Position numbers and translations under genes: made by a program
Assembly (NCBI GenBank): GCA_017549125.1
Contig: JAFYVL010000033.1
Location: 1-34,706, forward strand
From: Oscillospiraceae bacterium
GTDB taxonomy: Bacteria > Bacillota > Clostridia > Oscillospirales > Oscillospiraceae
DNA length: 34,706 bases
Direction: 5' to 3'
Part shown: one piece after another, positions 1-34,706 of the stretch
Numbering within the stretch: the stretch's first letter is position 1
How the letters are laid out: each line of letters opens with the position of its first letter
The notes under the pieces: generated by a model
What the model was told of the DNA's origin: nothing
The model's input: the letters and a program-made list of their open reading frames with translations, nothing else
The model's database searches: none

Positions 1-88
1 GAGGGGTTAGCAGATCTCAATCTCCGTAAACCCCTCCGCCCCTTCGGGGCACCTCCCCTACAGGGGAGGCAAAGCGGAAAATTGGAAT
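1..88. repeat. Palindromic intergenic repeat (partial, at window edge)
   Basis: Gene-free stretch made of nested inverted repeats. GAGGGGTT (1-8) pairs with AACCCCTC (29-36), GCCCC/GGGGC forms a small hairpin around 38-50, and CCTCCCC/GGGGAGG forms another around 52-69. It ends with AAATTGGAATTT next to the stop codon of the first gene. The end motif (reverse complement AAATTCCAATTT) recurs near 2219, 19871 and 26973, so this is probably one side of the same repeat family. There is no clear U-tract terminator for the minus-strand operon. Confidence 0.55.
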
Positions 89-1108
89 TTAATGTGCGGT
101 GGAGATGGGACGCAGGACGCTATATTCATCGAAACGGGTATCATGCAGATCCGTTAAGAATACCAATCGTTCCGCAGGCTTATCCAAAGCCATGGTTTCA
201 GCAATGGTGGCAGCGTCCGCAGCCAATGCGCCACGGATGAACAAACGGCATCTGCCCTCCGGCAGAACAAAGCCGGAATTGCCCTCAAAGGATACCGTAA
301 AATACTCGGTAGCGCAAGTGCTGACCAGGAAATCCGCTGCATTGGCAAGGCTCTCTGCCCGATCGCCATCAAAGACAATATCCGAAGTATCCGGGAAGCG
401 GAATTCCGAGAATACCACCTCGTCAAAGCCCAGACTCTGCAACTCCGCCACAATTTCTACCAGATACGACAGTGTTCCGGAGCTGGAAGGATTCAGCCAG
501 TAACAGCGTTCATCGTCCATCCACAGGTAGCCACCGGCAGCCGCCAAACCATGGGGGACATGATTCAGACCGTAATAATAGTCACGGAAGGCAGGCACAC
601 GGGCAATGGCATACAGGTCACTGAGCCGAATAAAATTCAGCAGATCCTCCATAGCCTCCACATCCACCTGCTTGGAACGAGACGTTCCCACTTGGGAATC
701 GTACAGGAAGCCGCCTTGAATATTTTTCATATCCAGCATGACCGCCGTACCCTTTTCCAGGGTCAAAAGCTTGGCCTTCACACCGGCAATATCCTCCGCC
801 AATTCCGCTTCGGTGATATAATAGCCGCCGATCTTGGTCAGTTCTTTGGCCACATTCAAGGCACTTTCGCCTTCGTTGTAATACACCTTCACCTTATCTG
901 CCGGAGGCGGTGCTTCCGCCACCTGACCGTTGATGTCCAGGGAGGATTGCTTCAAATCAAACCGGGCTCCATGATCCCGTGTATACACCACAAACCGACC
1001 CAGCCACAGCAGCCAGCACAGCCACACCACCAGTGACAGGATCAACGTCACCAGAAGTCCCATGCCCACACGGCGCAAGGCACGTCTAGTTCTATATGGA
1101 ATCGTCAT
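89..1108 (-). CDS. Membrane-anchored DUF4015-like (putative glycoside hydrolase fold) protein
   Basis: A 339-residue protein. The start at 1108 is chosen over an upstream ATG because AAGGAG lies at the right distance and because it forms an ATGA overlap with the prmA stop, suggesting translational coupling. The N-terminus is basic (YRTRRALRR), followed by one membrane segment at about residues 14-36; the rest should lie outside the membrane. The part from about residue 110 resembles DUF4015 (PF13200): a GTAVMLDMK strand, YAIARVPAFRD, a WLNPSSSG segment, and GFDEVVFSEFRFP, which corresponds to the family's GFDEIQFDYVRFP-like block. The acidic D in that block is replaced (SEFRFP), so catalytic activity is uncertain. 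The family's substrate is not established. The assignment rests on remembered motif patterns, and no function is claimed beyond a cell-surface TIM-barrel-like domain. Confidence 0.6.
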   Translation of the reverse strand: MTIPYRTRRALRRVGMGLLVTLILSLVVWLCWLLWLGRFVVYTRDHGARFDLKQSSLDINGQVAEAPPPADKVKVYYNEGESALNVAKELTKIGGYYITEAELAEDIAGVKAKLLTLEKGTAVMLDMKNIQGGFLYDSQVGTSRSKQVDVEAMEDLLNFIRLSDLYAIARVPAFRDYYYGLNHVPHGLAAAGGYLWMDDERCYWLNPSSSGTLSYLVEIVAELQSLGFDEVVFSEFRFPDTSDIVFDGDRAESLANAADFLVSTCATEYFTVSFEGNSGFVLPEGRCRLFIRGALAADAATIAETMALDKPAERLVFLTDLHDTRFDEYSVLRPISTAH

Positions 1109-2061
1109 AGAATTCTCCTTTTTGCGCGAACGCAGCGCCAATCCTCTTTGGCGCAAATTTTCTCAGCCACCAGGCCTGCCTGATCCAGAGCCTCCAGCAC
1201 ATCCTCCAGACGGGTGTCCAGAATGCCGGACAGGATCAAGGTGCTATTCTCATCCAAAAAGCCCGGCAGGATGGGCGCAAGTCCAATAATCACATCTGCC
1301 ACAATGTTCACCAGCACCAGATCGTAATGACTCTGGCGCAGACGCTCCATAAGCTTTTTATCGGCAGTTACATTGCCGGTGAGGGCGGTAAACTGAGGAT
1401 CTGCAAAGCCGTTATAGGCCGCATTCTCCCGGGAGATGTTCTCCGCTTTGGGGTCAATATCAATTCCCACAGCGGTTTTTGCACCCAGGCGCAGAGCCGC
1501 AATGGACAAAATACCGCTGCCGCTGCCCAGATCCAGGCAGGATGCGCCGGTCAAGGGAAGCTGCTCCATGGTCTCCATGACCATTTGGGTAGAGGGATGG
1601 GCGCCAGTACCAAAGGTCAGACCGGGATCTAAGATCACAGGCAAACGATTCTCATCATAGCCCTCTGCCAGCCAGTAAGGCAACACCACCAGGCGCTCGC
1701 CCACTTCCTGGGGCGGATAGCTGTCCTTCCAGCTTTCCTCCCAGTTGGTCTCTGCCATGGGGGTTACGGTAGTCTCCAATGCGCCCAGGCCATTTTGCCG
1801 CATCTGGGCAAGCAAATTCTCCAAGTCCGCCATTGCAGCTGTATCTTCCTGCTCTAAGTACAGCACAATCCGGGAAAGTCCCTCCAGCTTCTGCTGCAGG
1901 TCTTCGTCAATATAATCCCAATAAGCGCGGTTTTCGTCCAAAAAACCCTCAAATTCCGCCTGATCCTCAATGACCAGATCCGCAAAGCCACCGGCTGTCA
2001 ATGCCGATGCCACCTGTTGAATCTGTCCGGATTCTGTTTGAATACTGATTTCCAGCCACAT
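1105..2061 (-). CDS. prmA: Ribosomal protein L11 methyltransferase PrmA
   Basis: A 318-residue cytoplasmic methyltransferase that trimethylates ribosomal protein L11 using S-adenosylmethionine. The N-terminal 100 or so residues are the L11-recognition region (MWLEISIQTES start, as usual for PrmA). The class I SAM domain follows, with FGTGAHPST (residues about 150-158), the glycine-rich motif LDLGSGSGILSIAALRLGA, VGIDIDPKA, and the family-specific NIVADVI motif in the position of the catalytic NPP-like loop. Length matches the family. The start ATG has AAGGAG eight bases upstream and a sigma-A promoter at 2090-2118. It is the first gene of a two-gene operon with the DUF4015-like gene; the usual partner rsmE is not seen here. 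Confidence 0.95.
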   Translation of the reverse strand: MWLEISIQTESGQIQQVASALTAGGFADLVIEDQAEFEGFLDENRAYWDYIDEDLQQKLEGLSRIVLYLEQEDTAAMADLENLLAQMRQNGLGALETTVTPMAETNWEESWKDSYPPQEVGERLVVLPYWLAEGYDENRLPVILDPGLTFGTGAHPSTQMVMETMEQLPLTGASCLDLGSGSGILSIAALRLGAKTAVGIDIDPKAENISRENAAYNGFADPQFTALTGNVTADKKLMERLRQSHYDLVLVNIVADVIIGLAPILPGFLDENSTLILSGILDTRLEDVLEALDQAGLVAEKICAKEDWRCVRAKRRIL

Positions 2062-2089
2062 AATAACCGCTCCTTTCCCATTTTCCTAT

Positions 2090-2118
2090 ATTGTAACGCA
2101 TTCTGCAAGAAAACTCAA
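2090..2118 (-). promoter_or_regulatory. Sigma-A promoter for prmA
   Basis: On the minus strand, TTGAGT (2118-2113), a 17-base spacer, then TACAAT (2095-2090), about 30 bases before the prmA start codon. Confidence 0.7.
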
Positions 2119-2125
2119 CCTAAAA

Positions 2126-2263
2126 AAACGCATGGGCGTTTTATCCCAATACGCGTTAACCCTGGGTGATAATCGTTTTTGCCCAAACCCGCCCGGTATC
2201 GTTTCTGCCTTCAAACCCTAAATTCCAATTTGAAACGCATGGGCGTTTTATCCCAATACGCGT
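2126..2263. repeat. 31-bp perfect direct repeat pair
   Basis: Two identical 31-base copies lie at 2126-2156 and 2233-2263 (begin AAACGCATGGGCGTTTT, end CAATACGCGT). Each begins with a short hairpin AAACGC-ATGG-GCGTTT. The 76 bases between them hold no gene and include AAATTCCAATTT at about 2219-2230, the end motif of the larger palindromic repeats. The stretch 2119-2285 is otherwise gene-free. Confidence 0.8.
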
Positions 2264-2285
2264 ATTGCCTGACCGTGCTGCGGTC

Positions 2286-2314
2286 AAAAAAGGTCGCCGG
2301 ATGGCGACCTTTTT
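2286..2314 (-). terminator. Intrinsic terminator after the ceramidase-like gene
   Basis: AAAAAAGGTCGCC - GGAT - GGCGACCTTTTT. A strong GC stem flanked by A and T tracts on both sides lies one base beyond the stop codon of the minus-strand gene; it could work in both directions. Confidence 0.9.
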
Positions 2315-2315
2315 G

Positions 2316-3788
2316 TTAGGCTTTATACATTTCGTTGATCATGTTCAGCATGGTTTCTGCCACCAGCTCTGCAGAGCCTTCCACAAAGACAGCGGTATCC
2401 ACCTCATAAGAGCCGGTTGCCCAGGTCTGCAGATCGGGCATATAGGTATTTGTGCCGTTGGAATAGCTGAAATGCAGAGTGTACTTATAGGGAGAGGCTT
2501 CCTCCACACCGGCCATGGTACGATCGAACATCTCGTGGGGTGCCAGAGTGATTACCAGTTCCTTGCCAATGGCAATCGCCGTATAGGTACGTGTCTCTGT
2601 ATCTTCTCTTTTGGAATTGGTAATGATCGCACCTGCTGCATACTGGCTGGAAATGGTATAGCCCAGTTCCTCCGCTGCCTTCTTGGCCTCATCGCGGCTA
2701 TTGGTATTATTATACACACTACGATAAACGGTAGCAGCATTGATCAAACCGGCATCATGGGTCTTATTGATCTTCATTTCCAGCGTTTGCTCGCGAACCA
2801 CAACCGCGCCCGTTTCCAGTTCTTCCATGTTCTCGTTCAAGCACTTAACCGCATAGTCCGCCAGACGCGCACCATGCTCCTGATAGTCGCTGACCAGATT
2901 TTCAGAGGTGATTCTGGATTTCTCGTTGATATTGCCCGCTGCGCCCTGATAGTATGCAAAATACATATCGGTCTGAGCCTCGAAGCACTCACGGAAAGGA
3001 CCAATCAGGTCGGAAGAAATGTCATACTTGCTGCCGCTGCCTGTCCAGTGGGGGTGGGCACGCCAGTTGACCATACACACATCCTTGGCATCCTGGCGAT
3101 CAAACTTCACCACATACATAGTGGGATCAGCAATGGATGCATGGATGGTATTCTCATCCAGCACCACAGTACCGAAGTTATCGCCAAACCAAGTGGTAGT
3201 GCCATCGGCTTCCTTATGACCGTAGTGACGGACAAAGTTCAAGCCCTCAGCTTCAATAGAACCCACAGACATAGTTGCAGGACGCAGATCTGCCAAAGCA
3301 CCCAGGATAGCCTGCTGCATCTTGGGGATAATATTATTCAGATACTCAAGGGACGCATCATGTTTTGCCTGCACATCGGGGCCGGAGTGGGTGTGAGTAC
3401 CGATGATCTGCAAGGAACTCTCCGGCAAGCCGGTCTCCTCCACAAACCAGGGGCGCATAGCCTCCACGATCACATCAGAAGCTCTCTGCAGATCCAGAGA
3501 CATGAACACAACCGTATTGCCGCAACCATCATTCACAGCGGTGGCGGTGGCAAACAGGTAGTCCTGGATATTCTGAGACATACGATCGGTGGTGTTACCG
3601 AAACCGGCCATAGGCACGGACAGTTCCGGAGAAATATCCACACGGGAATAGCCTACACTGAAGGTATCATGATCCAGGCGATAGGTTTTACCGGTCTGAG
3701 CAGAAGGTGCTTTTTCCTGCTCTTCCTGGCAGCCAACCATACCCAGTATCATAATCAATACGATTAAACATGCTAAAATTCGCTTCAT
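2316..3788 (-). CDS. Neutral/alkaline ceramidase-like lipoprotein
   Basis: A 490-residue exported lipoprotein: signal sequence with lipobox GMVGC (Cys20), then a domain of the neutral/alkaline non-lysosomal ceramidase family (PF04734). Visible family features are FSVGYSRVDISPE at the domain start, MSLDLQRAS, and the Zn-binding-type segment GTHTHSGPD at about residues 135-143, with further His in WRAHPHWTG. In true ceramidases the nucleophilic Ser sits in a GDxSP-type motif; the matching stretch here reads QGAAGNINEKS, so the Asp and Ser are replaced. The C-terminal immunoglobulin-like domain of full-length ceramidases is absent. The activity is probably a related hydrolase, not proven lipid amide hydrolysis. 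The gene is preceded by AGAAAGG and its own promoter, and lies downstream of the ABC operon but separated from it by a terminator. Confidence 0.75.
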   Translation of the reverse strand: MKRILACLIVLIMILGMVGCQEEQEKAPSAQTGKTYRLDHDTFSVGYSRVDISPELSVPMAGFGNTTDRMSQNIQDYLFATATAVNDGCGNTVVFMSLDLQRASDVIVEAMRPWFVEETGLPESSLQIIGTHTHSGPDVQAKHDASLEYLNNIIPKMQQAILGALADLRPATMSVGSIEAEGLNFVRHYGHKEADGTTTWFGDNFGTVVLDENTIHASIADPTMYVVKFDRQDAKDVCMVNWRAHPHWTGSGSKYDISSDLIGPFRECFEAQTDMYFAYYQGAAGNINEKSRITSENLVSDYQEHGARLADYAVKCLNENMEELETGAVVVREQTLEMKINKTHDAGLINAATVYRSVYNNTNSRDEAKKAAEELGYTISSQYAAGAIITNSKREDTETRTYTAIAIGKELVITLAPHEMFDRTMAGVEEASPYKYTLHFSYSNGTNTYMPDLQTWATGSYEVDTAVFVEGSAELVAETMLNMINEMYKA

Positions 3789-3831
3789 GATTGATCCCTT
3801 TCTTACTTAAAGATCATTATACTTCAAGGTT

Positions 3832-3860
3832 ATTGTACTATAACTCCCAGAGTAACGCAA
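3832..3860 (-). promoter_or_regulatory. Candidate promoter for the ceramidase-like gene
   Basis: On the minus strand, TTGCGT (3860-3855), a 17-base spacer, TACAAT (3837-3832). A second TATAAT-like box lies closer to the gene (near 3815-3820) but lacks a good -35. Confidence 0.5.
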
Positions 3861-3904
3861 GTTGTTTTTTTCTCAATGCGGTAATAGTTTCTGTCAATAC
3901 CAAC

Positions 3905-3977
3905 GTAGGGAACGCTGTCCTCAGCGTTCCTCCAATATTCCCCGGTTGTAGAGAACGCCGGGGACGGCATTTCCTAC
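3905..3977. repeat. GTAGGG-type palindromic repeats (two units)
   Basis: Unit 1 (3905-3930) is GTAG followed by a hairpin with 9-bp arms GGAACGCTG and CAGCGTTCC; its exact reverse complement, 26 bases, occurs at 32009-32034. Unit 2 (about 3947-3977) is a diverged copy with GAACGCCG as the left arm and a CTAC end. No coding sequence is seen in 3861-4007. Confidence 0.8.
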
Positions 3978-4007
3978 ATACGGATCAATTGTAATTCGAG
4001 CAAATAC

Positions 4008-4041
4008 CAAAAAGCCGGGGTGCGTTGGACGCACCCCGGGC
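4008..4041 (-). terminator. Intrinsic terminator of the ABC transporter operon
   Basis: Stem GCCGGGGTGCGT / ACGCACCCCGGGC with a 3-base loop. On the minus strand it is followed by TTTTTGG, 20-odd bases after the last permease gene. Confidence 0.88.
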
Positions 4042-4063
4042 AAATAACACGATTGTGTAGGAA

Positions 4064-5056
4064 TCAGCCCTTGACGGAGCCGACCATAACGCCGGTCTTG
4101 AAGTACTTCTGAACCACACCGTAAACTGCCAGAATCGGCACGGTGGAGATCACGATCAGCGCATAACGCAGCTGCTCGGTAGCCTCAGCCACATTGCTTG
4201 CGTTGGCATTGCCGCCGCCTTCCTGGGCGCTGGCGCCGATGTTGCTGGAGGAGATCAGCAGGTTTCTCAAGAACAGCTGCAAGGGCCACAGATCCTGTCT
4301 GGCAGGCAGGTAGATCATAGCGGTCATGTAGCTATTCCAGTGACCAACGATCGCGTACAGAGTGATAACACTCAAGGTAGCCTTGGACAGAGGCAGAGCG
4401 ATCTTCACCAGGCACTGGAATTCGTTTGCGCCGTCGATAGCAGCGGCATCAAACAATTCGCCGGGAATGGAGTTTCTGAAGTTGGTACGCAGAATGAACA
4501 CGTTGCTGGAACCGATCAGACCGGAAACCAGAACTGCCCAAACGTTATCGATCAGACCCAGAGACTGCTTAACCAGGTACATGGGGATCATACCGGCGCT
4601 AACCAGCATGGTCACAACAATGACCTTGGTGTAAACACTGCGACCCTGGAAATTCCGCTTGGAAATGGGGTATGCGCAGATGATCTGCATGAACATCTGG
4701 AAAATAGTACCCACAACGGTATAGAACAGGGTGTTCTTATAACCCAGCAGAACGTCATCCATGCTCAGAACGACCTTATAAGCAGACAGGGTGGGCTCAA
4801 CAGGCCACAGCACAACACGACCGGAGGTCAATGCACCGGCAGAGGAGATAGAAGCGGAGCACACATAGATAACAGGGTAAGCCACGATGATCAGCAGGAA
4901 CACCAGAATCGCAGTGGTAATGCCTTCCAGCACCTTATCACCACGGGTATCCTGGATCTTGTTGGCCTTTCTCATGCGCTTAACGGGTGCAACGGGAGCT
5001 GCGATCTCATTGGAAGGATTTTCTGCTTCAATCTGGATTTCATCAATATTAGACAT
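4064..5056 (-). CDS. Carbohydrate ABC transporter permease (LplC/YtcP type)
   Basis: A 330-residue inner permease of the MalG-like family (BPD_transp_1). A longer than usual hydrophilic N-terminus of about 35 residues precedes six predicted membrane spans. The EAA loop that docks the ATPase is visible as AAAIDGANEFQCLVKIALPL (about residues 203-222). The C-terminus ends VGSVKG, typical of LplC/YtcP proteins (usually MxGAVKG). It forms a heterodimer with the upstream-encoded LplB-type permease, 18 bases away. No ATPase is encoded in this operon. The substrate is probably an oligosaccharide or glycan fragment but cannot be read from the sequence. Confidence 0.88.
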   Translation of the reverse strand: MSNIDEIQIEAENPSNEIAAPVAPVKRMRKANKIQDTRGDKVLEGITTAILVFLLIIVAYPVIYVCSASISSAGALTSGRVVLWPVEPTLSAYKVVLSMDDVLLGYKNTLFYTVVGTIFQMFMQIICAYPISKRNFQGRSVYTKVIVVTMLVSAGMIPMYLVKQSLGLIDNVWAVLVSGLIGSSNVFILRTNFRNSIPGELFDAAAIDGANEFQCLVKIALPLSKATLSVITLYAIVGHWNSYMTAMIYLPARQDLWPLQLFLRNLLISSSNIGASAQEGGGNANASNVAEATEQLRYALIVISTVPILAVYGVVQKYFKTGVMVGSVKG

Positions 5057-5074
5057 GCAAAATTCCTCCCTTTC

Positions 5075-6037
5075 TTAGAATAGACCAGCTTCGCCGTCGG
5101 TGAGCCAACCGGCGATCTTGTTCACCAAGATGACCATAGCGGAGTTGATAGCAGAGTTCAGCAAGCCGATGGCAGTACCAAAGGACTGTCTGCCGCCTGC
5201 AATACCAACCTTGTAAACGTATGTAGAAATAACCTCGGACACCTCAATGTTCGTGGACTTCTGCATCAGGTAAACCTTCTCGTAGCCAACGGACATGATA
5301 GAGCCGAATCGCATGATCAGCATGATGGAAATGGTGGGCATAATGGCGGGCAGGTCAACGCTGAGCACACGCTTCCAGCGGCTTGCGCCGTCGATCTTTG
5401 CTGCCTCATGCAGCTCATGGGAAACACCGGTCAAAGCAGCCACATAAATAATGGTACTCCAACCCATGTTCTGCCAGACACCGGACCAAACGTACAGATG
5501 ACGGAAGGTGGTGTCCATGTAACGGATATCGGGCACGGTATAGATACCCAACTCATGATAGATAGCAGCCAACACACCGAACTGGGGATGGAAGATCTGG
5601 TTGAGCATACCGACCATAACGATCACGGAAATGAAGTGGGGAATGTAAGCCACGTTCTGGGTCAGCTTCTTCAGGAACTTCTTCTGGTTGATGTGGATAA
5701 CCAGAGCCAGAATGATGGGGATGGGGAAGCCGGCGCAGATCTGGTAGAAGGAGATAGCCACCGTATTGGACACGATGTTCTTCCATTCCCAGTCGCTAAA
5801 GAATTCAATATAGTGCTTCAGACCGATCCAGGCGGAATCAAAGATACCGTCGGCGGCAGAGTAGTCACGGAATGCGATCTGCAGACCGTACAGGGGCAGT
5901 GCTTCGAAGAGCACATAGTAGAACATGGGCAGCGCCATCATCAGATGGAGAATCCAGTTCCGTCTGACACGCAGCCAGAACTTCTGGTTACGAGTCAATT
6001 TAACAGGCTGATTCAATGTCATGCCATTTGCATTCAT
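5075..6037 (-). CDS. Carbohydrate ABC transporter permease (LplB type)
   Basis: A 320-residue permease, partner of the gene at 4064-5056. The start at 6037 (MNANGMTL) is chosen because AAAGGG lies 9 bases upstream; the reading frame continues open for 35 codons further 5' without a ribosome binding site. After a short basic N-terminus (LRVRRNWILHLMMALP) come six predicted membrane spans. The EAA loop reads HEAAKIDGASRWKRVLSVDL, a good match to LplB/UgpA-like permeases. YGLQIAFRDYSAADGI near the first periplasmic loop is also typical of LplB. The gene lies 188 bases downstream of the solute-binding protein gene, with a perfect 12-bp hairpin in the gap. Confidence 0.9.
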   Translation of the reverse strand: MNANGMTLNQPVKLTRNQKFWLRVRRNWILHLMMALPMFYYVLFEALPLYGLQIAFRDYSAADGIFDSAWIGLKHYIEFFSDWEWKNIVSNTVAISFYQICAGFPIPIILALVIHINQKKFLKKLTQNVAYIPHFISVIVMVGMLNQIFHPQFGVLAAIYHELGIYTVPDIRYMDTTFRHLYVWSGVWQNMGWSTIIYVAALTGVSHELHEAAKIDGASRWKRVLSVDLPAIMPTISIMLIMRFGSIMSVGYEKVYLMQKSTNIEVSEVISTYVYKVGIAGGRQSFGTAIGLLNSAINSAMVILVNKIAGWLTDGEAGLF

Positions 6038-6167
6038 GGACGTTATCCCTTTCTTTTGGTATTGTTGGGAGATTCGAGAGACTCGCCATAGCCTCCCCTT
6101 GGGTAAATACTGAAAACCCTTCGGAAACGGCTTTTTCAGCACTTACACAAAGGGAAACTGTGGGGAA

Positions 6168-6195
6168 GGCACTCCGGCAAAAATGCCGGAGTGCC
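6168..6195 (-). other. Intercistronic stem-loop between binding protein and permease genes
   Basis: Perfect 12-bp stem GGCACTCCGGCA / TGCCGGAGTGCC with an A4 loop. There is no U-run on the 3' side in the minus direction, so it looks more like an mRNA-stabilising or partial-termination hairpin that keeps the binding-protein transcript more abundant than the permeases (inference). Confidence 0.65.
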
Positions 6196-6225
6196 GATAA
6201 AAACTGTTTAATAAACGGTTATGTA

Positions 6226-7920
6226 TTAGCCGTTCTTAGCAGCCATGGTCTCATCGTAGGTTGCCTGAGAGTAGAACAGCCACATATCGAAGCCCTTAGC
6301 ATCCAACTCAGCCAGGTACTCAGACCAAGCCTTATCATCATTGATATCCTTGGTGCCCAGGCAGAAGTCGGTACGATATCTGCTTACGATGGTCTTGCAA
6401 TCGTCAGCAGCGGCCTTGCCCTCTTCCTTATACTCAGCGGACCATACCAGCAGGGGGCAGATCAGCTCATCCTTAGGATTGTGCTCAGCGATCTGCTTGT
6501 TGTAGTTAGCCAGAGCCTGGTTGAACAGGTCATACTTATGCTGACGAACCTCGGTCTCCTCCTCGGGAACAGCCTGGTTGCCTTCGCCCTCAGCGTTCAG
6601 CAGGATGGTAGCCTCAACGTTTCTCCAGTTGTCGTTACCGATGGTGGACCAGGTATCCTTGTACAGACGAATCTGAGCAGAATGGGGCTTTTCAGCGGTG
6701 CTCATGATGGACTCAGTGCCCTCGGGAGCCCAAGTCCAGGTGCCGCCCTCTTCGGGAGTGCCCTGCTTACCGTAACGCTGGATAACAGCGGACTCCTCAG
6801 TGGTCATGGTCATCAGCAGATTCCATGCAGCGTCCACGTTCTGGCAGTCACGGGTAACGAAGGTGGTGAAGTTGTGGGTGTTCTCGTGGAAGATGCAGTT
6901 GCCCCACATGGGCAGAGCTTCATAGTTCAAGATGCCGGGGTCGTCCTGCACGAAGCACAGGGTCAAGTGGCCGCAAACCACGCCGGCCAGCTGAGCGCCG
7001 CCTTCAGCGGGAGTAACCAGCTGCTTCATTTCGTTAGCGGAGGAGGAGGTCAGAACCTGAGAAGCCAACAGACCTTCCTTGATCAGCTTACGAACATACT
7101 TCAGAGCCTCACGGTACTCATCGGCACGGTAGGGAGAGTACAGCTTACCGGACTCATCCACGTTGAAGTGAATGTTGCGGTCCCAGTAAATGAACATATT
7201 GATCAGCCAGCTCATGGTCTGACCAGACAGAGCGCCGGAAGTACCGGTCAGAGGAATCTCATCGGGCAAACCGTTGCCGTTGGGGTCCTTGGTCTTGAAA
7301 GCGACCAGAACATCGTACAGCTCATCGGGGTTGGTGGGCATGGGCAGACCCAGCTTGTCCAGCCATGCCTGGTTGATCCAAACCTGGTAGTCCATGATAT
7401 CGATCATGGAGTCCTGCAGTTCGGGGAAAGCATAGATAGCACCGGAACCGTCAGCAGCCTGCATACGACGCCAGTTGTTCTCCTGAGAGTACTCGTCGGT
7501 CAGTCTGAAACGCTCCCACCAAATAGCGGAAGCCTCTTCGTCGTTGAAGTAGGGAGCCAGGTCTACGAACACACCGTCACGGCCATAACGCTCGTACAGG
7601 TCAGTGCCCAGATCGAAGCCCAACAGGATATCGGGCAGGGTACGGTTACCGGCGATCATGGTAGACAGCTGAGTCTTATAGTCCTGTGCGCCGGTGGCGA
7701 AGAACTGGAACTCCAGCTTGTAGCCGGTCTTCTCTTCCAGCCACTGGGTGTAGTAGTTGTTGTAGTAGTCACTAACCATGGAGCTCTTGGGAATACCAAT
7801 GGTCAAAGTGACAGGGCCATCACTGCCCTTGTTGCTGGTCTTCTCAGCTTTACCGCCACAAGCGGCAAACAGAGACATCACGCTTACGACACACAGCAGC
7901 AATGCAATAATTCTCTTCAT
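6226..7920 (-). CDS. Extracellular solute-binding lipoprotein (LplA-like)
   Basis: A 564-residue substrate-binding lipoprotein of the carbohydrate ABC family 1 type. The signal peptide carries lipobox LFAAC (Cys21) followed by GGKAEKTSNKGSDG, a flexible linker. The mature part begins VTLTIGIPKSSMVSDYYNN and contains the usual hinge-type elements (LPDILLGFD, TLWIN-like YQVWINQAWLDKLGLPMP, DPNGNGLPDEIPL). The last of these is a Ca2+-loop-like D-P-N-G-N-G segment seen in many LplA proteins. It has a strong AGGAGG ribosome binding site and optimised codons, consistent with high expression. It is the first gene of the operon with two permeases; the ligand is unknown. Confidence 0.9.
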   Translation of the reverse strand: MKRIIALLLCVVSVMSLFAACGGKAEKTSNKGSDGPVTLTIGIPKSSMVSDYYNNYYTQWLEEKTGYKLEFQFFATGAQDYKTQLSTMIAGNRTLPDILLGFDLGTDLYERYGRDGVFVDLAPYFNDEEASAIWWERFRLTDEYSQENNWRRMQAADGSGAIYAFPELQDSMIDIMDYQVWINQAWLDKLGLPMPTNPDELYDVLVAFKTKDPNGNGLPDEIPLTGTSGALSGQTMSWLINMFIYWDRNIHFNVDESGKLYSPYRADEYREALKYVRKLIKEGLLASQVLTSSSANEMKQLVTPAEGGAQLAGVVCGHLTLCFVQDDPGILNYEALPMWGNCIFHENTHNFTTFVTRDCQNVDAAWNLLMTMTTEESAVIQRYGKQGTPEEGGTWTWAPEGTESIMSTAEKPHSAQIRLYKDTWSTIGNDNWRNVEATILLNAEGEGNQAVPEEETEVRQHKYDLFNQALANYNKQIAEHNPKDELICPLLVWSAEYKEEGKAAADDCKTIVSRYRTDFCLGTKDINDDKAWSEYLAELDAKGFDMWLFYSQATYDETMAAKNG

Positions 7921-8409
7921 GTTTTTCCTCCTAAAAAATATAAATTACATTTTAACACCTGCAAAATGATCTCCTGCAGGTACACATGCGGTCGTTTGCT
8001 GAGGGCATACAACCGCATAATTGTACGCATTTATTTTACAACGAATTCACAAGAAAAACAACATAGCATTACGCACAAAATCAGTTTACCAATTTTTTGC
8101 AAGTTGCACAAAAAGCCGCTGGTTTTTATTTATTTTGACCAAAATTTCCTTGCATTTGGCTAACCACGGTCTAAGCTGTGATATTGCAGGGTTTTATGGG
8201 CATTTTATCACATTCGTGCAGACACGTGTGCGTCAACTATGGACACATTTGATTCTCTCCCCTTTTTGCCGAAAAATTTTCCATTTTGCCGATTATACCT
8301 TAATTATATATTGCAATTCTGAGGGGTTGGTGGTATGATTTTCCTATCCATAATATAGTGTGAAGATATATTCTTCGCATGGATAAAAAACAGAAAGGAA
8401 ATGGAGAAC
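7921..8409. promoter_or_regulatory. Divergent intergenic region with inverted repeats
   Basis: 489 bases between the divergent binding-protein gene and the giant secreted-protein gene. Two operator-like inverted repeats lie close to the ABC operon: ACCTGCA (7957-7963)/TGCAGGT (7975-7981), and ATGCGGT (7986-7992)/ACCGCAT (8012-8018). The first overlaps the likely 5' leader of the minus-strand operon. No convincing -35/-10 pair was found for that operon. The AT-rich remainder (8020-8320) shows no gene; an ACACGTGT palindrome sits near 8223. Confidence 0.5.
8327..8356 (+). promoter_or_regulatory. Candidate promoter for the 1851-residue secreted protein
   Basis: TTGGTG (8327-8332), an 18-base spacer, TAATAT (8351-8356), about 54 bases before the start codon. 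Confidence 0.55.
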
Positions 8410-11400
8410 ATGCAAAACAAGATCAACCGCGTTTTGAGTCTGCTCCTGGTTGTGATCATGGTTCTGTCCATGATCCCCGCAGCTTTGGCAGCAGAAACCT
8501 CCGACTCTGTGGCCTACGCTGCAGAGAACACCACCACCGGCGCACAGTATGCCGACTTGAACGAAGCGATCGCAACGGCACAGGCCGGTCAGATCGTCCG
8601 TGTCCTGGCTGATGCCGAGAACGTTGTGTATAACAACGCAGGCGTCATTGTGGACCTGAACGGTTGCGACCTGACCAACGTGACCGTAGCCGAGGGCGTA
8701 ACCCTGACTGCGATCGACTCTGCCACCGATGATTATGAGGGCAATTACGGCTCTGTGACCACCGATGGCAATGTAGCCGCTACCGTTAAGACCGCAGAGC
8801 CTAAGAGCTATGTGGCCATCAGCGAGAACGGCAGCTACTCTTTCCACCGTTACTATGCTTCCATCGCAGCTATCAGCCTGCAGCCCTCTAAGGTTTCCCT
8901 GGGCTACAGAGCCGAGTTCCGTGGCGACGAGGCTGTGAAGAACGCTGTGGTCAGCTACGGCTATGAGCTGTGGGCAAACGACAACGCACATAAGACTTAC
9001 TCCCGTACCGACGCTCTGGAAAAAACCAGCATGACTCTGCGTCTGAGCAACATTCTGCGGGAAGGCAACGATGCGCTCAATGCCATGGGTTCTACCGCTA
9101 CCATCGGCGGCAACGCTTTCATTACCCTGGATCTGGGCAATGAGCAGGTCACCCTGTACGGCACTCAGCAGGAAACCACCCTGCGCCAGGTCGTTGAGGC
9201 TGTCAATGCTACCGCAAGCCAGTATGGCGAGGCGCAGCTGGCCTCTGTCCGTGAGATGATCACCACCTACTCCGCTTGGATGATGGGTTGGGCTACTGAG
9301 AACATCTTCGGCTCCGGCAACGACACCGAGGGCGACGGTCTGAAGGTAGAGATCGTTGTGGATGTGAACGCTGAGAACAACATTCTGTCCGAGAACGCTA
9401 CCATGACCTATGGTGACATTTCCGCCACCGTGCCCCAGGGCGCAGTGCTGGAAAACGGTGTAAAGCAGCTGGTTCTGACCATCACCGAGAAGGCTCAGTC
9501 TGACTCCGATGTGACCGAGGGCGAGGGCGAGACTCTGATTCCCCTGGATGTCCATATCTCCGGCATCAGCGCAGATAACACCGCTCCTATCGTGATCTGC
9601 CTGGGCGACATTCTGCCCAAGGGTCTGAACATCGGTAACTACGATCTGTTCCACGTGGAGAACGGCCAGACCGTTTCCATGACCCGTGTTTACACCGTTG
9701 CTGAGCTGGATGCTCACAACGAATTCTATTACGATCCTGCCACCGGCTCCGTCACCGTAGCCATGGCTTCCTTCTCCGAGATCACCCTGCGTTCTAATGA
9801 CGAGAACGCATGGAACGGTGAGATCGATACCTCTTGGGCCGACAAGGCAGTTTTGGAGATCGCCAACGCTGACCAGTTGGCTGGTTTTGGTAAGCTGGTT
9901 GATGATGGCAACACCTTCGAAGGCAAGACCATCACCTTGATCCACGATATTGACCTGATGGGTTACGAGAAGGACGCAGAAGGCAACTATATGTACGAAG
10001 ATGGCGAGAAGGTTCGCATTTCCTTCAACCCCATTGGCTATGGCTACTTGTTTAATTCCGCTACCACCGGCCGTGTTTTCATGGGTACTTTTGACGGCAA
10101 CGGCAACACCATTTCCAACCTCTACCAGAACGGTTGGGATCTGAATTACACCTATGGCGCTATGGGCGGCGGTCTGTTCGCTTCTGTAGCAAATGCCACC
10201 ATTAAGAACCTGACCATGGACAATGCTTACATTGTCATGGAGTGCGTTGACATGGGTACTGTGGTAGGCTACGCCCAGGGCAACTGCGTGTTCGAGAACA
10301 TTATTGTCAAGAATTCCACCCTGGCCAACTACCAGCGTTACACCGGCGGCGCCATCGGCGAAGTCAGCAACGGCCACCACATTCTGAAGAACGTTGATGT
10401 GGAAGCTTCCACCACCGTTGGCACTCTGTGGGGCGATTTCGACGCTTCCGTAGGCGGCATCATCGGCGGCAAGTGGGCTCACTCCTACGACGAAGTTTAC
10501 GGCAAGGACGGCAAGCAGAGAGTCACTGTGTACATGGAAAACTGCGACGTAGCTGCTAAGCTGGATGTTTACAACGACGTGACCTCTGCTTATCAGTGGT
10601 ACTCCTATCGTCGTGCCGGTATGCTGATCGGTTACTCCGGTGAAAGCACGTCTGTCAACGGCAGAACCGAAGCTACCGCTCCCTACCTGACCACTGTAAA
10701 CTGTACTGTTCAGTATGGTGACTGGGTCAATTATCGCTACTGCGAATTCAATAACACCACCAGTCTGAATGCCTGCTATCCTTGGGTCAGAGTGCAGGCC
10801 GGCGAATTTAACGGCGCTTACTCCAATCCCCGTTACGGTGTTCCCACCTTCGCAAACAACACCCTGAACACCGAAACCCATACTTTGGGTGACGGTTGCC
10901 ATGTAGACGGCGACGGCCACGATGTTCTCATCGTATTCAACCAGCTGTACGGCGGCGGCCAGGGCTGCTACGGCGGCAATACCCATGTAGAACAAGAACT
11001 GGGTGTCACTGTCATTGGCCAGAACGGCAACGCTGTTGTTCCCACCACCAAGTTCCAGGCCACCGGCATTGATACCATTGTGACTGACACTACTGTCACT
11101 CTGGGCGATCTGTTCCAGGCTGTTGATGGTGTGGCAATCCAGGACGCTTATGTCTACGGCTTTGCTTCCCCTGATGATGCTAATGCATCTGTCCGTGGCA
11201 CTACCGCTACTCCCTACGCAGGCTGCAACTGGCAGGATCTGACCATCCAGTTCACCGGCACCGGTCTGGCAAAGGTCACCATTAGCGACTACTATTACTG
11301 CCAGCCCACCACTATCTATGTGAATGTTGTCGCCAAGGCCGCACAGATCGGCGAGTGCGAATATGCTACTGTCCAGGATGCTCTGAACAATGCTAAAGAT

Positions 11401-13965
11401 GGCGACACCATCGAGCTGCTGGCTGATGTCCTCGCTACGGAATATGTAGATATCTTCACCGCTAACAACGGTGAGGAAGAGCGTTCCATTACTCTGAATC
11501 TGAACGGCAACACCATTGTCCCCACTGCAGATTACACCTACAAGTACTATCCCCTGGTGTTCGTTGGCATCAACCAGACCCTGACCATCCAGAACGGCTC
11601 CATCATCGCTGACGAGCATGTGGCCATCGGTGCTTACGGCAAGGTTATTCTGGACAATGTCAATGTCAGCGTAAAGAACCCCTCCGAGGGTGAGCAGGCT
11701 GTCTGCATCTGGAACTGGGGTGAAGACGACGAATACTACCAGGATTGCCAGTACAAGATCACCGGCTCTGCCGAAATCACCGGCGGCAACATCACCGGCG
11801 GCATCCTGGCAGAAGGCGCTGTAAAGCTGAACGAAACCGCTGGCTTTGACAAGCTGTACCTGAACACCAAGACCGGCCACGGCAAGATCGATCTGCCCAC
11901 CGGCTACGGCCTGGTTAAGGAGAACGGCTACTACACCAACCTGCATGAGCACGAATTTGAAAACGGTGCATGCACCACCTGTGGTTTTAGTACCTCCTAT
12001 GTGGAGACCGACCTGGCGAACATCAAGTCCACCGATGTGGTCGTGATCACCATGACCAAGGACGGCACCACTTATGCGCTGACCAGCGCCAATGGCACAT
12101 CTGGTACGCCTGATGCTATTGAAGTCACCGTGAAGGATGGCACCATTATCAGCGATATTCCTGAAGCCCTGGAGTGGAATATTATCAACGAAAACGACAC
12201 TTTGACTATTTATACCAATGCAGATAACACCAAGTACCTGTACTGTATAAACGACACTACAGGCATTCGCGTTGGTCAATATGGCAATAGTGATCAAAAT
12301 AACACATTCAACATCTCTAGCGAAGGTTATTTGTATAACATTGGTCAGAAGCGGTATATCGGTGTTTATAATGGTAAAGATTGGCGCAGTTATACTACTC
12401 TTCACGATAATATCAAGGGCGAAACTCTGGCATTCTATGTACTGAAGACCTCCTGCGATCACACTAACAAGGAAGATCGTAGTGAGATCGCAGCAACCTG
12501 TATCGAAGCCGGTCACGCTGCAGGTAGCTACTGTCTGGATTGCGACAGCTATATCAGCGGCGGTGAATTGATCGACGCAATGGGTCACTCTTGGGGTGAT
12601 CCCACCACCAAGCCCGCTTCTTGTACCGAAAACGGCAAAAACATCTATCATTGTACCGTATGTAACAAGGTCAAGACAGAAACCATCAAGGCCGCCCATA
12701 CCTGGGACAACGGCACAGTAACCGTTGAAGCAACCTGTACCGAGGCTGGTGAAAAGACCACCACCTGTACTGTTTGTGGTAAGACCGAAACTGAAATCAT
12801 CGAAGCTATCGGCCATACTGAAATCACTGCTACTATTGATGCAACCTGTGCAAACGCTGGTTCTACCATCGTTTCCTGTTCTGTATGTAAAGCAGTAATC
12901 AGCAACACCGAAATCCCTGCAACCGGCAACCATGTATATAACAATGGCACTTGTACCGGTTGCGGTAAGACAGAGGAATCTCTGGCAGGTACTTATTACA
13001 TTGCCGCAAAGCGCAGCTCCGGCAACTACTGGTACATGACCTGCGATCTCGGCACTGCAAGCACAAAGCGTTATCAAGCCGAAGATACCGGCTTGACCAC
13101 CTTGCCTGCCGAAATTACAAATGCAGATGCTGACAAGGTATTTGTTATTGAGAAAGTTGACGGCGGCTACATTATTTATGCACAAGGTGTTGCTACCAAT
13201 AACTATCTGGGTTGGAGTTCTGGCAACTCTGGTGCGCTGGTAGCCAAGACAAGTGCAAAGGTTGTTACGATCACACCTTCCGCAAATGGAGCATATCAAA
13301 TTAAGTTTGACGACAGAAATCTTTCTCTAAACAATACAGCTAGTAACAACTATTTTGCATTCTATACTGGCACCCAGGTCAATGATCTGTATTTGATTCC
13401 TGTAAATGGCGAAATCAGTAGTTGTCAGCATATTAACACCACTACCACCTCTACCGCTACTTGTACCGAGGACGGTGTCGCAACCGTCACCTGTAACGAT
13501 TGTGGCAAAACCATCAGCACTACCAATGTTGCTGCTCTTGGCCACACCACCGAAAACGGCACTTGCGGCAACTGTGGCCAGACAATCGGCGGCACAACTC
13601 CTGCAGAGCCCAAGGTTGTACTGGAGATCACCGTGGGCGACTTCAACACAACGAGCTATGTTGCAAACAACAACACAAAAACCGAAAATGGATATAGCTA
13701 TACATCCTACCAGGTTATGAATCAGTCTAGTGTAATGCAGTGGCAAAAGAGCAAGGGTTATATTACCATTGACTCCAATGTATTTACCAAACTGGAACTG
13801 AAGGTTACTGCAGGTACATTCACCGTAACTGTAGGTGGTAAAACTGTAACTGGCACAACCACAAACGGTGTCACCACCTATGATTTGACCGGACTCACCG
13901 GACAGATCAAGATTTCCGTCGGTAGTGCAACCGGCAAGGTTGACTATTTAAAATTCTACAAATAA
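8410..13965 (+). CDS. Giant secreted multidomain protein with GLUG-like, beta-helix and Cys-rich repeats
   Basis: An 1851-residue exported protein of unknown function. The start at 8410 is preferred to ATG 8401 because AAAGGA is 10 bases from it but only one base from the earlier ATG. The signal peptide ends near AALA-AETS (residue 27). In order: an unnamed domain at about 80-295 shared with the protein at 23202-26783; a spacer; GLUG-like repeats at about 550-640 (GTFDGNGNTISNLY, GGGLFASV, TGGAIGEV); a beta-helix-like part at about 977-1165 starting YATVQDALNNAKDGDTIELL; module A at 1194-1347; Cys repeats at 1347-1526 (CTVCGK, CSVCKA, CTGCGK); module B at 1526-1671 (YYIAAKRSSGNYWYM); another Cys repeat; and a C-terminal beta domain ending VDYLKFYK. 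There is no LPXTG, SLH or dockerin. Modules A, B and the C-terminus use more AT-rich codons than the rest. A surface or matrix role is inferred. Confidence 0.85.
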   Translation: MQNKINRVLSLLLVVIMVLSMIPAALAAETSDSVAYAAENTTTGAQYADLNEAIATAQAGQIVRVLADAENVVYNNAGVIVDLNGCDLTNVTVAEGVTLTAIDSATDDYEGNYGSVTTDGNVAATVKTAEPKSYVAISENGSYSFHRYYASIAAISLQPSKVSLGYRAEFRGDEAVKNAVVSYGYELWANDNAHKTYSRTDALEKTSMTLRLSNILREGNDALNAMGSTATIGGNAFITLDLGNEQVTLYGTQQETTLRQVVEAVNATASQYGEAQLASVREMITTYSAWMMGWATENIFGSGNDTEGDGLKVEIVVDVNAENNILSENATMTYGDISATVPQGAVLENGVKQLVLTITEKAQSDSDVTEGEGETLIPLDVHISGISADNTAPIVICLGDILPKGLNIGNYDLFHVENGQTVSMTRVYTVAELDAHNEFYYDPATGSVTVAMASFSEITLRSNDENAWNGEIDTSWADKAVLEIANADQLAGFGKLVDDGNTFEGKTITLIHDIDLMGYEKDAEGNYMYEDGEKVRISFNPIGYGYLFNSATTGRVFMGTFDGNGNTISNLYQNGWDLNYTYGAMGGGLFASVANATIKNLTMDNAYIVMECVDMGTVVGYAQGNCVFENIIVKNSTLANYQRYTGGAIGEVSNGHHILKNVDVEASTTVGTLWGDFDASVGGIIGGKWAHSYDEVYGKDGKQRVTVYMENCDVAAKLDVYNDVTSAYQWYSYRRAGMLIGYSGESTSVNGRTEATAPYLTTVNCTVQYGDWVNYRYCEFNNTTSLNACYPWVRVQAGEFNGAYSNPRYGVPTFANNTLNTETHTLGDGCHVDGDGHDVLIVFNQLYGGGQGCYGGNTHVEQELGVTVIGQNGNAVVPTTKFQATGIDTIVTDTTVTLGDLFQAVDGVAIQDAYVYGFASPDDANASVRGTTATPYAGCNWQDLTIQFTGTGLAKVTISDYYYCQPTTIYVNVVAKAAQIGECEYATVQDALNNAKDGDTIELLADVLATEYVDIFTANNGEEERSITLNLNGNTIVPTADYTYKYYPLVFVGINQTLTIQNGSIIADEHVAIGAYGKVILDNVNVSVKNPSEGEQAVCIWNWGEDDEYYQDCQYKITGSAEITGGNITGGILAEGAVKLNETAGFDKLYLNTKTGHGKIDLPTGYGLVKENGYYTNLHEHEFENGACTTCGFSTSYVETDLANIKSTDVVVITMTKDGTTYALTSANGTSGTPDAIEVTVKDGTIISDIPEALEWNIINENDTLTIYTNADNTKYLYCINDTTGIRVGQYGNSDQNNTFNISSEGYLYNIGQKRYIGVYNGKDWRSYTTLHDNIKGETLAFYVLKTSCDHTNKEDRSEIAATCIEAGHAAGSYCLDCDSYISGGELIDAMGHSWGDPTTKPASCTENGKNIYHCTVCNKVKTETIKAAHTWDNGTVTVEATCTEAGEKTTTCTVCGKTETEIIEAIGHTEITATIDATCANAGSTIVSCSVCKAVISNTEIPATGNHVYNNGTCTGCGKTEESLAGTYYIAAKRSSGNYWYMTCDLGTASTKRYQAEDTGLTTLPAEITNADADKVFVIEKVDGGYIIYAQGVATNNYLGWSSGNSGALVAKTSAKVVTITPSANGAYQIKFDDRNLSLNNTASNNYFAFYTGTQVNDLYLIPVNGEISSCQHINTTTTSTATCTEDGVATVTCNDCGKTISTTNVAALGHTTENGTCGNCGQTIGGTTPAEPKVVLEITVGDFNTTSYVANNNTKTENGYSYTSYQVMNQSSVMQWQKSKGYITIDSNVFTKLELKVTAGTFTVTVGGKTVTGTTTNGVTTYDLTGLTGQIKISVGSATGKVDYLKFYK

Positions 13966-13992
13966 TCGCATTTTCTCTTTCTTATAATCCAA

Positions 13993-14026
13993 AGGGCGCT
14001 GGTGAAAGCCAGCGCCCTGCTTTTTT
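13993..14026 (+). terminator. Intrinsic terminator of the giant secreted-protein gene
   Basis: AGGGCGCTGG - TGAAAG - CCAGCGCCCT followed by GC and six T, 28 bases after the stop codon. Confidence 0.93.
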
Positions 14027-14059
14027 CTATTATGTTTTGCGAAGCAAAACGCCATATAA

Positions 14060-14212
14060 GGCTGCGCCTGCAATATATTTTCTTCGAAAATGTGAATCAA
14101 CCAGCAAGGTGTCATTCCGAGCCAGTGCGCACACTGGCGTGGGAATCTCCCATGCACAACAACCATCTCACCCCGGAGATCGCCACGGCCGCATTGCGTC
14201 CTCGCGATGACA
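14060..14212. repeat. 153-bp direct repeat, copy 1
   Basis: Nearly identical (one visible mismatch) to 14353-14505, 293 bases away. Inside is a nested palindrome: TGTCATTCCGAG near 14110 pairs imperfectly with CTCGCGATGACA at the end, GTGGGAATCTCC pairs imperfectly with GGAGATCGCCAC, and the tip contains a perfect hairpin CCAGTG-CGCA-CACTGG. This is a REP- or MITE-like hairpin element without coding capacity. Confidence 0.9.
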
Positions 14213-14269
14213 AAGAAGTTGACAGCTGACAGTTGACGGTGGACAGTGAAGGTATTTGCTTCGCAAAAC

Positions 14270-14361
14270 GCGATATAAGGCTGCGCCTTGCGATATAATC
14301 TGCGATTGCGATATAGGCTGCGCCTTGCGATATAATCTGCGATTGCGATATAGGCTGCGCC
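14270..14361. repeat. Tandem repeat of about 37 bp
   Basis: Unit 1 (14270-14307, 38 bases), unit 2 (14308-14344, 37 bases) and a partial unit 3 from 14345. Each combines GCGATATA, GGCTGCGCCTT and a second GCGATATA followed by ATCTGCGATT. It leads directly into copy 2 of the 153-bp repeat. Upstream, 14218-14250 has short GTTGACAG/GACGGTGGACAG-type repeats. Small frames across this block are repeat translations, not genes. Confidence 0.85.
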
Positions 14362-14505
14362 TGCGATATATTTTCTTCGAAAATGTGAATCAACCAGCAA
14401 GGTGTCATTCCGAGCCAGTGCGCACACTGGCGTGGGAATCTCCCATGCACAACAACCATCTCACCCCGGAGATCGCCACGGCCGCATTGCGTCCTCGCGA
14501 TGACA
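14353..14505. repeat. 153-bp direct repeat, copy 2
   Basis: Second copy of the element at 14060-14212, in the same orientation, with GCGATAT where copy 1 has GCAATAT. It is directly followed by another repeat type (14518-14567). Confidence 0.9.
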
Positions 14506-14517
14506 GCACCGTTTATC

Positions 14518-14567
14518 CTCATCCGGCACGGCTTGCGCCGTGCCACCTTCTCCCCGGGAGAAGGTAT
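14518..14567. repeat. Half of the CTCATCCG...GAAGGTATA repeat
   Basis: CTCATCCG, then a variable hairpin (GGCACGGC/GCCGTGCC), then CCACCTTCTCCCC/GGGAGAAGG and GTATA. The same frame with a different hairpin forms the right half of the element at 22986-23162. Confidence 0.7.
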
Positions 14568-14600
14568 AAACCTTCCCCTACATTCTCAATTCTCAATTAA

Positions 14601-14640
14601 AACAAAACCTGTGCTATCGGTTGACAGCACAGGTTTTGTT
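14601..14640 (-). terminator. Intrinsic terminator of the rnf operon
   Basis: Perfect 15-bp stem AACAAAACCTGTGCT / AGCACAGGTTTTGTT with a 10-base loop, touching the rnfB stop codon. On the minus strand the 3' arm ends in GGTTTTGTTTT. Confidence 0.88.
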
Positions 14641-15506
14641 TATTTATTCTTCATGGATGCGCGGACGATGGCCAGAATTTCCTCGGGGGTGTCCACGGGG
14701 CTGGCGATGAGCTTTTTGGGGCAGACCGCCGCACACAGGCCGCACTCCGTACATTTGTCATAGTCAATGACCGCCAAATTCTTTTCCACCGTAATAGCAG
14801 CATGGGGGCAGATCTTGGTGCAAATGCCACAGCCGATACAACCCTGGGAACAGCCACGGACGGTGACCGCACCCTTGGCATGGGATGCGCAGGCGATGAT
14901 CACGTGCTTATCGTATGCCACAGGGATAATCAGATTGCGGGGACAAGCGGTGGCGCAAGCCATACAGCCCACACATTTTTCGCTGTCCACCTTTGCCACA
15001 CCGTCAACCACAGTGATAGCATCGTACTGGCAGGCTTTGACGCAGTTGCCATAGCCCAGACAGCCAAATTTACAAGCCAGCACGCCGTTGCCGCCCACCT
15101 TGGAGGCTGCCAGGCAATCCTTGAAACCTTCGTACTCAGCCTTTCGTCTGGCACCGGTGACCTTACCGCTCTCGTCCACACCCAGATAGCCGGAGCAGCG
15201 TACCAGCGCCACACGTCGGGTCTGCTCACCGATTTCTACACCCATGATCGCAGCCATAGCTTTGGCGCTTTCGTTACCGCCTGCGCCACACAGGCCGATC
15301 TCTGCCTCGCCTGCCAGCACAGCTTCTGCGTAGCCGGCGCAACCGGCATAGCCACAGCCGCCGCAGTTTGCACCGGGCAAAGCATCACTCAGCAGCTCCA
15401 ACCGAGGATCGGTTTCCACATAGAACATTTTGGATGCCGCACCCAGCACCAATCCGAAGATCAGACCCAGGCCGCCCAAAATACCTACCGCAATTAAAAT
15501 TTCCAT
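14640..15506 (-). CDS. rnfB: Rnf complex subunit RnfB (ferredoxin-binding iron-sulfur subunit)
   Basis: A 288-residue subunit of ferredoxin:NAD+ oxidoreductase, taken to be the entry point for electrons from reduced ferredoxin. An N-terminal membrane anchor (MEILIAVGILGGLGLIFGLVLG) is followed by the PF04060 [4Fe-4S] motif ANCGGCGYAGCAGYAEAV (about residues 46-63). Four Cys clusters of ferredoxin type come next: CKFGCLGYGNCVKAC, CVGCMACATACP, CIGCGICTKICP and CTECGLCAAVCP. It starts 12 bases after rnfA with AAGGAGGGG as ribosome binding site. It is the last gene of the operon, as in clostridial rnfCDGEAB clusters, and is followed by a terminator. Confidence 0.97.
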   Translation of the reverse strand: MEILIAVGILGGLGLIFGLVLGAASKMFYVETDPRLELLSDALPGANCGGCGYAGCAGYAEAVLAGEAEIGLCGAGGNESAKAMAAIMGVEIGEQTRRVALVRCSGYLGVDESGKVTGARRKAEYEGFKDCLAASKVGGNGVLACKFGCLGYGNCVKACQYDAITVVDGVAKVDSEKCVGCMACATACPRNLIIPVAYDKHVIIACASHAKGAVTVRGCSQGCIGCGICTKICPHAAITVEKNLAVIDYDKCTECGLCAAVCPKKLIASPVDTPEEILAIVRASMKNK

Positions 15507-15518
15507 ACTTGCCCCTCC

Positions 15519-16106
15519 TTAAAAGATCTTCAGACCGGAGAAGCCCATAAATGCCAGGGCAATCAGACCGGCCGCGATCAGCGCAAGGGGGTAACCCCTG
15601 AAGCACTGGGGGCAATCCGCCTTATCCACACGTTCACGGACGGATGCAAACAGCACGATGGCCAGGGTAAAGCCCAGACCGCCGCATGCACCGTTGATGA
15701 CGCTTTGCAGGAAATCGTATTCCTGCTGGGCATTGACCAATGCCACACCCAGCACAGCGCAGTTGGTAGTGATCAGGGGCAGGAAGATACCCAGCGCCTT
15801 ATACAAAGCAGGTACCATCTTCTTAAGGAACATTTCCACCACCTGCACGATGGAGGCAATGACCAGAATAAAGGCCACGGTCTGCATATACTGCAGTTCC
15901 AGGCGGATCAGCAGAAGATTTACCGCATAACAGGCCGCAGATGCCAGCGCCATTACAAAGGTCACCGCCATGCCCATGCCCAATGCGGTATCGATTTTCT
16001 TGGAAACACCCATAAATGGGCAAATGCCATAGAATTTCACCAGGATAAAGTTCTCCGACAGCACAGCGGAGATGAGAATACCCAACAAAACTTGTCCGTA
16101 TGTCAT
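15519..16106 (-). CDS. rnfA: Rnf complex membrane subunit RnfA
   Basis: A 195-residue integral membrane protein with six predicted spans, homologous to NqrE. Family signatures seen are [29 protein letters not shown]-type text at the N-terminus, with the Cys that in Rnf/Nqr helps hold an intramembrane iron centre (ICPF), and [15 protein letters not shown] in the middle, which carries the second such Cys (TTNC). With RnfE it forms the inverted-topology pair of the ion-translocating core. Its ATG overlaps the rnfE stop by four bases (ATGA), implying coupled translation. Length is normal for the family. Confidence 0.97.
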
Positions 16107-16744
16107 TTTCCGCCAGCCTCCTTTTTCTGATGATTCCGACGGCGGTTAAACCATTGGAAGAAGGCAATCACAAAGCCCAGGGTCAAGAATCCCCCCACAG
16201 GCTGCACCATCTGGGATGCAGGGTAACCCTCGGCAATGATGCGGTAACCTTCGCCACCGTTGAGCAGACCGCTGCCCAAAGTACCTGCTCCCAACAGCTC
16301 ACGGATCACGCACATGATCACCAGCGCCACCGTATAGCCAATGCCCTGGCACAGGCCGTCCACCGCAGAGGCCACCACGGTGTTTTTGGAAGCAAAGGCC
16401 TCCGCACGACCCAGGATAATACAGTTTACCACGATCAAGGGGATGAACATGCCCAGGCTTTCTGACAGGGTGGGGATATAGGCCTGCAGCAGCAGATCCA
16501 CCACCGTCACAAAACCGGCAATGATCACAATGTAGGCCGCAATTCGAATCTGAGAGGGAATCACCTTCCGCAGAGCCGAGATCAGCACATTGGAGCAGAT
16601 CAGAATGGCGGTCACGGAAAGACCCATGCCCACACCGTTGAATAAACTGGTGGTGGTTGCCAGCACGGAGCACATACCCAACAGCTGCACCAGCACCGGA
16701 TTCTTGGTCAGCAGGCCTTCTTTTAATTGTTTCTTAAAATCCAC
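16103..16744 (-). CDS. rnfE: Rnf complex membrane subunit RnfE
   Basis: A 213-residue integral membrane protein homologous to NqrD. It begins [20 protein letters not shown], the usual opening of RnfE, and contains [19 protein letters not shown], whose Cys matches the intramembrane iron-site position. It pairs with RnfA. The start is 12 bases downstream of rnfG with AGGAGG nearby, and the gene ends in a four-base overlap with rnfA. The basic tail ([14 protein letters not shown]) should be cytoplasmic. Confidence 0.97.
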
Positions 16745-16756
16745 AAAAAGACCTCC

Positions 16757-17296
16757 TTACCCTAAACTTTTCACAAATTCCAAAGCCGCATTGATGCCGG
16801 AAACGATGGTTCGGGAAGATCCGGTAGCACCGGTAATGGAGTCCACCGCTCCCCCATCCTGTTTCACAGCCAGTTCGCCGCTCATGCCGATAAACTGGTC
16901 ACGGAAGGCACGGCCTGCATCGGAATCCTCACCGGCAATAGCGCCGTAGCCGGGACTTTCAGAGCTGCTGACGATCACCAAGCCGGTGATCTGGCCGCTT
17001 CTGTCCACACCCACCATCATATTGATAGGCCCGGCAAAGCCCTGGGGGGCTACCAGCACCGCATAGCCGTATTCGCTTTCATAAGCACCGGTCACAATGC
17101 CCGTATCACCGGTCAGTTCCATCTTTTTGGCGTCGCCCTTCAGCACCTGAGAAACCGCATCATTGGATTTCTCCGCCCGAATGGCCGCAATGCGATCTTT
17201 TGTCAAGGCATTGACACCTGCCAGGGCTGCCGCCACCACAGAGGTAATCACCAACAAGGTAATGGTCAGCCGCAAAATAGACGCTTTCTGTTTCAT
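16757..17296 (-). CDS. rnfG: Rnf complex flavin subunit RnfG
   Basis: A 179-residue subunit with one N-terminal membrane segment (about residues 8-30) and an extracytoplasmic FMN-binding domain. The flavinylation motif SITGATGSS places the FMN-carrying threonine at Thr158. The start at 17296 is chosen because it makes the ATGA overlap with the rnfD stop; an upstream in-frame extension translates to a low-complexity shadow of rnfD. Covalent FMN attachment needs ApbE, which is not encoded in this window. Close upstream and downstream spacing places it firmly in the operon. Confidence 0.95.
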   Translation of the reverse strand: MKQKASILRLTITLLVITSVVAAALAGVNALTKDRIAAIRAEKSNDAVSQVLKGDAKKMELTGDTGIVTGAYESEYGYAVLVAPQGFAGPINMMVGVDRSGQITGLVIVSSSESPGYGAIAGEDSDAGRAFRDQFIGMSGELAVKQDGGAVDSITGATGSSRTIVSGINAALEFVKSLG

Positions 17297-18285
17297 GCCT
17301 TGCTCGCCTCCTTCTTCGGCGCACCGAATTTCTTCGGTCTGCCGATCCGATCCAGCAGAACCACACAGCAATTCATCACCAGGATCGCATAGCTGACACC
17401 TTCCGGGTAGCTGCCGAAATAGCGGATCACCATGGTCAGCACACCACAGCCAATGCCAAATACGATCTGTCCCAGTTTGGTGACCGGGCTGGTCACATAG
17501 TCCGTTGCCATAAAGATGGCGCCCAGCATCAAACCGCCGGAGCAAAGCTGGGCAGCACACCAGGTAAGCCGGTCATTGCCCTGGGGGAACAACAGCGCGA
17601 TCACCGCCACCGTGCCCACAAAGCTCAGAGGGATTCTCAGGGTGATCACCCGGCGCACCATCAGGTACACCAGTCCCAACAGCAACAGCACCACAGAGGT
17701 CTCGCCAATACAGCCCCCTACCCTGCCCAGGAACATATCCAGCACAGAATGGGAGATCGCACCCTCTTTCATAGCCGCCAGAGGGGTTGCGCTGCTGACA
17801 GCATCCACCGTGGGAGCAAGGCTCACAGCCTTGTCAAAACCGGGGGCTGTCCATTGGGTCATAAAGGGCCAGCTGATCATAAACGCACGAGCCGCCAGCG
17901 CAGGATTCACAATATTTCTGCCAATGCCGCCAAAGAGCTGTTTGACCACCACAATGGCAAAGAATCCACCGATCACCACACCCCACAGAGGCACGGTCAC
18001 AGGGCATACAAATGCCAAAAGCACACCGGTGACCATGGCGCTTAAGTCATAGACCCTGCAGGTGAATTTCATGATACGGCTGCACAGCCACTCAAAATAC
18101 ACACAGGATGCCACGCTGACCAAAGTCACCAGCAATGCCCGAAATCCAAAGAAATACACACTGCCGATCAGCGCAGGACACAAGGCGATCAGCACATCAC
18201 GCATAATGGTCTGGGTAGTAAGTTTGGCATGTACATGGGGGGAGCTGGAAATGGTCAGCTCATAGAAATATTTCATTTGTGCCAT
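17293..18285 (-). CDS. rnfD: Rnf complex membrane flavin subunit RnfD
   Basis: A 330-residue integral membrane subunit (NqrB/RnfD family) with about nine to ten predicted spans. It starts ELTISSSPHVHAKLTTQTIM, the usual RnfD opening with the SSPH motif. GRNIVNPALAARAF is strongly conserved in the family. The flavinylation site is SSATPL with Thr167 as the FMN acceptor. Near the C-terminus are MATDYVTSP and IRYFGSYPEGVSYAIL, also family hallmarks. It starts 12 bases after rnfC and overlaps rnfG by four bases. Confidence 0.96.
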   Translation of the reverse strand: MAQMKYFYELTISSSPHVHAKLTTQTIMRDVLIALCPALIGSVYFFGFRALLVTLVSVASCVYFEWLCSRIMKFTCRVYDLSAMVTGVLLAFVCPVTVPLWGVVIGGFFAIVVVKQLFGGIGRNIVNPALAARAFMISWPFMTQWTAPGFDKAVSLAPTVDAVSSATPLAAMKEGAISHSVLDMFLGRVGGCIGETSVVLLLLGLVYLMVRRVITLRIPLSFVGTVAVIALLFPQGNDRLTWCAAQLCSGGLMLGAIFMATDYVTSPVTKLGQIVFGIGCGVLTMVIRYFGSYPEGVSYAILVMNCCVVLLDRIGRPKKFGAPKKEASKA

Positions 18286-18297
18286 ATCTGCTCCTCC

Positions 18298-19614
18298 TTA
18301 TTTTTTTGCTTTGTTCTGGGCATCCCGAATTTGCTGTTTGCCAGCACGGAAGCCCAATACCAGCGGCACACCTGCAGGACACACATAGGCGCAGCTGCCG
18401 CATTCAATACAATCCAGCATATCCAATGCCTTCATTTCCTCTGCATCGCCGGTGTACATGGATTTGTACATCAGCACCGGGGTCAGGTGCATGGGACACA
18501 CATCGATACAACGACCACAGCGGATACACCGGGCGGTATCCACCACGTATTTATTGCTCTTGCCCAAAATGGTCACCGCATTACAGCCCTTGATCACCGG
18601 CACAGCCAGATCATACTGGGCAACACCCATCATAGGGCCACCGGACAGCACTTTATAAGGATTTTCCCGAGTGCCCACCGCTTCCAAAAGGTCATTAAAG
18701 CATGTGCCGATGGGAACTAACAGGTTCTTGGGCTGCATGACGATATCACCGGACACAGTGACGATCCGACGAACCAGGGGCATGCCCGCATAGACCGCAT
18801 CGTGGATGGCCTTACAGGTGGCCGCATTGAACACGGCGCAGCCCACTGCCGCAGGCAGACCACCGGAAGGCACTTGTCTGCCGGTAATGGCCTGGATCAG
18901 CTGTTTCTCTGCGCCCTGGGGGTAGCGTGCAGGCAGAATATCCAACCGGACACCCTGGGGCAAATACTTCTGCAAAGCGGCAATGGCATCGGGCTTATTG
19001 TCCTCAATGCCAATATGGGCTGTTTCCAGACCCAGGATCTTCATGACGATCCCCAAACCGGACAGCACCTGCTCCGGATGCTCCTGGCACAGGCGGTCAT
19101 CGGCGGTGATATAGGGCTCGCACTCAGACACATTCATAATAATGGTATCCACCTTGCCCAGACCGGAGCTGAGCTTCACATGGGTGGGGAAAGTTGCGCC
19201 GCCCATGCCCACCACACCGCACTGGCGAATGATGGCCATCAGTTCCTCGGGGGTTAAGGCATCCACCGCTTCCCGGGTACGGGGTTTAATATCCGGAGAT
19301 TGTTCTCCTTGATGGTCATTTTCAATGACCACGCACATGACCATAGTACCGCTGGTGTGAGGACGGGGTTCTACCGCCTTCACCGTACCGGACACAGGAC
19401 TATGTACCGGCACGCACAGACCTTGGTTATCGCCCAGCATTTGTCCTACCAGTACCCGATCGCCTTTTTTCACGCAAGGCTGGCAGGGCGCACCAATATG
19501 CTGCACCATGGGAACTACCAAAATATCCGGCTCCGGGAACACCTGCACCGGACTGTTTTCAGCATAATGCTTATTCTCTTTGGGATGAATGCCGCCAAAG
19601 ATAGAAAAAGCCAT
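18298..19614 (-). CDS. rnfC: Rnf complex NADH/FMN-binding subunit RnfC
   Basis: A 438-residue peripheral subunit that carries the NAD+ reaction site. The start ATG at 19614 (MAFSIFGGIHP) is preferred to an in-frame GTG three codons earlier because AGAGGTG is correctly spaced for the ATG. An N-terminal barrel-sandwich domain contains VPVHSPVSGTV, then comes the FMN/NADH-binding Rossmann-like part with GVVGMGGATFPTHVKL. Two ferredoxin clusters at about residues 365-425 read CIRCGRCIDVCP and CIECGSCAYVCP. It is the first gene of the operon, behind a promoter at 19678-19706. The C-terminal extension with extra quinone-like repeats found in proteobacterial RnfC is absent, as normal for clostridia. 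Confidence 0.97.
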   Translation of the reverse strand: MAFSIFGGIHPKENKHYAENSPVQVFPEPDILVVPMVQHIGAPCQPCVKKGDRVLVGQMLGDNQGLCVPVHSPVSGTVKAVEPRPHTSGTMVMCVVIENDHQGEQSPDIKPRTREAVDALTPEELMAIIRQCGVVGMGGATFPTHVKLSSGLGKVDTIIMNVSECEPYITADDRLCQEHPEQVLSGLGIVMKILGLETAHIGIEDNKPDAIAALQKYLPQGVRLDILPARYPQGAEKQLIQAITGRQVPSGGLPAAVGCAVFNAATCKAIHDAVYAGMPLVRRIVTVSGDIVMQPKNLLVPIGTCFNDLLEAVGTRENPYKVLSGGPMMGVAQYDLAVPVIKGCNAVTILGKSNKYVVDTARCIRCGRCIDVCPMHLTPVLMYKSMYTGDAEEMKALDMLDCIECGSCAYVCPAGVPLVLGFRAGKQQIRDAQNKAKK

Positions 19615-19677
19615 AAACTTCACCTCTGATGTAATTTTTTAACAATTTTTAACAATTCAACCCTTGTAACAACCCAC

Positions 19678-19706
19678 ATTATACAGCAAAATGTTCAAAA
19701 TGTCCA
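19678..19706 (-). promoter_or_regulatory. Sigma-A promoter of the rnf operon
   Basis: On the minus strand, TGGACA (19706-19701), a 17-base spacer, TATAAT (19683-19678). The untranslated leader of about 60 bases is AT-rich with two TTGTTAAAAA-like repeats. Confidence 0.75.
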
Positions 19707-19710
19707 CCAC

Positions 19711-19879
19711 AATTTCCATTTGTCGTTGTAGTTATTTCGATGCGCCGTAGGGGATGGGTTCACCCCTCCCGCAACCGTCGATACCAACCGCAGTACAGTC
19801 TTTAACTGCCCGGGAGGGTTAAAACCCTCCCCTACAATGGATTTTTGTTTATTTTTAGCAGTGCGATAAATTGGAATTA
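19711..19879. repeat. Palindromic repeat with AATTCCAATTTATCG-type ends
   Basis: Left end AATTTCCATTTGTCG (19711-19725) and right end CGATAAATTGGAATTA (19864-19879) are imperfect inverted repeats. Inside, GTAGGGGATGGGTTCACC (from 19747) pairs imperfectly with GGTTAAAACCCTCCCCTAC (to 19834), each arm itself a small hairpin. It has no coding capacity. It fills the space between two divergent promoters, four bases from each -35 box. Confidence 0.75.
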
Positions 19880-19883
19880 GTGT

Positions 19884-19912
19884 TTGTCAAATTTGGTCAG
19901 ATGTGTTATACT
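19884..19912 (+). promoter_or_regulatory. Sigma-A promoter of the cysteine desulfidase gene
   Basis: TTGTCA (19884-19889), a 17-base spacer, TATACT (19907-19912). The start codon follows 32 bases later, with AAAGGAG upstream. Confidence 0.8.
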
Positions 19913-19944
19913 GTTCTAAATAGCAAACACAAAGGAGCATTACC

Positions 19945-21237
19945 ATGGAACAAGCCCTTTACAACACCTATGTGGATATTCTGAAAACCCAGTTAGTACC
20001 TGCGATGGGTTGTACCGAGCCCATCGCTGTGGCATACGCCGCCGCTCTGGCCGCCCGAGCCCTGCGGAAAGCGGACGGTGGTCGGGAATTTATCCGCAAT
20101 GTACATATCTGCGTCAGCAGTAATATCATCAAGAATGTAAAAAGCGTGATCGTGCCCAACACCGACGGACTCCACGGATTGGAAGCCGCCGCTGCTGCCG
20201 GCATCGTGGCCGGTGACCCGGACAGCAAGCTGTTGGTCATCTCCCAGGTTTCGGATGCCCAGAAGGAGCAGATCCGGGATTTCCTGCAGGACGCAGAATT
20301 CACCGTTGTGGAATCTGATTCCGGTGAGCTGTTTGACATCCTCATTACCTTGTCTTCTGCTTCCCACACCGCCCAGGCTCGCATTGCCGGCACTCACACC
20401 AATGTGGTGCGCATCGCCAGCAACGGCACTACGGAATTCGAAAAGACCATGGCGCCGGAAGCCAACGAAGAACACAGCCAGTTGGAGGCTCTGCAGATCG
20501 ATAAGATCGTAGAATTTGCCCAAACTGTGGATATTGCAGATGTGCAAGAGACTTTGGATCGTCAGATCCAATGCAATATGGCCATTGCCCAGGAAGGTCT
20601 GACCAATTCCTATGGCGCAAGAATCGGCCAGGTGCTGCTGAAGGCCCGTGGCAACGACCCGGTCACCCGTGCTAAGGCCTATGCCGCCGCCGCATCCGAT
20701 GCCCGCATGGGCGGTTGCGAAAAGCCCGTGGTCATCAACTCCGGCTCCGGCAACCAGGGCATCACCACCTCCATTCCCGTGGTGATCTACGCAGAACATC
20801 TGGGCTCTACCCAGGAGCAGCTATACCGGGCATTGGTAATTTCCAATTTGGTCACCCTCCACTTGAAATGCGGTATCGGCCCTCTGTCCGCCTATTGCGG
20901 CGCCATCAGCGCCGGCTGTGGCGCAGCTGCCGGTGTCACCTACCTCTATGGCGGTGGCTTTAAAGAGATCGCCCACACGGTGGTCAACGCTCTGGCCATT
21001 AACTCCGGTGTGATCTGCGACGGCGCAAAGGCAAGCTGTGCAGCAAAGATCGCCTCTGCAGTAGAAGCGGGTCTTTTGGGCATGGAAATGTACCGCCAGG
21101 GCAGTCAGTTCCACGGCGGTGACGGCATCGTCAGCAAGGGTGTGGAAAACACCATCCGCAACGTCAGCCAGTTAGCCAGCGAAGGCATGCGCAAAACCGA
21201 CACCGAGATCATCAAGATCATGCTGGCACAAACCTAA
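19945..21237 (+). CDS. L-cysteine desulfidase / CyuA family (UPF0597) protein
   Basis: A 430-residue cytoplasmic iron-sulfur lyase of the CyuA/CdsB family, also called UPF0597 and distantly related to serine dehydratase alpha chains. Known members split L-cysteine to pyruvate, ammonia and sulfide. Visible signatures are PAMGCTEPIAVAYAAA near the N-terminus (Cys23), NSGSGNQGITTSIPV in the centre, and the C-terminal Cys group LKCGIGPLSAYCGAISAGCG and ICDGAKASC, which supplies candidate [4Fe-4S] ligands. Length is typical. It is a single gene with its own promoter and terminator, divergent from rnf. The substrate could also be serine or another beta-substituted amino acid; cysteine is favoured by family knowledge only. 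Confidence 0.87.
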   Translation: MEQALYNTYVDILKTQLVPAMGCTEPIAVAYAAALAARALRKADGGREFIRNVHICVSSNIIKNVKSVIVPNTDGLHGLEAAAAAGIVAGDPDSKLLVISQVSDAQKEQIRDFLQDAEFTVVESDSGELFDILITLSSASHTAQARIAGTHTNVVRIASNGTTEFEKTMAPEANEEHSQLEALQIDKIVEFAQTVDIADVQETLDRQIQCNMAIAQEGLTNSYGARIGQVLLKARGNDPVTRAKAYAAAASDARMGGCEKPVVINSGSGNQGITTSIPVVIYAEHLGSTQEQLYRALVISNLVTLHLKCGIGPLSAYCGAISAGCGAAAGVTYLYGGGFKEIAHTVVNALAINSGVICDGAKASCAAKIASAVEAGLLGMEMYRQGSQFHGGDGIVSKGVENTIRNVSQLASEGMRKTDTEIIKIMLAQT

Positions 21238-21246
21238 TAAAACAGC

Positions 21247-21274
21247 AATCCCTGGAACGAAAGTTCCAGGGATT
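21247..21274. terminator. Bidirectional terminator between convergent genes
   Basis: Perfect 12-bp stem AATCCCTGGAAC / GTTCCAGGGATT with a GAAA loop, between the cysteine desulfidase gene and guaB. T-rich on the plus side (TTATT), weaker on the minus side (GCTGTT). Confidence 0.8.
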
Positions 21275-21284
21275 TATTCATTGA

Positions 21285-22787
21285 TTATTTTGCGGGGCTG
21301 GAGGTGCGCAGCTGGACATCATGGTAGCCACCCTCGATGATGGAGGTGGAGGAAACCAGCGTCAGCTTGGCATTCTTCTGCAGGTCGGGCAAGTTCAGCA
21401 CACCACAGTTGCACATGGTGGACTTGACCTTGTAGAGGCTGTTTGCCACATTATCGTGGAGAGAGCCTGCGTAAGTAACATAGGAGTCAACGCCTTCCTC
21501 GAAGCTGAGCTTGGATGCGCCGCCCAGGTCATAACGCTGCCAGTTACGGGCACGGTTAGAGCCCTCGCCCCAGTACTCCTTCATGTATGCGCCATTGACC
21601 ATGACCTTGGGAGTGGGAGACTCGTCGAAACGAGCAAAGTATCTGCCCAGCATCATGAAGTCTGCGCCCATGGCCAGAGCCAGGGTCATGTGGTAATCGT
21701 GAACGATACCGCCGTCGGAGCAGATGGGCACATAGATGCCGGTCTCCTTGAAGTATTCGTCACGGGCTGCGGCAACCTCGATCAGAGCAGTTGCCTGACC
21801 TCTGCCGATACCCTTGGTCTCACGGGTAATACAGATAGAGCCGCCACCGATACCGACCTTCACAAAGTCAGCACCAGCCTTTGCCAGGAACAGGAAACCA
21901 TCTCTGTCAACTACGTTACCGGCACCGATCTTAACTGTATCGCCATAGTTCTCACGAACCCAGGCGATGGTCTTTTCCTGCCAACAGGTGTAACCCTCAG
22001 AGGAGTCGATACACAGAACGTCTGCGCCAGCCTCCAGCAGAGCGGGAATACGCTGGGCATAGTCACGGGTATTGATACCTGCGCCTACCAGGTAACGCTT
22101 TGCCTGGTCCAACAGTTCCAGGGGATGTGCCTTGTGGGAAGAATAGTCCTTACGGAAGACGAAGTACATCAGATGATCGTCCTCGTCCACGATGGGCAAG
22201 CTGTTGAGCTTGTTCTCCCAGATAATATCATTGGCTTCCTTCAGAGAAGTGCCCAAAGGAGCGGTGATCAGCTTTGCACGGGGGGTCATGAAGGTCTCAA
22301 CAGCCTCGTTGCCCTCCATACGGCTCACACGGTAGTCACGGCTGGTGACAATGCCCAGCAGCTTGCCGTTTGCAGTACCGTCATCGGTAATGGCCACAGT
22401 AGAGAAGCCGTTCTCTTCCTTCAGAGCCAGCACATCCCGCAGCGTGTGGGCAGGTGTCAGGTTGGAGGCAGAAGCCACAAAACCGGCCTTATAGCCCTTG
22501 ACCTTGGCTACCATAGCAGCCTGGGATTCAATGCTCTGAGAACCGAAGATGAAGCTCAAACCGCCCTCCTTTGCCAAGGCAATTGCCAAGGTATCATTGG
22601 AAACGGACTGCATAATGGCGGAAGTCATGGGGATGTTCAAGCTGATTGCAGGTTCTTCACCCTTACGGTACTTGACCAAGGGTGTACGCAGAGAAACGCG
22701 GTCGGGAATGCAATCCTCAGAAGAGTATCCGGGGATCAGCAAGTACTCACTAAAGGTGCGGCTGGGCTCAGAATAATAGAATGCCAT
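21285..22787 (-). CDS. guaB: IMP dehydrogenase, Tritrichomonas-like type
   Basis: A 500-residue enzyme oxidising IMP to XMP with NAD+, the first committed step to GTP. The barrel is interrupted by two CBS domains at about residues 105-220 ([21 protein letters not shown] and [21 protein letters not shown] regions). The K+/active-site loop reads [20 protein letters not shown], with catalytic Cys319; Asp261 lies in CIDSSEG; the mobile flap [17 protein letters not shown] supplies Arg418 and Tyr419; Glu431 follows in FEEGVDSYV. This is not the flap usual in bacterial GuaB, where the text near it is YRGMGSLGAM-like, but the form known from the protozoan Tritrichomonas foetus, and the residue numbers coincide. 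It is a single gene, with GGAGG upstream, a promoter at 22837-22865 and no visible riboswitch. Confidence 0.95.
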
Positions 22788-22836
22788 AATGTTTCCTCCG
22801 TTTTATGTTTTATAGTATCCCATAATAGTTTTCATT

Positions 22837-22865
22837 ATTATAGTCCAACCTGCGCTGACTTGCAA
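22837..22865 (-). promoter_or_regulatory. Sigma-A promoter of guaB
   Basis: On the minus strand, TTGCAA (22865-22860), a 17-base spacer, TATAAT (22842-22837). The leader of about 45 bases is too short for a purine riboswitch. Confidence 0.78.
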
Positions 22866-22985
22866 CTGTTATTTGTGATAAATTTCATCATTTTTTTCAT
22901 GCCGAAATTGTGAAGCAAGAAAAGGCACCGATCAGGGTCTGCAACACCTGTATTATGTGTGAAGAATTTTCATTTTGTCGCTTTG

Positions 22986-23162
22986 CCTTCCCCCTTGGGG
23001 AAGGTGGCCGAACGCAGGCGCAGCCAAGTGAGGTCGGATGAGGTTTCCGCAGTACGAATTCGCCTTAACGCTAACAAATACACGCCTTTGTACCGCAACC
23101 TCATCCGTCAAAAAATCGGTTGCGAAGAGCCGATTTTTTGCCACCTTCCCCAAAGGGGAAGG
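22986..23162. repeat. 177-bp MITE-like element of nested palindromes
   Basis: Terminal inverted repeats are CCTTCCCCCTTGGGGAAGG plus TGGC (22986-23008) and GCCACCTTCCCC plus AAAGGGGAAGG (23140-23162). Nested inside are CGGATGAGGTT (23035-23045) paired with AACCTCATCCG (23097-23107), and a hairpin AAAAAATCGG (23110-23119)/CCGATTTTTT (23130-23139). There is no gene in 22866-23201. Confidence 0.85.
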
Positions 23163-23166
23163 TATA

Positions 23167-23196
23167 GAAAAAGGCACTGGCCGAAGCCAGTGCCTT
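23167..23196 (-). terminator. Intrinsic terminator of the beta-helix protein gene
   Basis: On the minus strand, AAGGCACTGGC - TTCG - GCCAGTGCCTT followed by TTT, six bases after the stop codon. Confidence 0.93.
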
Positions 23197-23201
23197 CATA
23201 G

Positions 23202-26200
23202 TTATGCTGTTGCTTCTACAGGAGCCCAATCCTTAATGTTATTGGTCTCGCCCAGCCATGCGGACATAATATCAGCATACTGTGCATACAGGCCGTAAAC
23301 TGCACTCTTCTGATCATCGTTCAGATCGGTCAACTCATTGACTTCCTTAATGGTGCTCTTCATCGTGGTAGTTCTGGCGCTGGTGGTAGCTTCCACTTCC
23401 TGACCGTCAATATTAAGGATCAGGAATGCTTCACCATAAATGGTCATCTCGCCACCGTTGTTTGCCATGATACTATGCAGACGCAGGGTCATACCCTTGT
23501 CGAAGCCGGCAGAAGTACGAGTGCTGACGCAATTCTCATCGACCCACATATGGAAGCCACGTGAAACGACCGCACTCTGCACCACTTCGTCGCCATCGAA
23601 CACAGCCTTATAACCCAAAGCATCCTTCTTGGCATCCAGGCTAACCGCAGCAATACGTGCCATGTAACGGTGAGCGGAGTAGCTGCCGTCCTCGTTCTGC
23701 AGAGTCACGAAGTGCAGAGTATCGGAACCAATGACAGTATGGGTAATATACTCCATAATGCCGTTAATCTCGCCGCTAAACTTACCACACTTGCTTGCAT
23801 CGTATAATTTGTTGGCCCCATCTGCCAGATACAGGGTTACGCCCTCGGCCACAGTTGCATTGGCAACGGTCTTGCCGTTCAGGTTCAGCACAGCATCAAT
23901 GGACAGAACACCTGCATTTTCCAGATCGGCATTTACAGTATAGTAGGAAACACCAGACTTAGCCTCTGCGCTGATAGCGGTCAGGTCTGCACCGCCACAG
24001 GTCACATCGTGGTTTGCGTTGAAGCCCTGGATTGCAGCATTGTCTGCATACAGATCGCCTTCACGCTCGGTCAGAACATAACCGGTGCTGTTCATGTAGA
24101 TAAAGCCACGGTTGGTATCATTGACACCGGCAGCCAGCTTGCCTGCACCGGTGAGCTTGATCTCTTCCTTGTCTGTATTCAGACCAATGGAAGCATAACG
24201 GGTCATAGCGATACCGGAAACGGTGGGCAGACCCTCTTCCTCACGGTTTGCAACCTCGGTCAGAGCAGAAATATCCACCATTGCGTCTGCATTCTCGGTC
24301 ACATCCAGGATGATGCCGTTGGTCAGAGCAGCGGTACCATTGTAACGCTCATTGCCGTTGAATTCCTTGTCCAGCTTCACAGCACCAACCAGGCTCAAGC
24401 TGCCATGGTTGTGAATGGTGGTGCCCTGGGTGCCCCAGTTTACGAAGGTGGAATCCTTCACAGTAACTACACCGTTCTTGGCAACATGCAGAACACGGCC
24501 GTTTGCACCGCCGCAGGTCTTTGCAGTTACGTTCTCGATGGTAGCATTGGCATTGCCGATATACAGCGCACCGCCATTAACTGCATTACCGCCGATCAGA
24601 GTAGTACCATTGAAGCTTGCCTCGTTGGGAGTACGCTCAGTACTTACCACAACGTCGCCTTCCTTCACTTCATCGACCTTATCATTACCCCAGGCAATGC
24701 AGATGTTACCGCCGTTGCCGTCCATGCGCTTGCCACCCTCGCTGATCAGCTTGGTGTCACCCACGTTACGGCCATACTGTGCGACCATGGCCTTGTATGC
24801 ATCGTCGCCGGTAGTGGTCTCGTACAGTCTGCCACCCTGGGCTACAGAGTAAGTACCGCCAACGAAGTTGATCTTGTAGTTGCCTTCCATGTAGACATTG
24901 CCGCCGTTTTTATTGGCCTGACCGTTATCACAGGTCACATTCTCCAGCTTCACAACACCAACCTTGGCGATGTACAGGTTACCGCCGTTGGTTTCCGCAG
25001 TACCATTGGCAACGGTAGTGCCGCTGATGGTCAGTCTGCGGGTAGCGGTCATGCTGGAGTGGGTGGAGTAAATGTTACCGCCATTGTTAGCTGCACCGCC
25101 GGTGATAGAACCGCCAGTGAACTTAACAGTAGGAACATTATATGTGTAGATGTTACCACCGGCACCGATAGCAACACCGTTCTCGATGATCACATCGGTA
25201 GCCAGCAGCTGTGCACCGGTGTTTCTCATAGAGATATTGCCGCCATTGTTAGCTGTACCGCCGGAAAGGGTAGTACCCTCCAGGGTCAGATCGATAGCAT
25301 CCGCAAAAATATTACCGCCGTTAACATTAGCCTTACCACCGGAAATGGTGATCGCACCAATGGACAGGTCGGAATGCACATACAGGTTGCCGCCGTTGTT
25401 ATGAGCAACACCGTCGGTGACCTGGATTGCAAAGCCTTCTGTGGTTACATCAGCAGCAATATAGATATTACCGCCGTCGTTGGCTTCACCCAGAGTAACC
25501 GTACCGCTCTTGAGATTCAGATTGCTGCCGGAATCCACATAGATGTTACCGCCGTTACCCCAAGTGATGGTCTCGGTGGGGTTACCCTCGGCATCGACAC
25601 CGATTTCCACCAGCTTAGCCAGACCGCCGGTCACAGTAGTGCCGTCCAAGGTAAAGGTATTAGCCTTATCTGCGCTGCTCTCTACATAGATATTACCACC
25701 CTTGGAGGTAGCAACACCATTGGAGATCGTACCACCCTTCAGGCCGGTAGTGGGGTTAGTCTGATAGGATGCGATATTGCCGCCCATAGCAGCCTTACCG
25801 CCGGTGACCAGAGCGTTGTCGCTCATAGCAAATACGCAACCGTTGGTGGTGTTCTGCAGGTAGATGTTACCGCCCTTTTCGGTAGCAACGCCATTCTGCA
25901 CAGTACCACCGGAGATGGTCAGATCCACCCTGCGGTTTGCACTCTGATCATCCTTAATATAACTGCCGTTGGCAGCAATGTTACCGCCGTTTACAGCAGA
26001 GCCGTCCTTAATGATACCGCCGTAAATGTTCAGCGCACCACCAAGTACATAGATGTTACCACCGTCAGCAGTAGCCTTACCACCTTCGATAGTACCACCG
26101 AACAGATTAAATGTACCCACATGGGTGGCAGAGCCCTGGTAAGACTTAACCAGCACATTACCACCATAGCCTACATTGGGGCTGCCGGTAGTAATGGTAC

Positions 26201-26783
26201 CGGAATCACCGTTCTTAATGGTGCCGCCGTACATATTGAATGTACCGCCGTCAACCACAACAGGACGAGCGTTATAACCAGCAGAAATCAGACCGCTGAG
26301 AATACCGCTGTACAGGTTCACAACGCCCTTGTTGTAGCCTGCCCAAACACTATAGCCGGTGCCATCAGCCTTGCTGGAACGGATGGCGCCGCCGCCCTGG
26401 CAGTCGCAGATGGTCAGGGTGTTGCCGTTCTGTACCTTAAAGGGAGTATTGGAACGGAAAGTAAAGCCATTCAGACAAATGGTGATGTTCAGCTTCTTGG
26501 TTCCGGAGCCAGTCAGATTTCTGGTTTCGCCCGTGTTCGCGGTCAGATAGTAGTGACCGCCATCGACCAGGGTCATGCCCTTCACATAGGGTTCCCAGAC
26601 GATGGTCTCATCGCAGACATGGTCTGCAGGTTTTGCCTCAGAGCGCACGCAAACGCAGTGGCTATGGGCTGCGGGTTCTGCGGGAGTGGTTTCTTCCTCA
26701 GTTGCCATAGCGGGGGTAGCCACGATCATCAGACCCAGCACCAGCACCACAGCCAGAAGAAGACTCAGTAGATTCTTTTTCAT
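23202..26783 (-). CDS. Large secreted beta-helix protein with 16 GGN[ILV] coil repeats
   Basis: An 1193-residue exported protein of unknown function. The signal peptide ends at about PAMA-TEEE (residue 27). From about residue 80 to 760 it is built of coil-like repeats of roughly 20-40 residues, each containing GGN followed by I, L or V and usually Y (GGNIYVLGG, GGNIYLQN, GGNLYVHS, GGNIYTYN and others; 16 counted), plus one GGALYIGN. The alternating GG-N-I-Y and short hydrophobic strands resemble right-handed beta-helix surface proteins. Residues 966-1193 are an unnamed domain shared with the giant protein at 8410-13965 (HRYMARIAAVSL, GYKAVFDGDEVVQSAVVS). There is no LPXTG, SLH or other anchor. 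It has GGAGGG upstream of the start and its own promoter and terminator. An adhesive or matrix role is inferred. Confidence 0.85.
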   Translation of the reverse strand: MKKNLLSLLLAVVLVLGLMIVATPAMATEEETTPAEPAAHSHCVCVRSEAKPADHVCDETIVWEPYVKGMTLVDGGHYYLTANTGETRNLTGSGTKKLNITICLNGFTFRSNTPFKVQNGNTLTICDCQGGGAIRSSKADGTGYSVWAGYNKGVVNLYSGILSGLISAGYNARPVVVDGGTFNMYGGTIKNGDSGTITTGSPNVGYGGNVLVKSYQGSATHVGTFNLFGGTIEGGKATADGGNIYVLGGALNIYGGIIKDGSAVNGGNIAANGSYIKDDQSANRRVDLTISGGTVQNGVATEKGGNIYLQNTTNGCVFAMSDNALVTGGKAAMGGNIASYQTNPTTGLKGGTISNGVATSKGGNIYVESSADKANTFTLDGTTVTGGLAKLVEIGVDAEGNPTETITWGNGGNIYVDSGSNLNLKSGTVTLGEANDGGNIYIAADVTTEGFAIQVTDGVAHNNGGNLYVHSDLSIGAITISGGKANVNGGNIFADAIDLTLEGTTLSGGTANNGGNISMRNTGAQLLATDVIIENGVAIGAGGNIYTYNVPTVKFTGGSITGGAANNGGNIYSTHSSMTATRRLTISGTTVANGTAETNGGNLYIAKVGVVKLENVTCDNGQANKNGGNVYMEGNYKINFVGGTYSVAQGGRLYETTTGDDAYKAMVAQYGRNVGDTKLISEGGKRMDGNGGNICIAWGNDKVDEVKEGDVVVSTERTPNEASFNGTTLIGGNAVNGGALYIGNANATIENVTAKTCGGANGRVLHVAKNGVVTVKDSTFVNWGTQGTTIHNHGSLSLVGAVKLDKEFNGNERYNGTAALTNGIILDVTENADAMVDISALTEVANREEEGLPTVSGIAMTRYASIGLNTDKEEIKLTGAGKLAAGVNDTNRGFIYMNSTGYVLTEREGDLYADNAAIQGFNANHDVTCGGADLTAISAEAKSGVSYYTVNADLENAGVLSIDAVLNLNGKTVANATVAEGVTLYLADGANKLYDASKCGKFSGEINGIMEYITHTVIGSDTLHFVTLQNEDGSYSAHRYMARIAAVSLDAKKDALGYKAVFDGDEVVQSAVVSRGFHMWVDENCVSTRTSAGFDKGMTLRLHSIMANNGGEMTIYGEAFLILNIDGQEVEATTSARTTTMKSTIKEVNELTDLNDDQKSAVYGLYAQYADIMSAWLGETNNIKDWAPVEATA

Positions 26784-26866
26784 ACTCGTAATTTCCCTCC
26801 ATAATTTTTATGTACAGACAGGTCCACAGAGCCGTACCATCCATAGACCTACACTATTACCCATAT

Positions 26867-26895
26867 ATTGTAACACAAAGTCCTTACCTTTTCAA
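26867..26895 (-). promoter_or_regulatory. Sigma-A promoter of the beta-helix protein gene
   Basis: On the minus strand, TTGAAA (26895-26890), a 17-base spacer, TACAAT (26872-26867), giving a leader of about 80 bases that is gene-free. Confidence 0.75.
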
Positions 26896-26972
26896 TGATT
26901 CTTACTTGTACAAATGTCAGTTATTTGCCAATTTAATATACCAAAAGTAAACTTTTTGTGTATTCTTAAGCT

Positions 26973-27120
26973 AAATTCCAATTTATCGCACAATCCGGTA
27001 GGGCGGGGGCTTGCTCCCGCCTAAAAGGTCAAGACCAGCACCGATGCCGTATTGGGGTGCGGCATGGCGGGAGCAAGCCCCCGCCCTACAGTACCCTAAC
27101 GGAACGATAAATAGGAATTT
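26973..27120. repeat. 148-bp palindromic (MITE-like) element
   Basis: Ends AAATTCCAATTTATCG (26973-26988) and CGATAAATAGGAATTT (27105-27120) are inverted repeats with one mismatch. Inside is a perfect 24-bp inverted repeat beginning GTAGGGCGGGGGCTTGC (26998-27021) and mirrored at 27066-27089. It has no coding capacity. It belongs to the same family as 19711-19879. The remaining gene-free parts of 26896-26972 show nothing further. Confidence 0.88.
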
Positions 27121-27147
27121 GACTTTTGGATGTTTCGTGCGTATACT
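27119..27147 (+). promoter_or_regulatory. Sigma-A promoter of the small lipoprotein gene
   Basis: TTGACT (27119-27124), a 17-base spacer, TATACT (27142-27147). The first two bases of the -35 box are the last two bases of the preceding palindromic repeat. Confidence 0.85.
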
Positions 27148-27175
27148 ATAGAAAATATACAAAGGTGGTATTTTC

Positions 27176-27547
27176 ATGAAACGAGTGATGGCATTACTGC
27201 TATGTCTGGTGCTACTGAGCTGTCTGTGGGGCTGCGAAGAAAAAGACACCAAAGCAGAAGAAAAACCTTGCACCAAATACAGTTTAAGCAGCATTATTAT
27301 GGATAACATGACCATGACCGGTGCAGAAGCCAGAGAATACTCCGGCATTAACGATCTGTATATCAAGTTCTACGAGGACGGCACAGCCAAAATGCGGCTG
27401 GAAAAAGAGCCATTGCATCTTTGCTATGACGACCAATATCTCTGGCAGGCTGATAACCCCGAAGAAAAGGTCAGCTACTCCATCAGCGGTACTGCTGTTT
27501 CCGTATACGATGGTGCATTCACCTACAATTTCACATTGGTACAATAA
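27176..27547 (+). CDS. Small lipoprotein of unknown function
   Basis: A 123-residue predicted lipoprotein. The signal sequence MKRVMALLLCLVLLSCLWGC carries a lipobox LWGC with Cys20, followed by a charged linker (EEKDTKAEEKPC). The mature part looks like a small beta-rich domain: SGINDLYIKFYEDGTAKMRL, LCYDDQYLWQAD, KVSYSISGTAVSVYDG, ending FTYNFTLVQ. This pattern resembles the small lipocalin-like lipoproteins common in clostridia, which describe a stored-versus-shown expression such as Y-x-F-x-x-D-G-T, but no family is recognised with confidence. It has a strong promoter, an AAAGGTGG ribosome binding site, and a shared bidirectional terminator with the convergent CapA-like gene. Confidence 0.75.
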   Translation: MKRVMALLLCLVLLSCLWGCEEKDTKAEEKPCTKYSLSSIIMDNMTMTGAEAREYSGINDLYIKFYEDGTAKMRLEKEPLHLCYDDQYLWQADNPEEKVSYSISGTAVSVYDGAFTYNFTLVQ

Positions 27548-27548
27548 A

Positions 27549-27587
27549 CGAAATAAGAGCTGTCCTCACAAGACAGCTCTTATTTCG
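27549..27587. terminator. Bidirectional terminator overlapping the CapA-like stop codon
   Basis: Perfect 16-bp stem CGAAATAAGAGCTGTC / GACAGCTCTTATTTCG with a 7-base loop. The minus-strand stop codon (27582-27580) lies inside the right arm. Confidence 0.88.
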
Positions 27588-28785
27588 TTTCAATACGAGA
27601 TTTGATGGATTCCCGGGCTCTGAGCAGAGATTCATAGGTCTCTTTACTGACTTTTCCCAGATAATTGCCCTCATAGGCCGTAATGGTTTCTTCCAGGCGC
27701 ATGAGTTGCAGCTTATTGCCGCTGTTATCCCGGTAAATGGGGGTATAACTGAAATCTGTGATTTTGGTTTTGCCGGTGGCGGCGCTTTTGGTGATCTCCA
27801 GATCCAGCACCACGGAATACTCCGATCCGGAACGGCTGGGTTCGGAATAGAAATCACCCAGAGAGTATGCCACAAACTTCCCGTCCTCCAGGCTCATAGC
27901 CTGCAAATAATGGGAATGCGTACCGATGATGGCATCCACACCACGCTCCTGCAGCTGCTCACAGATCTGCTTCTGGCTGGTGCTGATGGTATTATTGAAC
28001 TCACTACCCCAATGCACCATGGCCACCACCAGATCCGGCTTCGCCTTATCCACATTATCCAGGATGCGGTCGATCTTTTCCGTATCTACCTGCTGGTAAC
28101 CGCTGTTATAGTCGGTGTAGAGCAAGTTCACGCAGCTTTCCATGCCATCGGGCAAGGTCATACCGTCCATACCCTTGGTAAAGGCCACGAAGGCGATCCG
28201 CACGCCCTTTACATCGCAAATGGTGTAGCCGCCGCTTTTCCGGAAGGCGTCCCCATCCGGGTAGACGCCCAAAGGCTCCATGCCCGCAGCACGGACACCC
28301 TCTATGGTGGAACGCAGACCGGACATACCGTTATAGATGGAATAGGAATTGGCCAGCTGGATCAGATCCACACCAACCGCATCCAGAGCCTGCATCAAGG
28401 AATTGGGCGCAGAGGCATATTTTGTGCCATAGGGCGCGCCAACCAGGTTGCCTTCAAAATTCAGAACGGAAACATCCGCTTTTCCCAGCAAATAGCCCAC
28501 ATCCATAAAGGTTTGGGTATAATTGTAATCTCCCGTTCCGGAGTCTACCACCCCATCGGTGACCGACAAATCACCGGCCGCTGCCAGGTGGATCACCGTA
28601 TCATCGGGATGGGCGCCGGTAGATGCCTTCGGCGCATCTCCACCCAAAACCAAGAAGAGAATGCCAACCACCAAGGTCACTGCGATCACACCGACCGCCA
28701 GCAAAAGCCGACGATTTCGCAGGATTTTTTGACGAAGTTTACGTCGAAATCTTCGTTTTTCTGCATTTTCCGGCTCGAATGCCAT
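27580..28785 (-). CDS. CapA family (PGA_cap) membrane-anchored protein
   Basis: A 401-residue protein. The start at 28785 is supported by AAAGGAGGGG; ten more upstream codons lack a site. A basic cytoplasmic N-terminus (KRRFRRKLRQKILRNRR) is followed by one membrane span at about residues 27-47. The extracellular calcineurin-like CapA domain shows AAAGDLSVTDGV, VLNFEGNLVG, MVHWGSEFNNTIS and GTHSHYLQAM followed by AYSLGDFYSEPSRSG. Family members act in poly-gamma-glutamate or other capsule synthesis, but most homologues are uncharacterised. The usual LANNH motif reads LANSYSIYNG here, so one expected metal-ligand histidine is missing. There are no capB/capC genes nearby. A capsule role is therefore doubtful; a cell-envelope phosphoesterase-like or non-catalytic role is possible. 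Confidence 0.82.
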   Translation of the reverse strand: MAFEPENAEKRRFRRKLRQKILRNRRLLLAVGVIAVTLVVGILFLVLGGDAPKASTGAHPDDTVIHLAAAGDLSVTDGVVDSGTGDYNYTQTFMDVGYLLGKADVSVLNFEGNLVGAPYGTKYASAPNSLMQALDAVGVDLIQLANSYSIYNGMSGLRSTIEGVRAAGMEPLGVYPDGDAFRKSGGYTICDVKGVRIAFVAFTKGMDGMTLPDGMESCVNLLYTDYNSGYQQVDTEKIDRILDNVDKAKPDLVVAMVHWGSEFNNTISTSQKQICEQLQERGVDAIIGTHSHYLQAMSLEDGKFVAYSLGDFYSEPSRSGSEYSVVLDLEITKSAATGKTKITDFSYTPIYRDNSGNKLQLMRLEETITAYEGNYLGKVSKETYESLLRARESIKSRIETK

Positions 28786-28819
28786 GACATCCCCTCCTTT
28801 CCGGAACACGAACATCCCA

Positions 28820-28848
28820 ATTATAACACAACCGAAGGAATTTTACAA
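28820..28848 (-). promoter_or_regulatory. Candidate promoter of the CapA-like gene inside a hairpin
   Basis: On the minus strand, TTGTAA (28848-28843), a 17-base spacer, consensus TATAAT (28825-28820). The -35 box and spacer coincide with the loop and one arm of the hairpin at 28829-28860. Confidence 0.6.
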
Positions 28849-28866
28849 TTCCTTCGGTTGTTTTTT
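28829..28866. terminator. Terminator hairpin downstream of the purine permease gene
   Basis: Perfect 14-bp stem CAACCGAAGGAATT / AATTCCTTCGGTTG with a TTAC loop. A T6 run follows on the plus strand; on the minus strand the 3' side is TGTTATAATT, a weaker U-tract. Confidence 0.7.
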
Positions 28867-28867
28867 A

Positions 28868-30235
28868 TTACAGGAAAATATACTTCAAAATGAACAGCAG
28901 AGCCAGCACATACATCAAAGGCTTGACCTGCTTTGCCTTGCCGGTGAACAGGTTCAGCAGCACATAGGAAATGATACCCAGGCTGATGCCCTCAGAAATA
29001 CTATAGAACATGGGCATAGCAATGATGGCAATGTAGGCAGGAATGGCCTCGGTCATATTGTCGCCGTCAAAGCTGATTTCTGTCACAGAGCTTACCATCA
29101 AGAAACCAACCATGATCAGAGCAGGTGCAGTAGCAAAGGAAGGAATGGTGGTGAACAGAGGTGCAAACAAGGTGGACAGCAGGAACAGCAGGCCGGCAAC
29201 CATAGCGGTCAGACCGGTGCGGCCACCGGCAGAGACACCGGAAGCAGATTCCACAAAGGTAGTCACGGTGGATGTACCCAGAACAGCACCGGCAGAAGTA
29301 CCGATGGCATCAGCCATCAGCGCAGGCTTGATGCCGGGCAACTTGCCGTCCTGATCCAGCATTTTGGCCTTGGTTGCCACGCCGATCAGAGTACCCAGGG
29401 TATCAAACAGATCCACGAACAGGAATGCAAAGATCACCACGATGAAATCCAGGATCTTGATGCTGCCGAAATCCACCTTCAAGCACTGGCCGAAGGTCTC
29501 GCCCAGCTTGGAGAAGTCCATGGAGATGTACTGGCTGGGGATCAAGGAATAGAAACCGGCTTCTGCATTGGGAACGTAAATACCGGCCAGCTGGCAAACA
29601 ATACCCAGCACCCAAGTACCCACGATACCGAACAAAATAGAACCCTTTACATTACGGATATGTAACACAGCGGTCAGCAGAACGCCAACCAATGCCAGCA
29701 GAGCGGTAATGCCCTGGGTGGAGAAATTCTCGGTGAATTTGTTAATGGTCACCAGAGTAGAACCATCGTCCACCACCAGCTTTGCATTCTGCAGACCGAT
29801 GAAGGCGATGAACAGGCCAATACCCACGGATACGCCACGCTTTAAGGTCAAGGGAATGGCATTGAAAATGGCTTCACGGACATTGGTCAGAGACAGCACG
29901 ATAAAAATCAAGCCCTCTACAAACACCGCCAGCAGAGCCACCTGCCAGCTATAGCCCATGTTACCTACCACCGTAAATGCCAGGTAAGCATTCAGACCCA
30001 TACCTGCAGACAGCACGAAGGGCATATTTGCCATCAGCGCCATACAGGCTGTGCCAATGAAAGAAGCAATGGCAGTTGCCAGCAACACGGCGGTGGCATC
30101 CATACCGGCTTTGCTCAAAATGTCCGGGTTAACCGCCAGGATGTAAGCCATGGTCATGAAGGTGGTGATACCGGCCACCACTTCGGTTTTTACATTGGTA
30201 TTCTTTTGTTTTAGCTTAAAAATCTTTTCCAGCAT
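28868..30235 (-). CDS. NCS2 family purine permease (AzgA/PbuG type)
   Basis: A 455-residue inner membrane transporter with 12-14 predicted spans, taking up adenine, guanine or hypoxanthine with protons in characterised relatives. Signatures of the AzgA-like branch are TEVVAGITTFMTMAYILAVNP at the N-terminus (interrupted here by none of the usual gaps), SAGMGLNAYLAF, VDLFDTLGTLIGVATKA, and SASGVSAGGRTGLTAMVAG. It starts 24 bases after the stop of the lipoprotein gene at 30260, so the two are probably one transcript. No purine riboswitch fits in the small gap. The exact base specificity cannot be read from sequence. Confidence 0.92.
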   Translation of the reverse strand: MLEKIFKLKQKNTNVKTEVVAGITTFMTMAYILAVNPDILSKAGMDATAVLLATAIASFIGTACMALMANMPFVLSAGMGLNAYLAFTVVGNMGYSWQVALLAVFVEGLIFIVLSLTNVREAIFNAIPLTLKRGVSVGIGLFIAFIGLQNAKLVVDDGSTLVTINKFTENFSTQGITALLALVGVLLTAVLHIRNVKGSILFGIVGTWVLGIVCQLAGIYVPNAEAGFYSLIPSQYISMDFSKLGETFGQCLKVDFGSIKILDFIVVIFAFLFVDLFDTLGTLIGVATKAKMLDQDGKLPGIKPALMADAIGTSAGAVLGTSTVTTFVESASGVSAGGRTGLTAMVAGLLFLLSTLFAPLFTTIPSFATAPALIMVGFLMVSSVTEISFDGDNMTEAIPAYIAIIAMPMFYSISEGISLGIISYVLLNLFTGKAKQVKPLMYVLALLFILKYIFL

Positions 30236-30259
30236 ACAAAATTCTCTCTTTCTTTTACT

Positions 30260-31168
30260 TTAACTAAAAAAGGAGTCACCGGAGGCAGGACAATACAAAA
30301 CATAGCTGTCCAGCGTATCGCTTCCGGATACCCATTGGGTCACATCACTAGACACCAGATAGATAGGTGTACTGGGGGTGTACAGAATAAAGGTCTTGCC
30401 ATCGTCCAGGCAATAGGCATCATCGGCCTTATAGCTTACACCATTGCTGGTCCAGGTTTTGCCGATGGATTTTTCACGGCTCAAGCTGGTCTTTTCCAAA
30501 TAGATGATGTTATTTTCAATGTCAGTCACTTTAAATCTACCGGTGAAGGTACAAGTCTCAATGGTTCCGCTGGACTTGTTTCTGTGATTGCTGCCTGAGA
30601 AAGAACCATTACCCTTCAGGTTGATGGATGCCGACCAGTTTCCGTTCACACCACCGGCATACAAGGCAATCTCCGGCAGGATCTGATTGTAAACGCTGGT
30701 CCAACCACCGGTTGCCAAACGTCCCCACAGAACACCTTCGCTATCCTTGTACTCTTCCACAATGGTATCATAGCACGCAGCACCGTAGTGCTTCATGAAC
30801 TGACCGTTAGGGCTATAATACACATCCTTGTAGGGGTTGGCAATGGGAATGGAATAATTCACAGATTTACCATATATGTTTGTGTCCTGTGAATCCATAG
30901 GTTCTGTCACCAGCGGAATGCTTGCATCGGGCATGGTGACGATAGGAACGGTTGCCATCGGCTGTGTTGCCGCAGGTGCGGTGGTCTCCGGTGCAGCCCC
31001 TTCTGTTGGAGCGGTGGTCTCCACCTTCGTATCCACTTTTTCCGCAGATTGGGTCTTATCCCAACCAAAGTGGACATCTGCTTCTTCCTGGGTCATAGTG
31101 GATTTTCTGCCACATGCCGACAATGCCACACACAACAGCAAGACCCATGCAATATACATCCGTTTCAT
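30260..31168 (-). CDS. Lipoprotein of unknown function with Thr/Pro-rich linker
   Basis: A 302-residue predicted lipoprotein with lipobox LSAC (Cys19). Residues about 20-100 are a flexible low-complexity linker rich in T, P, A and E (TTAPTEGAAPETTAPAATQP and following). The rest looks like a beta-rich globular domain with GRLATGGWTSVYNQILPE, NGNWSASINLKGNGSFSG and GTIETCTFTGRFKVTDIENN. That last stretch resembles small lipocalin-like domains that recur in clostridial lipoproteins. AGGAGAG precedes the start and a promoter is at 31203-31230. It is probably co-transcribed with the purine permease. No function is recognised. Confidence 0.78.
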   Translation of the reverse strand: MKRMYIAWVLLLCVALSACGRKSTMTQEEADVHFGWDKTQSAEKVDTKVETTAPTEGAAPETTAPAATQPMATVPIVTMPDASIPLVTEPMDSQDTNIYGKSVNYSIPIANPYKDVYYSPNGQFMKHYGAACYDTIVEEYKDSEGVLWGRLATGGWTSVYNQILPEIALYAGGVNGNWSASINLKGNGSFSGSNHRNKSSGTIETCTFTGRFKVTDIENNIIYLEKTSLSREKSIGKTWTSNGVSYKADDAYCLDDGKTFILYTPSTPIYLVSSDVTQWVSGSDTLDSYVLYCPASGDSFFS

Positions 31169-31202
31169 GGTATCTCTCCTGATGATGAAATAGGATGAAA
31201 TT

Positions 31203-31230
31203 ATTATAGCATAGATATTTCATTTGTCCA
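31203..31230 (-). promoter_or_regulatory. Candidate promoter of the lipoprotein-purine permease operon
   Basis: On the minus strand, TGGACA (31230-31225), a 16-base spacer, TATAAT (31208-31203). Confidence 0.65.
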
Positions 31231-31272
31231 TGAAATTATTTTATCAGCGGACAAAGTTCCACCACAGAAACA

Positions 31273-31301
31273 TTGACAGAGCCAGCGCAGGCATTTATAA
31301 T
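31273..31301 (+). promoter_or_regulatory. Consensus sigma-A promoter of the SGNH esterase gene
   Basis: TTGACA (31273-31278), a 17-base spacer, TATAAT (31296-31301): a perfect match to both boxes. It lies inside the open extension upstream of ATG 31332, which decides that start. Confidence 0.9.
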
Positions 31302-31331
31302 GAAGAAAAAAATCCATGTGAGGTGTATCTT

Positions 31332-31973
31332 ATGTGTAAAACCATTCTGTTCCAGGGCGACAGCATCACCGACTGCTATAGAAGCCGCCAGGATCTGTCT
31401 TGCATGGGCAACGGCTATGCCCATTTTGTAAAAGCCACCCTGGGGGCACAATATCCCGGAGAATATCAATTTATCAACCGGGGCGAAAGCGGAAACCGGA
31501 TCGTTGATCTGTATGCCCGTATAAAATCCGACTTTATTAACCTGCAGCCGGACTATGCCAGCATTTACATTGGTGTTAATGACGCATGGCACGAGATCAG
31601 CAGTCAAAACGGTGTGGATACCCCCAAATTCGAAAAGATCTACCACATGCTCATTGACGAAATTCAAGCCGCTTGCCCCCACACCAAAATCATGATCCTT
31701 GCGCCCTTTGTACTCCATGGTCCTGCCACGGAAAACACCCCGGAAATTCCCAATCGCTGGGAACGATTCCAGGCTGACGTAGCAGAAAAGGCAGAGGTTG
31801 CCAAGCGCATTGCCGAAACCTATGGTTTCCCCTTGATCCAGCTGCAGCCTGTCTTTGACGAAGCCTGCAAGAAAGCACCGCCCACCTACTGGGCATACGA
31901 TGGCGTACATCCCACCCCCTGCGGCCACGAACTGATCAAAAACCTCTGGCTGGAAACCTTCCAAAAGCTGTAA
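31332..31973 (+). CDS. SGNH/GDSL-family hydrolase
   Basis: A 213-residue cytoplasmic serine hydrolase of the SGNH fold, usually an esterase, lipase or carbohydrate deacetylase. The start at 31332 has GAGGTG at the right distance and lies after the promoter; a longer frame from 31224 would begin upstream of the promoter. The four SGNH residues are visible: Ser11 in FQGDSIT, Gly54 in RGESGNR, Asn83 in GVNDAW, and the Asp190-His193 pair in YDGVHPTPCGH. There is no signal peptide, so its substrate is intracellular. YIGVNDAW and YWAYDGVHPT are typical of the branch annotated as GDSL-like lipase/acylhydrolase in clostridia. It is a single gene. Confidence 0.9.
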   Translation: MCKTILFQGDSITDCYRSRQDLSCMGNGYAHFVKATLGAQYPGEYQFINRGESGNRIVDLYARIKSDFINLQPDYASIYIGVNDAWHEISSQNGVDTPKFEKIYHMLIDEIQAACPHTKIMILAPFVLHGPATENTPEIPNRWERFQADVAEKAEVAKRIAETYGFPLIQLQPVFDEACKKAPPTYWAYDGVHPTPCGHELIKNLWLETFQKL

Positions 31974-32008
31974 ACCACAGCAAGCATTTTTGTGATCCGT
32001 TATCTTAA

Positions 32009-32063
32009 GGAACGCTGAGGACAGCGTTCCCTACAACACGCTGAGGTCAGCGTTCCCTACAAC
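32009..32063. repeat. GTAGGG-type palindromic repeats (two units)
   Basis: Unit 1 (32009-32034): hairpin arms GGAACGCTG / CAGCGTTCC, ending CCCTAC; it is the exact reverse complement of 3905-3930. Unit 2 (32038-32063) repeats it in tandem with one base changed in the loop region (GGTCAG for GGACAG). Confidence 0.85.
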
Positions 32064-32095
32064 AAAAAACCCAAGCCGTTTGGCTTGGGTTTTTT
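32064..32095. terminator. Bidirectional terminator between SGNH gene and rplT
   Basis: AAAAAACCCAAGCC - GTTT - GGCTTGGGTTTTTT. A perfect stem flanked by A6/T6, 14 bases from the rplT stop codon. Confidence 0.93.
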
Positions 32096-32109
32096 CATGC
32101 AATGTTCAA

Positions 32110-32463
32110 TTACAGAGCGGCCTTTGCCTTCTCAACCAGAGCGGCGAAAGCTGCGCTGTCCTGGATAGCCATCTCGGACAGGCTCTTGCGGTTCATCTCG
32201 ATACCAGCCTTCTTCACACCGTTCATGAACTTGGAGTAGTTCATGCCGTAGGGTGCAACAGCAGCGGAAATACGAGTGATCCACAGTCTGCGGTAATCAC
32301 GCTTCTTCAGCTTGCGGCCTACATAAGCGTAGTTGCCGGACTTCATGACCTGCTGCTTGGCCATCTTAAAGTGCTTAGACTTAGAACCCCAGTAGCCCTT
32401 AGCCAGCTTCAGGGTAGCATTTCTTCTCTTGCGCGTCATCATCGCGCCTTTTACTCTTGCCAT
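32110..32463 (-). CDS. rplT: Ribosomal protein L20
   Basis: 117 residues, full length for bL20, a 23S rRNA-binding assembly protein of the large subunit. [24 protein letters not shown] opens as usual (MARVKxxxxxRxRRKKxLKLAKGY-like), followed by [21 protein letters not shown] and [20 protein letters not shown]. It is the last gene of the infC-rpmI-rplT operon; in Bacillus the product represses its own operon through the leader RNA. AGGAGG precedes the start. Confidence 0.98.
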
Positions 32464-32483
32464 TTCTCAATATCCTCCTATGC

Positions 32484-32681
32484 TTATTTGTAAGGGATCA
32501 TCTTCTTGACGGCATCGATGTTAGTACCGTCAGCGTAAGCGGTGGTGCGCAGGCGGCGGCAACGCTTAGTGTCCTTCTTGGTGAGGATATGGCTCTTGTA
32601 AGCGCGGGCTCTCTTGACCTTGCCGGACTTAGTCAGGTTGAATCTCTTCTTTGCACCGCTATGGGTTTTCAGCTTGGGCAT
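32484..32681 (-). CDS. rpmI: Ribosomal protein L35
   Basis: 65 residues, full length for bL35 of the large ribosomal subunit. [20 protein letters not shown] is the conserved opening, followed by the basic [20 protein letters not shown] stretch and a [11 protein letters not shown] segment. It lies between infC and rplT with AAGGAG eight bases upstream. Confidence 0.98.
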
Positions 32682-32739
32682 AAGTGGTTCTCCTTCCGTA
32701 TCTTTGGTAGTAAGGCTGATTCCTCAGCCGTGAAACAAC

Positions 32740-33258
32740 TTACTTGCTAGTCTTGGGGGTCAGGAACATGGCCATAAAACGGCCTTCCAGCTTGGGGTTC
32801 TTCTCCATGGTGGAAACCTCGGCACATGCCTCGGCGAACTCCATCAGCAGCTTCTCACCTAAGTTGGTATGGGCCATTTCACGACCGCGGAAGCGGACGC
32901 TGACCTTTACGCGATTGCCTTCCTTCAGGAACTTTTGGGCATTCTTGGCTTTGGTGTTGAAGTCGTTTGTGTCGATGCTGGGGCTCATGCGGATCTCCTT
33001 GATCTCCACCACCTTCTGGTTCTTACGGGCTTCCTTCTCACGCTTCTTCTGATCGAAGCAGAACTTGGAATAGTCCATGATCTTACAGACGGGGGGAACT
33101 GCATTGGGAGAGATCTTCACCAGGTCCAGGCCTTGCTCGTCTGCCAAATCGTTGGCTTCTGCAGCAGACATAATGCCCAGCTGGGCACCGTCAGAACCGA
33201 TGACACGAAGTTCCTTATCGCGGATCTCGTCGTTGAGCTGATGATCTAACTTGCTGAT
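32740..33258 (-). CDS. infC: Translation initiation factor IF-3, ATC start codon
   Basis: A 172-residue factor that keeps 30S subunits free and proofreads the start codon. The N-domain begins HQLNDEIRDKELRVIGSDGA with QLGIMSAAEANDLADEQGLDL, then YSKFCFDQKKREKEARKNQK (linker) and the C-domain with KEIRMSPSIDTNDF, VKVSVRFRGREMAHTNLGEKL, ending FLTPKTSK. The only well placed ribosome binding site (GGAGGTG, six bases before) points to ATC at 33258-33256 as start, matching the family's known use of rare start codons for self-regulation. In-frame GTG (33267-33265) lies within the ribosome binding site, and the ATG codons further 5' lie in the leader, upstream of its terminator helix. Confidence 0.95.
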   Translation of the reverse strand: MSKLDHQLNDEIRDKELRVIGSDGAQLGIMSAAEANDLADEQGLDLVKISPNAVPPVCKIMDYSKFCFDQKKREKEARKNQKVVEIKEIRMSPSIDTNDFNTKAKNAQKFLKEGNRVKVSVRFRGREMAHTNLGEKLLMEFAEACAEVSTMEKNPKLEGRFMAMFLTPKTSK

Positions 33259-33400
33259 GGTAAGCACCTCCAATAAATAAAAAACTGCGAATGACCGAAT
33301 CATCCGCATACTCACACTCTGCCCCTATGTAGGCAGCCGGAATATTAACCTTTTTGCCTGTGGCGTAAGGTGAGGCGGATGTACAGCCTGCTTTATTGCT
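33259..33400 (-). promoter_or_regulatory. Attenuator leader of the infC operon (L20-leader-like)
   Basis: About 140 bases of leader RNA. A terminator helix TGCGGATGA - TTCGG - TCATTCGCA (33308-33286) is followed by G and six T (33284-33279). An alternative helix pairs CATCCGC-CTCAC (33381-33370) with GTGAG-TAT-GCGGATG (33315-33301); its 3' part is the left arm of the terminator, so the two helices exclude each other. This is the arrangement of L20-controlled leaders in Firmicutes; identity with that class is inferred from position and mechanism, not from a covariance search. Confidence 0.8.
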
Positions 33401-33405
33401 CGGGT

Positions 33406-33434
33406 ATTGTAGCACATATTTTATAGCTTGTCAA
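33406..33434 (-). promoter_or_regulatory. Sigma-A promoter of infC-rpmI-rplT
   Basis: On the minus strand, consensus TTGACA (33434-33429), a 17-base spacer, TACAAT (33411-33406). Confidence 0.9.
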
Positions 33435-33549
33435 GCACTAATTTTAATTCATTTTGCGTTTTACATTTTGCATTTTGCATTATTTATAATGTATGAACAT
33501 CCCCTATGGGGGGATAAAAAATTCTTGGTCGAATTGTGCGAAATGTGAA

Positions 33550-33578
33550 TTGACTTTTTACTCGTTTACGAGTACAAT
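33550..33578 (+). promoter_or_regulatory. Sigma-A promoter of cooS with palindromic spacer
   Basis: TTGACT (33550-33555), a 17-base spacer, TACAAT (33573-33578). The spacer contains the hairpin/palindrome CTCG-TTTA-CGAG (33561-33572) right before the -10 box, a possible operator. Upstream, 33435-33549 is AT-rich with TTTTGCATTTTGCATT-like repeats and a small hairpin ATCCCC/GGGGAT (33499-33515), but no gene. Confidence 0.8.
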
Positions 33579-33596
33579 AACGCTGATACACTATGT

Positions 33597-33622
33597 ACCC
33601 GTACGGGTGCGTATGGGTACGC
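33597..33622 (+). promoter_or_regulatory. Palindromes in the cooS 5' leader
   Basis: ACCCGTACGGGT (33597-33608) is a perfect 12-base palindrome, GCGTA-TGGG-TACGC (33609-33622) a hairpin, and GTACCC (33595-33600)/GGGTAC (33615-33620) a third possible pairing. They lie just after the expected transcription start and before the ribosome binding site, so they could be an operator or an RNA switch. Confidence 0.6.
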
Positions 33623-33647
33623 AAAATTTATTTAGGAGGAAAACACT

Positions 33648-34706
33648 TTGAAGGATTGGGCATTTACAACTACCGTCGAGGAGATGGAAGCTGCCACCAA
33701 CAGCCTGCTGGAAAATGCAAGCAAGGTCGGCGCTGACACTTGGCAGCAGCGTGCTAAGAATCAGACTCCTCACTGCGGATTCGGCGAAGCAGGTACCTGC
33801 TGCCGCATCTGTTCCATGGGTCCGTGCCGTGTCACCCCCAAGGCACCCCGTGGTATCTGTGGCTGCGATGTACATGGCATCGTTGCTCGTAACTATCTGA
33901 TCTTCACCGCCGGTGGCTCTGCTACTCACTCTGACCACGGTCGTGAGATCATGCACACCCTGCACGAGACTCGTGAGGGCGGCAACTATCAGGTTAAGGA
34001 CCCCGAAAAGCTGATTCGTATCGCTAAGGAATGGGGCGTTGAGACTGAGGGTAAGGACATTTACGCTCTGGCTCATGAGATGGCCGAGATCGGCCTGCTG
34101 GAGTATGGTAAGCCCTTCGGCTATCAGCGTTTCGTTGACCGTGCTCCCGAGCACACCCAGAAGCTGTGGGAGGATGCTGAGATCACTCCCCGCGCTATCG
34201 ACCGCGAGGTTTCTCAGTCTCTGCACATGTCTCACATGGGTTGTTCTTCCCTGTCTGAGGCTCTGATCCGTCAGGCTCTGCGTGCAGGTCTGTCCGACGG
34301 TTGGGGCGGCTCCATGATGGGTACTGAGTTCTCCGACGTTATGTTCGGCACTCCCAAGCCCATTGACACCACCGCTAACATCGGCGTTATGGAGAAGGAA
34401 AACGTGAACATCGTTGTTCACGGTCACGATCCCTCCCTGTCTGAAATGATCGTACATTTTGCGAACGATCCCGAAATGATCGCTTACGCCAAGTCCATGG
34501 GTGCTAAGGGCATCACCGTTTCCGGTGTCTGCTGTACTTCTAACGAAGTCACCATGCGTCACGGTATCCCCATGGCTGGTAACTTCCTGAACCAGGAGAA
34601 CGTTGTTCTGACCGGTGCTTGTGAAGCTATCGTTGTTGACGTGCAGTGTATCTTCCCCGCACTGGGCCCCCTGTCCAAGTGCTTCCACACCAAGTTCATC
34701 ACCACC
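33648..34706 (+). CDS. cooS: Anaerobic carbon monoxide dehydrogenase catalytic subunit (partial, 3' end beyond window)
   Basis: The first 353 codons of a Ni-Fe CO dehydrogenase that interconverts CO + H2O and CO2 with two electrons passed to ferredoxin. The start codon is TTG at 33648, set by AGGAGG eight bases upstream; no in-frame ATG occurs before codon 13. Cys43, Cys51, Cys52, Cys55 and Cys60 (CGFGEAGTCCRICSMGPC) are the cluster D and B ligands, followed by CGCD. Cluster C ligands in view are the His in VHGHDPSLSE, a Cys in SGVCCTSNE and a Cys in VDVQCIFP; the remaining ones lie past the end. Other family blocks are VARNYLIFTAGGSATHSDHG and SHMGCSS. Codons are strongly optimised, suggesting high expression. 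The neighbours beyond the window (CooC, CooF, acetyl-CoA synthase) would decide whether it serves the Wood-Ljungdahl pathway or CO oxidation. Confidence 0.97.
   Translation, partial: MKDWAFTTTVEEMEAATNSLLENASKVGADTWQQRAKNQTPHCGFGEAGTCCRICSMGPCRVTPKAPRGICGCDVHGIVARNYLIFTAGGSATHSDHGREIMHTLHETREGGNYQVKDPEKLIRIAKEWGVETEGKDIYALAHEMAEIGLLEYGKPFGYQRFVDRAPEHTQKLWEDAEITPRAIDREVSQSLHMSHMGCSSLSEALIRQALRAGLSDGWGGSMMGTEFSDVMFGTPKPIDTTANIGVMEKENVNIVVHGHDPSLSEMIVHFANDPEMIAYAKSMGAKGITVSGVCCTSNEVTMRHGIPMAGNFLNQENVVLTGACEAIVVDVQCIFPALGPLSKCFHTKFITT

Follow-up and report, generated by a model that had tools for sequence, protein, structure and literature searches.

The IMP dehydrogenase (IMPDH) of the cattle parasite Tritrichomonas foetus is an assayed enzyme and a model for the IMPDH mechanism (PMC2525682; papers are cited throughout for the excerpts consulted). 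As described there, Cys319 makes the intermediate E-XMP*, Arg418 of the flap activates water and a Thr321-Glu431 relay constitutes a second path, while Glu431 is worth a 5-10-fold tolerance to mycophenolate (PMC2525682). The 'eukaryotic' cofactor site, as opposed to that of bacteria, is represented by two structures, one of them from the T. foetus enzyme (PMC4342496). In the 'eukaryotic' mode, the adenosine of NAD is bound within the same subunit, between His253 and Phe282 (human) or Arg241 and Trp269 (T. foetus), whereas in the V. cholerae enzyme it is found in the neighbouring subunit (PMC4342496). In the same source, the selectivity of a set of inhibitors is ascribed to a motif, Ala-165/Tyr-358' in Cryptosporidium IMPDH and Ala-253/Tyr-445' in B. 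anthracis; the V. cholerae enzyme, with Ser/Leu at this motif, is reported to be resistant to them (PMC4342496).

Family membership and catalytic residues

We analyzed a window of 34,706 nucleotides, which is the whole stretch of DNA considered here, from contig JAFYVL010000033.1 of an Oscillospiraceae bacterium (Table 1). An earlier note on this DNA had described one of its genes as a bacterial IMPDH collinear with the T. foetus enzyme. The coordinates given for this gene were right and the coding strand is the minus strand; a plus-strand reading of the same interval lacks the active-site and flap texts that had been quoted.

Table 1. Features of the window, with positions numbered from its first nucleotide.
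Feature	Position	Strand	Remarks
IMP dehydrogenase, T. foetus / PRK07107 type, 500 aa	21285..22787	minus	ATG start, stop included; NF005493, TIGR01302 and 1AK5 scores
Active-site loop, residues 308-327 (Lys310, Cys319, Thr321)	21807..21866	minus	Translation and residue counts
Flap, residues 406-424, with the Arg418-Tyr419 dyad	21516..21572	minus	Translation and residue counts
CBS (Bateman) insert, about residues 105-221	22125..22475	minus	Pfam CBS match at 164-214; identity split
Serine-dehydratase-alpha-like gene	19945-21237	plus	Convergent with and downstream of the IMPDH gene
1193-aa ORF without Pfam match	23202-26783	minus	Upstream of the IMPDH gene
rnfCDGEAB operon	14640-19623	minus	NCBIfam match for each of the six genes; RnfG scores 101.6 bits, slightly below the cut-off of 102
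Very long ORFs (1651 and 1854 aa; 1193 and 920 aa)	8344-13965; 23202-26783	both	No Pfam match at E 0.001
Nucleobase permease (Xan_ur_permease)	28868-30235	minus	Same strand as, and about 6 kb upstream of, the IMPDH gene

The encoded protein and T. foetus IMPDH (1AK5) can be aligned gaplessly over residues 1-493, with 336 of 493 positions identical (68%). The T. foetus enzyme is the top match of the window protein in the PDB (772 bits), followed by Lmo0132 of Listeria (8EBC). Human and canonical bacterial enzymes reach about one third of the T. foetus score: 258 bits for the chain IMPDH2, which we take to be the human enzyme, and 261 bits for the best canonical bacterial chain. Against 36 canonical sequences from the window's phylum, identity is 38% at most. 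The pairwise comparison that the earlier note had proposed thus yields a value far above those of typical bacterial or eukaryotic IMPDHs and, judged from the alignment, the likeness is far beyond chance. Identity is lower in the CBS insert (64 of 121 residues, positions 101-221) than in the barrel (272 of 372).

Curated NCBIfam models place both proteins in the same family. The model NF005493 (PRK07107.1, 'IMP dehydrogenase'; cut-off 585 bits) is matched at 934.9 bits by the window protein, over profile positions 1-496 of 502, and at 924.8 bits by T. foetus IMPDH. On TIGR01302, the model of canonical GuaB, both remain below the cut-off of 481.5 bits (345.4 and 353 bits, respectively). The window protein and T. 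foetus IMPDH are therefore members of one named bacterial family, hereafter type-2, and the window gene is a new member of a known family rather than a rarity; any view of this enzyme as special to this bacterium has to be given up.

Residues were compared on an alignment of 172 rows, comprising 129 type-2 proteins, five actinobacterial members, 36 canonical sequences, T. foetus IMPDH and the window protein. Rows with identical proteins were merged, as were the window's own copies (L001, L110, L169), and 79 of the 129 type-2 rows came from a search for closest relatives, so that kin of the window protein are over-weighted in these counts. Counted from the first Met, Asp261, Cys319, Thr321, Arg418, Tyr419 and Glu431 of the window protein carry the same numbers as in T. 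foetus, as follows from the gapless alignment over 1-493; the numbering that the earlier note had given for Cys319, Asp261 and Arg418-Tyr419 is thereby borne out. D261, K310, C319, T321, D358, R418, Y419 and E431 are found in all 129 distinct bacterial type-2 proteins and in 5/5 actinobacterial members, and the window protein has the catalytic Cys319 and Thr321 as well as the flap dyad. The quoted active-site and flap texts are present and, as had been claimed, unlike the usual bacterial forms: position 315 is Pro in 36/36 canonical sequences and Gly in 128/129 type-2 proteins, position 408 is Met in 36/36 and Glu in 129/129, and position 264 is His in 36/36 and Glu or Asp in 129/129. The N-terminal (YYxEPxxTFxEYLLIPG) and C-terminal (STMCNCGxL, LVSSxSIxEGG) patterns given in the earlier note also hold, the last one reading LVSSVSIVEGG in T. 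foetus.

These residues suggest that the window protein has IMP:NAD+ activity. By homology to the T. foetus enzyme, Cys319 would attack C2 of IMP and a hydride would pass to NAD+, yielding E-XMP*. After the departure of NADH, the flap with Arg418-Tyr419 would close. XMP would be freed by water that Arg418 activates, the Thr321-Glu431 relay offering a second path, and GuaA would then convert XMP to GMP.

We detected no sign of protist contamination at the IMPDH contig from its genes, its GC3 values or the titles of related sequences. A profile search identified the rnf operon on the same contig, which counts against such contamination. GC3 of the IMPDH gene is 0.66, compared to 0.51-0.68 in ten other ORFs of the window, and the best 80 of 594 relatives (92-77% identity) all bear bacterial titles (Oscillospiraceae, Clostridia, Eubacteriales, Bacillota and the like). 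Rfam yielded no match anywhere in the window, and hence no purine riboswitch or other known RNA; across 20 related loci it found only one SAM and one TPP element, neither of them upstream of the IMPDH gene on the same strand.

Distribution, genomic context and probable replacement of canonical GuaB

Members of the NF005493-type family were found in Bacillota, Bacteroidota (one record) and Actinomycetota. At 50% identity or more, a plasmid collection contributed sequences from Monoglobus, Subdoligranulum, Listeria, Parabacteroides, Streptomyces, Embleya and Mycolicibacterium, four of which were scored on the NF005493 profile (Listeria 1020, Parabacteroides 961, Streptomyces 663 and Mycolicibacterium 703 bits). 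Actinobacterial members share 50-54% identity with the window protein. On two Streptomyces plasmids (L176 and L177, 3986-5479 in both), genes for amino-acid adenylation (peptide synthetase) are found close to a divergent type-2 IMPDH gene; according to the literature excerpts, fungi that make mycophenolate are known to carry additional IMPDH copies in product clusters.

The NF005493 cut-off was passed by none of 14 control genomes and by 38 of 299 genomes from the window's phylum (Bacillota, as its named relatives indicate), a sample that includes the window's own genome (71.5% complete) beside others selected for at least 90% completeness. TIGR01302 was passed by 265 of the 299 by tally, with 34-35 below its cut-off. 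For 29 of the 38 genomes with NF005493, the best E-value of the canonical model was 1e-97 to 1e-109, which is the level of type-2 cross-matches, and type-2 is thus the sole IMPDH found. The other nine presented E-values of 1e-191 or lower and possess both kinds.

Within the window's family, we searched 130 genomes, the window's own and 129 selected for at least 80% completeness, with the window protein as query (type-2 at 69% identity or more, canonical at 35-40%, none at E 1e-20). Type-2 was found in 53, canonical GuaB only in 62, neither in 15 and both in none. Among the 53, three were matched only in part, one in two pieces, and one (G409) had two. The 15 genomes without either kind at this threshold, several of them 95-100% complete, are perhaps guanine auxotrophs or encode a more distant enzyme. 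In the window's genus, the two other genomes (99% complete each) have the T. foetus type only, and two genera (g270 and g272) contain one genome of each kind apiece. This mutual exclusion, in counts uncorrected for the kinship of the genomes, is the pattern that would be expected of two interchangeable enzymes for one step. In the window's own genome, a single IMPDH-family protein was detected; guaA is present on another contig (C76), together with a 1244-aa ORF of the AIR-synthase family that has a PurL-like size.

The window IMPDH gene is set apart from purine-synthesis genes, and its two immediate neighbors (Table 1) recur in none of the 51 relatives with 4 kb available on both sides; RnfC and RnfD recur in one of these 51 each. 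Among the 80 near relatives (the best 80 of 594), purL is found on the same strand 16-315 bp upstream of the IMPDH gene in 21, with purD and purH further upstream in 18 of these; in 14 of the 80, the next gene downstream, at a distance of up to 46 bp, encodes formate-tetrahydrofolate ligase. Neighbors were counted by direct protein searches and some loci are short, which makes these counts lower bounds. On one example locus each, NCBIfam recognized FGAM synthase (1854 bits), PurD (532 bits), a short, stand-alone AICAR formyltransferase (717 bits) and formate-tetrahydrofolate ligase (943 bits). The purH gene upstream of one type-2 IMPDH gene (L021, 3808-4992) encodes the short AICAR formyltransferase NF005492, not the bifunctional protein. 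Finally, 19 of the 80, including many of the window's nearest kin, present upstream, instead of purL, a gene on the same strand for a 306-aa protein without NCBIfam name (e.g., L004, 621-1538). That a gene for the step that consumes IMP is placed within an IMP-producing operon constitutes good evidence for what the family does.

The window protein might instead be a paralogue with a side function, such as a GMP reductase or another IMPDH-like enzyme, whose genome encodes a canonical GuaB in a part not assembled. The nine phylum genomes with both kinds, the lack of purine-synthesis genes directly beside the window gene and the incompleteness of its genome, in which a canonical gene could have been missed if this genome is taken alone, all agree with such a scenario. 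We nevertheless regard it as quite unlikely: none of the 130 family genomes carries both kinds, purL adjoins the gene in a quarter of the near relatives (21/80), the T. foetus homologue is itself an assayed IMPDH, and the window protein has the Arg-Tyr dyad and the full flap, both of which GMP reductase lacks according to the excerpt consulted (PMC2525682). Based on the sole-IMPDH counts, the mutual exclusion in the family and the adjacency of purL, the T. foetus-type gene therefore most likely replaces canonical GuaB.

Overall, we estimate a probability of roughly 0.88 that the window gene provides the working IMP dehydrogenase (GuaB activity) of this bacterium, as a member of a second, T. 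foetus-like family that replaces canonical GuaB in many Clostridia-like gut bacteria and from which the T. foetus gene was most likely acquired by lateral transfer. A gut bacterium thus appears to make guanine nucleotides with the kind of enzyme used by a cattle parasite and not with the one typical of bacteria. This suggests that drugs against IMPDH meet two different targets among bacteria.

Origin of the T. foetus gene

T. foetus IMPDH is closer to several bacterial proteins than to the window protein. Identity reaches 73.6% in one genome (G214), 72.4% in a second (G387), 72.2% in a third (G049) and 72.0% in three more records (G347, L074 and L049, the last two being looser relatives of the window), compared to 68% for the window. 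With the 36 canonical GuaB sequences, it shares 33-40% identity. We found no full-length match above 74% in 398 genomes of the phylum, nor in samples from the order of G214 (21 genomes) and from that of G387 (73 genomes); partial matches reached 76% over 309 residues and 75% over 334 residues. The best genome match scored 834 bits. In the PDB, T. foetus IMPDH scored 649 bits against the CBS-less Lmo0132 chain, up to 255 bits against canonical bacterial chains and 202-230 bits against chains named IMPDH 1 or 2, presumably mammalian. Eukaryotic IMPDHs were compared through these PDB-chain scores, and the trees are composed of bacterial sequences and T. foetus.

All type-2 sequences, T. foetus included, are separated from the canonical ones by a branch with 100/100 support. 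T. foetus is the first branch of the window's clade (100/99) when the tree is rooted on Actinomycetota (54 rows, canonical rows excluded) or on Parabacteroides (65 rows, with four actinobacterial rows removed and 15 new ones added); a further row set comprised 100 rows. Rooted on canonical sequences (62 rows after thinning, with eight canonical rows and the long row L187 omitted), the tree draws T. foetus beside the other clade (92/88); in this tree as well, a 100/99 branch has T. foetus on the window's side. On these same 62 rows, a sister position of T. foetus to the whole set of bacterial members sampled was not rejected by an AU test (p = 0.519). On the 54 rows, its placement apart with Actinomycetota gave p = 0.075. 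With regard to the phylogeny proposed in the earlier note, canonical GuaB falls on a separate side and many bacterial members are nearer to T. foetus (up to 74%) than canonical sequences are (40% at most), but a basal position of T. foetus is not rejected.

The trees fix neither root nor donor, and the direction of transfer is suggested by the distribution rather than by the trees. T. foetus is the only eukaryote known in the family, as judged through the PDB, against members in Bacillota, Bacteroidota and Actinomycetota. Transfer of the IMPDH gene from a bacterium to the protist is the simplest reading, and in this way a bacterial family member most likely gave rise to the T. foetus gene. That T. 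foetus as first branch is not rejected under the canonical root would also fit an origin of the family in parabasalids with subsequent spread to bacteria. This direction is very unlikely given a single known eukaryote against three bacterial phyla, and T. foetus is much closer to the window protein (68%) than the actinobacterial members are (50-54%). As to the anaerobic gut clostridium proposed as donor group, the comparison singles out no donor: several lineages (72-74%) tie above the window's 68%. An XP_ accession cited for T. foetus IMPDH (PMC12959148) suggests that the gene is truly eukaryotic.

Convergence of flap and active site on the T. foetus sequence in an otherwise canonical GuaB is a practically negligible reading of the window protein: although the protein shares the reaction family and 38% identity with the best canonical sequences, this reading is refuted by its failure at the TIGR01302 cut-off, by the gapless full-length identity of 68% that includes the CBS part, and by the 100/100 separation of canonical rows in the tree.

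The earlier note had stated that the protozoan enzyme has long been thought to be of bacterial origin, for which we found no confirmation in the literature excerpts examined. No placement of the T. foetus gene in the bacterial family was found in the excerpts on its origin (PMC4053834, PMC2688927, PMC12612818, PMC12428144, PMC12959148, PMC4338043, PMC9462843, PMC6336804, PMC4427161), which amounts to a weak negative. A tree of 95 sequences has been built after a BLAST search with T. foetus IMPDH (PMC2525682). NCBI's model implies that T. foetus IMPDH belongs with the bacterial family, a link that was not found stated in the excerpts. The replacement pattern, the purL operon and the point on the cofactor site were likewise not found in them, the operon not having been a subject of the search.

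Cofactor site, inhibitors and comparison with known enzymes

The window protein possesses both Arg241 and Trp269, the stacking pair of T. foetus. Trp269 is present in 129/129 type-2 proteins, and position 241 is Arg in 105, Lys in 11 and Leu in 13, such that the pair is found in 105/129 (116 when Lys241 is allowed). Position 269 is Tyr in four of the five actinobacterial members, and a basic/aromatic pair at 241/269 occurs in only 1/36 canonical sequences. NAD+ adenosine is thus predicted to lie in the same subunit between Arg241 and Trp269 of the window protein, unlike in canonical bacterial IMPDH where the neighboring subunit is used. This cofactor pose is what the two residues would lead one to expect, and by residues the NAD-adenosine site of T. 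foetus is a trait of a widespread bacterial family.

The columns of the inhibitor motif (263 and 460) are Ala and Tyr in 36/36 canonical sequences and in none of the 129 type-2 or the five actinobacterial proteins; the window protein has Ser263 and Asn460. Column 460 was equated with Tyr445 of the B. anthracis enzyme, which lies outside the alignment, by its spacing from a conserved Glu and by the all-Tyr canonical column. The earlier expectation that this GuaB should resemble T. foetus in its response to inhibitors therefore stands, as a prediction, for compounds directed at the Ala/Tyr motif and for the NAD-adenosine site. As to mycophenolate, Lys310 and Glu431 are also present in 36/36 canonical sequences and would therefore not mark off the window protein's response from that of other bacterial IMPDHs.

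These observations make it fairly probable that same-subunit binding of NAD, the 'eukaryotic' mode, does not constitute a eukaryotic trait, as 1MEW, one of the two structures cited for it, represents a bacterial-family enzyme. A sizeable share of gut Clostridia-like bacteria would then bind NAD+ in this manner and, lacking the Ala/Tyr motif, should be blind to the bacteria-selective inhibitors built on it, with canonical and T. foetus-type GuaB swapping even within a genus. If T. foetus IMPDH is a bacterial-family enzyme, the contrast becomes one of two IMPDH families, both of them present in bacteria. If true, this changes which bacteria motif-directed IMPDH inhibitors should hit.

Among known systems, we found no difference between the window protein and the family NF005493/PRK07107 to which it belongs. 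T. foetus IMPDH (P50097; 1AK5, 1MEW, 1PVN) has the same residues at the catalytic and NAD-adenosine positions checked; it differs in being the product of a protist gene and in having Glu, Gln and Pro where the window protein has Cys268, Thr324 and Thr438. Lmo0132 of Listeria monocytogenes (8EBC), about 74% identical to the window protein, is of the same family (record L174, 1020 bits). Listeria presumably also has a canonical GuaB. Lmo0132 has been listed with purine-synthesis genes (PMC3443086). Canonical bacterial GuaB (TIGR01302) shares the catalytic residues, as well as Lys310 and Glu431 in T. foetus numbering, but presents Ala263, Tyr460, Met408 and His264, the first two of which are absent from type-2. 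Finally, Cryptosporidium IMPDH is likewise a protist IMPDH of bacterial origin (PMC4427161) and, unlike the T. foetus type, carries the Ala/Tyr motif (PMC4342496); it therefore derives from the other, canonical type. If our reading is true, the origin of the T. foetus gene constitutes a testable case beside that of Cryptosporidium.
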